DNA from: Cristatella mucedo
Lineage: Eukaryota > Bryozoa > Phylactolaemata > Cristatellidae
DNA length: 64,000 nucleotides
Assembly: GCA_009760855.2 (NCBI GenBank)
Contig: WPIO01000110.1
Location: 505,501 to 569,500 of the forward strand
Reading direction: 5' to 3'
Shown here piece after piece: positions 1 through 64,000 of the stretch (its first letter is position 1; every line of letters begins with the position of its first letter). Under the pieces are notes generated by a model. That model saw nothing but the letters and a program-made list of their open reading frames with translations. It was not told the origin of the DNA and made no database searches. A program made the position numbers and the translations under genes.

Positions 1-82
1 ATCGTGCCCAGCCGAGTTATCGTGCCCTGCTGAGTTATCGTGCCCTGTCGAGTTATCGTGCCCTGCTGAGCTATCGTGTCCA
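1..82. repeat. 18-bp tandem repeat (about 4.5 copies)
   Basis: Four consecutive 18-bp units beginning ATCGTGCCC, each differing by one to three bases, then a partial fifth. The array probably continues to the left of the window. Confidence 0.9.
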
Positions 83-544
83 AGGCGCATCGCAAATCAA
101 AGCGCCGGGCCAGTGAATCCTGCTGAAGCACAACTGTGTATCCACCGTTGTCGACTGTGCTGAACCGAATCATGGACTGCTCGAAAAGAGAATCGCCTAC
201 CCTTCACTAGTGCCGATTGGCCGAACTCGAGAAAGATGAAGACTTGAGAAATTTCGGCCTCGAGAAAGATGCAGCTTTGTCATGCTGAACAGCATGATGA
301 GTAACCGACCATTGCTATCGTGTCTCTTTAGTCCTGACGTTCTCAGAAAAGCAGGCGTAGGTAAAGTGCAACTGCCTCTTTCTCGATCTTTTGGCATCGT
401 CTGATAGTATTGATAACAAAGTCCTATCTTATCCCCGTTTCATCGTGCCTGGGTATCGATGTTACTGCAGTACAATTGTTTCAGTCCTATCTCGGAGGGA
501 GACTTCAGAATGTCCTTGTGCGTCGATGGGTAACCACCGCCAGT
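83..544. other. No feature recognised
   Basis: Short open frames only, with no motif or similarity to the other repeats of the window that I can see. Confidence 0.5.
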
Positions 545-925
545 GAAACCTCTTAATCACATGGTACCTAATACGACGGTGATGATAATAATGAAGTTTC
601 CATTAAATTTTAAGAATGCAATATGAGTGAGAAAGAGAAAGAAGGTATCACGATCATTCCCGATGCAGAGGATGTGTTAGTGACATGAGTAATGATTGTG
701 ATTCTCGATATTTTTCAGCTAATTTAGCTGTTAAGTGCAGTATTTTTTCTAGAAAATGGTTTCACACATTTTGAGAAGGCTTCTAAGTAGGAAATGCCAC
801 TAACGTGTGCAGCCAAATATAGCGCTTGCGTCATTTTCAGCCTTCCATTGGGTTAAACTCTTTCAGTACCCCAGCTGTTAAGATTGCTGAAACTGGCTCA
901 AGGAAAACAGCAAACATTCTCAAAC
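545..925 (+). repeat. Repeat block alpha, copy 1
   Basis: Matches the reverse complement of 35990-36360, so the window holds this block in both orientations. The match starts at a GGTACCTAA-like sequence and fades after a CAGCAAAC(A/T)TTCTCAAAC stretch. It contains the broken small ORF described separately. Confidence 0.75.
623..786 (+). pseudogene. Broken copy of the 54-codon alpha ORF
   Basis: Reading from ATG at 623, the frame matches the intact 54-codon ORF on the minus strand at 36129-36293 (shared GITI, DAED, DSRYFSANL, CSIFS and WFHTF). A one-base deletion around position 670 shifts the frame and gives an early TGA; a second TGA replaces a Gly codon near the end. Both copies have a stop at the same final position (TAA here, TAG there). 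I do not recognise the protein. Confidence 0.5.
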
Positions 926-1019
926 ATAAAAATTAGAAAACTAACTTAACACTTACGATAATCAAAGTGTGACTTAGAAAAAGAAGAGCTTAACCCTCAA
1001 AAGTGGCTCCACCGCCAAC

Positions 1020-3230
1020 TTTATCGTTGCATCTACATGAAATCCGCGGGTCCTTATCCAAAGTGACTAATCATGAGTTCCACTTTTAAGGTGGGTCTAC
1101 CTTAAGCTACGTAAAATTTTTGAAATGTGGACCTAATTGAATAGGTACTATGCGTCACAATTAGCTCCGGCATTTGAGAGATTGTTAAACACTGCTTGCA
1201 TTGTTAAACACTGCTTGTTAAACACTATTCGCCTTCGGAATCAGGCCTATACAATTGGTAAAAAGAACCTCCCGGCTAATCTTCCGTTTTGGTAACGTCT
1301 GAAGCGTCACCACACTACCATTAACCGACGCGCGCCCGCTATTGATCAAGCACAGCATGAGCCTCAACTTTTGGTCTATCTATCCCAGGCTCTTTCGTCA
1401 TCTAGCACCAGATAACCTATGAGATCGCCTCCATCAACCAATGCAGCAAATTACCCATATGTAGGTCTCAAATTCCGTAGCAGTGCTTCGAAGCAACCTC
1501 AAATCATTTGGGAGCCAAGCTTTCATTTCGTATGCTCCTAAGTGTTTAATTTATACTTGACCGACTTTTTTCGACATCCCGTTATTTTATGGCACTTACA
1601 ATTAAGCAAACACCTCACCTTTTTCTTGCACCATTAGCTGTTTAAATGCGAGTCGTCCGTCCTGCTCTCATACATCCTTACATATCGCATGCTACTACTA
1701 ACCATATTTACATATCAACAATGTACATGTTATCTCTAACCACGTTTCACCTTTTGGTTATGTGCATGTTATTACCACGTGATCAGGCTTCCGTTACGGC
1801 ACATACAAAGTGCCTTGAAAGAAATTGAGATCCATGAGGTTACTATACCAACATATAGGGAAAATGTTTTATTATCATTCAGTCCGTCGCCGTCTTCGAT
1901 TGACATATAAGCTTCCAAAGTTTTAAAATTTGTCATTCCAAACTGACCGTGGCTTAAACGTCTTGTTCGCTTTTTTTATCGCGAAAAAGTTTCCGATCGT
2001 CATAAAGAATCTTCATTTTCATTATTACCATTGAGCTATTGTCACAATGGATAACAACGTGTGGTTTTCCTGTAGCTTACTTCACTTTTGATATTATGTT
2101 TCACTTTTGACTTTCATAGGTACACTGCGGCTTAGCGGTTGTAACATCAGGGTCTGCTGCTAAGTTGCGATTTGTACTAACGTCCCGAGCTGTCTAAGCA
2201 CATCCCAGTCATGTTTCTTTCATGGTAGCAGTTAATCTTACACTGGCTTCATGACTAGGCTACATGGATTTCAGGCAGCTAGAACTGAAATCGAGATCAT
2301 GCTTATGTGAATTTTTATCGGACAGTATACAGATGAACGAATTTGACTTTGTTAAATTAGACCGAATACAATACGTTTTTTTTACAACTTCAAGGTAACC
2401 TTTGTGGCCAGTTGTGGCCCATTGAAGTGCATAACCTGCTTCGGCTTACTTCAGGCTTATGACGGCTCATAACCCGGCGATTCGGGCTACTACCAAAGAT
2501 ATCGGATCATAGATGAATTCCCATATCATGACCTTCAATATCTGTTTACTCCAAGGCTTTTCGAAATAACAGACTCGCGATTTTATGATGGAGCAAAGTA
2601 TATGGAAAGTAACTCAGTTGTGGGCACTTAGTGAGCTTACTTTGGGATAGCAGTTTGGCCAAGTGGTTTAGGTGCTCGCCTTTGACGAAAAAAGTTGAGG
2701 TCGTCAAATTTGACATCCGAAATCGTGAAGTCAAGCCCTTTGACGCCAGGAGCGTCTGACATCGACATCAAATTATCTTAGGACGCTAAAAAATCATATA
2801 CATAAATTGCTATATATGTAACTACAGCTTGGCTGGCGATTTCAACTAGGATCTGGTCTTCGTAAGATATGAGCTAGATAGAGCTATTCTGACGCTCCAT
2901 ACGAACCACCTTTATTTTTAGCGGCCGTCCCAGTTACGTCAAATGTGCTAGCGGTTGTCTACGTTTAATTTGGTAGAAACCATTTTTGGTAAGTGCAATA
3001 TACTTTTTTAACCCACCCATAGAAATCAAAAGCTACTTTTAAGATAGCATGTGAAGTCAAAAGGTTCATCTTAGCATGCGAAGATTAGTCAGAATAGAAA
3101 GTGTTCGTAAAGAAGGCATGATAATTTGAAGTCGACTTTCAACTTAAGAGGGCATCGTCGACCGTATAAGGCGTTGCCCTCTCACGCGTTTTCCTCTAAC
3201 TGGGCAATTACGACTGGAGTGCACCTGTTT
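1020..3230 (+). repeat. Repeat block beta, copy 1
   Basis: Direct-orientation match to about 34020-35400. Collinear landmarks include ATCGTTGCAT (about 1024), AACGTCCCG (about 2180), CAGTATACAG (about 2323), AATATCTGTTTAC (about 2538), the Leu/Ser-type SINE and GTCAGAATAGAAA (about 3088). The two copies are strongly diverged with many indels. No ORF is shared. Confidence 0.75.
2651..2805 (+). mobile_element. SINE family 2 (class II tRNA-derived), copy in beta 1
   Basis: Starts with a tRNA-Leu/Ser-like A box (TTTGGCCAAGTGGTTTAGG), has a decayed B box, and ends in a tail of the form GGAGCGTCTGA...GACGCTAAAAAA. The tail corresponds to the 3' end of the resident L2-like LINE. The same insertion is present in beta copy 2, so it predates that duplication. 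Confidence 0.65.
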
Positions 3231-3569
3231 TAATCTAATGCAACACTTACGGACGCAGCAATGGGAGCTGTCACGATCCACATTCAAGAAACTTGGAAAG
3301 TGCTGTTAATGGTGCTGAATAGAGAGCCGATTATCTGATGCGAGACAATATGTCAACTTACTGCAACCTAGGTGGTTAAGTAATTGTAAATTTACGTAGT
3401 GCTCTAAGACAACTGGATACATTTTAGGCACTTTAGTGACGGTGTATGTAAAGCATTACAAAGTAGTGGGCTGTGACATCCTCAAGCAACAGCCAAAGTG
3501 TAGGAACGGACAGGCGGGAAGAGATAAATCGCAAACTCGCACCAAACGTTGCTGCAATTAACAGGTACG
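3231..3569. other. No feature recognised
   Basis: AT-rich sequence between the beta block and the 3' end of a minus-strand LINE. No motif seen. Confidence 0.4.
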
Positions 3570-5603
3570 TTTTATTCTTTCTTTTTTTAATATTTTAATT
3601 CAATGGGACGTTGTGGCAGTCGTTTATAGCGAGTTCCGGGCTTAGGGAGCGTACGGACTAAAAGTACTGTCTCCAAGAGTTTAAGGTTCCCACGAGGAAC
3701 CACTAATTAATTATTGTCGAAACCGCAGGTTGCACGATTATTTGCTCGGTGGGAAATAGTTCTGCTGGGTAAACTGGAGCTAGAGAATACAGACGAAGAA
3801 AGGTAAGTGACCGAACGTGTAAATCGATATGCTTCTTTAGTGGGAGGCTGTGCAGGTAGGAGAAAAGTGGTATGATGTAATACCTGAGCCATTCACGACA
3901 GATGAGGCTGGTTGCTAAGTGTCGCACCGGTTGAACGACCCTGCTATGACCATAGACCGGCAAGCAGTGAGTTATAGATTTTGAGACTAGATGACACAAA
4001 TGCATTGACAAGTTTCAATTTTGTATCCCTGTCTAAGCAAGCCAGAAATCTAGTAATGTCGTGTAGCTAAAAAAGGCAGACTTGGCTGTGGTGCTCATGT
4101 AGTCGTTTAATAAATCTGACCAGGACACCTATATTCCATGCCGATTCAACATGAGATATGCTGACGTAGCTGGTTTTAAGAGTCAGGTTTTCCAATTTCC
4201 AAATCACGTTTATTTTGCCTTGCCTTTAAATAATAGGTTGGCTTTATGATCAATCAATTTAAGGTTTTTTTCAGCAATCCGTGTGTGGATGTCATCAATA
4301 CACGCAGGAAAGGAGTTAAGACAATTCATTGTGCTGGAAGTCTAGGATCAAAGGAAATGTAAAACTGAGTTCTATCTGCATAGAAGTGTAATTTTAGACT
4401 GCCAGGCGATCGCATAGGAAAACAAATGGTGCAAACTCTCAAAGGAGGCTGACCGAGCACAAAACCTCTGGTACCCCAAAGTCATGTGACTTTTCCGAAG
4501 ATCATAGTTCGTTCGCTTAAATACTCCTGAGTCACTTATTGACAAAAGACCTAAAACATTGCAGCCGTGTTAGTGATGGCCTGGCGAGGGTCTCAAAGCT
4601 TAAGAATGACTTTGCGATTGATATAACTGAAAGCTGCCAATAGATCAATCAGAAGAGTGAACAGACTTTACCCCATATCTGCGTGACTGAGCAGGTCATT
4701 ATCTACTCTAAGCAATCCTTACTCTGTGGAGCTATTGGTTTTTAACGCACAACCTTATCTACATGCTAGATTTGATGTCTCAGTATGAGAGCTCAGTTGG
4801 TCTGCCACAACTGGTTTGAGTGTCTTGAATAGAAAAGAGAGGAGGGAGACTGCATTGAAGCTGCTCAAGTCCTCTTGGTCTAGCGTTGCTTACCTCATTT
4901 TTGGCAAAAAACAGCTGTTCCGAAAGTTGCAGGGACGTCAATTTAGACTAGGGGCATATTTATCGTGTTAGTTATATATCAGCCACTTATACGAGCTCTG
5001 ACAAATTAGGGCATGGAATTAATAGCGAGAGTGGAAATGTGGTCTAGGGACTAATTTTCTTCAATGCCTATGAGATAATATTCAGGATAGAGTCAATCAC
5101 ATTCTTTTTGTAACTTAGACATCGATTTAGTGCACGGAATAGATTGACTTAAGTTTTGTGCTTATTTAACAGAGAGAAATGGAATGAGGCAGGCTACTGC
5201 AATCCATAAATTTACTCGGTGATGTTATTTATCTTTCTGACTAAGCAGCGAGGAAAAAGATTGCTTAGGTCGCCAGGATCACTAGTTGAGGAGATAAACT
5301 GTTAACAGTTACGGAGATCGTTGGCGTTAGACAACAGCAATTTTCTATTGAGCATCTGTAATTCAAAACAATCTTCGTAGAGGCTAGAATTCGCTTTTGC
5401 ATGAAGCGATTTGAATGATCTGCGGGAGTCCTCGTATGCCTGACGATGGAGTGTCCATCCTGATCTGAACTCCATGGATTGCCGTAGTTGAATATGAGTG
5501 GTTTCGTGCGACAGACATCTACGAACTTCTTTACAGATCTGAGCCAACAATACAACTGAGATAGGATTAAAAAACGTACTTAAAGCGGAACGGAAACAAT
5601 GCC
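3570..5603 (-). pseudogene. Decayed L2/CR1-like LINE (reverse transcriptase)
   Basis: Read on the minus strand, pieces of one non-LTR retrotransposon ORF2 appear in the expected order. First comes the linker between endonuclease and RT (about 5265-5622). Then an RT core with NDLL...ADMG...LLIDLLAAF near 4720-4560, the place of the usual LLDLSAAFD. Then a catalytic box reading FYAD followed by R instead of the second Asp near 4400, and a C-terminal LPLKKHIDLHVRSLTFLRLYSL region near 3790-3860. Many frameshifts and stops, so it is inactive. The endonuclease half is missing; the 5' end adjoins an LTR element. Confidence 0.75.
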
Positions 5604-5954
5604 TGTCGTTCGGTTCACGCATGGCAAGAGTCAGCTGATGACCAACACAAAAAATGTTCCGTACGACCCACGGAGCTGAGGACGACCAACGGAGCAGAGT
5701 GATGCACGACTCCCTTCGTCTCCTTCTCCCACTCGATTTCTCTCTCCTCGACTACGGCTGTGTTCTAGCCGACCCGGACGATTAATTAATGGCGGACCAC
5801 AGCTGTGCACCGGCCGACCCTGATGGTTATGAACCCACCATCTGTTTACTACTGGGCTACCGGCCTGTGTCCATGCCACATCACAGGCGGACCACTGCTG
5901 TTCGCCAGCAGTTTATCAGAGGAGCAGTACAGGCCTGCATGTAACTTGATTACA
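5604..5954 (-). repeat. 3' LTR of the minus-strand element
   Basis: On the minus strand it begins TGTAATCAAG and ends GAACGACA. It aligns along its length to 7374-7732, including GCAGGCCTGTACTGCTCC and CAGGGTCGGCCG segments. LTR homologues are also seen at 26252-26576 and 30325-30630. Confidence 0.75.
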
Positions 5955-6299
5955 CGCCCCCTTGACCTTAAAGTCACAAGCTCCCAGCAGCAACTTAAAT
6001 AACTTATGTACTAGGCCGCATTTTTCTAGCCTAGCAGCTACAAGTGTGGCGCTATACATACAGCGCCGTCCGGGGCTTAACAGCAAACATCAGTAGCTGA
6101 CCTCACAGGCAGGCTGGCTACCTTACAGCTGCTCGCATGAGGAGGGCTGCTGCGTGGCATTTCTCGACCAGCCGGCAAGGTCGGTCACCTGGAATTATCA
6201 CCGAGCTGACTTTAACAGCCGCCGTTTCGCAGACATCGGATGCTGTCACTCCATCCGCTCCTGCCGCTGAGTCTCCAACATGCCCAACTACTTCTTCGG

Positions 6300-6560
6300 C
6301 ATGCGCAGCCCCTCCTACCAGTGCAGTCTCTCCAGCGAGCTCAGACTCTCCGGCCTGCAAAGCCCCTCCGTCCAGCACAGTCTCTCCGGCAGGCACAGAC
6401 TCTCCGATCTGCACATACTCTCCGGCCTGTGCTGACTGTTCGACCGCCATAGCCTCTCCGTCCTGCTAAGTCTCTCCGGCATGCACAGACTCACCGACCT
6501 GCACATACGCTCCAGCCTGCACGACCTCTCCGGCCTGCATAGCGTCACAGCCCACCGACT
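6300..6560. repeat. About 21-bp GC-rich tandem repeats
   Basis: Imperfect repeats built on CTCTCCGGCCTGCA. All frames stay open because of the period, so the several overlapping ORFs here are not independent genes. Confidence 0.75.
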
Positions 6561-6600
6561 TGTCGAAGGTTAACGTCGCCTTCATGGCTTACCCTGAATC

Positions 6601-6760
6601 GCAGGCAATTGCCTCTCTGGCGGACGCTGCCGCCTCTCTGGTGGACGCTGCTGACTCTTGGGAGGAGGCCACCGACTCACGCGCGGACGCAACCGCCTCC
6701 CTTGCGGACGCCGCCGCCTTCCTAGCGGACGCCGTGGCCCTCCAAGCAGATGCCGCCACC
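6601..6760. repeat. 21-bp tandem repeats (heptad coding)
   Basis: Repeats of GCCTCTCTGGCGGACGCTGCC with substitutions. On the minus strand they encode Ala/Glu/Ser/Arg heptads. A decayed relative lies near 62400-62580. Confidence 0.8.
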
Positions 6761-7373
6761 TCACCGTGCCCCGTATCACCACCTGACGCCTCAGCCCCAT
6801 CGCTTTTGCTTGCCTCGCACAATGCCGTTGCCTCGTGGCATACCATCGCCGCCTGGCCAACAGCTACTGCTTGGAGAGCCATTGCCTGCTGCCACCGTGT
6901 TGCAGCCTGGAAAACCTCCGTTTCAAGCCAAACCGTCGGTGATCGCCGCTGCCGCTTCCGGTCGCTCCCGTCAGCCCTCTCAATCCGACCAGCCTTTACC
7001 CGATCAGCGTGAAACAATCGCGTTCTTCCGGTCGGCCAGGTGTATGCCCTCACTAGATCCTCACCCAGCCCGGCATAGTCATCTTGCACTGTCTGCCGGA
7101 GCCTCGAGGCGAACGTGAAGGCCTCGCCTTGCTTCGCAAAGAGCAAAAGGAAATGCCACTCACTCTGTTCGAATGGGAGTCTCCGAAGTCATCGAAGCTC
7201 CTCGAATCCGAATCATTAAAAAGTGCCACTTCCTCGGTTCGCAACTACTTTTTTCGATCTTCCTATTGAAATTCAGCAGCCAGCCGTCTGGGAGTCTCCG
7301 AAGCCATCGAAGCTTTGGGACGTTGCACAAAACATCTCTGAGGGCGTCATCGGCTCCATCCCCAGAAATAGAT

Positions 7374-7732
7374 TGTTGTTCGGTTCAATCACGCGGAGAG
7401 CCAGCCGACAACCAACACTTTATTGTACGATAGACGAAGCAGAGGGACGCACGACTACCTTCGCCCCTCTCCTCCACTCTCCTCTCCTATCTACCACTAC
7501 GGCTGTGCAATCGCAGACTCCAATGATTCACCCGAGGCAGACCACTGCTGTGTATCGGCCGACCCTGATGGTTGATCCACCAACTATTCACCACTGGGTT
7601 ACCGGCCTGTGTCCAAGCCACATCGCAGGCTGACCACAGCTGTGCACTGGCCCCTCTCAATGATGCTCCTAACAGCTGTTGACCAGCTTTTCATCAGAAG
7701 AGAAATACTGGCCTGCATATAACCCAACTACA
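7374..7732 (-). repeat. 5' LTR of the minus-strand element
   Basis: On the minus strand it begins TGTAGTTGGG and ends GAACAACA, followed by the leader and the gag remnant. It is clearly diverged from its partner LTR, so the insertion is old. Confidence 0.75.
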
Positions 7733-8040
7733 TATTGCATTGTTAAGACCATAATTCCCTAAATCGTTTACATCGTCATCGTAGCCAGCCATGGCCTGCA
7801 TCCTTTCATTGAGCTCAGGTGGGCATAGTTCTTTAGATTGCTTCGACGTGATTCTATCAGTGCTGTTCGTGAATCAGGTCAACGGCATTTTCGACTTCTA
7901 AACCTTATGTTTTCTACAGTACCAATCCCCATAATAAATAACTAATATCGATTCGAATTGAAAAATTCGGTAACCGGGTAACCTCCATCGACTCACATTT
8001 CTATTGATAGAGCATAAGCATGTCTATTGATAGAACATGT
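7733..8040. other. No feature recognised
   Basis: Unassigned sequence between the LTR element and a SINE. Confidence 0.4.
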
Positions 8041-8190
8041 TGGTGAGCCGTGATGGCAATCTAGGTAAGGCGGTTGCTTTCACGACCTCGGTCCGAGGTC
8101 GTGGGTTCAATTCCTGCGGTGTGCAAGCGGTGGAGATAGCCATAGAAAGACTCTTTTGTCGCTATACAAAAAGAGGCTGTTTAATCAGCG
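8041..8190 (+). mobile_element. SINE family 1 (tRNA-derived)
   Basis: Head TGGTGAGCCGTGATGGCAA, an A-box-like TAGGTAAGGCGG, a GACCTCGGTCCGAGGTC arm, a B box GGGTTCAATTCC, and the family tail CTATACAAAAAGAGGCTG ending TTTAATCAGC. A short internal deletion removes part of the spacer after the B box. Confidence 0.8.
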
Positions 8191-8559
8191 AGAACGTTTT
8201 TTTAAGCAGAGAGACTGCAGACAGCCAATTGACACCCACTTCACCTAAATCGTCGTGATCAGTGACGATGCCTCGTGAGCGTTCGACCGACAGCAAATAC
8301 TCAAGAGGGGCCTCATAAAAGTCATCCTTGGCTGCAAAACCATTGCTGCTGACAGCTCGATTTCATGAATGGTTCGGCCGTAGCATTGTGCATTGCTGGT
8401 CACTATTCAAGCAGCACTATCGACCACAAGCTTCTCCTATGTATATGGTTCTGCTGAAGGCAGATACCGTCACCACCGCATTGGTAACTAGGCTAGTGAG
8501 TAAATGGACCTCGTCGCCAAAGGACTCGAGCGATCTGAACTAGATCTCACATTAAGATC
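8191..8559. other. No feature recognised
   Basis: Unassigned sequence between the SINE and the LINE. It may include the decayed 5' part of the LINE, but no endonuclease motif is visible. Confidence 0.4.
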
Positions 8560-10821
8560 ATGCTGGTAAGCAATTCTTTTAGCTCACAATGCGAATCATC
8601 CAAACTTGTCGCGATGTGGACTTTGCTCCCGTTCGCTCTATCCGTGATCAAAATCGTCGAGATTGCTTTCAATTTGGAAAAAAACTCCTTAAGATGTGCC
8701 GTGTTAAGCGCAGGCTGGAACGTTATTTCAAGAAATCGGGGTTTGAGGCAAACCTAGTCAATTTTAAAGACTTCCTTCGAGTTTACACCCGAAAGCTTGA
8801 AAAAGCCAGGGCTTCTTTTTTCATTAGAAAGCTGAATTCCTGCCAGTCGGACACTAAACAGATTTATAAGACAATAAACCATTTAATGGACAATGCTGTG
8901 AGGTCTGACTCCCCAGATATTAAGGGCTCAGCCGAAAAGTTTTCAGCCTTCTTTACTGAAAAAATTGTGCATATTCGTGCTTCCATTAAGCCCCCTCCGA
9001 CCAAAGCAATCGCCGTTCCTCAACCTGTGACCTTTCTTAAAAGGTTCTTCGATGTTTCTGCCTGTGATGTGGCTGCCTTAATAAGGTCTAGCAAAAGGAG
9101 CTCGTATCCTGAAGACCCTATACCTTCATCTCTGTGATCTTCACTTACAGACCAACTTAGCCCTGCCATAACCAAGATTTCTAATGATTCTTTAGGAAAA
9201 GGGGTCGTCCTCAAGTCCTTCAGATCGGCAATCGTTAGACCTATTCTTAAAAAGCCTGAATTGGACACAGAGGTCCTAGCAAACTATCGTCCAGTTTCCC
9301 TTCTTCCGTTCTCATCAAAGATTCTTGAAACAATTGTTGCTAAGCAGCTAGTTGAACATATTAAAAATAATGGAATGTCAGAAACATTTCAATCAGGTTT
9401 CAAGAGGCAGCACTCTACTGAAACTGCTCTCCTCCGTGTTAACAATGACATTCTACGTGGCAAAGACGACGGGAATGTCACTGCCTTAGCTCTGCTAGAT
9501 CTGCCTGCTGCCTTCGACACCATTGATCACGAAGTTCTGCTTGAACGATTGAGAACAACAAACGGTCTGGCACACGAAGCACTGGCGTGGTTTAAATCAT
9601 ACTTGTCTGATCGTGTTCAATCCGTGTCGTGTGGGGGTCAGGTCTCAGACATGAGAAGGGTCACCTGTGGAGTCCCTCAAGGGTCTGTACTTGGTCCCTT
9701 GCTGTTCTCCATTTATACGCAACCTCTGGGAAAAGTGATTAAGGCCCATGGAATGGGATACCACTTCTATACTGATGATACTCAGTTGCATTTGTCATTT
9801 AAACCGTCGGAATCTGCTGCAGCAACTGAGAAACTGAATGCTTGCCTTGCCGGTATTCGATCCTGGATGTCGAAAAACTTCCAGAAATTAAATGACGATA
9901 AAACCGAACTGCTTCTCATACGACACCCTAAGCGTGTGGCCGGATTAAAAGTCTTTGCTGTTCTAATAGGTGATGCTATTGTGCGGCCTTCACCACGTGC
10001 TCGTAATCTAGGGGTCGTGTTCAACAGCTGCCTCAATTTCAAAAGCTTCATTCAGAAGACTGCCTCTACAGCTAGCCATCACATCCGATCCCTATCCAAG
10101 ATTATAAGCTGTCTCCCAAAGTGGCTTGTAAAATATTTAGCTTGATCTTTTGTTCTGTCTCGGCTTGATTATTGTAATTCCCTTTTGGCTGGGCTACCAA
10201 AGAAAGCTATTATGCCACTACAGCGGACTATGAAAATGGCTGCAAGCCTGGTCTTCAAGTCCCAGCAGTTTGAGCACGTGTCACCTTTGCTGAAGGAGCT
10301 AGGATGGATGCCGGTTGAGCAAAGGATACAGAGCAAAGTTCTTATGCTGACCCACAAGGCCCGCCACGGCTTGGCTCCTTCGTACCTAGCTGAACTGCTG
10401 CATCGGTTTCAGCCTGTTCGCACCCTCAGGTCCTGTGTGGACAATAAATTAGCTTTCCCATTCCTCAGCTTAAAGACTGTTGGAGACAGAAGCTTTAGCT
10501 CTGCAGGTCCTAGACTGTGGAACTCGCTTCCACAATTCTTACGCAACGACATCTACTCTCCAACTGCCGACTATGGCACATCTTTTTCAGCGGTCCTGAA
10601 CTGCTACTTCTATGCTACTCACTACCTCAACTGCTCTCCTAACTCTGCTATGCTTCCCACTTTCTCTTTGTTGCGTGAGACGAAGTCTGTTGGCTACCGA
10701 ATGCGTACCGAAAGCCGCTTAGGCTGTGAGTTCGCTATACAAAACTCTCCTGCGTAACACCCTCATGGTCTTTTTGACTTTGTGGAGTTACTGAAGGAGA
10801 TACATTACATTACATTACATA
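8560..10821 (+). mobile_element. LINE, 5'-truncated, well preserved (Rex/L2/CR1-like)
   Basis: A non-LTR retrotransposon lacking its endonuclease half. It carries the linker, the reverse transcriptase and the C-terminal region, and ends in a (TACAT)n tail at about 10798-10821. The same family supplies the minus-strand fragments at 13318-14640 and the 3' piece at 46093-46215. The 5' limit is set by the first recognisable coding sequence. Confidence 0.85.
8589..10757 (+). pseudogene. LINE reverse transcriptase ORF, two in-frame stops
   Basis: One frame runs 8589-10757, broken only by TGA at 9135-9137 and TGA at 10143-10145. RT landmarks in order: NYRPVSLLP (about 9283), FQSGF, LDLPAAFDTIDH (about 9500), GVPQGSVLGPLLF (about 9670), then the catalytic box at 9765-9779 reading FYTDD. 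The usual family form is FYADD, so Ala is changed to Thr. After the second stop come SRLDYCNSLLAGLP, GWMPVEQRIQ, LAELLHRF and GPRLWNSLPQFL, typical of the 3' domain of L2/CR1 relatives. Two stops and one motif change in about 2.1 kb make this the youngest-looking LINE here. Endonuclease is absent. Confidence 0.9.
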
Positions 10822-10949
10822 CTGCATCAGTAACACCAGTTGCTTAGTTGCTGTTGGTGCATCATCTGTGTATGGCAACTAGCTTAACGTGGCACGTTGT
10901 GGTATCTCTGCTAACTCTGCCAACGACAAACCGTATGATGGCAGAGTGT

Positions 10950-12010
10950 AGACCCCAGATGTTCGTTCAACTGCGATGTCTTTTAGGTTGTTCCTGGTTC
11001 CGCGTGTGTTTATTGGTCTATTTCCCCATGACGTCATATCATTTTTAGCCTGTGCTGGGCTATCTCAAGGCTAGGGAGCACTTGGTGCAGCCGAATACAA
11101 TATGGAAGCCTTTGCTGAGTAGCCTGTAAATAAAAGCAAGTGAAGCCAGTAATTCAGCGATCACACATTGGCTTTGCCAAGCTTGTCCGTAAGCATCTGC
11201 AGTTCGCCCACAGGTTTGCTGAGATTTGTGTGCTGGAAATGAAATTCATATGATTTCATGCTTATTTAAAGCCCATATATCCTTTTGGCTCCTACATTTA
11301 AATTGTTTAGCCAATTCGAATGTGAACTCGTTTGTAATTAATTTGGTGACACCTACTTGGCAATAAGCTGGCTGGACGCTTTGACAAAATGTTATGCAAA
11401 GATGGCACTTAGAAGGCTTTTAGCAATGGCAGGTCATGCCGATGAAGGTCTGCCGACAAACCTTTTATTGCCAGAGCACAGATCCTAGATATGTGCTTGT
11501 CAATGGTGTCCCTTAGCCTGTTCCTGTTTCCATGTTGAGTTTGTCGATCTATTTCCCCCTGAAGCCATACCAACAGAGCCAGAGATAGGAAAGTTCGAGA
11601 AGCGGCAGCACTTGCTCTACACAGCCTTGTGAAAACGGAATGGAAGCCTTTGCTTTATAGCAGTTAAACAAAAGCAAGTGAGGCCAGTGATGGTGCAATC
11701 AGATACATGCTTTGTCAAGTGAGTCTTTAAGCATCTGCAAGGCACCCACAAGTTTGCTGAGTTTCGTAAGCTAGTATTGCATTTCATAATATGTCATGTT
11801 TAATGCCCATTTAGTCTTTTGGCTCCTACATTTAATTTATTCAACCACTTAGAATAGGAACTCGTTTGTGAGCTATCTTGGTACTAGTTACTAGGCTTAA
11901 GCTGCCTAGATGCTTCCACAAAATGCTGGGCATTACTTTCACATAGAAGGATTTCAGGCAAAAGCACGTCGTGCCGATGAAGGTCTGGTGACTTTTCTAT
12001 GTGACCGGTT
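10950..12010. repeat. About 530-bp tandem duplication (two diverged units)
   Basis: Unit 1 (about 10950-11480) and unit 2 (about 11480-12010) share collinear segments: CTATTTCCCC, AATGGAAGCCTTTGCT, AGCAAGTGA, AAGCATCTGCA, CTTTTGGCTCCTACATTTAA and GTGCCGATGAAGGTCTG or close variants. Sequence at 12436-12545 resembles the segment just before unit 1 (TGGCATGTCGTGATATCTCT), so a third partial unit may exist. No ORF is shared. Confidence 0.8.
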
Positions 12011-12059
12011 ACCTCTGGGACACCCAAATAGCCTGGTGGAGCTTGCCGTGGCTTCCAGT

Positions 12060-12420
12060 TTCCTAGGTGGCAGGAAGCTTGGGGTTAATACCTGACCAGC
12101 ATCGAGCTGCCAGTGCAGTTTATTTATATGGGCCTTGCTGGGCTTTGAACAGTAGCTGCAGTGGACCTTTCTGTCTGATACGAACTCTTCTTCAGCTCGC
12201 TGACGGGAAAACAACATCCACCACCGTGATTCTCGCAGCTGACTGGTTCTTCCAGGTTGTGGCTAGTTTCCGGCTCTGAGGCTTGGGAAAGCATCCAATC
12301 ATGATCTTCGTGAGCACGAGTGAGCAATGATCTTCCTGATCAGTGAGGCAGATCATTACATCTCGGGCTGATCATCCATCCAGATGGCGAACATGATGCA
12401 GCCGAACCAATACTGCATCA
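12060..12420 (-). pseudogene. Inverted remnant of the cysteine-rich ORF (copy G)
   Basis: On the minus strand, one frame gives DHDWMLSQASEPETSHNLEE followed by PVSCENHGGGCCF. A second frame gives VHCSYCSKPSKAH and AGQVLTPSF. These align to DRDPMLSEAAEP...NLEEPISC...GGGYCFC and IHCQCCSEPSEAF...QVLVQSF of the intact copies at 21777-22343 and 58591-59157. A frameshift separates the two halves. This is the only copy in the opposite orientation, and its DNA is well diverged while the protein-level match stays visible. Confidence 0.7.
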
Positions 12421-12599
12421 ACTCCAGCAGCTGTTGTGCTGCTGTTCGTGAGTCGTCAGGGTATTGCAGCTAACTTGATGTGGCATGTCGTGATATCTCT
12501 CTACTTCCTCTGCCAACAAGAAACCGTTTATTGCCCGAGTCTCTCAACTCTGTTGCTGCATGTATTGATGACATTCCCCGTCAACAACGGCAAATGTTT

Positions 12600-12850
12600 T
12601 TAACCGAATGCTGATAAATAATTTACTAGTTATAGGATAATCAATTGAGATTTAGAAATTGAAAAGGCTAACGCTCAAATATGCTCAGCCAACATATCTT
12701 CTGTAGAATCTGAGCGAAACGTACGTCTCATATTCGAAAGTGACATTTTATTAGACGACCGAATCAGCTCTACAGTCAGTTCTGCCTACGTACCACTCCA
12801 AAACATTGCTAAAACTACGCTTTTTTAGGCAGTTATACCATATCTTTAAA
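12600..12850 (+). pseudogene. L2-like LINE fragment
   Basis: Resembles 37200-37390, which continues into recognisable LINE coding sequence. In this copy a frame reads [11 protein letters not shown], corresponding to the conserved stretch before the HAFVTSRLDYC motif. Truncated by the TA repeat. Confidence 0.5.
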
Positions 12851-13019
<169 letters not shown>

Positions 13020-13317
13020 TAATCAGAGCCAACTCCTGGCTCTGCTGCTCCTCAGTTGTTACATGCCACTCAGCCCAGCCAAAGAGTCTCCTAAGAAAAT
13101 TACCGCTGGACACCTTGAAATCGCTTTCGGAACGAAGCTTCGAAATTGCCTATTGGCCCTGGTAGTTAAAATTTAATTCGGTGGTAAATACGGACTAAAT
13201 TTTCAACCAGTCCTTTGGCTTATGTAGAGGTGCTGGGAAGCGAATGTAGCACGCGATTCTGTACTCCCCGTGGTACGAGAGTAGCCGTCACGGTCCACCT
13301 ATTGCAGCTATTGTGAT

Positions 13318-13900
13318 GCAATGTAATGTAAATTATCTCGGTCAGTGAATCCACAAAACCACAAAGACCGTGTTGGTGTAATGCAGGAGAGTTTGAAATA
13401 GCTCACTGACAGTCTAAGCGTCTTTCGCTACTCATTCGTTAGCCAACAGCCTTCATCTCACGCAAAATAGAGAAATTGTGAAGGATAGCAGAGACAGGAG
13501 AGCAGTTGAGGTAGTGAGTGACATGGAAGAACCAGTTCAGGACCGCTGAAAAGGATGAGCCATGGTCGGCAGCAGGAGAGTAGTTGTCGTTGTGTAAGAT
13601 GTGTGGAAGTGTGTTCCAGTGTAGGACCTGCAAAATAAAGCTTCTGTCACCAACGGTCTTTAAAAATACTATCTGATTTAACAGACTCTTTTTGTATAGC
13701 GACAGAAAAGTCTTTACGGCTATCGCTACCGCTTGCAGTGGCGATAAAGGATCGCCCACCGCACGATTCAAACCCATGACCTCAGGTCCGAGGTCGTGAA
13801 AAGCAACCGCCTTACCCAGTGAGCCATTAAGCGCAAGAATGGAACAGCTAATTTATTGTCCATACAGGACCTGAGGGGCACGAGAACGTGGAAACTGGTA
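13318..13900 (-). mobile_element. LINE 3' fragment (Rex/L2-like) with nested SINE
   Basis: The minus strand carries the C-terminal coding end (KTVGDRSF, LHWNTLPHIL, SAVLNWFF, HYLNCSP) and the (TACAT)-type tail at 13318-13335. It is the same family as 8560-10821. A family 1 SINE splits it at 13668-13830; the upstream LINE part resumes at about 13835-13900. The matching site in copies D and E is empty. Confidence 0.8.
13668..13830 (-). mobile_element. SINE family 1, nested in a LINE
   Basis: The reverse complement shows TGGCTCACTGGGTAAGGCGG, a GACCTCGGACCTGAGGTC arm, a decayed B box GGGTTTGAATCG and the tail CTATACAAAAAGAGTCTG. It interrupts the LINE between coding for the VDNK and KTVGDR motifs. 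Confidence 0.8.
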
Positions 13901-14640
13901 ATGTAAGGTAATGTATCTCCGTCTGTAACTCCACAAAGTCATAAAGACCTTGTGGTTGTTACGCAGGAGAGTTTTGTATAGCGCACTCACAGCCTAAGCG
14001 GCTTTCGGTAAACTGGTGCAGCAGTTCGGCTAAGTATGGAGGAGCCAAGCCTTGGCCGGCCATGTGTGTCAGCTTACGAACTTTTCTCTGTATCCGTTGC
14101 TGAACCGGCAGCCATCCTAGCTCGTTTAGCGAAGGAGACACATGGTCAAACCTCTGGGACTTAAAAACTAGCCTTGCACCCATATGCATCGCCATTCGTA
14201 GTGGCCTAGTTCCTTTTTTCGTAGCCCTGCCAAAAGGCAAGTATAATAATCAAGCCGAGACAGAACTAAGTGGCTAGTTAAACTTTTTGCAAGCCGCCGT
14301 GGAAGACAGCTCCTTATCTTAGTTAGGGATCGGACGTGACAGGCTAGCTGTAGAAGCAGTCCTCTAACTGAAGCTTTTAAAATTTAGGCAGCTGTCGAAA
14401 ACGACACCATATTTTTTAGCACGCGGCGATGGTCGCACACCATCACCTATTAGAAAAGCGAAGCCTTCCCAACTAGCCACAGTCTTGGGGTATGCTATGA
14501 GTAGCAGTTCAGTTCAGTTTTATCATCATTTAGTTTCAAGAAATTTTCTGAAATCCAGGATTGAATGTCGGCAAGGCAAGCATTCAGTTTAGCAGCTGCC
14601 GCAGCAAATTCCGAGGGTTCGAATGAGAAATATATGACGC
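13901..14640 (-). pseudogene. Second LINE fragment, internally deleted
   Basis: Minus strand: ATKKGTRPL, GARLVFKSQRFDHVSP, GWLPVQQRIQRK and LAPPYLAELLHQF, then directly TESRLGCECAIQNSPA. In the better copy at 8589-10757 the last two blocks are separated by about 90 codons, so an internal deletion has joined them. Upstream RT sequence continues in decayed form to about 14640 (MSTRNFQKL-like region near 14530). Confidence 0.75.
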
Positions 14641-17228
14641 TATATGACGCTGTCAATCAGCTGACTTCTGCGTTTACTTTGACGTTGCATTGCACTCGAA
14701 GTGGTGGTACGCATTACGGAATATCGTGAAAATTATTAGCGAAATTGAAATCAGGACTGCTAGACAAGCGGTCTAACATTCTGACGGAAAAATTGGTACT
14801 TCTCCACGAAGTACCCGCACAGCCGCGTACACTTGCGCCGAGTAGAAATGGCTGTCAGAGCACTTTTCTGTCTCGCTCTAAGCGTTAAGCTAATCGCCAC
14901 TGACTGCAAAGTTGCGGCTAGCTTCAGCTAACAAGAGAAGGACTGGAACCCTGAAAACGCTTGAACGAGAACCCTGGGCTAGCATCCGGCTTAGTCTATT
15001 ACGCACAAACAGCGAGAAGCGTCTTTGCCCAAGCAAGCTTCAGTAGGCCTGCCGGCTGATCGCTGAATTGAAACCTTGACCTTGGCTGCGGAATTTGGCG
15101 TGATAGTCACTTATGCAATAGTCACCATAAGCCGAGGATTATGATCAGCCCAATGTATGATTGTCTATTAATGACATTATCGCTATAATCATGGCCTGGA
15201 CGTTATATAAGGCGCAGAACTGGGCCGAACTTTTGACTCACGGAGTATCTGCCTATCAGTAGGTGAGTAGTTGAGCTACGCGCGAGCTTTAGTAACTCTG
15301 TAAACGGGTCTTTTGGAAGTCACCTGTCATGTCAGCCGTAATATACGGGCCTTGTTTTTGCTTTTTCTAGTAGGTCTTAGCGTTAGGGCTCGGTGAGAAA
15401 TTTGCTTGTCATTTACATGAGCACAGTAAAAGTCTCTTAATGAATTGCCCTGTAGTTCGCTGCATGGTCTGAACCTCAAGTTGCCACCCATCTATAAAAA
15501 TTGTCGTTACTGGTGATAAATCTGCGATTGAGGGTCAAACTAGAGTAATCTTCTGTTCGCCCAGGCAGGTTACCTGAGATATACTGACTGCCATTGCTGT
15601 AAGACCATCTTTCCGTTACCCTTATGAGATGTTTAGCTTTAAAAGAAACGCTTGAGTTTAAAAGGCCACAACTACGAACAAAAAAAAGAGTTACTGCCAG
15701 ACGAGCAAGAGACCTTCATCGATCAAGTAATTCTCCTTTCAGCTGAGTAAGTATGCCGATAATGGCCCTCCTTTGAGGGGAATAGGACTGTCAAATGATC
15801 TCAGGGGCTTGTCTAACTAAGTCTAGATTCTTGTAATTCATTGTATTAAGGACTTCTTCCTTGTGCCCCAAACCGTCTACAACCTGTGCACAGTCCATTG
15901 CCCGACCGGTCTTTAGTCGACTGGGTAAATGTCACATCTCAATGCTTCCGTGTGAGTTTAACTGAATTCCTATCAAGCGTCGAATCAATTTCAAGATTAA
16001 CTCCGTAGCATGCAGGCCGCTTCACATGCTTGCACCAGTTTACCTATCTAACTTCCCTGTTCTTCCAGTTCAACTCCTGCTACTCAGCGTTGAGTGATCT
16101 GGCTCTTCTTTGCATTGCATTTGCATTTGGCGATTATCTAGCCCTCATCTCGTCGAAGTTTCTCGAGTGCTTTCTTGTGTACCCGTATATCATTTACGAC
16201 AAACGAATATCCTGATGTGTTAAAAACTGGTATCTGTGATTTCGATATTCTTAAGAGAACTTAACCTCTACCTAGGCACTTCATTTGAGCTGGGGGGGAG
16301 CTCATGCCACGACCCGGTCGAGGTGGGTTTCATGTTTTAGAGGTCGTGATCTCTGCGACAAGCAAACATTTTCTAATATGACACGTCACTTCGAGCGCTC
16401 CCTTTGATACCCTTTCGTTTTGCAGGGTCATTTTAACGAGGCTTAGTGTTCAGCTTATTTGAGTCCTCTCAAAGAGGCTGCTCGCCAAAATTTATCTGCT
16501 TCAAGATTTGGGTGGGTGTGTAGAGGGGACTAAAGTCTTTCCAGCGGGCTCTCCTTGGTTGGTTCTCCTTGGTTTAGCCTTCAGAGTACATCGCTTAAGC
16601 CAGATTTACATGGTCAGTCTGGCACTCTGCCTCCTGTCCTACTTCTGTCTTCCTTTTTCTACTGAGTCTAGGCTGTCGGCTTTCTGAAAATGCTTACTTC
16701 CAACCCAATTGGCCATGTGTTTTTCTTGGGAAATTGCATTCATAGAGGCAGGAAATGGCCCTTCTCGTTGAATTTCCTGGCGAATTTTAAGCGTCTGCGA
16801 CTGCTTTTGTAGCCAGCTACCTCACTGTCAGATTCGTGTGCGACTAGCTTGTAGATTCCCATTAACAGCAACTCCTGCAGAAAGCGTCGATGATTTTGCA
16901 ACCCACTGAATTCCCCCTGACTCTTGGCTTTTCAAAGCTATCAAGAAGGCGTGCCCTTGACAGTGCCTGGAGTCGGTCGTTTGCATAGTTGTGATTGAAA
17001 CGTGGCCAAGTAGTAGAACTGCATTTGACTGCTGATTCTTAGTTTAGTTTTTCCATGTCTACAACAGCCTGCCGTATTGGCACCGTTTTGGCTCCGCCGA
17101 ACACTCAAGTAGGTAGGAAGCAGGCAAGAAGCATGACACGCAGGGTACACCTGGCTGCCTAAAACACCTGCTGCCTAAACCCACGCCTCCGCCCCAACCC
17201 CGTGTAAGACGGGTATTCCAGAGGCTAC

Positions 17229-17377
17229 GGCAAACTAGGTAAGGTGGTTGCTTTCACGACCGAGGTCGTGGGTTCGATTCCTGCAGTAGGCGATTCTTTA
17301 TCGCAGCTGCAAGCGGTGGTGATAGCCGTAAAGTTTCTTCTGTCGCTACACAAAAAGAGGCTGTTTAATCAGCTAGG
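17229..17377 (+). mobile_element. SINE family 1, in copy A only
   Basis: GGCAAACTAGGTAAGGTGG, B box GGGTTCGATTCC, tail CTACACAAAAAGAGGCTG followed by a short T run. The 5' head is truncated. Copy E has the uninterrupted site near 53205-53215 (GAGGCTACCAGGAGG), so this copy inserted after A and E separated. Confidence 0.85.
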
Positions 17378-18339
17378 ATTTTTTTACTTACCTGGAGGAA
17401 CCTCGGGAACACCTGCTAGTGAATGGCATCCTCATTGAGGGGTATACAGAGAAGTACTTAGTTTTCAGAAACGAATGCAACATTTAGGACTAATACCAAG
17501 GTGCTACCAGCCAGTAAAATCGTCAGAGCGTTTCGGAAAGAAGGGTAAGGGTTTGCCACAAATGTAAACCGCAGCTGGCCTCGTTCTGGATTTGTGCTAA
17601 TCTGGCAAAAGCACGTGAGGGTAAGAATCGCTAGGCAGGCCAAGTGGAGTAACTCGCTCTTTCGTTACGGAACTGAGCAAGGCAATGCATTATGGCTCCA
17701 AATTTTGGTCAATGGCTCCCGGCACTTTTCAGATACTGACGGCTGCTTCACATTGCAATTCTTTCTAACGGCCTGATCCAGAGCCCACCTTCTCCCGGTA
17801 GGTGCAGCACGTGGCCGCCGCAGCCTTGCCTATTTGCCGGCCAAAAGCCCGAGCTCGATCGATCGAGGCTGCGGCTTTCCTGTCGTGTTTTTCGTGTGAT
17901 TTGGAGCTGCATTGTTGCCGCATTGTTCGCGCCTCGAGCAGCCACCGACGAAGAAGCCATGCCTTTTTGAACTATAGGGCGAGCGTTTTAAGTGTTTGGG
18001 TTTCGTAACCTCCCGCTGAGGCCGAACGGTGCTTGAGCCTGTGTCTATTAATGGGCACCATTACTGCCAGCCTCACCTAGCAAGATTTTATCAATGAGGC
18101 CTGTCCGTTTCTCCGCGAAATGCATCGGTCTTGAGATTGCCAGAGTGACCTATCTGGCCGCCAGCCGACCACCGTGCTCCTCTGAGTCGGACTACGAGAG
18201 GAAATGTAGCACCGAAACCATCTCGTCTTTTTGCTCCCCTCTTTTCTCACTCCCAGCCATACTACAGGTTACTCCATCCCTAAGATGGCATCGACTGCAA
18301 GCCCGTCCGTGAAACGAAGAGAATCCTTTCAGAAACGTC

Positions 18340-18500
18340 ATGCCACACTAAATAGGGAAGTTGATTTTCACAACCTCGGCCCAAGGTCGTGGATTCGAAT
18401 CCCCCAGTAGCAATCCTTTATTGTAGCTTCAAGCGGTGGTGATAGCCGTACAGGCTCTTCTGTCGCTATATAAAAGAGTCTGTTGAATCAACTAGTATTA
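18340..18500 (+). mobile_element. SINE family 1, shared between copies A and E
   Basis: ACCTCGGCCCAAGGTCGTGG, then B box GATTCGAATCC, then GCGGTGGTGATAGCCGTACA and CTATATAAAAGAGTCTG. Copy E holds the same SINE at the same place (54377-54535). Copies D (about 43540) and F (about 61620) lack it. Confidence 0.8.
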
Positions 18501-19025
18501 CGATAACTTACACACAAAAAAGGGTATTTTGGTGTTAAATTATTGCAATCAGTATATTGAATATGAGTAACCTGTCCGTATCCAGTGCATAAGTTAATTT
18601 ACTTTACTGCACCTCTACTTTTTGTTCTGTGCGTTTTTAAAGACTACAAGACATGATTTCAAGCCCGTGTGAAGTATTTGTATGCAATGAAACGCTAATT
18701 GTGACTCACGGTTACGACATTTGTATATCGGCCTAGGGGAGTAAAATCTGAATCAAGGTACTTTCCGTTTTTGGCACGGGAAAGGCTACATGTTGTTAGT
18801 GATGACATAGATAACGTCGGCAGGCATATACACACAAATTTCAATTTTAACGAATCAGAAATATGCAGGGGAAATCTTTTCAGCTTCGCGTTAAATTTCC
18901 TTGAGTAGTTAGATCTTATGACAGCCATGAGTGATTTCCAGCTATATGGAGCGTGCGAACTGGTGCCAGGGTCTCCAAACGTTAAAGGTTCGTTCTAGTC
19001 ACTGCTTAGGCAGTAGATCTGTAAG

Positions 19026-19050
19026 GGGAGAGAGAGAGAGAGAGTGAGAG

Positions 19051-19099
<49 letters not shown>

Positions 19100-19114
19100 G
19101 AGAGAGAGAGAGAC
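19026..19114. repeat. (GA)n microsatellite, unit copy A
   Basis: Nearly pure GA, about 89 bp. The equivalent tract occurs at the same place in copies D (44092-44240) and E (55078-55121), so it belongs to the unit. Confidence 0.97.
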
Positions 19115-21776
19115 TGGTGCGTCGTTGGGGCGGCTAACTATAGTTGGAAAGCTGTGGGGTTGTATTAACTGTAAGCGCCCTCTGAGAGTGCTGAGGTACT
19201 GAAATTCAGTCGGATTTCTTGGGCAAATGCCTCTGACGGCTTAGTTATATAGTTGACAAAATAATTAATAATTTAATGAACCTATTTCATGGGCATGCAA
19301 CAATCCCCGGGGACTTTGTCTTACTTACCAAAGAAAGTTACCAGGCATGTTTCAATCACAAGGGCAATCAAGGAACTAAGTAGCAGAGAGGCAGCGACTA
19401 AAGCTGGTTAAAAAGTATTTGCCTTGGTTAGCAGATCGAACAATAGTGCTGCCGCTTAAGAATTTTCAGAATGATTTTATTAGTATAGGACCTTTACAGC
19501 AAACCTTTATGCCGCCTGTAGTCTTTATAAAAAAAAGAATGGAACTGCTCATTCACCGTCTATAGCAAATCTGAGGGAGCCGGATGCTTAAAGCAGCTAC
19601 AGTAGCTCAGGTAGCTAGCTATGAAAGAGCAGAACCAATGCGTACCTTATGAGACCTAGTAAGAATTTTACCCTAAACCTGTTGATGAACCACCAGTCAT
19701 CGCAGCTACTTTAGCATAGCAGATGCGTGGCTCAACCTCTGTGAATTGTGCATCTAATTTGAAGCCATATTCTTCACCAGCTGCCGAATCCGACTAGACG
19801 TTTTTGCTAGCCCCAGAAAAACCATCTAGACAGTGTCAGATAGCTAGTTGTGGTGTGGTGGACGTTGCTTAGAGTCAGACAAGGCTCTATCCCGATGGTT
19901 TTCTGAAGGTGATATTAGTAGAGAACCTAAACGAGTCATCTTTGTTCAGGAAGGTCAATATTTTGCAATTTTACATAGCTGTAAGTACGCAGACTTGACT
20001 TTCGATTTAATTTTGTCAGGTTAAAAAATTTACTTTTGAACGAAACACCCAATTGGGTTTGAGTTGCTACAGAATATATCCCGGCCGAACAAGTTTCGAG
20101 AGTAATTCTTCACATTTGCTGTGGAAGATTTTTGCATAGTCAGTAGTAGAGTTATATCTTTGTTCAATTAGAGGTAGTTTCCAGCCGTCAAATTGCGAAT
20201 CTCAGCAGGAAGCTGTGCAAGAGAGAGTTTGATCAATCTGTTGAGAAAGTTTGACTTACTGCAAGCAGTAACCGTTCAAAGCTTAGTCATTTGCACAAGT
20301 AGGAACTACTCGATTGTCTGTTGTCGACAATTACATCGGCAAGAGCATCCCTGGTGACAATGAGGGATGATATTGGCATCTCAATCTGTAGAGAATCAGC
20401 ACTCTATGCAGTGACGAGATTTTCTGTATCCCTTGACGGCTAAAATATTAATAATACATGTACACTTAACGCAATTCCTTTGGAACTAATCATATGCCAA
20501 AACAGTGTAGCTGGCTGCACCTCTCCGGTCAGGCCTCGGTTCGAAATAAAGTCATGAGAGAAGGTGATCTCGAATCATAGGCTGTACATGTCGCAGCGAT
20601 GAAGTCATTAACGATCGGATTTGTGATATGTTCGGTGTCATTCCATACTAAAATAAACAAGTAGAAAGGCTCTAGTGCCAGCATGCCACAGCTTGGCTTA
20701 AAACGCTGACTCGCGTTCATGCTTTGATACATGTTCGGGCATGCATCGAAAGTTCCATGGAACATAATAAAGTGCACTAGGACTAAAGGGCTGCTAAACT
20801 TGGCCGAAAGCGAGTACTAGAAGAGAAGCGTACCAGACTTTCGGTGCTTAAGACGTTGAAGCTTTGAGGAGTTGTACCTGTGCATATCCTCAAATCCAGC
20901 AGCACTTTTGACGTGCACTCAATTGCATTCAATTCTCAAAATCCGTGCCTGATAAATTATGCAATGTAAACATGGACATTCTTAGCAAATGATATGCAAG
21001 AGTACCCATTTCTGCATTATTTAAGCCAAAGAAAAGGTAACCATTTGACTAATAACGTGGGAGATGGCTGCTTGCCGTTGCTTGGTATTAAGAGCAACGC
21101 ATTGACCTTTATAAACTCAGCAAGATATTGTGGAGCAAACTCCTGTTGGACATTTTAGATCAACTAAAGAGCCGAGACGACTATTCTGTTTTGGAGTGGT
21201 TTTGAAATCGCTTCTTTTTGCAACCATTCTCCGCTTGATGTCGGCAAGGATGGAAACGTAATAGTTTGACCTCGTAATCAAGGTTCTCGCCCTTAACGAC
21301 CAAGGTCAGGGAAAATGGATTTGGAGCCCGATGTCACATGACTTGGAGCCCAGTGGCGCCGGCGGAGCAGCTGAATACTGACAGGGTTGTCTTGGAGCAC
21401 TACAGAAAATTAATTGCATTCGTAAATATACAGAGTTTCACTGCTGAAACTGCATGGAAGAATAGTGACTACGGTTCATTGCAGTAGCGACGGCTGACAA
21501 ACGCTCGTCCGTCCCTAGAGGCTAAGCACTTTCTCTGCCGTATTTTGCAAAGTACTTCGTACCCATACATTTTCGAGAGAAGCAATATCTTCCTGTTCTG
21601 AAAACGGATGACATTTTTTCGCTTGGATTCGTCGCTCTCCAGCACTGTTGCTTACTTGCTTTTATTTAAGGTTGACATTCAGAGGTAACTCCTTGCATGC
21701 ATTGGCTGCATTCGTGCTGCATTGCTGCTGCCTGTGCTGCTGGGCCTCGAGCTCGCCTAGCACTCGATCTGTAGAT

Positions 21777-22343
21777 ATGACTTCGAGGCGACTTATACCA
21801 AACAAAAACGCAAGCCGAACGACGAAACAAGCAAGCGGACCTGAAATTCTGCCAGCGAGCGGGCGGAGCACTGATATCCTTCGGGTCGACAGCGGCCGGA
21901 TGAGAAACGAAGCACTGCTGCAAGTTCGTCCGAGCCAGCCGGCTATAGCACAGGCTGGGCAGCCGGCACCGGCTGCCGAAGAACCGATACCTCGTATAGA
22001 GCTGATGGAGAGTCCGTACGGCTGCTCCCTGTTCGGCATCGGGTTCATCATTCGGCCTGATCCTCTCAAAGTTCTACTTCATGATCGCGATCCGATGCTG
22101 TCTGAAGCTGCCGAGCCACAAACTGGCCGAAACCTTGAGGAGCCAATCAGCTGCCAGTCCCATGGTGGAGGATATTGTTTCTGCATCGGTGCACCGGGCT
22201 ACTGTGCCTGCACTGATAGTGAGATCCATTGTCAGTGCTGCTCGGAGCCAAGCGAGGCTTTCGTTGGTAATCTGCAGCGGCGGTTCAAGTATCCTCAGGT
22301 ATTAGTCCAAAGCTTCGAGCCAGCTATGTATCCGGGCCGATAG
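21777..22343 (+). CDS. Cysteine-rich protein ORF, copy A (188 codons)
   Basis: I do not recognise the family. The frame from ATG 21777 to TAG encodes 188 residues, exactly as in copy E. It has a basic N-terminal part (about residues 1-45), a Pro/Ala-rich middle (about 50-70), then YGCSLFGIGF at 81-90 and a cysteine module with Cys at 126, 134, 136, 143, 145, 152, 154 and 155. The C-terminus ends YPGR. This Met is the start chosen because an aligned Met occurs in copies B, D and E. The frame stays open upstream to an ATG at 21648 and includes a hydrophobic, Cys-rich stretch (ALAAFVLHCCCLCCW), so the true start could be earlier, as a signal-like leader, or this could be an exon. It sits about 500 bp before a solo LTR. 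It may be a gene-family exon or a mobile-element protein. Confidence 0.5.
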   Translation: MTSRRLIPNKNASRTTKQASGPEILPASGRSTDILRVDSGRMRNEALLQVRPSQPAIAQAGQPAPAAEEPIPRIELMESPYGCSLFGIGFIIRPDPLKVLLHDRDPMLSEAAEPQTGRNLEEPISCQSHGGGYCFCIGAPGYCACTDSEIHCQCCSEPSEAFVGNLQRRFKYPQVLVQSFEPAMYPGR

Positions 22344-22834
22344 GAGCGCTTTACCGGGCAGAGCTGTTCAGTGTTCCTAGATTTTCAGAGAGCTAGCTGC
22401 ACTGTGCCTGCCCCATCGCTCGGTCATGGATACGCCGGAAGTCGATCGCTGGTGCACATGATTCGATTTTAACGTTTGCAGTGATTGACCTGAGTCATCT
22501 ACGGCGGCGTTACCAGCGTTCAAGAAAGCGCTTGGCTTCTACCGGTACAAGTAGAGCGGATACTGATACAGCAAACTGAGCAGGTCACCTCGATCGCTTG
22601 AAGCATCTCGTCACATGCCTCCTCATCAGCGTCTATTAAATGTTCGCCGAATTTCGCATGTGTAAGATTTCGTCAGCAAATATAAACGCATGCAGTAAGT
22701 TGACAATACGTTCTAGTCAATTCCGGCGGGCTGCTACAGCCACGGTTTGGCAGCTTAGTGTGAGCTACGCTCAATCAGCCGGGACAGTTGTATGATGGTT
22801 CAGTAACTTCAATCACTTTAGAGAGGCATAAAGA

Positions 22835-23670
22835 TGTAACCGCATAGAGAAGGTCGTCCACCGGTTCTCTACCGGTAGACTGTGCTATGCATTGCTGCGG
22901 TGCGTTTAAAACACAGGCGGCCACAACTGGGTGCCGAAAGCAACAGTTTATTGTGGGCCTGTTAGTAGTGGTTACGTGACGACCCAAGCGCTTTACGCGG
23001 CGGGAACCGGACCGACGGAGTTAACTGAGTGAACTCCTGAAGCCCGACTATAATAAACTATCCTATGAGCGAGTCGCTAGCGATTGTCCCAACCCCGAAG
23101 GCGAGCCGCTACAGCACCCCAAGATACGAGCAGCTAACTGACTAGCCGGCATAACACAACTGCAGTCTAAGTTGCACTTAGCTGTCCGTCGCCGTAGGTT
23201 CGTCTCTCGTGCTCTCGAAGCGTAGTCTCGCATCGACTACCGAAGCTGCAGCCGTGCACTCGCGGCCTAGTCTCTGCTCGACTACCCAAGCTGTCACCGT
23301 GAGCTCTGTCACTCGTCTCATTATATTCTCTATCCTCTAAACTCCTGACCTCGCACGGGTAGCTACTATTTTCACTTCAGCATATTAGTCGGTTTGCATC
23401 CTGACCACAACGTCTGCACCAGGCTTCATTCTAACTTTAGCGGGTAGACCAGGAGCCGGGCCTGCACTAGTTGTTCAAGTCGAACCCGCGACAACCCAAG
23501 ACAACCAAATTAGTCGCTCCATCTCCTAACCGCATCGCCTGCATAAAGCTCCATTCTAACCTGAGCTTGGTGAGTCAGGAGCTGGGTCTGTACTAGGTGC
23601 CCTATTCACCCCCCCCCCCTCCTAAGGCAAGGGCTCCCATCGCGGCTAAGCTGAGGGCTGCACCAGTGCA
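22835..23670. mobile_element. Solo LTR, 836 bp
   Basis: Begins TGTAACCGCA, ends CACCAGTGCA and is flanked by AAGA on both sides (22831-22834 and 23671-23674), a 4-bp target-site duplication. Copy E has the uninterrupted site at about 59639-59658 (GGCATAAAGAGATACTTGGG). Inside are TATAATAAACT near 23050 (polyadenylation-like), a CCCC run near 23610, and two related 115-120-bp stretches (about 23390-23505 and 23506-23620). No ORF. Its parent element is not in the window. Confidence 0.8.
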
Positions 23671-24858
23671 AAGAGATGCTTGGGCAAGAGCGACTCTATA
23701 CAGTCACTGCTGAGGTAAGATCAGCAGGGCCATCCAGCTACGTACGAAGTTGGGGTCCTCGAGGGCACTAAAGACAGCCACGTCTTCAGTCGGAGGCAGT
23801 CATGGCTAAACGCAAACACGGTACAGCGACGAAGAACTGCAGACGCGCCTACTTCACTTAGCTTTTTCAGTTTCCTGAGCCCAGCTATCGGGGATCCTCC
23901 AAGATTCCTTTCTCTTCGGGTGACGGCCGTTTCGCCGTCATGAAAGGTTTCAGAGCTGGGCATGGCTTCAGTTAAAAGTTGTCTTTTTAATTACTGCGTA
24001 CTAGCAGCAAATCTGACCGTGGTGCTGCGATTAGCTCTAAAACCAGAATATAACTAAGTTGCAAGGTTTGTTGCTAAGATATAATAGTTATACTGGCCCA
24101 CAACCACTTTCGGTGGTTTATTTAATTGGGTCATCACGAGGTGAGTTAATACACCCGGCTGTCGATTTCTTGCGAACCAAACTACAAATTAATTACAGCT
24201 GCAATGCCCTCAATTATGAACTGATAGTTTGAACGGCTGATCGGCGAATGCAAACTATTACTTCCGCCGCTTGATATGTACTGTGGGCCACTCGTGAAAG
24301 TAGCTGCCATTAGCCGAAATGAGCATGACGATTTTTGATCATTTACGAATGAGACTATCGCATTAATTATGACCTGATCGTTATAAAGGACGCGGGCTTA
24401 AATAGTTAGATTTTAATTAAAGACTTGGGCGAAAAAGGACGGACCATTAAGGAAGTATCGTAGCTTAGATCTGTGAATACTTGTTTAAATCGTGACCTTC
24501 AAATGAAGGTGCTGCAAATATGTAACTTGTAGTCACTGGATTGGGTAAGATTAGATTATGTCCACTAAGATAGATAGATGCATATACTTTCACGAATCGG
24601 AGGTGCTAGTATAAAGTAAACCGTTAGTCAATGTGATTTCCTTCGGCATTCGCTGCTCGCCGCTCACCACCGGCTGCTTGTTTTGCTTACGTGGCCGATA
24701 GGCTCATGCAAGTTGTTGAGCTGCCGTTCGGGATAGCCCATTCGGCGAGGCTGCAAGCTCGGCCTACGTTAATAGCACTATTACAATCAATCGTGAAAAA
24801 AATTTCTGCAGCATACTTTCTCTGCAGCTAATGTTAAGACGGTTTGTATTTAAGTGCA

Positions 24859-24880
24859 TTATTATTATTATTATTATTAC
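24859..24880. repeat. (ATT)n microsatellite
   Basis: Seven consecutive ATT/TTA repeats. Confidence 0.9.
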
Positions 24881-26008
24881 TGAACGTGGACGTGGTGCCT
24901 TTGGCGACGGTACCTTTTAACGTTTCACTGATTGGCAACCATTAGATCGTGCTCTCTGAGCAGCAAACGTAAAATGCCTAGAAAGAGATTGAGTTCTGTG
25001 AGTGCACTCTATCAAATACATTATTGTTATAATTAATATCTTTACGCTTCTGTAAGAATGGAGGTGCTATATTAATTTAGTTGTTTATCTGAGCCCTGAC
25101 TCTACACTTTACTAGGCTGCAGAAAAGCCAATATTGTAATGAGAATTCTTATATTTACGGTGTTCTATTGACAGATTGCACATCATGACCAGATGCAGTC
25201 GAAAAGCCCGGGCTATCAGACACTAAGCGTATATTTGGTCAATATCACATATGTCAGAACTGTCACACTGCAATGCTTCTGACGTACGTGCACTGGCTCC
25301 TTATACAGCGACATAGTACTTTGAAGCACATCGAAGTGAGTTAAGTTATGAGTGAGAGTAGTACGATGCCTAACCTGATTAAGCATACATTCTTATATTT
25401 GGATTGAATTCCCAGGATGACGAGAGCTATAAAGTGACCTGACAGAAAATTAATTGTAATATATGTGCTTCTGTAGCACTACCAAGCCACTTTGAATTAC
25501 TAGATAGAGATTTTTCCAGCGCAATTCAGAATACAGTATTTTGTAGGATTCCACAGAGATTGTGTAGCACGTACATGTCTGAATGTCCGTCTGTCGCTAT
25601 GCATATCCGCACAGACTACGAGCTGATTCGCTGATGAGCTGTTGTATCTTCGAAGGCAGAAGCACATTCGACGTACAATCATTAGCTTCCAAGGTGTGAA
25701 ATTCGGAGCCAGGATCACTACTGCAAGCTAATTGTTGCAGTCGAATCACTCCGAGTAGGCTAATAGGAGCATCTGATATTTTTTAGAAATGTGTAGCAAG
25801 ACCGTCTGTTCTTGCAGTTCTTAAACGAAAGAAAATGTGGCCTGTTGGACACTCCTGAATGTAGAACTTGAATAGTTGTGGAACTGCATTAAAGAATAGT
25901 GACCGCGATCCATTGACGTAGCAACGGTACACCGTCGCTCTGTCATATCTTGCAGTTGATATCTTCTTCTCGCCCTCCATAAGCCTTGCCACGGCTTGGT
26001 ATCTAGAT

Positions 26009-26246
26009 ATGAGTTCAAAGAAAAACGAAAAAACGATTGCAAATGGACCTGCAAGCCGTTCAGGAATGCTCAGTGCGCAACATCAACATCATCTTATTGG
26101 CTGTCACGAAGGCCCGGTCGGCTACACCGGCTGTGGCCGTGGTTAATCTGCCACAAAAGCTGACCTTTCGGCCCCACCGTTGCTCTTGTCTGCTCCACGA
26201 TCACGACCCGTCGCTCAACGAAGCCGCCGAGCTGGAAAATGCCTGC
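26009..26246 (+). pseudogene. Cysteine-rich ORF remnant, copy B, 5' part
   Basis: The ATG at 26009 opens MSSKK...ANGPASRS, aligned with MDSKR...ASGPASRP of copy D and MSSRR...ASGP of copy E. Further on, another frame gives LLHDHDPSLNEAAELE against LLHDRDPMLSEAAEP. The frame is then cut by the LTR element at 26252; the 3' part lies at 30636-30710. Confidence 0.65.
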
Positions 26247-26251
26247 CCCTG

Positions 26252-26576
26252 TGTGGTCTGAGTATATGCAGGCCGGTACTGCTCCTTTCGTAAACAGCTG
26301 TTAGGAGCATCGCCGGCGGTGCAAAGCTGTGGTCTACCTGTGGTGTGGCTTGGACAGGCCGGTAACCACAGTCAGATGGTGGATTCACCATCGGGGTCGG
26401 CCACAGCACAGCTGTTGGCGAGGAGAGGGGATTCAAGCGGGAGAGAGGGGCGAGTGAAGTAGTGCTCCCTCTGCTCTGTAGTAGAATAAACTGTTGGTGT
26501 TGGTTCTGTGAGGGCGTTCTTCGTGCAAGGCGTTCTTCGTGCAAGGCATTCTTCGTGCAAGGCGCATCGAAGCACA
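26252..26576 (+). repeat. 5' LTR
   Basis: Starts TGTGGTCTGAG, ends CGAAGCACA. Has AGAATAAACT (about 26483) as a polyadenylation-like signal and three 16-bp repeats GGCGTTCTTCGTGCAA at 26513-26560, against two in the 3' LTR. Confidence 0.9.
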
Positions 26577-26590
26577 AGCTATTTCGTGGG

Positions 26591-27817
26591 ATGGAGTCGA
26601 TGGCATCAATGGTAATGCTAGGCAAAATCGCACCTTATGACGGAAAAACGGACTTCGTCGCGTGGGTACGTCGACTGGACTCTGTGGCCAAGACGAACAA
26701 GGTTAAAGATGACGATCTTGCCGTACCCATGCCCTTGTATTTAACTGGCGGAGCTTTTGCCGTCTATCAAGGGCTGGTGGACAGTGATAAAAGTGACTAT
26801 ACGAAGGTGAAACGCACACTCAGCGCCGCGTTTTTGCCCGATTGCTTCCGCACGTACGACGAGCAATCGAGCAGAAAACTTCGCGAGGGTAAGTCACCAG
26901 ACGTCTACTTGGCCGACCTTGTTCGCTTGGCGTCCATTGTCTTTGCTGCTCAAGTGGGAGCACCTGTGTATCCCCCGGAGTCTTTGCTGAAGTGTGCATT
27001 TGTGTCGGGCCTACCCGGTGACGTAAAGCGGCAACTTCGAGCAGCGTGCTCGCTTACCAAAGCTGATTTGCCCGTGCTGGTTGAAATGTTGAGAAACTGT
27101 GTCTCGTCAAGTGAGGCATGTCTCGCCGCCGGCTGTTTCGAAGATCGACGCGCTCAGACCCGTGGCGTCGTGGTACAGTCTAGGCCGGAATCGCAAAGGC
27201 GATACACCGACTGGCCTTTTCCCAGCGCGCCACACATGCGACTTTGCTGGATCTGCTGCGATCCGAATCATCTAGCTGCTGCGTGTGGTAAAAAGTTCGA
27301 CGATAAAAAACGACTAAGGGGAACCGCCAACACCTGTGCCAGCGTGTTCCCCTTGACTTCGAGGCGACTTGCCTTCGTTGGCGTAATGTTGAATGACCAG
27401 CTCGCTACTGCACTTGTCGACACCGGCTGCTCCCGCACGGTGCTTGCATCAGTGCTGGCCTCCTCTCGTGATCTGCAGCCTGCGAGGGAGGGTATCTTGA
27501 TGATGAACGGTGACCGCACTCTCTGTACCTCTACGTGTAAGGTCAGTTTGTTAATTAAAGGAGAACCTCTGGAGTTTAATTGTTTGGTGACCGATCTAAT
27601 TGCTGTCTGGGACATCATCCTTAGGCGGCGTCCGGTGCACGGTGGTGAAGGCCAAGTTGACTTCGGTAATGAGGCTCCAGCCACCCGATGCATCCGCGGC
27701 GAAAGAAACAGTGTAACATGCCCTCGCTCTGCCCCGGCCACCGACGTCTCGCTCGTTGCAAAGGTCAGAAATTCGAGCGAGTTTACAGTCTCCGACAAAG
27801 ATTCTACTGCCGTATAA
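26591..27817 (+). CDS. gag: gag-protease polyprotein of the LTR retrotransposon
   Basis: Open for 408 codons. The ATG at 26591 (MESMASM) is chosen because it lies 14 bases after the LTR and has a counterpart (MEPM) in the minus-strand element; the frame extends upstream only into LTR sequence. The N-terminal half is capsid-like (APYDGKTDFVAWVRRLD near the start, then LPGDVKRQLRAAC). A CCHC zinc knuckle lies at residues 219-232 (C-x2-C-x4-H-x4-C). An aspartic protease follows, with its catalytic triad ALVDTGCSRTVL at about 274-285 (DTG at 277-279) and a degenerate LIAVWDIIL strand. Its product would form the particle core and cleave the polyprotein in cytoplasm. The stop at 27815-27817 separates it from pol, whose start is frameshifted. 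Confidence 0.88.
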   Translation: MESMASMVMLGKIAPYDGKTDFVAWVRRLDSVAKTNKVKDDDLAVPMPLYLTGGAFAVYQGLVDSDKSDYTKVKRTLSAAFLPDCFRTYDEQSSRKLREGKSPDVYLADLVRLASIVFAAQVGAPVYPPESLLKCAFVSGLPGDVKRQLRAACSLTKADLPVLVEMLRNCVSSSEACLAAGCFEDRRAQTRGVVVQSRPESQRRYTDWPFPSAPHMRLCWICCDPNHLAAACGKKFDDKKRLRGTANTCASVFPLTSRRLAFVGVMLNDQLATALVDTGCSRTVLASVLASSRDLQPAREGILMMNGDRTLCTSTCKVSLLIKGEPLEFNCLVTDLIAVWDIILRRRPVHGGEGQVDFGNEAPATRCIRGERNSVTCPRSAPATDVSLVAKVRNSSEFTVSDKDSTAV

Positions 27818-27879
27818 CATGATGGCGCGTGGCACGTGTGCTGGAACTAGAAAGAAGGAGTACAGGCCCCCTTGCTGCA

Positions 27880-30108
27880 GAACCGCGTGTCCTCATATTG
27901 CATACCGGCTGAGGTAGAAGCAGAATATGAACGGGAAGCGGAGGACCAGATAAAGCGTGGTTGGCTTCAACCTTCTCACGGGATTGCAGTGGGCTGATTC
28001 CCTTGATGGCAGTGGTCCAAAGCAGCAAAGGGAAAGTGAGGCCCGTCCTCGACTATGGTGAGCTCAACCAGTTTGTGTCAAGCCACACGGCTGAAGGGGA
28101 CGTGTGCAGTAAGAAGCTTCTTGCATGGCGGCGAATGGGACGAAACGTAAGTGTCGTGGACCTGCATAAGGCCTATTTGCAAATTCACATAGAACCATCA
28201 TTGTGGAAGTACCAGGTGGTTGGATTTCATGGCCGCCGATACTGTCTGACCCGCCTGGATTGCGGACTTAATGTGGCAGCAACAATAATGACTGTTATCT
28301 TAAATAAAGCGCTGTCTATGGATGAGTGGGTCAGATCCGGCAAGGATTCGTATGTTGACGATATTTTGGAGAACTATGATATCGTCTCAAGCGACCGTGT
28401 GATCGAGCTTCTCCGCGAGTACGGACTTGAAGCAAAACCACCTGAAAAGTTAGAGTGTGGTCGTTTCCTAGGCCTCGGCATTGACAGCAAACGCAACGAG
28501 CTCGTATGGCGCCGAGATAATGCCATATGCTCCGTACAGTCAGTACTGACGCGGCGAGAATTATTTTGTTGGTGTGGGCAACTCGTCGGGCATTTTCCGG
28601 TAGCCGGCTGGCTGCGACCCGCTTGCAGTTTCCACAAACGTTTAGTCAGCGATCAGGACTGGGACAGCAAAGTGCCGAGTGAGGTTCTGGAAATTACTCA
28701 CGACGTCCATCGCAGGGTGCTAGCTTCTGGTCCGATGACTGGCGCCTGGCAGGTATCCAATGTCGTCAGTGGAAACATGTGGTGCAATGCGAGCAGCATC
28801 TCTATTGGAACGTGCCTTGAGATTGACGGTAAAGTGGTTGAGGATGCCTCGTGGCTTCGAAAGCCGGACGATACTTCGCATATAAACACTGCCGAGCTAG
28901 AAGCCGTCATCGAATGCCTTAACATCGCTATTGCATGGGGACTTCAGAAAGTCCAAATCGTGACTGGTTCGACTTCGGTGTTTAGTTGGCTGAAGTCATT
29001 GATCGATAGGGATAAACCCGTAAGGACTCGCGGCATGGGAGAGACGATAATTGGACGACGATTGGGCCTACTCCGAGATATTATAACGGAGTGCCATCTG
29101 GAGACGACTGTAAGCCTAGTAAGGCCGCTGGAGAACAAAGCGGACCAGCTGACGCGAGTAACCCAAAGGTGGTTGAAGTTCACGACTTGCTCTACCGGTG
29201 CCGTCGCTCCTGAGGTCAGTTTGGCGGCTCCCAATATCGACCTTAAGCAATTACACAATTTGCACCACCTGGGCGTTGACAGGACGCTATACCTGGCGAG
29301 GCTATGTCACCCTAATGCGAGCATCCGCAGAACCGATGTAGAACGAATTGTTCGTTCCTGTCTTCTCTGCAGATCAGTGGATCCGTCGCCGATTTCATGG
29401 CAGCGAGGCAGTCTAGACGTCACCATACCCTGGTCTTGTCTTGCGATCGATGTCACACACTACCACGATGAGAAATATCTGACGTTGGTGGATTGTGGGC
29501 CCAGCAGATTTACGCTATGGCGGCGCATTCCTATCGAAGAGGTGCACTTTATTACCAGAGTTGCTGGAGCCAATCTTTCGAGAGAGAGGCCCACCTACAC
29601 AGCTTCTGATGGACAACAGCGCCTCGCTCCCATCTGAGACAGTTCGGCGTCTCTGCGAACGCTGGGGCATTGAGACCATCTACTGGTGTGCTTACCGACC
29701 GGAAGGCAACGGCATAGTCGAATGCATGCATCGGACTATCAACGGCATGGCAGCTCGCAGCGGCAGAGGAGTACTAAATATGGTGTACTAGTACGATTCG
29801 GCACCGAATAAAGGGATAATGGGTGAAACTGTGCCTCACAGGCGGTTATTTACACATGAATGGCGGTTCCCACTCAGCAGAAGACACAGCACTGCAATGC
29901 CCAATCAGCCATTAACTACACAGCGGGCCGAAGGGTTTTTGTAAAACCAGCCGATGCACGGTGTACATCAGAATGGCCGGAAGGGATTGTAACCTCGGGG
30001 ACTCACTGCCTTGGTGTGGAGGTGAACGGAATCCGAAGACATGTGTCGGACGTCAATCTAGTTCCGGACGCTGAGCCAGTATTACCGGCTCAGCTGCCAG
30101 CACCCTAA
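27880..30108 (+). pseudogene. pol: pol (RT, RNase H, integrase), frameshifted
   Basis: The RT begins in one frame (IPAEVEAEYEREAEDQIKRG, about 27900-27960), then shifts near 27990 to the frame open from 27961 to 29637. There: VRPVLDYGELNQF, VVDLHKAYLQI, and the YVDD box at 28351. RNase H follows, with changed active-site residues: WCNASS where Asp is expected (Asn at 28786) and VTGSTSV where TDS is expected (Gly at 28966). The integrase zinc region (HHLGVDRTLYLAR...C-x2-C) is at about 29260-29370 and LAIDVTHY at about 29440. A frameshift near 29535 moves the rest to another frame with LLMDNSAS and NGIVECMHRTI, completing the DDE triad. Stops at about 29790 and 29935 precede the C-terminal part (VFVKPADARCTSEWPEG, VEVNGIRRHV). 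Confidence 0.9.
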
Positions 30109-30324
30109 CAGATAAGAGGCGAAGATGATGAGTATGATGGAACAGAGGAAATGGGGCGGCCACCAGCTTCACATGCGGTCGGAAATGCAGCACCCTCGTT
30201 GGTTCTCCGCCTACGTCACGGACTGATCTGTACGTCAGGGGAACAGAGAGCCTGTTTAAACGATGGTACAGTGCAGCTACTTGCATTGCAGCTAAAAACT
30301 TGTGACTTTAAGGTCAAGGGAGCG

Positions 30325-30630
30325 CGTGGTCTGAGTATATGCAGGCCAGTACCGCTCCTTTCGTAAACAGCTGTTAGGAGCATCACAGGCAGTGCAAAGC
30401 TGTGGTCCGCCTGTGGTGGCTTGGACAGGCCGGTAACCACAGTCAGATGGTGGATTCACCATCGGGGTCGGCCACAGCACAGCTGTGGGCGAGGAGAGGC
30501 ATTCAAGCTGGAAAGAGGGGCGAGTGAAGTAGTGATCCCTCTGCTCTGCAATAGAATAAACTGTTGGTGTTGGTTCTGTGCTGGCGTTCTTCATGCAAGG
30601 CGTTCTTCGTGCAAGTCGAATCGAAGCACA
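30325..30630 (+). repeat. 3' LTR
   Basis: Aligned with the 5' LTR throughout. It begins CGTGGTCTGAG (the first T changed to C) and ends CGAAGCACA. It has two 16-bp terminal repeats. Confidence 0.9.
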
Positions 30631-30635
30631 CCCTG

Positions 30636-30710
30636 ACGGACCCGTCAGTTGGGAGTCGCAAGGCTGTGTGTATTGTTTTAGAGTCGGTGCACTGGGCTAC
30701 TGTGCATGCA
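30636..30710 (+). pseudogene. Cysteine-rich ORF remnant, copy B, 3' part
   Basis: Encodes GPVSWESQGCVYCFRVGALG followed by YCAC, aligned with EPISCQSHGGGYCFCIGAPG and YCAC. Cut off by a family 1 SINE at 30711. Together with 26009-26246 it shows that two retroelements landed in one ORF copy. Confidence 0.75.
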
Positions 30711-30885
30711 TGGTGAGCCGTGATGGCACACTAGGTAAGGCGGTTGCTTATACGACCTCGGTTCCGAGGTCGTGGGTTCGATTCCTGCGGTGGGCGATTA
30801 TTTATCACCAATGGAAGCGGTGGTGATAGCCCTAAAAAGGCTCTTCTGTCGCTATACAAAAAGAGGCTGTTTAATCAGCTAGGAT
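30711..30885 (+). mobile_element. SINE family 1, most complete copy
   Basis: Full head TGGTGAGCCGTGATGGCACA, A-box-like TAGGTAAGGCGG, arm GACCTCGGTTCCGAGGTC, B box GGGTTCGATTCC, then TGCGGTGGGCGATTATTTAT, GCGGTGGTGATAGCC, tail CTATACAAAAAGAGGCTG ending TTTAATCAGCTAGGAT. Flanks GCATGCA and GCATCAA may be an imperfect duplication. Confidence 0.88.
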
Positions 30886-31509
30886 GCATCAATACTGAGG
30901 TCCACTGATACTGCTGGCCAAAGCCTGGCAAGGCCGCTATGGTTGAGCGGCAATGGTAGTTCAATAATCGTCTGGTAATACCCTGTAGCTTCGTGCCGGC
31001 TAAGACTCTGGTCGCATAGGAGCACTTTGCCGACCAGTTCCGATCTAGGATGCTTAGACGTAAGAGGGGCGAAACCCACTGAGCCTGAGTCTGAGCATGA
31101 GCCATCGCACGGTCGTTCAAACGGCTGAAGTCGATCACTGGTGCACACGATTTGACTTTGGCGTTTTTAGTAATCAGCCTAAGACAGCTACGGCGGCGTC
31201 AGCAGCTTTAGAGAATGCGTTTCACTCCTTTTCAATACAAGTTGAGCTGATAACGGTGACGTTGCGTCGGCAGATGATTTTCCCTCGGCTTGAATCTAGA
31301 GCTGCGAATTCAAGCTAGACGAAGGATTTGCTTTTTGATATAAAGAAAAAAGCTCGCCAACGAGCTGCACATCTTTCTACATTGTCAGCATGGTGGACTG
31401 TGATTTGCTCTATCTACCCGCCTGCCAGAGCCAGTAGGTACGATTGTCTTATCCACCAAGTCATCTGACGCTCTGACGGCATGCAAATGACGAAAAGGAA
31501 ACACCGAAG

Positions 31510-34020
31510 GGGGTTATAAGGGTTCGACGAATTACCACAATTCTCCGCAATTCACTCTAACTAGGATTATTCGACCCGACATTAGCGTTGCCAAGCTCAG
31601 ATTTTGGGCTAATATTGTAAAGACACGTTTGATTCTATCTAACCACAAAATTTCGTGCCGCTGTGGGCAAGAGCACTTATGCAAATAGGCTTTAGCACCT
31701 GATGTCTGTACGGCAATCCACAGTAATCCACCACAATCCATTCTAGTTCCCTTCCAAACCACCACAAATCAGGTGCACATCAGATGCTTCGCAAAGTTTG
31801 GAGCATCAAACTGAGCTAAACACGTAGAATGCAAAGCCTGCAGACTTTCGCACACTTCGCTCGAGTTTTGGCGAAATTCACTGGAGCAGCGTTGCAGTGG
31901 CCCGAGCCCGAGTACTACAATCCACCGCAGTCTGCTGCAGTCCACCGCACAAAGAAAGAAATCCTGTTCGGAAAGCTCCTGCTTTTTATCGCATATGCCA
32001 GCACACTCCCTTCGGCAATTGCACTTAAGAAATTTATTTTGCATTTGCACTGCCGTTTTCGTGCAATGTGCTGCATTTGACTTAAGAAGCCCGAACCTAT
32101 ACATTAATCGACTTCAATCCACCGAATCCACCACCAAAAAAAGAGAAATAAATTGTGCCGAGCTCCACTAATTATTGCCTAGTAAAGTGCACCGTGTTGC
32201 ACACTAAAAGCTCTAATTATGATTGCACTCAGCTCTCGTCTGCGGTTATTGTGTACTCGCATACCTTCATTGCAATTGCCTTGACGATTCTGCGACAATG
32301 TCCTGCAATCGAATGCAATTGCGCGGCTAGCAGGTCAATCCACCACAATTTGAGATAAACAACCAGAATGAGTACATTTGAAGCTCTAATAGTGATTTGG
32401 TGCTGCTCTAACCTTGGGTGATTGTGTAATCACACAATTTCTATACAATCTTCACGACCATTCGAGAGCAATACTCTGCAATAGCCGGGGCCAAAACTAC
32501 AATCTACAGAAATCTGATGCAAAATGCCCTGAAATTGATTTAGAGATGCTCAAATTTTAAATTCGTGTTACAAAGTACACTGGTAAAAGTTAACTGCATC
32601 ATGTAATTCAATTTCGCGAGCCCGATCTGTGGCAAGGGTTGGCAATCTACGGCAACTTCTCGGGTCAAAGCACCAAGCCACTACAACCTCTGGCAGATTG
32701 ACCAACAATGCTGCAAGAAGTGCCAATTCTTATCACATTTCAAATTTCTTTGAGGTAAAAGTTAAATTCTAAGGCTTTCAAGCTGCTTTGTACGTTAATT
32801 GTCAACAATGCTCGGCTATCGAAAGCAATGGCTGGGACCACTACGGAAGTCTGTGGAAAATCGACGAGAAATCAGCTGCACCAAGTCCTAAATCTCATTC
32901 CACGTAACATCTTACTGTGTAGGCACATACTTTCGACCCGCTCTGATCGTTCAATCTCGGGTAATGTATGGCAATCGGCCGAATGGCACAGGCAAATACG
33001 GCAATCCATCGTGATCCGTCGCAAACCACCAGAAAGTGACTGGGCCGAGATCAAGTTTGTCTTACCTGTCACAGCGAACTGTGTTTAAAGTCCAAACACA
33101 TCATTTTAGCCAATCGCTCATGTACAACAGCGAGTAATGAATGGCAATCGACAGCAATGGTCCGTTACAATACTCCGATTCGAGGCACGTTGCAGAGAAA
33201 TTGGCATAGGGAAGCCCCAATTGTCATTAAATATAACTTTTCCCTGCTTCCAAATTGAAACCATGGCATTTTCAAGATGCTTTGCTCTTTAACTGCCACC
33301 GATGCACGGCAATGCACAGAAATTATCTAGACCGATAGCTCAATCTATGGAAAATTTAAAAGATTGGTTGCAATGAACTGTAATTCTCACTCCGCGAAAC
33401 ATGCACCTATTCGAGCTCAAAATTTTCATTAATCATGCCCACGACGATCGCTGGAAATGGCCCCCGGGTAAATGCACCAATCCATAACAGTGCTTTACAA
33501 ATGGAACGACAGTCACTAAGCGAAGCTCCAACTTGTCTTGCTTATTGCACTACACTGCATTCAAAGTGTCACCTCGTCCTTTTAAACTATCTAGAATGCC
33601 CAGTCAAGGGCAGTGTGCGGCAATTGACGGCATCTGCCCGGCATCTATCGCAATCTAATTCAACATAGCTGGAAATCGGTTGCTTGAATTTTAAATTAAT
33701 CTATCACACAATGCTCACTGTGCGCTCACATCATTCAGTAGTTTTATGCGTTCAATCGTGGATTCGATCGTGCAAGGCAATCAATGTCAATTGCCTCGGA
33801 CCATACAGCAATTTACGATTGTCTGTTACAATTACAAGCGAAGCTCTTCAGTGGAAGAAGATCCCACTTTTCTTGGGTATTACAGCACACTGCATCAAAA
33901 GTGCAGCCACGTCCCTTCAACCTATCGCGAACGTTCATTCGAGAGCAATGCATGGCAAATAACTGCTAGTGCGACTAGGACAAAGAAAAGCTTGCAGCTC
34001 ACAATCTGCTCTTCCAGTGA
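31510..34020. repeat. Degenerate satellite-like tandem repeats (about 150-200 bp)
   Basis: A motif related to CGGCAATCCACCGCAATCC recurs at about 31535, 31720, 31915, 32110, 32335, 32490, 32645, 32995, 33145, 33310, 33480, 33640 and 33790. Longer stretches between some occurrences also align, for example AAGCGAAGCTC...GCATTCAAAGTG near 33515 with AAGCGAAGCTC...GCATCAAAAGTG near 33838. Very diverged. No supported ORF. Confidence 0.5.
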
Positions 34021-34534
34021 ATCTATCGTTGCATGAACGTGATATCGGGGCGTCCTGTTCCAAAGTAACCAATCACTAGATGAACTATAAAGTTCGAAAG
34101 TTTTCAAGCTGTTCTTTCAACCACTGCTTCAACAATGTGTTTGCTGTCGTCTAGCACGAAAACGTTCCCGAAGATCATTAGTCTGTTGATTTTTATTATT
34201 TCTGGTTTTGCGTTGGTCAAAATTGAGAACAATGTGTGGCTTTGAGTCCTGTATTTTTCTTCCTTTCTTGATAATTTGTTTCGCATGTTATCTTCGTAGG
34301 TACGCTGCTGTTTAGCCGTTGGGGAGTAAGTTGCTACTGCTGAGCCGCGCCTTCTATTAACGTCCCGTGCTGTTTAAGCATCTCCCAGCCATGGTTTCTC
34401 AAGGTAGTTCTTTACCTAAGACTGGCTTCAGGTCTCGGGCTGAACGAATTCCTGGCTGCTAAAACTGAAATCGAGATTATGCTTACGTGAGTTGTGATCA
34501 AACAGTATACGAAAGAACGAATTACATTTATTTT

Positions 34535-34638
34535 GGCCACACGGTTATCTCGAAATAGCCAACTAAGCAATGTAATGCATTTATTTTTATAAATGTATTA
34601 CATTGCTTAGTTGGCTAGTTCGAGATCACCGTGTGGCC
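34535..34638. repeat. 104-bp near-perfect inverted repeat (foldback)
   Basis: Left arm starts GGCCACACGGTTATCTCGAA and right arm ends TTCGAGATCACCGTGTGGCC. Both arms contain AGCCAACTAAGCAATGTAAT. Arms are about 50 bp with about three mismatches and an A/T-rich centre. The corresponding site in beta copy 1 has no hairpin. Confidence 0.95.
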
Positions 34639-34870
34639 TGTTAACACGTGTAGCTTTTTCGTACCTATTGTGTGCTTGCGACGGCTAACAATACGTCGAT
34701 TTTGGCTACTGGCTAAGATTTCATAGATCATGGCTGAATTTCTATACTATGTCCTTTAATATCTGTTTACGCTATGGGTATAAGAATTAAGTTTAAGATT
34801 GAAGGGGAGTAACAGTTTACGGGTAGTAACTCAGTTTCGCCTCTTTATGAGTTCAGTTCTATTGGGTTTG

Positions 34871-35020
34871 CAGTTAGGCCTAGAGCGGTTTAGGTGCTCC
34901 CCATTGACGACAGAGGTCGAAGTCATTTAATTTGATGGCCAAGATCGCGGGTTCAAGCCCCGTGATATCAGGTGCGTATGACATCGATATCACGTTCTCT
35001 TAGGACACTAAACAAATCAT
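34871..35020 (+). mobile_element. SINE family 2, copy in beta 2
   Basis: GCAGTTAGGCCTAGAGCGG with GTTTAGGTGCTCCCC, B box GGGTTCAAGCCCC, tail CATCGATATCACG, CTTAGGACACTAAACAA. Orthologous to 2651-2805. Confidence 0.75.
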
Positions 35021-35440
35021 TTAGGCAAATCTATATTTATGTAACTATAGCTTGGCTAGCGTTTTCATCTTTGATGATGGCCATCGTAAAATATAAAGTA
35101 GATAGACCTATTCTGAGATGTGCTATATGAGCCACTGGTATTCTTACTTGCTGTCCTAATTTGCCTTGAATTCAAGAGCGCTTTGATCCAATAAAGGGCC
35201 ACACACCATTTTAGCTAACAATATTGTCATACTTTTTTATTAACCCAGCTATAGTAATCAGAGGTTATTTTTAAGCTAGCATAGGAAGTCGAAAAGTTCA
35301 TCCTTGCATGCAAAGAATAGTCAGAATAGAAAATGTTTGTAACGAGGGGGATAAGGATTGGACGTTGACTTTAAATTTAAGAGAGAGTCGCCGACCTTCC
35401 ATCTCTTAGCCTTTTTACTGTGGTGGACATTGTTTTCGAA

Positions 35441-35985
35441 TTAGTGAGCTGAGAAAGAACATTTGCACCGACAACAAGATCCACTGCATCTACTGTTCGG
35501 TTCCTTCAAGCCTCCATAAGTAAACTGCACAGCAGACAGCTCGATGCTAGTCACTGGTATTCGTAGTGGTGTATTGGTATTGGTATTGGAATTGTGTATT
35601 GGTATGTATTGGTTGTGGTATTTGACAGCAGCTTCCAGCCACCAAGGAATCTGGAAGCCTCGGCAAGCTCCACCCGGCCGGTGGACTGTCTCAGAGCTCA
35701 CAGGTCATATAGATAAGTCACAGGGCCTTCATCGGCATGACTTGCTCCTGCCAAAAGCCTTATAGTAGCCATCTATGCACACATTTTTTTTCAAAGCAGC
35801 CAGATAGCTCAAAGCCAAGTAACTGGTACAAATATACCTCATTAATGATTTCTTATTTGTATTAGTTAAATAAATTCAAAAGACCTGCTACAACGTTGAA
35901 TGAGCTTCCGATAAGCATGAACTTTTTTAATTCACTGCTAGCATACAAAAGTCACCAAACGCGTTGGTGCCTTGCAAACGCTTGA
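35441..35985. other. No gene recognised
   Basis: Apart from the TATTGG repeat, no motif or match to other parts of the window was seen. Confidence 0.4.
35548..35627. repeat. Degenerate (TATTGG)n simple repeat
   Basis: Repeated TATTGG/TGGTAT units with interruptions. Confidence 0.85.
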
Positions 35986-35989
35986 GCAC

Positions 35990-36360
35990 CAGGTTTGAGA
36001 AAGTTTGCTGTTTTTCACGTGCCAGTTTTAACCACCCTGCCAGCTGGGGAATTAAGCGAGTTTAACGGAATAAAAGGCTTGAAATAAATCAAGCACAAGT
36101 TCAGACGAAGGTTGAAGGCATTTACTGCCTAGAAGCCGTGTCCAAATGTATGAAACCATTGTTTAGAAAAAATACTGCACTCATCACATAAATTAGCTGA
36201 AAAATATCGAGAATCGTAATTATACCTCGTGTTACTATCGCCGTCCTCTGCATCACGATTGATCGTGATACCCTCGTCATCTTCCTCAGTCATATTTAAA
36301 GCTTGAAATTCGATGGAAATTTCATTACTATCGTTATCGTCTTAGGTACCGTGCATTCGT
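35990..36360 (-). repeat. Repeat block alpha, copy 2 (inverted)
   Basis: The reverse complement matches 545-925 over its length, with identical runs such as GATTCTCGATATTTTTCAGC. In the left block alpha precedes beta in the same orientation; here it follows beta and faces it. Confidence 0.8.
36129..36293 (-). CDS. 54-codon ORF in alpha block, unknown function
   Basis: An ORF too short to be convincing alone, but its frame is traceable in the diverged copy at 623-786. It starts MTEEDDEGITI, is acidic and polar for about 25 residues, then has YFSANLCDECSIFSKQWFHT near the end. The C-x2-C pair is not preserved in copy 1, where the first Cys is Ala. No family recognised. It could be an exon of a longer protein or a chance frame in a non-coding repeat. 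Confidence 0.3.
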   Translation of the reverse strand: MTEEDDEGITINRDAEDGDSNTRYNYDSRYFSANLCDECSIFSKQWFHTFGHGF

Positions 36361-36735
36361 ACCCAGGAGAGGTTCGGTTGGCTGGGACAAGACGGCTGTA
36401 ATGTGGTAAGGGTCACCGGCTGGACCGGATGTCTGGTGATGGGAGGTCACCTGGGCTCATGAATAATGGAAGTTGGCCGAGTAAGTCCTGGTGATGGAGG
36501 CTCCCGGTCTCGCCGAGTTATGTACCTGGATAGGTGCAGGTGTGCTCCGGCGATGTGGCCGCACATGCAAGACAACGAGTGCCTAAAGCTGAATGTTAAA
36601 CTCCTTGTTGTGGCTTGTATATTCAGCGTTCCCGGGTAGCGTGTTCGTTGCCCCCAGCCCCGTAAGTTGGCATCTTTCGGCAGACACTCTCGACTGTGGT
36701 AGACGTCGACTCCGACTAGCCAAACAGATGCTCTA
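36361..36735. other. No feature recognised; relatively G-rich
   Basis: GC-richer than its neighbours, with no ORF, tandem repeat or match to other segments that I could find. Confidence 0.4.
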
Positions 36736-37159
36736 TTCTACATTGTATTTCCATTAGTGGGATTCTCTGAGCAGAAAGGTAGCTGCAATACCCTTATGAT
36801 CAATGTGCCTAAAGTCCCCCAAAACCCTAGCTGCACCAAGCAAGCGGTAATTACCTTAGCTACTGCAAGTGTATTTTGGTTTAAAGGGGACGCTTGAGGG
36901 ATTTTGAGCTCTCCATCTTTACCTCACGAGTCAGTTGAACGCCAGGGCTGTAAGTTGCGGGCGTCGTGCGAATAATTAAACGATAAAGAGTTTCATGCGA
37001 GAACTAGTAAGAGTTTCAACTCGTTTGCCATCGCATGATGGTCCTCAAACTGCCATCGTTTAGCTGCAGTTCTAAAATATTAGACTACCTTCAAGATTGC
37101 TAGGAACTTGTGCATCCGGCATTCCTCTCTTTGTAATCAATTTGAATTATGATAAAACC

Positions 37160-37925
37160 AACTTAATAATACTGGTAAAACCTAGTGTGATTCAAAAATA
37201 TAGTGCGTCGCTCCAAATCGAATTTGGCAGAATATCTTCTGTTGAATCTTCACTGAAACTCTACGTCATGTTCTAAAATGACCGTTAACTTGGCGATCTA
37301 AACAGCTGCACTATCAAGTCTGCCTAATTTCAGCTACATAATATTGCTTGAATTCAAGCATGCTTAGACAATCCTACCACATCCATGCCTTTGTAACATC
37401 CCGTCTTCAATTGTGTAACTGCCTTACAGTTGGTCTACCGACTGTACAATAAGGCACTTACAAATGGTGCAAAACTCTGCAGCCAGGCTTGATTGCCCCG
37501 AGCATTCTAATTGCCACATCACACCTCTTCTCCACAACCTGCACTGGCTCGCCGTCAAGCGCAGCATCGAACTGAAGGTTTCGTCACTCACTTTTGGGTC
37601 CCTTCATTCCTTGTCTCCAGACTGCCAATCTGATTTACTCCCCCCACTAGGCTAACCATTGTACCACCAGCTTTTCGGAATCTAACTGAATTCCTATATC
37701 TAGTTCAAACCTTAACTACTTCGGAGATCATTCCTTAAGTATGTACGCTCCCAAAATTTGGAACTCACTCCCGACTTTCGTCACGAAATCTAATTAATGT
37801 GACCACATTAAAAAAGAAGCTAAAAACGCGCCTATTTATTACAGCGTTCATTCGGTTCCTCTAATTTGTCTTGCGTGCGATGACGGTGAGAGGCGCTCCA
37901 GAAGGGCTCGGTAAAAAAAATATAT
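37160..37925 (+). pseudogene. L2-like LINE 3' fragment
   Basis: Frames read HIHAFVTSRL...CNCLTVGLPT, then VQNSAARLD, HITPLLHNLHWLAVKRSIEL and VSSLTFGSLHSLSP, the canonical order of the C-terminal region of L2/CR1 elements. The end, GAGAGGCGCTCCAGAAGG with an A run, fits an L2-type 3' tail. Frameshifted and stop-containing. Confidence 0.8.
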
Positions 37926-39284
37926 CGAATATGTTGGAATGTCGAGCAAAACAAGTGGAGAGACTAGCCAAATCGTCATTATTAAGTTGCTCATCATAAA
38001 CCCGTGACATGTAAAATGGAGTGCCCCTTCAAGTCTCTCATTTTGTAAGGTCGTTTAAATGCGGCTTAAAGTTTAGCCTATTTAAGTACTCATGCAAAGC
38101 CTGCACCCCAGTGCAGAAATAGTTTTTCCGGAAGGAGGAATGGAGAAAGCTAAATTGATGACATCGATTGAATCGATTACTATCTAAGTCGAAATGAAAA
38201 CTAAATTGATTGCAATGGGCTCCACTAAGCTTCTTTCAGAATACACCGCTTAAGCCAGGTTTGCATGGTAATTCTTGTTTTCTACCTCCTGTGTTATACC
38301 ACCTTCCTTTGTGTTCGAAGTCCACAGGTCAGTCTTGTTATGACTTTAGCTACCTATTCGCTGCGTCCTTTGCTGTTCATGGAAAATTTGCTTTTATTGG
38401 GTAGGGTAGAACCTCATTTTTCTAACCCCCATCAATTTGTAATGGTAGGTAGAAATAAGGTAGGAAGTAAGGCAATCTGTGTAAACCCGGCTGTGTAAAC
38501 CCATACGCACCCCTTACCCGTGTAAGCAGGGTATTCAGGAGGTTACCTGGAGAAGCCTCTGAGCACCTGCTACTGAAACCTATGAGACGGATAGAGTATC
38601 CAATTGATATTATTAATTTTCAAGAATTTATCCTCAATTTTGGGGTAATTTTATGTGCTGCCAGTCATTGAACGGTTTCATTTGTCCCGGGAAGAGGGAA
38701 GGGGTTGCTATTGAGAGCACACCACGGCTGGCCTCGTTCTGGTGTGTTTCCATCGGAAAAAGCACATGGGGTAAGAATGGCGCGTTGCACCGCGTGGAGT
38801 GGCAAGCCTCTTTCTTTGCAGAGCTAATCGAGGCGATGTGCGATTCCAGCGGACTTAAACTTGAAGTTCCCGGCACTTTTTATTTCACTGACGGCTGCAT
38901 TAGGTTGCCATGCTTTTTAGCGGCCCGATACGGAGTCGACCTTCCACTGTGGCGCCTGCGGTGGCCGCGGCTGCATTGAACATTTGACGCAGCAAGGCCG
39001 GAGCTCGAGCAAAGGAAGCGGCATCTTTTCAGCCGTGCTTTCGAGCTATTTGGAGCCGCATTGTTGCTGCACTGTTTGATCGGCTCATTAGGAGCGACAT
39101 CGAATCCGTGCTGACGAGCTCTTTGAACAATAGGGCTTGCGGTTTAAATGTTCGAGCTCGCTAACCTCCATCTCAGGACGAGCGGTACGTGAGCCTGTGT
39201 CTATCAATTGGCACCTTTATTGCCAGCTGCATCTAGCTGCACTTTATAAATCAGGCCTATCCACTTCTTCGAGGAATCAGCTTT

Positions 39285-39380
39285 TTAGATGTAGTCTTTA
39301 GTCTAGATGTAGTCTTTAGTCTAGATGTAGTCTTTAGTCTAGATCAGTCTTTAGTCTAGATCAGACTTTAGTCTAGATCT
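39285..39380. repeat. 16-18-bp tandem repeat
   Basis: Five units of TAGATGTAGTCTTTAGTC, the last two shortened (TAGATCAGTCTTTAGTC). Inserted in unit copy C; absent from A and E. Confidence 0.95.
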
Positions 39381-41050
39381 TTAGATTGCTGGAGTGACAT
39401 ACCTGGGAGCAAGCCGACCGCCGTAGTTCACCAGGTCTGGCTAGGAGAGGCGATTTTATAGGCAGAAATTGTATTAATCCTTAGGTATCTTTTTAAGACA
39501 AAACCTAATTATCGAAAAACATGAGTCGGCATGTGAGGAGTAACGTGTTTTACCAGATCTTGGGTAGCCGTTCTGTGCTATAAGGCGCCAGGCTTCAAAA
39601 ATGTTATGTTAGTATGTGTTTAGCCTCATTGCATATAGGTTGCAATCCAACTTGCCGTGAACCCTGCTTCACTTGTGCCCGGCTTCAATATGTTTAGCCA
39701 CGACAGTTCGTTTCGTGGTACCATGCTCCATCACCTTCTCTGTATCAGGTCTTTGTAGCTGCGTTGCTGCATTTCACCATGCACACATCTCGACATTAGA
39801 ACACGGTAGTGGAGCTTGCACTTCGTGGTTAAGTTCATGGGTTCGAATCTAGCAGCATGCGAACCTTTAGTATTTGTTAGGAAGATGGCAGCTCGGGGTC
39901 TTGCGGTGCTTCACGAATGATGCAGTTAATGTAGTACCGTGCACTTTAAATCGCATCTTTGACCTCAATTGCACGCCACAAAGCTTTAGCTGGCTGCACC
40001 TCCCTGTTGAGGTATCAGTTTGAAAAATGCGCCGTGACAGAAACTATTCTCTATCAACAGGCTGTACGAATTGCTCCAAAAAATCTATACCCGTCATGTT
40101 TGTCACATCCACGGAATTATCCGTGCAATCGTAAATAAGTACAGAGGAGCTGAGGCCGGCAGGCCTCAGCTTGGCTTCAAACCCTAATTCGTGTTTGAGA
40201 TTTGGTTTATTCCCATGCATGCCTTTAAAGTATACCGGGAACGAGTTCACTAGGACTAGCAGAGAGCTGACCGCAGCCGGAAGCAGTTACTAAACTGTGC
40301 GTGCCTAAGACTATAAACTTTATGGAGATTTAGTTGTGCATAGTCTAAAAGGTAGCAGTGCTTTTTACATGCAATCGCTAGCATCTAAGGCGTGAAAGTC
40401 GATGCCAGGATCAGCACCACAAGGTACCCATAGGATTTGCATCTCTGAAAGTAGGCCGTGAAACGCGTTTTACTTTCTTGAATATTGCATGGCAAAAGCT
40501 GTACTACTGTTTTTGCCGACATTTAACCGAAGAAAGTTTGCTACTGCTCTGTCTTAAACGTTGGCAATTGCTGCTTGCAGTAAGATGTATGTACAAAGGT
40601 GAGTCGCATCCTACTTTAGGAACTCGGCAAGATATTTCTTAGGGAAAGCTTGGTTGACATTCCAGGTACGCTAAAGATTCGAGGTTATTTTATTCTGTGT
40701 CGTGAGCGTTTTGAAAAATGGCTCCAGTCCAGAACCATGGTCCACTTGATTTTTGGTGAGGATAGAAAGGGTTTCTCTATCGGAAATGCTTTAAAGAATA
40801 GTAATCGATCATAAAAGTGGTGACAGCACACTGTCACTCTACGTTGCCCAGCACTTAAGCAGCTTTCTTACCAGACGTATATTCTAGAGCTGCGTCGCGC
40901 TGTTTCTTCAACTGAATGCTCGCTTTCATGCTTTGTAGACAGAGCTGTCGTTTCCCTGAGATGAGTCACTCTGCTGCACCGCTCGGCAGTTCCCAAGATG
41001 GCTTGCGACACTGGGCCTCTGCTGATCGGACACCGAAGCTGTTGCAGCGA

Positions 41051-41275
41051 TCATTTGGCTGCTCTTTATTTGGCATCGGGCTGATCATCCAGCACGCTCC
41101 TTCAACAGTTCTGCTGATCTATCGTGACCCGATCCTAACCGAAGCTGCCGAGCCAAAAGCTGACAGCCTTGACAAGCCTGCTAGCTGTCATGCTCGGGGC
41201 GGCAGATGCTTTTGTGTCGGTGCACTGGGCTACTGCTCGTGCACTGACAGCACAGTTCACGGCCAGTGCTGCTAG
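41051..41275 (+). pseudogene. Cysteine-rich ORF, copy C (partial, still open)
   Basis: Encodes SFGCSLFGIGLII, then DPILTEAAEP, then the cysteine module CFCVGALGYCSCTD...GQCC, ending at TAG. Relative to copy A, many differences in the best-conserved stretches are third-position (TCC/TCT, CTG/TTA, TTC/TTT; TGT TTC TGC/TGC TTT TGT; GAT/GAC; AGT/AGC). One module cysteine is Gly, and the C-terminal about 30 residues are lost by the early stop. The open frame extends upstream to 40916, but the N-terminal half does not align well. It is either a truncated functional member or a relic. Confidence 0.6.
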
Positions 41276-42412
41276 ACACGGTCACTTTGAGTGTCCGGCG
41301 ACGGCAGTTCAACGCTCGTGGCGTATTATGCCAATGTTTTGCGCTTGCAAAGCAACTGGACAGATAGGAGGAGTACTTAGCTGACCAGCCCCAGGCTGTG
41401 CTACTTTGATGTTCAAGGAGCCATTGCCATTTAGCCTGAGCCCGAGCTGTCCTGTGGTCGTGTATCCATCGGAAGTTGATCGCTTGTAAACACGGCTATA
41501 TGTTGACGTTAGCAGTGATCGGCCTGGGTCAACTGTAGCAATGTCAGCAGCATTGAATGAAGCGATTCTCTTATTTGAAATACAATTTGAGCTTGACTGG
41601 GGACATTGCTGCCGAAGATGTGGTTTATTTTGGCTTGAATCTCTGGCTAACCAATCATGATAGACCAACGATTGGCTTTTACAAAAAGGAAAATGCTCTC
41701 CAACTAGTAGAGAATCTTTCTAGTTCGGCGTCTTCTTGGATGCCTGTGGCGAGATCTAGGGATTGGCTCGACTATGCAAGTCAATACGATTGCCTTGTGC
41801 ATATCGTCACGTGCCTCATCAGTTGCTTCTTCGTAATTTTCGACGAATTTTACCCAAGAACTCGGCATATATCAACGTAGCTACCTAGCTGACAGTGTAA
41901 TTGTCAATAATTTCAGGGTCCTGTTGCAGCAATTGTTGTTTAGCTTGGTGTGGTCTTAGCTCAAACAGCCTTGCAGGCTTTACAATAGTTAGATAACTTA
42001 GAATGTTTTAAAGAGGCATTCAGCAATGCTTGAGTAAGAGCGACCTTAGGTGGCCAGTGGCTGGCCTCAGCTACAAAAACCAAGGCCACCCTGGTCTGTA
42101 CGTAGGCGACGCCCTCGAGATTACTGCAGACTGCCAGGTCTTCATTCGGAGGCTGGCATTGCTAACCGTTACAACGGCAGAGTGGCAGCCGGCAGCAGAC
42201 ACGCCTACTTCTGTAATATCAGCTTACGGGTTCTGGTGCCCTGCTAGCGAACAATGCTGTCACGACCGTGCTCTTCGAGTTACCACTGGGCAGGCTTACG
42301 CTCAGGAATCTCTGAATCGCAAATAAAGCTTTAACTGTCAGCTCCTCACCAAAATATTAGTAGCCCCACAGGCGAAAAGTTGGCCAGTTACACAATCGAA
42401 CTGATGAAGTAT

Positions 42413-43110
42413 CAATTAATTTAGATTACTGCAACCATTGGCAGCTTGTTCTCGGAGGTACTTAAAACAAGATTTTAAAGATTGCTTTGTGGGACTGAAA
42501 TGGTTTGCAATTAAGAGAGGAACGGGTGAAAATGGTGACTTCTGTGCAGTTTTAATTGATCTATGGGTATGAAAGAACGAGAAACCCGTCGTCGTGGCGT
42601 CGGCTATACTCGGACTGTTTTCGACTTCAGCCACGTCTCAATATAAGCGAGCAAGTCAAGATCAACATCAACCACAATCTCTTGTGTTATAAGGGGTTCA
42701 TTTACACGGTGAACGAACCTTCCGAGGACAAGCATACGTTTGGCTGCAGGGGAAAATCCTAGTGTAAATGCTAGTCAGAGTAAACTCCTGGCGCTGCTGC
42801 TACTCAGTTGTCCATGGTAGCTAAAAGGAATTCGTGAGTAAGCATTAAGTGCATTTTGAAACAGGTGTTGGCCTACGGAGAGATGCTGGGAAGAAAATGC
42901 CGTGGGCCAGTATGCACACAGTATGGTGAGCGTTACGATAGCCGTCACGGTTCACATGCAACAATTGTAAAGAGGCTGCCAATCAGCTGACTTCTATGTT
43001 AACTTTGAAGCTGTATTGCACTCGAAGTGATGCGCATTAAGGAACTTCAAGAATATTATCGGAAATGCCAGACAAGTGGTTTATCATTCTGACGGAAAAG
43101 AGGTACTTTG
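42413..43110 (+). repeat. 698-bp direct duplicate, left copy
   Basis: Matches 47220-47917 with about three differences (for example AAACAGG/AAACTGG and CAACAATTG/CAGCAATTG), about 99.6 percent identity. No TG...CA ends and no flanking duplication, so it is not an LTR pair. Confidence 0.95.
42556..42780 (+). pseudogene. FLYWCH-type zinc-finger-like fragment (left copy)
   Basis: A frame reads HNLLCYKGFIYTVNEPSEDK followed by HTFGCRGKS, then a TAG codon, then CKC. The order L-x-Y-x-G-F-x-Y...F-x-C-R...C-K resembles a FLYWCH domain, with Phe instead of the usual Trp, no visible His end, and a stop inside. FLYWCH domains occur in some chromatin proteins and in Mutator-like transposases. The assignment rests on motif spacing only. 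Confidence 0.3.
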
Positions 43111-44091
43111 TAACCAAGAAAGCGTCTCTATCTTTAATCTCTTAACCAAAAGTCTATAGATCAATCAAAGAAAGAGCCTAAAGTAAGGAGACCCTGTAGT
43201 GTGCCGGTTTGAAGGATTGGAACGCCGGTGTGGTACGGGAGCCTGGGGGCATAGCCTCACTGCAAAGTAGTGTTTAGGGGCTTCCTCCAAGTACCTTATG
43301 GTGGGGCGTGTACCATGGCCAGCCACCGATGGCCCATGGCCGGTCTTGATATGACTAAACTGACGGCTGTGGCCGCCCGTCGACCGGCCCTGCTCAGCTA
43401 ATTTGGGCTAGGAAGGAGAGAAACTGTAGCCCTGCACATATCTCTTCTCCTTGCTCCCCTTCTTTCCCACGCCCTACTACAGGTTACCCTACCCTTATGA
43501 TGGCCTCGACTGCAAGCCTGTCCATGAAACTCGAAGAATTCTTCCATTACGGCTCCTCATACAGTGCTCGTGTACGTGGACTTTAGGTATGGCAATCGGT
43601 ATATTGACGATGAGTAGCTTGTCCGTATCACGTGCATAATTAATTTTCTTTGCTAAGTCTCAGGCCTTTCTACGGTGACTTTTGAAGACTACAAGCCTTG
43701 ATCTCAAACCCAGGCGAATGCATCGAATTACGGATTGGTATTCGTGGAATTTATTAGATGGTTTTATAATTGATATATTACTGATAAAAACAATTTAAAT
43801 AGTAATAATTATTAGAAATTCTTATATTTTTCAATGTAAGTAAACTCTGAGCTAAGCCTGGCGTTTCGCCAGTGATTACATGGATAGTGGCAGTAGGCAT
43901 AAGCACATACATTTCAATTTCGAAAAACTTGAGATATGCAGTGGATATTGTTTAACACTGCTAAATGTCCTTGAGCAGTTAAATCGTATTATAGTGATGG
44001 GTGAGTTCCGGCTTTAGGGAGCATGCGACCTAGTGGTGAGGTCTCCTAGCGTTATGGTTGGTTCTAGCCACAACTAAGTCAGCCGAGCTGT

Positions 44092-44240
44092 GAGAGAGAG
44101 AGAGAGAGAGGGAGGGAGGGTGTGATGGTGGGAGGGAGGGGGAAGGAGGGAGGGAGAGAGAGAGAGCAAGAGAGAGAGAGAGAGAGAGAGGGGGAAGAGA
44201 GAGATAGTGAGAGAGAGACTGAGAGAGAGAGAGAGAGAAG
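44092..44240. repeat. (GA)n / (GGGA)n microsatellite, unit copy D
   Basis: A mixed GA and GGGAGG tract at the position of the GA tract in copies A and E. The Ser/Leu-rich minus-strand ORFs are its by-product. Confidence 0.95.
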
Positions 44241-44661
44241 TGTATCGGTGATACGTAGCATCGTGAACCTGTTGGGAGGCCAACTACTGATGGGGTAGCT
44301 TTGGGTTTTTTATTATTTGTAAACGTCCTGTCGTACATATGAGTGGTCAGCTACTGAAATCTAGACGGGTTTCGTGGGCAAATGCCTCTAATAAGTTCCT
44401 CTCGGCCATGCCTTGCTGTTCAGTTCTTTTTCTACATCACCGTAAATTCTACACTTACTGAATTCTTTTTTGTCAGTAAATAACCTATCGTCACGCTTTT
44501 TACACGTGTCTAATTTTGCAATGCCATTTGTACTCTCTGCACTGCTCGTTGATACTTATATTTAAGGGTGATCCAGCTAAGGGAAATGCTTGCTCAGTGT
44601 GTTAGTGTGGCAGGGTCGAGACCATCCGCTCCTTAAGCTCGCCAGCCCTCAGCCCGTAGGT

Positions 44662-45245
44662 ATGGATTCAAAGCGAAAGGTAACAAAGGTTGCAAGCGGA
44701 CCGGCAAGCAGACCTGCATATTGACTGGCAAGTTGACGTGCAAGTGGACTGGAAAGTGGACCTAGAAGCACACCTGCAAGCGGACCGGCAAGTGAACCTG
44801 CAAACGGACCGGCACGCGGATCAACAAGCGGACCAAAAAGCGGACCGACAATCGGGCAGCACACTATTACGATCCGAATCGTCGGCGGCCTGGTGAGAAG
44901 AGAGACGCTGCAGCAAGCTCGACCGAGCCACTTGGCAGTAACTCCACCAATGACTGCTGCACCAGCAGTGGCTAGGGCAGCGAATCGGTCGCCGGAGCTG
45001 ATGAAGTATCTGTTCGGCTGCTCTCTGCACGGAATCGGACTGATCAATTCACCCAATCCTCACACCGTTCTGCTATGCGATTTCCACCCGACACTCTCCG
45101 AAGCCGCTAGCTGGAAACTGACGGTAACCTGATGGAACCCGTCAGCTGCCACTCTCACAGCAGCTGTTATTGTTTTTGCATCAGTTTACCGGGCTATTTC
45201 ACAAGCACCGACAGCGATATCACTGCCAATGCTGCTCAAAGTCAA
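44662..45245 (+). pseudogene. Cysteine-rich ORF, copy D (broken)
   Basis: ATG at 44662 gives MDSKRKVTKVASGPASRPA, then two stops. The middle is expanded by repeats of a GCAAGCGGACCG-type unit (SGPAS-like) that A and E do not have. In the same frame LQQARPSHLA, SPELMKYLFGCSLHGIGL and HPTLSEA align to the intact copies. An indel then shifts to a frame with PVSCHSHSSCYCFCISLPGY. Cysteines of the third cluster are lost. Confidence 0.7.
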
Positions 45246-45339
45246 GTAAGGTCGCTACGAATAACCTGCACACGTGGTTCAATCCTCTTCAAGTATTTGC
45301 CCAAAGCTTCATGTCGGCTTAGCAGCTGTCGCTCAGCTG

Positions 45340-46215
45340 TTCGACAGCCTCTTAAATTCCGTCTATTAAATGTCCTATTGATAAAAACTAATGGGTTAAT
45401 TATCCGCGATCAGGTGGTCCAGGAGACGCTAGATACATTTCTGCTTTCCAAAACTTGGATGACGCCTTTTTCTAGTAGCTGTATATTTAAGACCACGACA
45501 CCATCGTTCTCATTCTATCAGTCCATGCGATCTGACAAGGTTTGTGGCAGGATTGCATTGGTTCGTGAATCGTTTGGCTATAAGACGTGCAGTTTTTGGC
45601 ATGGGCCGACGTTTGAATCAGTTGCAATGAGGTCTGCATCAAAGACGATGCCTCTCACTGTTGTAATACGTCAACCTCCTTCTGGCGGCCTGAACTTGTT
45701 TACAGAGGAGTTTTCAGAGTTCCTTGCTAAAATATTTGTGTGTGACTGGCCGTTACTGATTGCTGGAGACTTCAATATTCACGTTAGCAACAGCCAGGTC
45801 CTCTCATTTCTTGACCATTAGAACAGTTTTGGTTTGGGCCAACACGTTAATCTTACTATTCACGTCGGTTGCCATATTCTAGATCTCGTGATCACCAAGG
45901 ATGTTCTCCCCAATGACCTTGTGGTGTGCCCGCTGTCCCTCTCAGATCGTTGTTCGGTCTCGTTCACTGCTCAATTGTACGTACAGGGTAATGTCAAACT
46001 TGTTGAGCGACGTAACTTACAAAGCATTGACATAGACACATTTTTAAAATCTGTTGGTGGTGCAGGATTCCTTGGTCTGCATTCAGACTCGAGCGAATCT
46101 AACTGAACTGCTGCACCAGTTTCAGCCTCATTGCACCCTCAGGTCCTGTGTGGACAATAAACTAACTATTCTATTTCCTCCGCTTAAAGACCGTCGGCTG
46201 TAGACGCTTTAGCTT
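45340..46215 (+). pseudogene. LINE endonuclease joined to a LINE 3' end
   Basis: One frame with a single stop (TAG at 45819) encodes an APE-type endonuclease: LLNVLLIKTNGLIIRD, LSKTWM (Lys where Glu of the ETW motif is expected), PPSGGLNLFTEEFSEF, LLIAGDFNIHV (GDFN motif), HILDLVITKD and LSDRCSVSF (Arg where the catalytic His of SDH is expected). At about 46093 the sequence jumps directly to the C-terminal LTELLHQFQPHCTLRSCVDN region, skipping the whole RT. It belongs to the 8560-10821 family and supplies the domain missing there. Inserted just after the cysteine-rich ORF of copy D. Confidence 0.85.
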
Positions 46216-46321
46216 TGCACGAGCTTAGTTCATTCAGCCGTGCTTGAGTTTTACGACGGCTCGAAGACTTTGCAACCTTTAAAGAAAGCGGAGATGATCG
46301 ATCAAGAGCGGTAGTACTCTA

Positions 46322-46980
46322 CTAGTTTCTGGCGTCAGCAGCTGAAAGGAGGACATACGTTAATTTAGTGTATGAAATCAAAGGACGTAGGTCTTGCACT
46401 GATTTAATCGAGGAAAATGGGACGAGAGAGGATGCTGCAATCTTAGGCGTGGACTCTCTGAGGTTATCTATCTTTCTAACAAAGTAGCTAGAGAAGCGAT
46501 TGGCTAGGTCGCCACAATGAACATATGGTAAGGAGGGAGATACGATGAGAAAGGTTAAACAGATGGTTGATGGTAAACAAGAGCTTTTATGGATAGGCAT
46601 CTGTGATTCCGCGTTACTCCTGTATAAGCTAGACTCGGCGTTCAATAGAATCGATTGGATTGATCTACAATAGTTTTTGTATGACTGACGATGTAGAGTA
46701 AATCCTGATCTTGTATAAGCTTTCCCAAGCTTACGCTTAGTGGACCTAGCTATTTTAGTGTCTCCGCTAAGCCTCTGGCCATCCGGGCGAGGGAAAAAAT
46801 TTCTCTTAGTCAGACGTGCAAACTCGTTAAGCACGTCTGCGTATGTCATGTCGTAGCATTCTACTAGTGACGACAAGCCGGATTGGGGCTTAACCAGCAA
46901 GGACGACAAGAATTTCACTCTGACTTCAGCCATGTCAAGGCTCTTGAGGTTACACGACTCACGGATGGTTTATGACGCTG
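46322..46980 (-). pseudogene. LINE fragment, endonuclease-RT linker
   Basis: The minus strand is open for about 200 codons: CYDMTYADVLNEFARLTKRN, RSTKRKLGKAYTRSGFTLHR, YKNYCRSIQSILL, LANRFSSYFVRKIDNLRES. This is the linker region of an L2/CR1-type ORF2. Similar to 5265-5622 (minus), which shares WTLHRQAYEDSRRSFKS. Neither catalytic domain is included. Confidence 0.7.
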
Positions 46981-47219
46981 AGTAATGCACCACTTCCGAT
47001 TGGAGGAGGCCTGAATGTGATCAGATGGGAAGGATTACGAGAAAATAGGGGTTAATAGCCCACACTTGTGGGAGAGTATTAAATCGAATGGGTGACTAGT
47101 GCTGTCGGTTTGGTCATGCTCACCAGCCATACGGGAAAAAGAGTCAAATCGCGGAATAAAGCGCATAATGTGCGAAGTAAGCTTTCAACACGAATGCTTA
47201 AGTTGCCCACAACGATTGA

Positions 47220-47917
47220 AAATTAATTTAGATTACTGCAACCATTGGCAGCTTGTTCTCGGAGGTACTTAAAACAAGATTTTAAAGATTGCTTTGTGGG
47301 ACTGAAATGGTTTGCAATTAAGAGAGGAACGGGTGAAAATGGTGACTTCTGTGCAGTTTTAATTGATCTATGGGTATGAAAGAACGAGAAACCCGTCGTC
47401 GTGGCGTCGGCTATACTCGGACTGTTTTCGACTTCAGCCACGTCTCAATATAAGCGAGCAAGTCAAGATCAACATCAACCACAATCTCTTGTGTTATAAG
47501 GGGTTCATTTACACGGTGAACGAACCTTCCGAGGACAAGCATACGTTTGGCTGCAGGGGAAAATCCTAGTGTAAATGCTAGTCAGAGTAAACTCCTGGCG
47601 CTGCTGCTACTCAGTTGTCCATGGTAGCTAAAAGGAATTCGTGAGTAAGCATTAAGTGCATTTTGAAACTGGTGTTGGCCTACGGAGAGATGCTGGGAAG
47701 AAAATGCCGTGGGCCAGTATGCACACAGTATGGTGAGCGTTACGATAGCCGTCACGGTTCACATGCAGCAATTGTAAAGAGGCTGCCAATCAACTGACTT
47801 CTATGTTAACTTTGAAGCTGTATTGCACTCGAAGTGATGCGCATTAAGGAACTTCAAGAATATTATCGGAAATGCCAGACAAGTGGTTTATCATTCTGAC
47901 GGAAAAGAGGTACTTTT
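47220..47917 (+). repeat. 698-bp direct duplicate, right copy
   Basis: Twin of 42413-43110, carrying the same FLYWCH-like fragment (47363-47587). It marks the start of copy E, directly after unassigned sequence and a LINE fragment. Confidence 0.95.
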
Positions 47918-50239
47918 TTATGCAGTACTCCCACGGCTGCATGCAACTTCCCTGAGTTGGGCTGGAAAAAAAGAACGTTTTAGGTTCTGTCTCGTTCCAA
48001 GTGCCACGCTAGCCGCCGCTAACTGTGAGGTTGATGCTTGCTTCAGTTAACAAGAGAAGAAGTAGCACCCTGTCACCACTTGGATGAGAACCGTGGGCTA
48101 GCATACGGCTTAGTCTACTATGACAAACAGTGTGCAGCGTCTCTGCCCGAGCGCCTCCTAGGCCTGCCGGCTGATCTCTGAATTGAAACCATGACCTACG
48201 CTGCGGAATTTGCACTGAGAGTCATTTATGAAACAGTCACCGTAAGCCGAGGATTATGACCAGCCCAATTTATGAATGCATATTAACGATATTATTGTAG
48301 TTATTGTGACCTGGTTGTTATGTACGGAATGGAAATGAGCGAAGTTTTTCTCTTAGAGTAGCTGTCTACCAGTAGGTTTAGCATTAGCGCAAAGAGCTTC
48401 TATAAGCCGGTAAACGACTCTGTTGGAAGTCACTTGTCATTTCAGCCGTTTCAGTGTGCTGCTGACTTTGCTTGTGCTTTTTCTAACATTGCGTTATAGT
48501 GAGTTATAGTTAGAGCTCGGTGCGAGATTCACTCGTCACTACCTATATTAGCACAGTAAAAGTCTTTTAATGCAGTGTCCCTTTAATTTGCTGCAGGTTT
48601 TAAACCTCAAATTACCACCCACCCAAATAAGAGCTCTCCGAAGAGGTGACATATCGACGATTGAGGGTCAAACCAAAGTGGTCTTCTGTTTGCCTAGTCA
48701 GGTCACGTGTGGTATACTGATAGCCAATTGCTGTGAATGCAGCTCTTCCTTACCCTCGTGAGATATATTTAGTTTCAAAACAGACCCTTGAGTTTAGAAG
48801 GTCACAGCTATAGGAAGGATAATCGAAGCTTAATCTGTGATGATTTATGTAAATTGTGATCTTCAAATGAGGGCTTCCATTCTTATTTGACATTTCGGCC
48901 GTCACAATTTTTGTCGTAGCTGTATTAGGTTGGATTAAAATTGATCGGGTGTACGATAGATTTGTGGCCGTCTCGCTTGTGCAAGATGTTCAGCTATCGT
49001 TCGGGAGAGCCAATACTACGAGGCTTCAAGCTCGATCTAAGTTAGGAGCACTATTGTTGTCAATTTATATTAGTCATATTACTAAATTGCATAACATACC
49101 TATTTAATTACTTTAGTCAATCCTGTAAATTCTTTCCGCAGTGTCCTTGCACTGTATCTAATGTCAGGACTATCTGTATTGAGTCAACCCTCGATCTTGC
49201 ACATATGGCCGTGGTTCCTTTTATTTTTTACGGATTGGCAAGGTTTGGAAATAATGGAGAAAGAAAATTACTTGTTTCCTTATCTTAGCTCTGTCTTGAA
49301 CTAGCCGGGACTGTGTGACTCTGCACTTGGTACATTACCAAACAGACCCGCGGTTGTAATTATCAACGTATGCAATGGGAGGACTGCATATCATAAATGA
49401 ATTAAACTACAATGAGCAGGCTATCAGACAGTAGAACTACTTTTGGTTCATGTCACGCATGCAAGAACTGTCATGGTGCAACTCTCACGCTCGTTACTTC
49501 TCATGTTCAACTTACTCTTAGATCTCAGTTTCATATTTTAGCTAACCTATTGAAAACATGATATGCAACGTCCCGCGATTATTACCTCTAAGCTCGGCCT
49601 CTGATTGCTAAATTGCGATCGCTTACGACACGGCAGTGATAGTCATGCTTAAGAGCTCTACGATAAGCATCTACGAGAGCCCATTTATGTAGAGCTTTTG
49701 ATCAGCCCTGCGTAAAATGGCTGAACTTGACCGATTCAGCTCTATTCACCGTCTTGCTGCCGACGGATGAGTCGTCGGGCAGCGAGTTAGCCACTATAAC
49801 GTGATGATCAGTTTGATTAAAGTCACCTGCCATACCAGCTGTACTACGCATGCAATAATGATTCGGGCTGTTGTGATTTTATTGTTGTTAAATCGTGCTG
49901 TTTGAAGAATTTCCATCTCTGTGTGCTTTTTGATCTTTGTGAAAGTGCTCTATCTTTACATCTTGGGCCTTTTAAAAGCGTCAGGTCAGTAAGTTGCACG
50001 CGTTGTGCCACTATTTGAACGAGCAAGGGTTTCGCAGACGTTACTCGACGGACTTGCTGCAGCATGCTACTCCTCAAACTGCGATCGTAGGGCTACGGTT
50101 TCTAAAGACACCACTACCCTCAGTGACCGCTTATAATGTGTACCTCTGATATTACAGATCTTTTAACTTGTGCTATTGGATTGCATCTTGATCTTTGTTG
50201 ACGCTTTAAAAAATGTGGTGCTATTGAGACCGGCTAAAG

Positions 50240-50560
50240 TCGATTGTCTATTCAACTCTTGTCGATGCTGGAGCGTTGTTTAATTTTTTTACCATATTTC
50301 ACCACATTTTTTTACCATTTGTTTACCCTGCTTTTACCAAATCAGTTCTTGTGCCTATTTACTCAAGTTCAAACCACTATTCTTGCGAAAAAAGTACATC
50401 CGTGGACAAGTTTCTTACCACAACCTTAAAGATTTACATCGCCACCTGTTTCGGTACGCCGCCTGATCGTTTGTGGAATCATTTTTTTGTGAAAAGTGCC
50501 CCTCTTTCGACATTGAAAAGAGTTTTTTTATTTAAATTACCTTAAGTCTTAACAGCAAGC
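50240..50560 (+). pseudogene. Probable LINE C-terminal fragment
   Basis: One frame ends with RLWNHFFVKSAPLSTLKRVF then LFKLP, resembling the LWNSLP...TFK..LKT..F end of L2/CR1 ORF2. Upstream similarity is weak. Confidence 0.45.
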
Positions 50561-51080
50561 AGGCATCCTCTGCCTTTCCAATTGATCCTCCCTCCGACCT
50601 AATTTCTTTTATACGATGCTAGCAAGTTAACGTACGCCATAGACCTTAGTTAGCTTGCCACTTGCCATTATTCGATGCATAGGCCTGAACGAAGTCCCTC
50701 TCATGGAGCAACGGTCTACTAGTCGGTGAGTTATAACGCTGAACGTGTTCTGCTCTAAATGTGTAGACGATTCTATGGAAAGCCAACTGTCGCAAAATAC
50801 TTTCATGTTTGAACCAACAGGGCCTAGCTCGGCTTCTCATTCGACTGCTGGAATCCTGGCTACACCCCCACTCGGATTCCCTTTATTCAGCAACTGCCTG
50901 CAAGGTGGGCATTTGCAATTTGATTCCTAATTACTTCCTGATACGGTAGCTCCAACCAGCGATTTTTCGGGAAAACCTGTAATTACGTGAAAGCCAATAG
51001 CCAGAGCTTGCAGCTCGCTAGGATAAGCGCCACTACCTCGACGATAGCTCGCGATCGAAACGTCCCAATCAAAAATCGAT
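50561..51080. other. Unassigned segment of copy E
   Basis: No match found in the other unit copies and no motif. Either unit sequence deleted elsewhere, or an insertion. Confidence 0.35.
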
Positions 51081-51462
51081 TCACTTCCCTACGAGCACGT
51101 GACCCTCATCAATCAAGCCGTTCTTCTTTCAGTTGAGTAAGTATGCCAATAATAGGGCTGCTTCGACTGGAATAGGAATTTAAAATTATTTCAGGAGTTT
51201 GTCTAACCAAGACTATATTCTTGCAACTCATTGTATTCAAAACTTCTTCCTTGTAGTCCAAACAGTCTGCAACCTGTGCACAGACCATTGCTCGGTTGGC
51301 CTTTAATCGACTGGTTAACTGCCACATCCCAACGCTTCCGTATGAGTTTAACTGAATTCCTATCAAGCGTAAAATTAATTTCAAGATTAACTCTGTACCA
51401 TACAGGTCGCTTCACAAGCTAGCACCAGATTCCCTATCCAACCTCCCTGTTCTTCCAGTGCG

Positions 51463-51500
51463 ACTCCTACTCCTCAGAGCTTACTCTGAGGAGTAGGAGT
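51463..51500. repeat. Perfect 17-bp-arm hairpin
   Basis: Left arm ACTCCTACTCCTCAGAG, loop CTTA, right arm CTCTGAGGAGTAGGAGT. Copy A has only a weak quasi-palindrome at the homologous place (about 16070-16105). Confidence 0.97.
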
Positions 51501-51648
51501 GGCACTTACCTTGCATTAAATTTACATATCTTGATTATCTAGGCCTCAGCTCGTCAAAATTTCAAGAGTGTTTTCATTATTTTTACCAGTGTATCATTTA
51601 CAACATGCAACTCCAACGAGTTGTTAAAAACTGGTGGATCTGTTTGGG

Positions 51649-52265
51649 ATAATAATAATAATAATACACTTGATAAAGCGCCCTCAGAGAACTGCATCTC
51701 TTTCTAGGTGCTTTGCATTTGCTGCAAAGGAAACACGATCACATGGTGAGTTGTATCACGCTTGATAAACATGATGAATAACATGACTAGGAATGACATG
51801 CACAGGGTCAGCATGCGTGTGGTTAGTGGCAGCATGTACAGCTTCAGCACGCATAAGCACATAAAGGACAAATCACAGGGACCCAGTAAATTCTGACATA
51901 AATAGGCGTGTTTTTAGTTTGTTTTTAAATGTGGTCAAGTCAGGGGATGTCGTGATGCAAGTCGGGAGTGAGTTCCAGGCTTTTAGAGCATACGAACTAA
52001 ATGCACGGTCTCCAAAGGATCTGAGGTTTGTACGAGGTATAAGTAAACCGTTGGTTTCCGAAAAGTGGGTTGTACGATGCTGGGCCTAGTGGGGGAGTAG
52101 ATCAGAGAGATAGGCTGGAGCCAAAGAATGAAGGAACCTAAAAGTTAGCGACGAAACCTATAAATTAATCCATCGCTTGACTGGTAGTCTGTACAGGTTG
52201 GCTAGAAGTGGTTTAATGTGTCAACTGTGACGCTCACCACAGACAAGCCTAGCTGCAGAGTTCTT
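51649..52265 (-). pseudogene. L2-like LINE 3' fragment with (ATT)n tail
   Basis: The minus strand encodes SFGDRAFSSYALKAWNSLPT, then LTTFKNKLKTRLFMSEFTGS, with upstream LPVKRWI-like sequence near 52160. The 3' end is a structured tail (AAGCACCTAG...GAGGGCGCTTTATCAAGTG) followed by (ATT)n at 51649-51667. The matching site in copy A (about 16232-16245) is empty, so this insertion is private to E. Confidence 0.88.
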
Positions 52266-53590
52266 ATATTCTTAAGAGAACTTAATCTCTACCTAGGCGC
52301 TTCATATATGCTTGGGGGCTCATGTCACGACCCGGTCGAGATAGTTTTTATGTTTTGGAGGTCGTGAGCTTTGCTTTCAGTGACAAGCAAACCTTTTCGA
52401 ATACGACATGCTACTTCGAGCACCCCGTTCGCGTACTCTCTCGTTTTGCAGGGTCATTTAAACGTGACCTAACGTTCAGCTAATTTAAGTCCTCCCACAT
52501 AGGCTGCTCACCAAAAATCCTGTGCTTCAAGTTTTACGGTAGATGGAGGCGACTAAAGCTTGTCCAGCGGGCTCAGCCAGATTGCCTTCAGATTACCCTG
52601 CTTAAGCCAGATTTACATGGTCAATCTGGCTCGCTACTTTATTCTTTCGTACATCTGTCTACCTTTTTAACTGAGCCCAGGCTGTCAGCTTTTTGCTATT
52701 TCTTGCTTTCCATCTAATCCGCCACCTGGTGTTCGTGTGGGAATTGCTTTTGTCATAGATGTAGGAAATGGCCCTCCTCATTGAAGCTCTTGGCAAATTT
52801 TAACGGCCTGCGACTGCTTTTGTAGCCAGCTACCTCATTCTCGGATCCACGTGTGACTAGCTCGTAGATTCCCATAAACAGCAACTCTTGGAGAAAGCAC
52901 CGATGATTTTGCTACCTACTGAACACCCCCACCCGGCTCTTCGTTTTTCAAAGCGATCAAGAAGGGGTGCCCTTGGCGGTGCGTGGAGTCGGTCGCTTGC
53001 ATAGCTGTGATTGAATCGTGGCCAAGTAGTAGCACTGCATTCGACTTCTGATTCCTTGTTAAGGTTTTTCCAAAGTATAGAACAGCTTGCCGTATTGGTG
53101 ACGTATCCGCCAAACACTCAAGTAGGTAGAAAGCAAGACCCGCCGGGTATACTGCCTAAATCCACGCCCCCACCCCACCCCCATGTAAGCGGGTATTGCG
53201 GAGGCTACCAGGAGGAGTCCCAGGAGGAGCGTCAGCCACTGAATGTCATCATCATAGAGGAATGGAAAGAAAAATAATTAGTTCTAAAAAACGCATACTA
53301 CAGCTAGGACTAATACCAAGGTGCTGCCATACACTAAAGGCTCCAGGTTGTCTCCGGGATGGGAGGGGTTGCCGTAAGTGTAGACCGCAGTTGGCCTCGT
53401 TCTGGTTTTGTCACAGCCTGGAAAAAGCACGTGAGGTAAGAATCGCATGGCTAGTGAAGTGGAGTTGCTAGCTCTTTCTTTTCGTCACCGAGCAAGACGA
53501 TGCATGCTGGCGCAAGAGTTTGATTTGAGACTCCCGACACTTTATGGATATCGACAGCTGTTTTACGTTGCAATGCTTTTTAACGGCCCG

Positions 53591-53999
53591 ATCCGGAGCC
53601 TACCTTCTGCCGCAGGGGTGCCTCTCACGTGGCCGCCGCCGCCTCATCGCGCATTTGCCGGCCCAAAGCCAGCTCTCCATCGTTCGACTCTGCGGTTTTC
53701 CTGCCGTGCTTTCGTGCGATTTGGAGCTGCATTTGGTGCTGCGTTGTTCGCGCCGCCCACTGTCACGGACAGTAAGGCCATGCCATGCTGACCGCCTGAT
53801 CCGGAGCCTACCTTCTGCCGCGGGGGTGCCTCACGTGGCCGCCGCCGCCACATCGCGCATTTGCCGGCCCAAAGCCAGCTCTCCATCGTTCGACTCTGCG
53901 GTTTTCCTGCCGTGCTTTCGTGCGATTTGGAGCTGCATTTGGTGCTGCGTTGTTCGCGCCACCCACTGTCACGGACAGTAAGGCCTTGCTGACCGCCTG
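53591..53999. repeat. 208-bp tandem duplication
   Basis: ATCCGGAGCCTACCTTCTGC begins at 53591 and again at 53799; the two copies are almost identical to about 53999. Copy A has a single version near 17775-17975. Recent, private to E. Confidence 0.95.
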
Positions 54000-54376
54000 C
54001 TTGAACTATAGGGCGAGCGTTTTAAGTGTTTGGGTTTCGTAACCTTCTGCCTTGGTCGAACGACGTTTTGAGCTCGTGTTTATTAATGAGCACTGTTACT
54101 GCCAGCAGCATCTAGCAAGACTTTATCAAGTAGGGCTATCTGTTTCTTCGAGGAATGCGTCGGTCTTGAGATGGCCAGAGTGACTTATCTGCCCGCCAGC
54201 CGACCGCGCGGAGTGCTGCGCTGGGTCGGACTAGGAGAGGAAATGTAGCACAGCACCCATCTCTTCTCTCTGCTTCCCTCCTTTCTCACTCCTCGCCATA
54301 CTACCCGTTACGCCACCCTTATGGTGGCATCGACTGCAAGCCCATCCGTGAAACCGAAAGAATGCGTGTAGAGACG

Positions 54377-54535
54377 TGATGGTTCACATGGTAAGCCGTT
54401 TGGTTTTCACGACCTCGGCCCAAGGTGGTGGGTTCGAATCCTGCAGTGGGCGATCCTTTATTGTAGCTTCAAGCGATGATGATAGCCGTACAGGCTCTTC
54501 TGTCGCTATAAAAGAGGCTGTTGAATCAGCTAGCA
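54377..54535 (+). mobile_element. SINE family 1, shared with copy A
   Basis: ACCTCGGCCCAAGGTGGTGG, B box GGGTTCGAATCC, GCCGTACAGGCTCTTCTGTC, CTATAAAAGAGGCTG. Same place and same subtype features as 18340-18500. Confidence 0.85.
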
Positions 54536-55075
54536 CTACGATAACTTACACAAAAATCGAGTATTTTGGTATTAACGTTTTGCAATCGGTATATTGAAGA
54601 TGAGTAGCCTGTCCGTATCCTGTGCATAAGTTAATTTGCTTTACTGTGCTTCTATTGTTTGTTCTGTGCGTTTTTAAAGGCTGCAAGACATGATTTCAAC
54701 CCCGTGTGAAGTATTTTTATGCATTTAAAGGCTGATTGTGACTCACGGTTACGACATTTGTACATCGGCCTAGGGTAGAAAAATCTGAGTCAAGGTACTT
54801 TCCGTTTTTGGCACGGGAAGGGCTACATTTTGTTAGTGATGGCATGGATAACGTCGGCAGGCATATGCACACACATTTCAATTTTAACGAATTAGAAATA
54901 TGCAGGGGAAATCTTGTTCAGCTTCTCGTCAAATTTCCTTGAGTAGTTAGATCTTATGACAGCCATGAATGGGTTCCACCTACATGGAGCATGCGAACTG
55001 GTGTCAGGGTCTCCAAACGTTAAGGGTTCGTTCTAATGACACAGCTCATTCAGAAGAGCTGTAAGGAAGAGATAA

Positions 55076-55077
<2 letters not shown>

Positions 55078-55121
<44 letters not shown>
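55078..55121. repeat. (GA)n microsatellite, unit copy E
   Basis: Pure GA, about 44 bp, at the unit position shared with copies A and D. Confidence 0.97.
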
Positions 55122-55124
<3 letters not shown>

Positions 55125-56258
55125 ACCTGACTGGTAAGAGATGCGATAGGTGGATTGGAGTTATACAATGATGTGGCCTATAAAGTGAACGACAGGAACC
55201 TGAAGTCGACCCAATGCGCCGTCGGGAGGGGGCTAACTAATGATGGAATTGCTGTGGAGCTGTTGCATTAACTGCCAGCGCCCCGTCGAAACTGCGAGTA
55301 CTGGTCTACTGTAATCCATAGGGGTTTCCTGGGCGAACGCCTCTGACGGCTGGCTTGTGTAGTTGATAAAATAATGTAATTTCTATGCTTCTGCAGCACT
55401 ACAAGTTATAGATTAATGTGGCCTCTAGAGTGAGTGAATAAACCCTAAAGGCGATCCTATGCGTCGTGCGGACCTGATGGAGCCCATCGGTGAGAATGAG
55501 GACCAGGAGCCAGGCGGGAGGTTGACTACGGATGACGTGCTAGTGAAGTTGTTTTATCAACTTCAGCATCCTGTCGCATATGAGAGTACTGAGCTACTGC
55601 AATCCAGGCGGGTTTCACGGACAAATGCCTCTGACAGCAGAGTTGTGTAGTTAATAAAAATAATGTTATGTATGTGCTTCTGCAGCTCTACGAGGCCACG
55701 TTGTCTTTCCGTATGGTCTGTTTTCTGTGGCCCACTCAATATTTACCAGCTTTAATGGGCATACGACAATCACCGGAGGATTTCGCCTCGCTCAACAAAG
55801 AAATGTGCCAGGCATTTTTAATCCGAAGGGCAGTTGAGGAAATGAGTAGCAGAGCGGCAGCGACTAAAGCTGGTCAAACGTGTGTGCCTGAGTCGGCAGC
55901 AAGAACGATTGTGCTGCCGCTTAAGAACTGCTGGAATGGTTTCAATAGTATAGAAACTTCCCAGCAAACGTTTCGGCCATCGGTCGTCCTTAAAATAAGA
56001 ATGGAACCGCTAATTTACCGTATATAGAAAACCAGAGGGTGCCAAAAGTGCAAAGCTGGTGCAGTAGCTCGGCTAGCTAGCTATGAAAGAGCAAGACCAC
56101 TGTGGACCTTATGAGGCCTAGTAACCCAATATCTGTCGATCAACCACTGGTCAGCACGGCTACTTCAACAAAGCAGACACGTGGCTGAATTTCTTGGAAT
56201 TGTGGATCAAATTTGATCAAATTGCGGATCAAATTTGAAGCCACATTCTTCACGCCGA

Positions 56259-56385
56259 GCTGGTTTGGTCCAGCGGTTAAGGTGCTCGCCCCCGACAGTC
56301 TGAGGTCATGGGCTCGAGCCCCGAGGCATATGTGAAGCGCCTGAATAGAGATCAAGTTCTTTTGGGCGCTATACAAGTGAATATC
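56259..56385 (+). mobile_element. SINE family 2, best-preserved copy
   Basis: GCTGGTTTGGTCCAGCGG, TTAAGGTGCTCGCC, long variable arm, B box GGGCTCGAGCCCC, tail GAAGCGCCTGAATAGAGATC, AAGTTCTTTTGGGCGCTATA, CAAGTG. The tail matches the L2-like LINE 3' end at 62612-62700 and 51649-51720. Confidence 0.85.
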
Positions 56386-57963
56386 ATATATTTTTTCTCA
56401 CCAGGAACTGAGTCTGAGTCTGGACTTTTTTCGTAGCCAAGAAAAAATCCGAAGTGTTTCAAGTCCTGCCCAGACCTGCACAGACAGAACCAAAGGGTTC
56501 TGGTTGTGGTCTGGTGGACAATGCTTGGTCTCAGGCATGGCTCTACCATTATGGTTTGCAGTAGGTTAACAATGATGATTAATGAATCCTCTTTGTTTAA
56601 GCAGACCAATGTGTTGCAGGTTTACATTGCTGTAAGTAAGCAGAGTTGACTTTCGAGCTAATTGGGTCACGTTGAAAAATCACCTTTGAACGTAGTACTC
56701 CGATGGCTTGGAGTCGCTACAGATCACATCCATGCCAAGCAAGTTTTTGAGAGTAGGTCTTCACATTTATGACACTAGATGTTGGTATAGCTAATCGTAG
56801 GATTACATCTCTGTTCAATCAGAGGAAATTTGCTGCCATCAAACTGGTGGTCTCAGCAATAAACGCTGCAAAAAATGTGAGAGAGTCTAAGCTCCTGCAA
56901 GTATGGACGGGTAAAAGCTTTTTTGTTTGCATGTATTGGAACGCCTAAATTGTACTCGGCAATTACATTGGAAACAGAAAGAACATCCTTGATGTCAATG
57001 AAGGTTGATGGCAGATTCTCCATCTGTAGGGAATAAGCACTCTATGCAGTGACGAGATTTTCGGAAACCCGTGACGGCCAAAATAAGTATACTATATGGA
57101 CACTACGTTGCTTATTTGAGATTAAACGAGTGCCACAACAGTGTAGCTGGCTGCACCTGTCTAGTTAGGTCTCGGTTTGAAGTAATCTCGACAGAGAAGC
57201 TAATCTCAAATCGTAGGCTGTGCAAGTCGCTGCAAGAAATTCTTCAACTTTAATTATTTGCTTTTTATTTTGGGTTTAATTATATGCACGGCATCATTTC
57301 GGGCAAAATTATACAAGTAAAAAGATGCTAATGCCAGAATGCACAGCTTGGCTTAAAACGCTGACTCGTTTTCATGCTTTGATTCATGTTCAGGCATCCC
57401 TCGAAAGTGCACCGGAACAGAATCGAGTTTACTAGGACTAAAAGGAGGATGACCTTAGCCGAAAGCGTATACCAGAAGAGAATCGTATAATACTTTCGGT
57501 GACAAAGACATTGAAGCTTCAAGGAGCTGCAGCCGTACATATCCTCAAATACAGAAGCACTTTGACTTGCAATAATTGGCATCCCATTCTCGAAAGTCGT
57601 TTGCCTCGATCAACTCCACAAGATCGTCATGGCGATCGCCTCCTTTAGTAGATGAGAAAGTACTTTACACTCTTAGTTAGCAAATGTACGGCAAGAGTAT
57701 CCGCTCGTGCAATCTTTAATCTAAGGAAAGTTAGGGCTCGTTTGACTCTCGTGGACGCGGCGGACGCTAGTTTTCGGTAAGTGTTTGATATGAATTTGAG
57801 AATGAGATCGTGCTTCGTGGAATCTGCAATCGGCCATGTGGAGCGAAAGCCAGGTGGACTTTTTAGGTACTCTGAAAAGTCGAGGCGAACATTCTGTCTG
57901 GGCAGGCTTTTGAAATCGTTTTATTCTCCAGCTATGCTGCCTTGATTTCGCAGGATATAACCG

Positions 57964-58121
57964 CGCCGGTTTGGCCAAGCGGTTAGGTGCTCGCCCTAAA
58001 CGACCGAGGTCAAGGTGAATGTATTGTATGCCGGGGCTCGAAAGCGCGAGTCCATTGTGTGGCATTTGTGAAGTGCCTCGATAGAGATTAAGTTTTCGTA
58101 GGGCTTTACCAAAAAAAAAAA
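57964..58121 (+). mobile_element. SINE family 2
   Basis: CGCCGGTTTGGCCAAGCGG, TTAGGTGCTCGCCC, a variable-arm expansion, a disrupted B-box region, tail GAAGTGCCTCGATAGAGATT, AAGTTTTCGTAGGGC, then an A run. Copy A may have a very decayed equivalent at 21265-21345. Confidence 0.8.
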
Positions 58122-58432
58122 GAATAATTACATACGTATAAAGGATTTCTTTGCTGTAAGTACATGAAAAAATAGTGACCGCGGTCGTCCATTGAAGTGG
58201 CGACAGCTGACCATCGCTCGGCCACGCCTTCAGGCTGAGCATTTTATCTCGAATGATGTAGATTGAGAACGTACTTCGTACCCATATATGTATTGTCAAT
58301 GGAAGCCATACCGTCGTGCTCAGTAAACGGATGTCATTCTGCGCTTGCATTCGTCGCTCTTCCGCACTTCCGCTCTGCATGCTTTCTTTAGGCGTGACTT
58401 TTATTTATTTTTATACTTATATTTATTTTTAT

Positions 58433-58475
58433 TTAAGCGTGTTATTTTATTTTATTTATTTATTTATTTATGCTT
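58433..58475. repeat. (ATTT)n simple repeat
   Basis: TTTATTTATTTATTT-type tract within a T-rich stretch. It explains the long hydrophobic N-terminus of the frame upstream of 58591. Confidence 0.9.
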
Positions 58476-58590
58476 TTATTTAGGCGTGACTGACAACGGT
58501 TACTGCTGGCTTGCGTTGGCTGCATTCATGCTGCATTGCTGCCGCCTGTGCTGCTGGGCCTCGAGTTCGCCTAGCGCTCGCTCTGTAGAT

Positions 58591-59157
58591 ATGTCTTCAA
58601 GGCGAATTATACCGAGCAAAAACGCAAGCCGAACGACAAAACAAGCAAGCGGTCCTAAAATCCAGCCAGCGAGCGGGCGGAGCGCTGATATCGCTCGGGT
58701 CGACGGCGGCCGGGTGAGAAAAGAAACGGTGCTGCAAGCACGTCCGAGCCAGCCGGCTATAGCACAGGCTCGGCAGCCGGCACCGGCTGCCGGGGCAGCG
58801 ATGCGTCGTGTAGAGCTGATGGTGAATCCGTACGGCTGCTCCCTATTCGGCATCGGGCTCATCATTCGGCCTGATCCTCTCCAAGTTCTACTTCATGATC
58901 GAGATCCGATGCTGTCTGAAGCTGCCGAGCCGCAAACTGGCCGAAACCTTGAGGAGCCAATCAGCTGCCAGTCCCATGGTGGAGGATATTGTTTCTGCAT
59001 CGGTGCACCGGGCTACTGCACCTGCACTGATAGTGAGATCCATTGTCAGTGCTGCTCGGAGCCAAGCGAGGCTTTCGTTGGTAATCTGCAGGGGCGGTTC
59101 AAGTATGCTCAGGTATTAGTCCAAAGCTTCGAGCCAGCTATGTATCCGGGCCGATAG
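58591..59157 (+). CDS. Cysteine-rich protein ORF, copy E (188 codons)
   Basis: Intact counterpart of 21777-22343, same length, differing at roughly 20 residues, mostly in the first 80. Residues 1-50 are basic and Ser-rich (MSSRRIIPSK); 50-70 are Ala/Pro/Gln-rich; then YGCSLFGIGLIIRPDP at 81-96 and LLHDRDPMLSEAAEP at 100-114. The module has Cys at 83, 126, 134, 136, 143, 145, 152, 154 and 155, that is C-x7-CxC-x6-CxC-x6-CxCC. The regular CxC spacing suggests disulphide or metal binding, which is inference. The frame continues upstream through ALAAFMLHCCRLCCWASS, also present in copy A, so a leader or upstream exon sequence is possible. No family recognised. Confidence 0.5.
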   Translation: MSSRRIIPSKNASRTTKQASGPKIQPASGRSADIARVDGGRVRKETVLQARPSQPAIAQARQPAPAAGAAMRRVELMVNPYGCSLFGIGLIIRPDPLQVLLHDRDPMLSEAAEPQTGRNLEEPISCQSHGGGYCFCIGAPGYCTCTDSEIHCQCCSEPSEAFVGNLQGRFKYAQVLVQSFEPAMYPGR

Positions 59158-60300
59158 GAGCGCTTTGCCGGGCAGAGCTGTTCAGTGTTCCTAGATTTTC
59201 AGAGAGCTAGCTGCACTGTGCCTGCCCCATCGCTTGGTCATGGATACGCCGGAAGTCGATCGCTGGTGCACATGATTCGATTTTAACGTTTGCAGTGATT
59301 GACCTAAGTCATCTACGGCGGCGTCACCAGCGTTTAAGAAAGCGTTGGGCTTCTTCCGGTACAAGTTGAGCGGATACTGATACAGCCAACTGAGCAGGTC
59401 ACCTCGATCGCTTGAAGCATCTCTTCACGTGCCTCCTCATCAGCGTCTATTAAATATTTGATGAATTGTACCCATGTAAGATTCCGTCAGCAAATATAAA
59501 TGCGTGCAGTAAGTTGACAATAAGTTCTAGTCAATTCCGGCGCGAGGCTGCAGCCACAGTTCCGCAGTTTAGTGTGGGCTAAGCTCAAACAGCCGTGCAA
59601 GTTTAATGGTGATTCAATAACGTCAAACACTTTAAAGGGGCATAAAGAGATACTTGGGCAAGAGCGACTCTATGTAGTCACCTGCTGAGGTCAGATCAGC
59701 AGGGCCATCCAGCTACGTGCGAAGATGGTGTCCTCGAGAGCACTAAAGACACCCACGTCTTCATTCAGAGGCAGGCATTACTCACCGCTAACACGGCACA
59801 GCGAGGGTGAACAACGGTGAACAACGGTAGACACGCCCACTTTATTTAGCCATTTCGGGTTCGAAAGCCCAGCCAGCAGTCGGCGATTCTCTCCGAGTGG
59901 CACCGGGCAAGCCCGGGCAAGCGCTTAGGTGGGATTCTCTGAGTCTGCGTTCATGCTTTCATTACTGGCGGAGGTGTCGTATAGAGATTTAATTTCTTTT
60001 CCGGGGGGAAGGCCACTTGGCCGTCAGCCGCTGATTGAGCGACAGCAGCGCTCAAAGTGGCGAGACCGAGGCTAAAACCGACGACTGCAACTACGTTACA
60101 AGATTAGTTGCTAGAAAATTGCCATTTACGCCGATAGGTCACCACTTTCGGCAGTTTCTTTAATTGGGTCGTTGCGAGGTGAGTTTATAATGGTTGCTGT
60201 CGATTTCTCGCCAGCCAAACTGCAAATTTGTTATAGCCGCAATGCCTGCTATCATGAACTAATGTCTCCGCCTAGGTGGACTTGTCTCTTTTATTCTAGC

Positions 60301-60640
60301 CTACGCTCATCGCATCGAGTGCAACGTTGGTTGAACGGAAGCATTTCCTGTTGTTTCAGAGCCTGCAGCTGCTGGCTCTGAAACATTTTTAGCCCCACAA
60401 ACGGTTTGCTGTTGACGTCAGAGACAGCGTCTCTGGCCTTAATCTCAAGTCTTTCTTTAGTCCTTAATCTACGAAAGAGCTGCAAAAAGTTAGAAGATCC
60501 TGAAGTTGTAACTGAGAGGGGCAGCATACGCCACGTCTATTTCAACGGCTCTCCATTTTTTTGCCATCAATCGCAATTGCAAATAAACCGGCAGCTGCAC
60601 CATAAGCTCCACTAGGCCATAAACTGACTGTAGTAAAAAT
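60301..60640. other. No feature recognised
   Basis: Between copies E and F. A short inverted pair around GAGCCTGCAGC/GCTGCTGGCTC at 60358-60380 is the only structure seen. Confidence 0.4.
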
Positions 60641-61800
60641 GACAAGCTACGCAAATGCCGTCAGTCCACAATCAAGGAATGCCATAAATAAATCATATAG
60701 AGTCAGGTAAACGCAGCGTTAAGTTCAGCTTATGTAAGTCTTCCCACAAAGCCTGCTAGCCAATATTGAGGTGCATAAAAGTTTTCCGGGAGCAGTAGAT
60801 GCTGCTAAATCCTTTACAGCTGGACGCGCCATGTTACCTTAAGACAAACCGCTTATACCATGCTTGCGCTGTGAGTCGTTCTTTCTACTTCTTGCTTCCA
60901 TCCTACTTCGCTCTTCCTTGTTGTAGGAAGTCGTCGCGGTTGTCTTCCGCTCGGGGAAGTTTCCGATATGATGGTAGGAATTGGCCCACTTCGATACCGC
61001 TCACCATAAACTTAAACTGTCCATGATTGATTTCTACTTCTGCCACCTAACTCTAGGATTCTTGTGCGACTAGTTCATATATTTCCATAAGCGCGCAACT
61101 CTCGCAAAAAGCTTCGACGTTTTTGCCGGTTGACTCGTCCCCATGCTTTTCAAAGCACGGGAGAGGGCGTGCCGTTGACGGCGCCTACTATTGGTCGTTG
61201 GCTAAGTCTTGCCGCAGCCTTAGCCAAGAAGTAGAGCCGCATTTTGCTGCTCGAATTTGTGCACGAAGTCTGTCCCAAGTCTCGGACAGCTCCCCAGCTT
61301 AGGATGGGCGATGCTTTGACCCTTCGTCTATCAAAGGTCATAATTGTTGCCAGCAGCATCCGGCTAGGCGTTATCAAGGAATCCTATCGATTTCTTCAAG
61401 GAGTTCGCCGGTCTTCAGATGGCTGGGGCGACGTATCTGGCAGCAAGCCGACTGGCCTACCCCGATAGGTTGGGCAAGGAGAGGAAATGTAGCCCATCTT
61501 CAATCTTGTATCACCGTCTCCACTTCCACTCTCTTCCCTACTCTTCTCACCAATCTACGCTGTTCGCCACCCTTACGATGGCCTCGATTTAAGCCTATCC
61601 ATGGAACGGAGAGACTACTTCCGTTTCGATACCTCGCAAAAAAACTCGTGCATTTTGGTGTTAATTTGCAATCCCTGTACTGAAGGTGAGTAGCCTGTGC
61701 ATATAGCGAGCAGAAGTTAATTTTCTTTATTTAGTCTCTAATCTTTCTTTGGTGCATTTTGAAGACTGCATGCCTTTATTCCGAGCCTGGTAGAATACTT
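60640..61800 (+). repeat. Long repeat unit, copy F (partial)
   Basis: 60740-60900 matches 16470-16650 (CCGCTTATACCATGC-like). 61060-61260 matches 16840-17090 (GGGCGTGCC...GCGCC, TTGGTCGTT). 61330-61620 matches 18040-18330 (TCTTCAGATGGC..., CCTTACGATGGCCTCGA). 61660-61790 matches 18530-18680. It stops before the (GA)n tract and lacks the A/E family 1 SINE. Confidence 0.75.
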
Positions 61801-61889
61801 TTTTAAAGACAGATATTAACTGCCTCGCCCAGGCCTTCCTCCCACGGGCTGACTATGCAACGTCAGGGGCTAACCCCGCCCATCAAGGA

Positions 61890-62390
61890 CAGGTTGGGGG
61901 TTCGACGAATTACCGTAGTCCACCGAATACCCTCTAGTTGGGCTAAAGTCGACTGGACACTGGCGTTGCCGAGTTCAGATGCTGAGCTGACATTATTGGC
62001 CGTGCCAATGCGAGCGAAATTTTACGACTAAAATTTTTCGCAGAGTTTACTGTCATGTGCAATCAAAAAGAGTGAACTTTCTGAACGAATGATCTCTTTC
62101 GTTTCGCTGCAGAGTGAAATTGGATGGCAGCGAATTGCGGTATTACCCTGTGCCGCTGCAATTTATTTCAGCAGACTTGGTGAGAACGCATAAGCGGAAT
62201 TGTGAGCAATTTTATGGGTACATTTTAAATGTAGCTTAGCTTGATACTGTAAAGTTTTTGGAACTTTGCACAGCAGATTTGTGTTTTATTTGAATGGAAC
62301 TAAAGTGGATTGCCGTACAGGCCTCTGGTGTTGAAGCTCATTTGCATAAGTGCACTTGGGCGTAGTGACAGGCAAATTTGATGGATAAAT
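61890..62390. repeat. Foldback-type relative of 31510-31760
   Basis: 61898-61970 matches 31526-31592 in direct orientation (TTCGACGAATTACC, GGCGTTGCC). 62270-62380 matches the reverse complement of 31650-31765 (GTGGATTGCCGTACAGG, CATTTGCATAAGTGC). The same two blocks are thus in direct order at one place and facing at the other. Confidence 0.6.
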
Positions 62391-62399
62391 AAAACCACC

Positions 62400-62960
62400 T
62401 CTCCTGCCTGTACCGAGCGTCCAACATTGGCAGTGTCTCCGACCTTCGCAGCGTCTCCTGCCTGCTCTGCAACACAGCTGACCGGCTAGTCGCAGGTCAA
62501 TATCGCTTGCATGGCTTGAGCTGCATCGATGCCGTCGTGTCTCTGCTGAATGGTGCCGCCTCTCTGCCGAACGCCTCATCCCCACCGCTGAAAGTCGCCT
62601 AGCGTAATGACATAATAATAATAATAATAATAATAATAATTCACTTGATAAAGCGCCCTCGGAGAACTTAATCTCTCTCGAGGCGCTTTACATTTGCTCG
62701 CCTCGTGGCACACCATCGGCGCTTGGCAAGCCATCGCAGAATGAACCGTCGTCGCCATATGCCACACGATGGCATCCTGACAAATCTTTATCGCCCGGCA
62801 CACCGTCTGCGATTGCTGCTGCCACTCTTGATCGCTCTAGCCAGTTCCCTCAATCCAGCCAGCTTTTATCAGGTCAGAGCGCACTAGCCGTGCTCTGCCT
62901 TCAAGGTCGGCGAATGCACCCACCAAGGCCACTCGAACCTTTGCAGAGTCTTTTCTGACC
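62400..62960. repeat. Relative of the gag-remnant repeat region
   Basis: Collinear with 6440-7120: GTCTCC...CCTGC repeats, the CAGGTCAATATCGC/AAGGTTAACGTCGC stretch, GTGCCGCCTCTCTGCC heptads, then GTGGCACACCATCGGCGC and CCCTCAATCC...CCAGC. LTRs are not visible here. Interrupted by an L2 3' tail at 62612-62700. Confidence 0.6.
62612..62700 (-). mobile_element. Very short L2-type LINE 3' tail
   Basis: The minus strand gives AAAGCGCCTCGAGAGAGATT, AAGTTCTCCGAGGGCGCTTT, ATCAAGTG, then (ATT)n at 62612-62640. A dead-on-arrival insertion of under 100 bp. Confidence 0.8.
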
Positions 62961-63490
62961 TCCGGTAGCATGCGTTTAAAGAGAGTAAAGACATCTCCTT
63001 TCAGGAAGGCATTTATATATTTGTATATGTCAGGCCACCACGTGACCTGACGTGCTAAAACAGTCGAATTTTTTAAAGTTTAAGTATTTAAGCGAACCCC
63101 TATTTTTCAGAACTTGACCGAATTAGTAGTATCGCGTTTTGGTCATTGAACGTGCTCTGGCAGAGTAGGAACCCGGCCTAAGCTGACGTATTGAGACGTC
63201 AGTTCCCGATAAGATTTTTCGATGATATGGTTTTCCGTTGATATGGTGCTGACATTCGCCCGGAAAATACTTTCATAAGTTTCATTTACTTTTTAGCCTG
63301 AGACAGTTATCATGGCGGCGTGGAGATGAATGGACACGCCGCTCCAACTAAATCAGACGTGCGGATTACAGCATTGTTCCGGCCGTGCGACGTGCAAGCT
63401 CTATCGATTTTAAGCTCATCAATTAGAGAAGACGTGTAAATAATTTCTCAAATGTTGTATAACTACTACTCTCTCGATAACTTGGTACCA
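62961..63490. other. No feature recognised
   Basis: No ORF above noise, no repeat seen. Confidence 0.4.
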
Positions 63491-64000
63491 TTTCCTGGTA
63501 TTTCTGCGACGACGACGGGAAGCGAAATGAACGGAGTCTGTTAGGTCGGCCGCTGAGCGATTGTCACCTGCAATTCATGCTGAGGCCAGTTTATGGCCCA
63601 CTAACGTTTATGGCGCCATCGTTTGTGCTGCGGCCAGTTTATGGCCCATTTATGGGCTATTGACATTCATGGTAGTATTGGTTTGGTGATTGGTTAGTTT
63701 CGCCCTGGGAGAAGGGTGAGGTGAGCCAGGATGGGTAGGCACAATTTCCTGGCATCTGTGCCAATACCATCGGAAGCGAATAAAATGATTCAGACGGGGC
63801 AGCCCCTAAGCAGTCGTCGCCTGCTATTTGTGCTGAGGCCAGTTTATGGCCCAGTAACTTTGAAAGCCCTATTGTTCGTGCAGTGGCCAGTTTATGGCCC
63901 ATTTATGGGTCCTTGTAATGTATGGTGGTATTAGTTTGATGAGGCGTTTGTCTCGCCCTGGGAGAGGGGTGAGGTGAGTTTAAACCAGGATGGGTAGGCG
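63491..64000. repeat. 253-bp tandem repeat, two units to window end
   Basis: Units start near 63491 and 63745. Each holds two copies, 48 bp apart, of GGCCAGTTTATGGCCCA (63584, 63632, 63837, 63885). Each ends with CTCGCCCTGGGAGAGGGGTG and CAGGATGGGTAGGC or close variants. Probably continues past the window. Confidence 0.9.

Follow-up and report, generated by a model that had tools for sequence, protein, structure and literature searches.

The chorion and keratin-associated gene clusters hold cysteine-rich members, and pseudogenes and gene conversion occur within them. Among cysteine-rich modules, the Tesmin/TSO1 CXC domain has the spacing YCxC-x5-YC, and in the thyroglobulin type-1 domain (Tg1; PF00086; thyropins, MEROPS I31) Gln-Cys precedes the GxCWC motif and, in the third part of the domain, Gly-Thr follows CWCV. 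A published account of Tg1 describes a conserved Trp-Cys-Val motif, and three disulfides for subtype 1A (PMC10889554). The silkmoth chorion locus (PMC4639761) and the keratin-associated protein clusters (PMC2528016, PMC4180150) are local gene clusters, as is the bryozoan locus described in this study, which is ordinary in kind; compared with the 127 genes annotated at the chorion locus (PMC4639761), it has at most two intact frames, and it is likened to these clusters by description, not by sequence.

We analysed a 64-kb stretch of Cristatella mucedo DNA (C12:505501–569500; hereafter the window) within the 572-Mb assembly. As the preliminary description had reported, it contains two open frames of exactly 188 codons, A and B (Table 1), whose proteins are 85.6% identical and which lie inside an ungapped block that belongs in turn to a more extended collinear duplication (14646–24225 versus 47779–60263). 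Inside the frame there is no indel between A and B or between A and a copy on contig C108, and of all copies found, only A and B retain the frame intact over its whole length. A signal-peptide-like stretch upstream of the ATG is open in A and B but carries no codon signal, and led no further. With a probability of about 0.78, we read the locus as a lineage-specific protein-coding family whose local multiplication came about through tandem and inverted segmental duplication and whose copies are dying one by one.

Table 1 Features of the family in the window (positions are those of the window).
Feature	Position	Strand	Evidence or remark
Broken copy, opposite orientation	12055–12351	−	Profile E 3.9e-39
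Ungapped A/B block, 1178 bp	21657–22834 (partner 58471–59648)	+	90.9% identical (DNA)
Copy A, intact 188-codon frame	21777–22343	+	Frame free of indels relative to B and the C108 copy
Copy A, frame part with weak, non-significant coding signal	21906–22079	+	All-branch p 0.11
Copy A core, cysteine-rich, protein-coding selection	22080–22265	+	z 7.7; fine map; internal-branch omega ~0.54
Split copy, 5' piece (split by LTR retroelement)	26158–26245	+	Profile E 1.3e-12
Split copy, second piece, ended by SINE-like insert (about 30711–30882)	30629–30710	+	Core profile
Split copy, third piece	30885–31021	+	Profile E 3.1e-19
Seventh copy, partial	35418–35562	+	Profile E 7.6e-8; also by genome protein search (C12:540904)
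Broken copy, core mostly open; near-identical partner at C12:497493	41057–41369	+	Core profile; z 6.0
Broken copy, two frame breaks in core	45016–45328	+	Core profile
Copy B, intact 188-codon frame	58591–59157	+	209 codons if started at upstream ATG 58528
Copy B core	58894–59079	+	z 7.0 at 58895, ORF frame

A profile of the core found seven copies in the window; the preliminary description had counted six, missing the partial one (35418–35562), and was right that both orientations occur. The remnants listed there were recovered by tblastn with the two intact proteins as queries (E 6e-30 to 0.002 in the window, the weakest being the split copy) and, at the same places, by the core profile with E 1.5e-12 or better, so they are not chance matches. 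One of them, 44662–45245, holds a genuine copy that needs three frames (44.8–45.3 kb), and part of its reported span (44692–44855) is a 12-bp tandem array. A further tandem array, with 42-bp units, lies in a C12 copy near 463.3 kb; both units are multiples of three, and both expansions sit in the N-terminal part of their copies.

Other repeats were noted in the window. The LTR retroelement inside the split copy (26253–30615) has LTRs about 93% identical (26253–26545, 30326–30615), and one of its frames matches DUF7047 and an RNase H-like reverse-transcriptase model. The SINE-like repeat at 30711–30882 contains a tRNA-like box, is flanked by ATGCAT (30706–30711 and 30884–30889) and recurs at 8041, 13666, 17229 and 54362. 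A 696-bp repeat pair (42414–43109 and 47221–47916) is 99.6% identical, marking a very recent duplication or insertion. The mitochondrial COX1 points to an animal host; in it TGA must be read as Trp and, judged against other COX1 sequences, we take the same code to read AGR as Ser and AAA as Lys.

A search of the genome, as proposed in the preliminary description, found 21 distinct core copies, 19 of them on C12 within 431–565 kb (a cluster of ~133 kb) and two on C108. One more, on C185, is a near-duplicate (99.1% identity over 1.6 kb) of a copy on C108 and was left out of these counts. Whole-genome protein searches gave at least 20, at least 20 and at least 26 matches, with weaker ones (E 0.001 to 3.5) on C12, C108, C185, C45, C497, C222, C376, C44, C676 and C668. 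The profile search, which covered C12:385501–609500, C108:33001–73000 and two 2-kb pieces, gave 33 matches; nine at E 0.005–0.08 were dropped, three were merged as one split copy, and core-less pieces such as that at C12 443.6–444.4 kb were excluded. On C12, all six copies at 431–478 kb are on the minus strand, and 12 of the 13 at 488–565 kb are on the plus strand. In the alignment the core is free of stops and frame shifts in six of the 21 copies; the other 15 are partial or have a core disrupted by a stop or frame shift, and a C108 copy has two stops near its end. Separately, C12 491.8–501.2 and 540.9–551.7 kb form a recent segmental duplication that carries family copies, 93–97% identical in pieces.

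Coding selection is seen when all copies are compared. A codon-position scan of 2102 overlapping 150-bp windows in three regions placed its highest score (z 7.7) at 22085, in the frame of the ORF, and with copy B or the 41-kb copy as the query the regional maxima again fell in this frame, at 58895 and 41110; the three peaks are not independent, since the same relatives stand behind all of them. The next-best places reached z values of up to 4.5 and held no recognised gene, and most of their translations contain stops. Mapped in 30-bp steps, the codon signal is confined to 22080–22260. Among 11 copies, the third-position excess gave p 0.08 over the whole ORF and 0.002 for 21981–22340, and that for 22131–22280 was matched by none of 2000 shuffles. 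In several pairs of diverged copies, DNA identity is also highest over the core and lower on both sides.

Substitutions over 22080–22265 were counted on a 21-tip tree by parsimony, a rough method. Internal branches carry 93 silent, 141 replacement and 8 stop changes (omega ~0.54, p 5e-6), compared with 58, 170 and 9 on terminal branches (omega ~1.05, p 0.65). From this contrast, the core of ~62 codons is a once-functional coding segment whose copies have mostly decayed, with the purifying selection on old branches and decay on young ones that mark birth and death. The contrast is weaker in a 10-tip tree, where omega was 0.50 on internal (p 0.0014) and 0.69 on terminal branches (p 0.02); the latter are not fully neutral, and it is therefore not equally clear for each copy that it is dead.

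Pairwise comparisons gave a similar picture. Among the 36 pairs of nine copies, two had no dS; core omega in the other 34 lay between 0.00 and 0.79, and was below 0.45 in 29. A permutation test on another nine-copy set found fewer core amino-acid changes than random placement, in the ORF frame, in all 35 testable pairs (z 0.6 to 4.2). The pairs as a whole are not independent; z was 3.7, 2.2, 2.8 and 3.3 in four pairs built from entirely different copies. A neutral open frame was ruled out by these tests on the core, and the suggestion in the preliminary description that a recurring, cysteine-rich, real coding sequence is present holds by descent, through the selection signal of the core.

The argument on which that suggestion rested does not carry over. 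A and B differ by 40 mismatches, distributed 17/9/14 over codon positions 1/2/3, and by 27 amino acids, which is what random placement of 40 substitutions predicts (28.7 ± 2.6); protein similarity follows DNA similarity, so that its survival is not itself proof of coding. Near-neutral dN/dS, which had been named as grounds against a gene, is almost reached by this pair over the whole frame (0.73 by NG86, 0.82 by YN00), but not by the core. It is a plausible, if less than even, proposition that all copies, A and B included, are relics whose apparent intactness reflects recent homogenisation by gene conversion. The two are 91% identical over the block and 66% in the upstream flank, their divergence is minimal over ~22137–22500 in coding and non-coding sequence alike, they match each other as closely over the 150 bases 3' of the stop as over the core, and every other copy found is either partial or disrupted at some point of the frame by a stop or frame shift. 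The similarity over ~22137–22500 suggests gene conversion. Against a relic status for A and B, however, their cores differ by four bases and one residue (p 0.07), and none of their substitutions created a stop, although 40% of random placements do so.

Selection does not extend over the whole 188-codon frame, which the preliminary description had taken to be one conserved protein: beyond the core a weak signal appears upstream of it (Table 1), and no protein-level selection was detected in codons 1–43 (all-branch p 0.78) or in the last 25 codons (p 0.15), neither of which shows a signal in any frame. It is possible, although we consider it unlikely, that the gene has several exons and the core is just one of them, the remainder of the frame being intronic or untranslated and open by chance in A, B and the C108 copy. 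Such an exon would account for the neutral codons 1–43 and for the rather sharp edges of the identity peak and codon signal near 22080 and 22265, and some C12 cores do lie ~1 kb apart (431–433 and 488.9–491.9 kb), as repeated exons might. Several features of the frame nevertheless point the other way: the ATG is kept in six of the seven copies translated there and the stop at 22341 in all ten with letters at that position, frame 0 is the sole stop-free plus frame of the three in A, B and the C108 copy, and inspection by eye revealed no pair of splice sites that recurs consistently at the edges of the core in the different copies. Moreover, when B, the C108 copy and a further copy, D, are compared with A, the 564-nt frame holds two indels, both in D and both multiples of three (−12, +126), and none in the other two, whereas the surrounding 604 nt hold ten distinct indels in these copies, seven of them not multiples of three (the frame-shifted copy E was omitted from the count). 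The N-terminal part has no stops in A, B and the C108 copy and one in D; it is either a loosely constrained portion of the protein or accidentally open beside a conserved exon. In a search for further exons of the unit, the 45 listed of 1532 pairwise tests were mainly LINE-like frames and the family itself, with some unassigned frames. The exon and the all-relic interpretations are finer versions within the birth-and-death explanation, and their odds overlap.

That the repeat is non-coding, as regulatory DNA or a structured RNA whose frame is open by chance, is largely excluded for the core and altogether improbable. Conservation does run into and past the tail of the frame with no codon pattern: over 22272–22345, mean pairwise identity across copies is 0.66–0.74 in 12-bp steps, and 22344–22500 is conserved mainly between A and B, with 0.53–0.87 in other pairs. 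In the older copies this suggests some nucleotide-level constraint on the tail. A minus-strand frame at 21662–22051 is open in both A and B as well, and the family has no Pfam match beyond chance. The codon-position and silent-excess tests, however, pick the ORF's own frame, and on the 21-tip tree the other two plus frames of the core show no silent excess. One minus frame gave p 0.0007 on internal branches, which is expected because it shares its wobble column with the ORF frame, but it has several stops in the cores of A and B. We found no Rfam match at gathering scores, which ruled out a described structured-RNA family.

The least credible alternative, that the family is the protein of a transposable element, would fit the many copies in both orientations, the transposon-rich region and the 45-kb copy that runs into a LINE endonuclease-like frame (Exo_endo_phos E 0.04, below the curated score), but the whole-genome protein searches of 572 Mb gave no match at E ≤0.001 outside C12 431–565 kb and C108, several copies travel within longer duplicated blocks, and one is interrupted by the region's transposons. 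Because its copies are confined in this way (with the near-duplicate on C185), this is a local gene family and not a dispersed transposon.

The preliminary description called the ORF undescribed, and we likewise found no described family in the libraries searched, with no match to P0001 in NCBIfam or PHROGs at E up to 10 or in Pfam at E up to 1. Pfam hits among family members were limited to DUF6796 and Abhydrolase_3, at chance level (E 0.27–0.3), and viral, prokaryote and phage collections contained no relatives, which is expected of an animal genome. The family therefore appears new in sequence as far as the collections searched show, the literature searches not having been aimed at its sequence. 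It has the YCxC-x5-YC spacing in common with the Tesmin/TSO1 CXC domain, but the remaining pattern differs and Pfam gave no such match.

The single lead comes from the Tg1 domain, which the family motif, roughly P-[VI]-x-C-x(6,7)-GYC-[FW]-C-[VI]-x-x-x-G, resembles. Searched against the Protein Data Bank at E up to 10, a nine-copy profile weakly matched saxiphilin alone (E 0.19), across two Tg1 repeats. Against the lead, the majority sequence matched nothing there, and a search with P0001 returned a Ras-interacting protein alone (E 0.73). Aligning the family with Tg1 by hhalign gave a probability of 74% with nine Tg1 pieces and 43% with thirteen; the score was reached by none of 200 column shuffles, none of 200 cysteine-fixed shuffles and none of 100 shuffles with the larger Tg1 set, figures that are not a blind test, as the lead was chosen after the fact. 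When 7098 open frames of the region were ranked by a Tg1 profile, two near-identical family copies came first (E 0.02), followed by unrelated frames (E 0.17 and 0.2). Among reversed frames the best value was E 0.4. Neither A nor B was among the 25 best frames.

Several features differ from Tg1. The match covers just 20–22 columns, and the family has Phe-Cys-Val/Ile in place of Trp-Cys-Val, with Phe in 18 of the 20 copies that have letters there. For the Gln-Cys of Tg1 the picture is mixed: the cysteine at 22152, which hhalign aligns, is present in 11 of 17 copies and is preceded by Ser, not Gln. The aligned stretch also lacks the Gly-Thr of Tg1 and has a second cysteine cluster, CxC-x6-CxCC, in its place. 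No PF00086 match was obtained at E up to 1 for either 188-codon ORF, nor at E up to 10 for the copies in the window, for nine members taken from the alignment or for two majority sequences, in searches whose filters may drop weak matches. Across the genome, ten of 25 scored candidates matched PF00086 at E ≤0.001, none of them on C12 or C108. We take the resemblance as a lead and not as evidence that the family belongs to PF00086.

Taken as birth and death, the history of the locus would begin with an ancestral protein gene that multiplied locally via tandem and inverted segmental duplication, its core held under protein selection on the older branches while later copies broke down. Its product may have been small and held together by disulfides or a bound metal through the CxC and CxCC cysteines, and the remaining frame would have been a loosely constrained linker or have lain outside the mature protein. 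As a tentative suggestion drawn from sequence comparison, it may have functioned as a module for binding or inhibition that is related to the Tg1 domain or resembles it. More speculatively still, and with little confidence, the cluster might be the remains of a small-protein family built on a re-modelled Tg1 half-domain, its last loop replaced by a second cysteine ladder, that served as a fast-turning-over local set of inhibitors or binding proteins, with A and B as its putative last working members.

The locus illustrates how, within a decayed repeat cluster, a family lacking any recognised relative can be distinguished from frames that are open by chance: judged by A and B alone it appears neutral, and it is the surrounding dead copies that preserve a record of past protein-level selection on the core. 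Should the resemblance to Tg1 hold, the family would represent a greatly modified version of that domain that expanded locally, and expression of A or B would make it a small protein family for study, together with its own pseudogene record.
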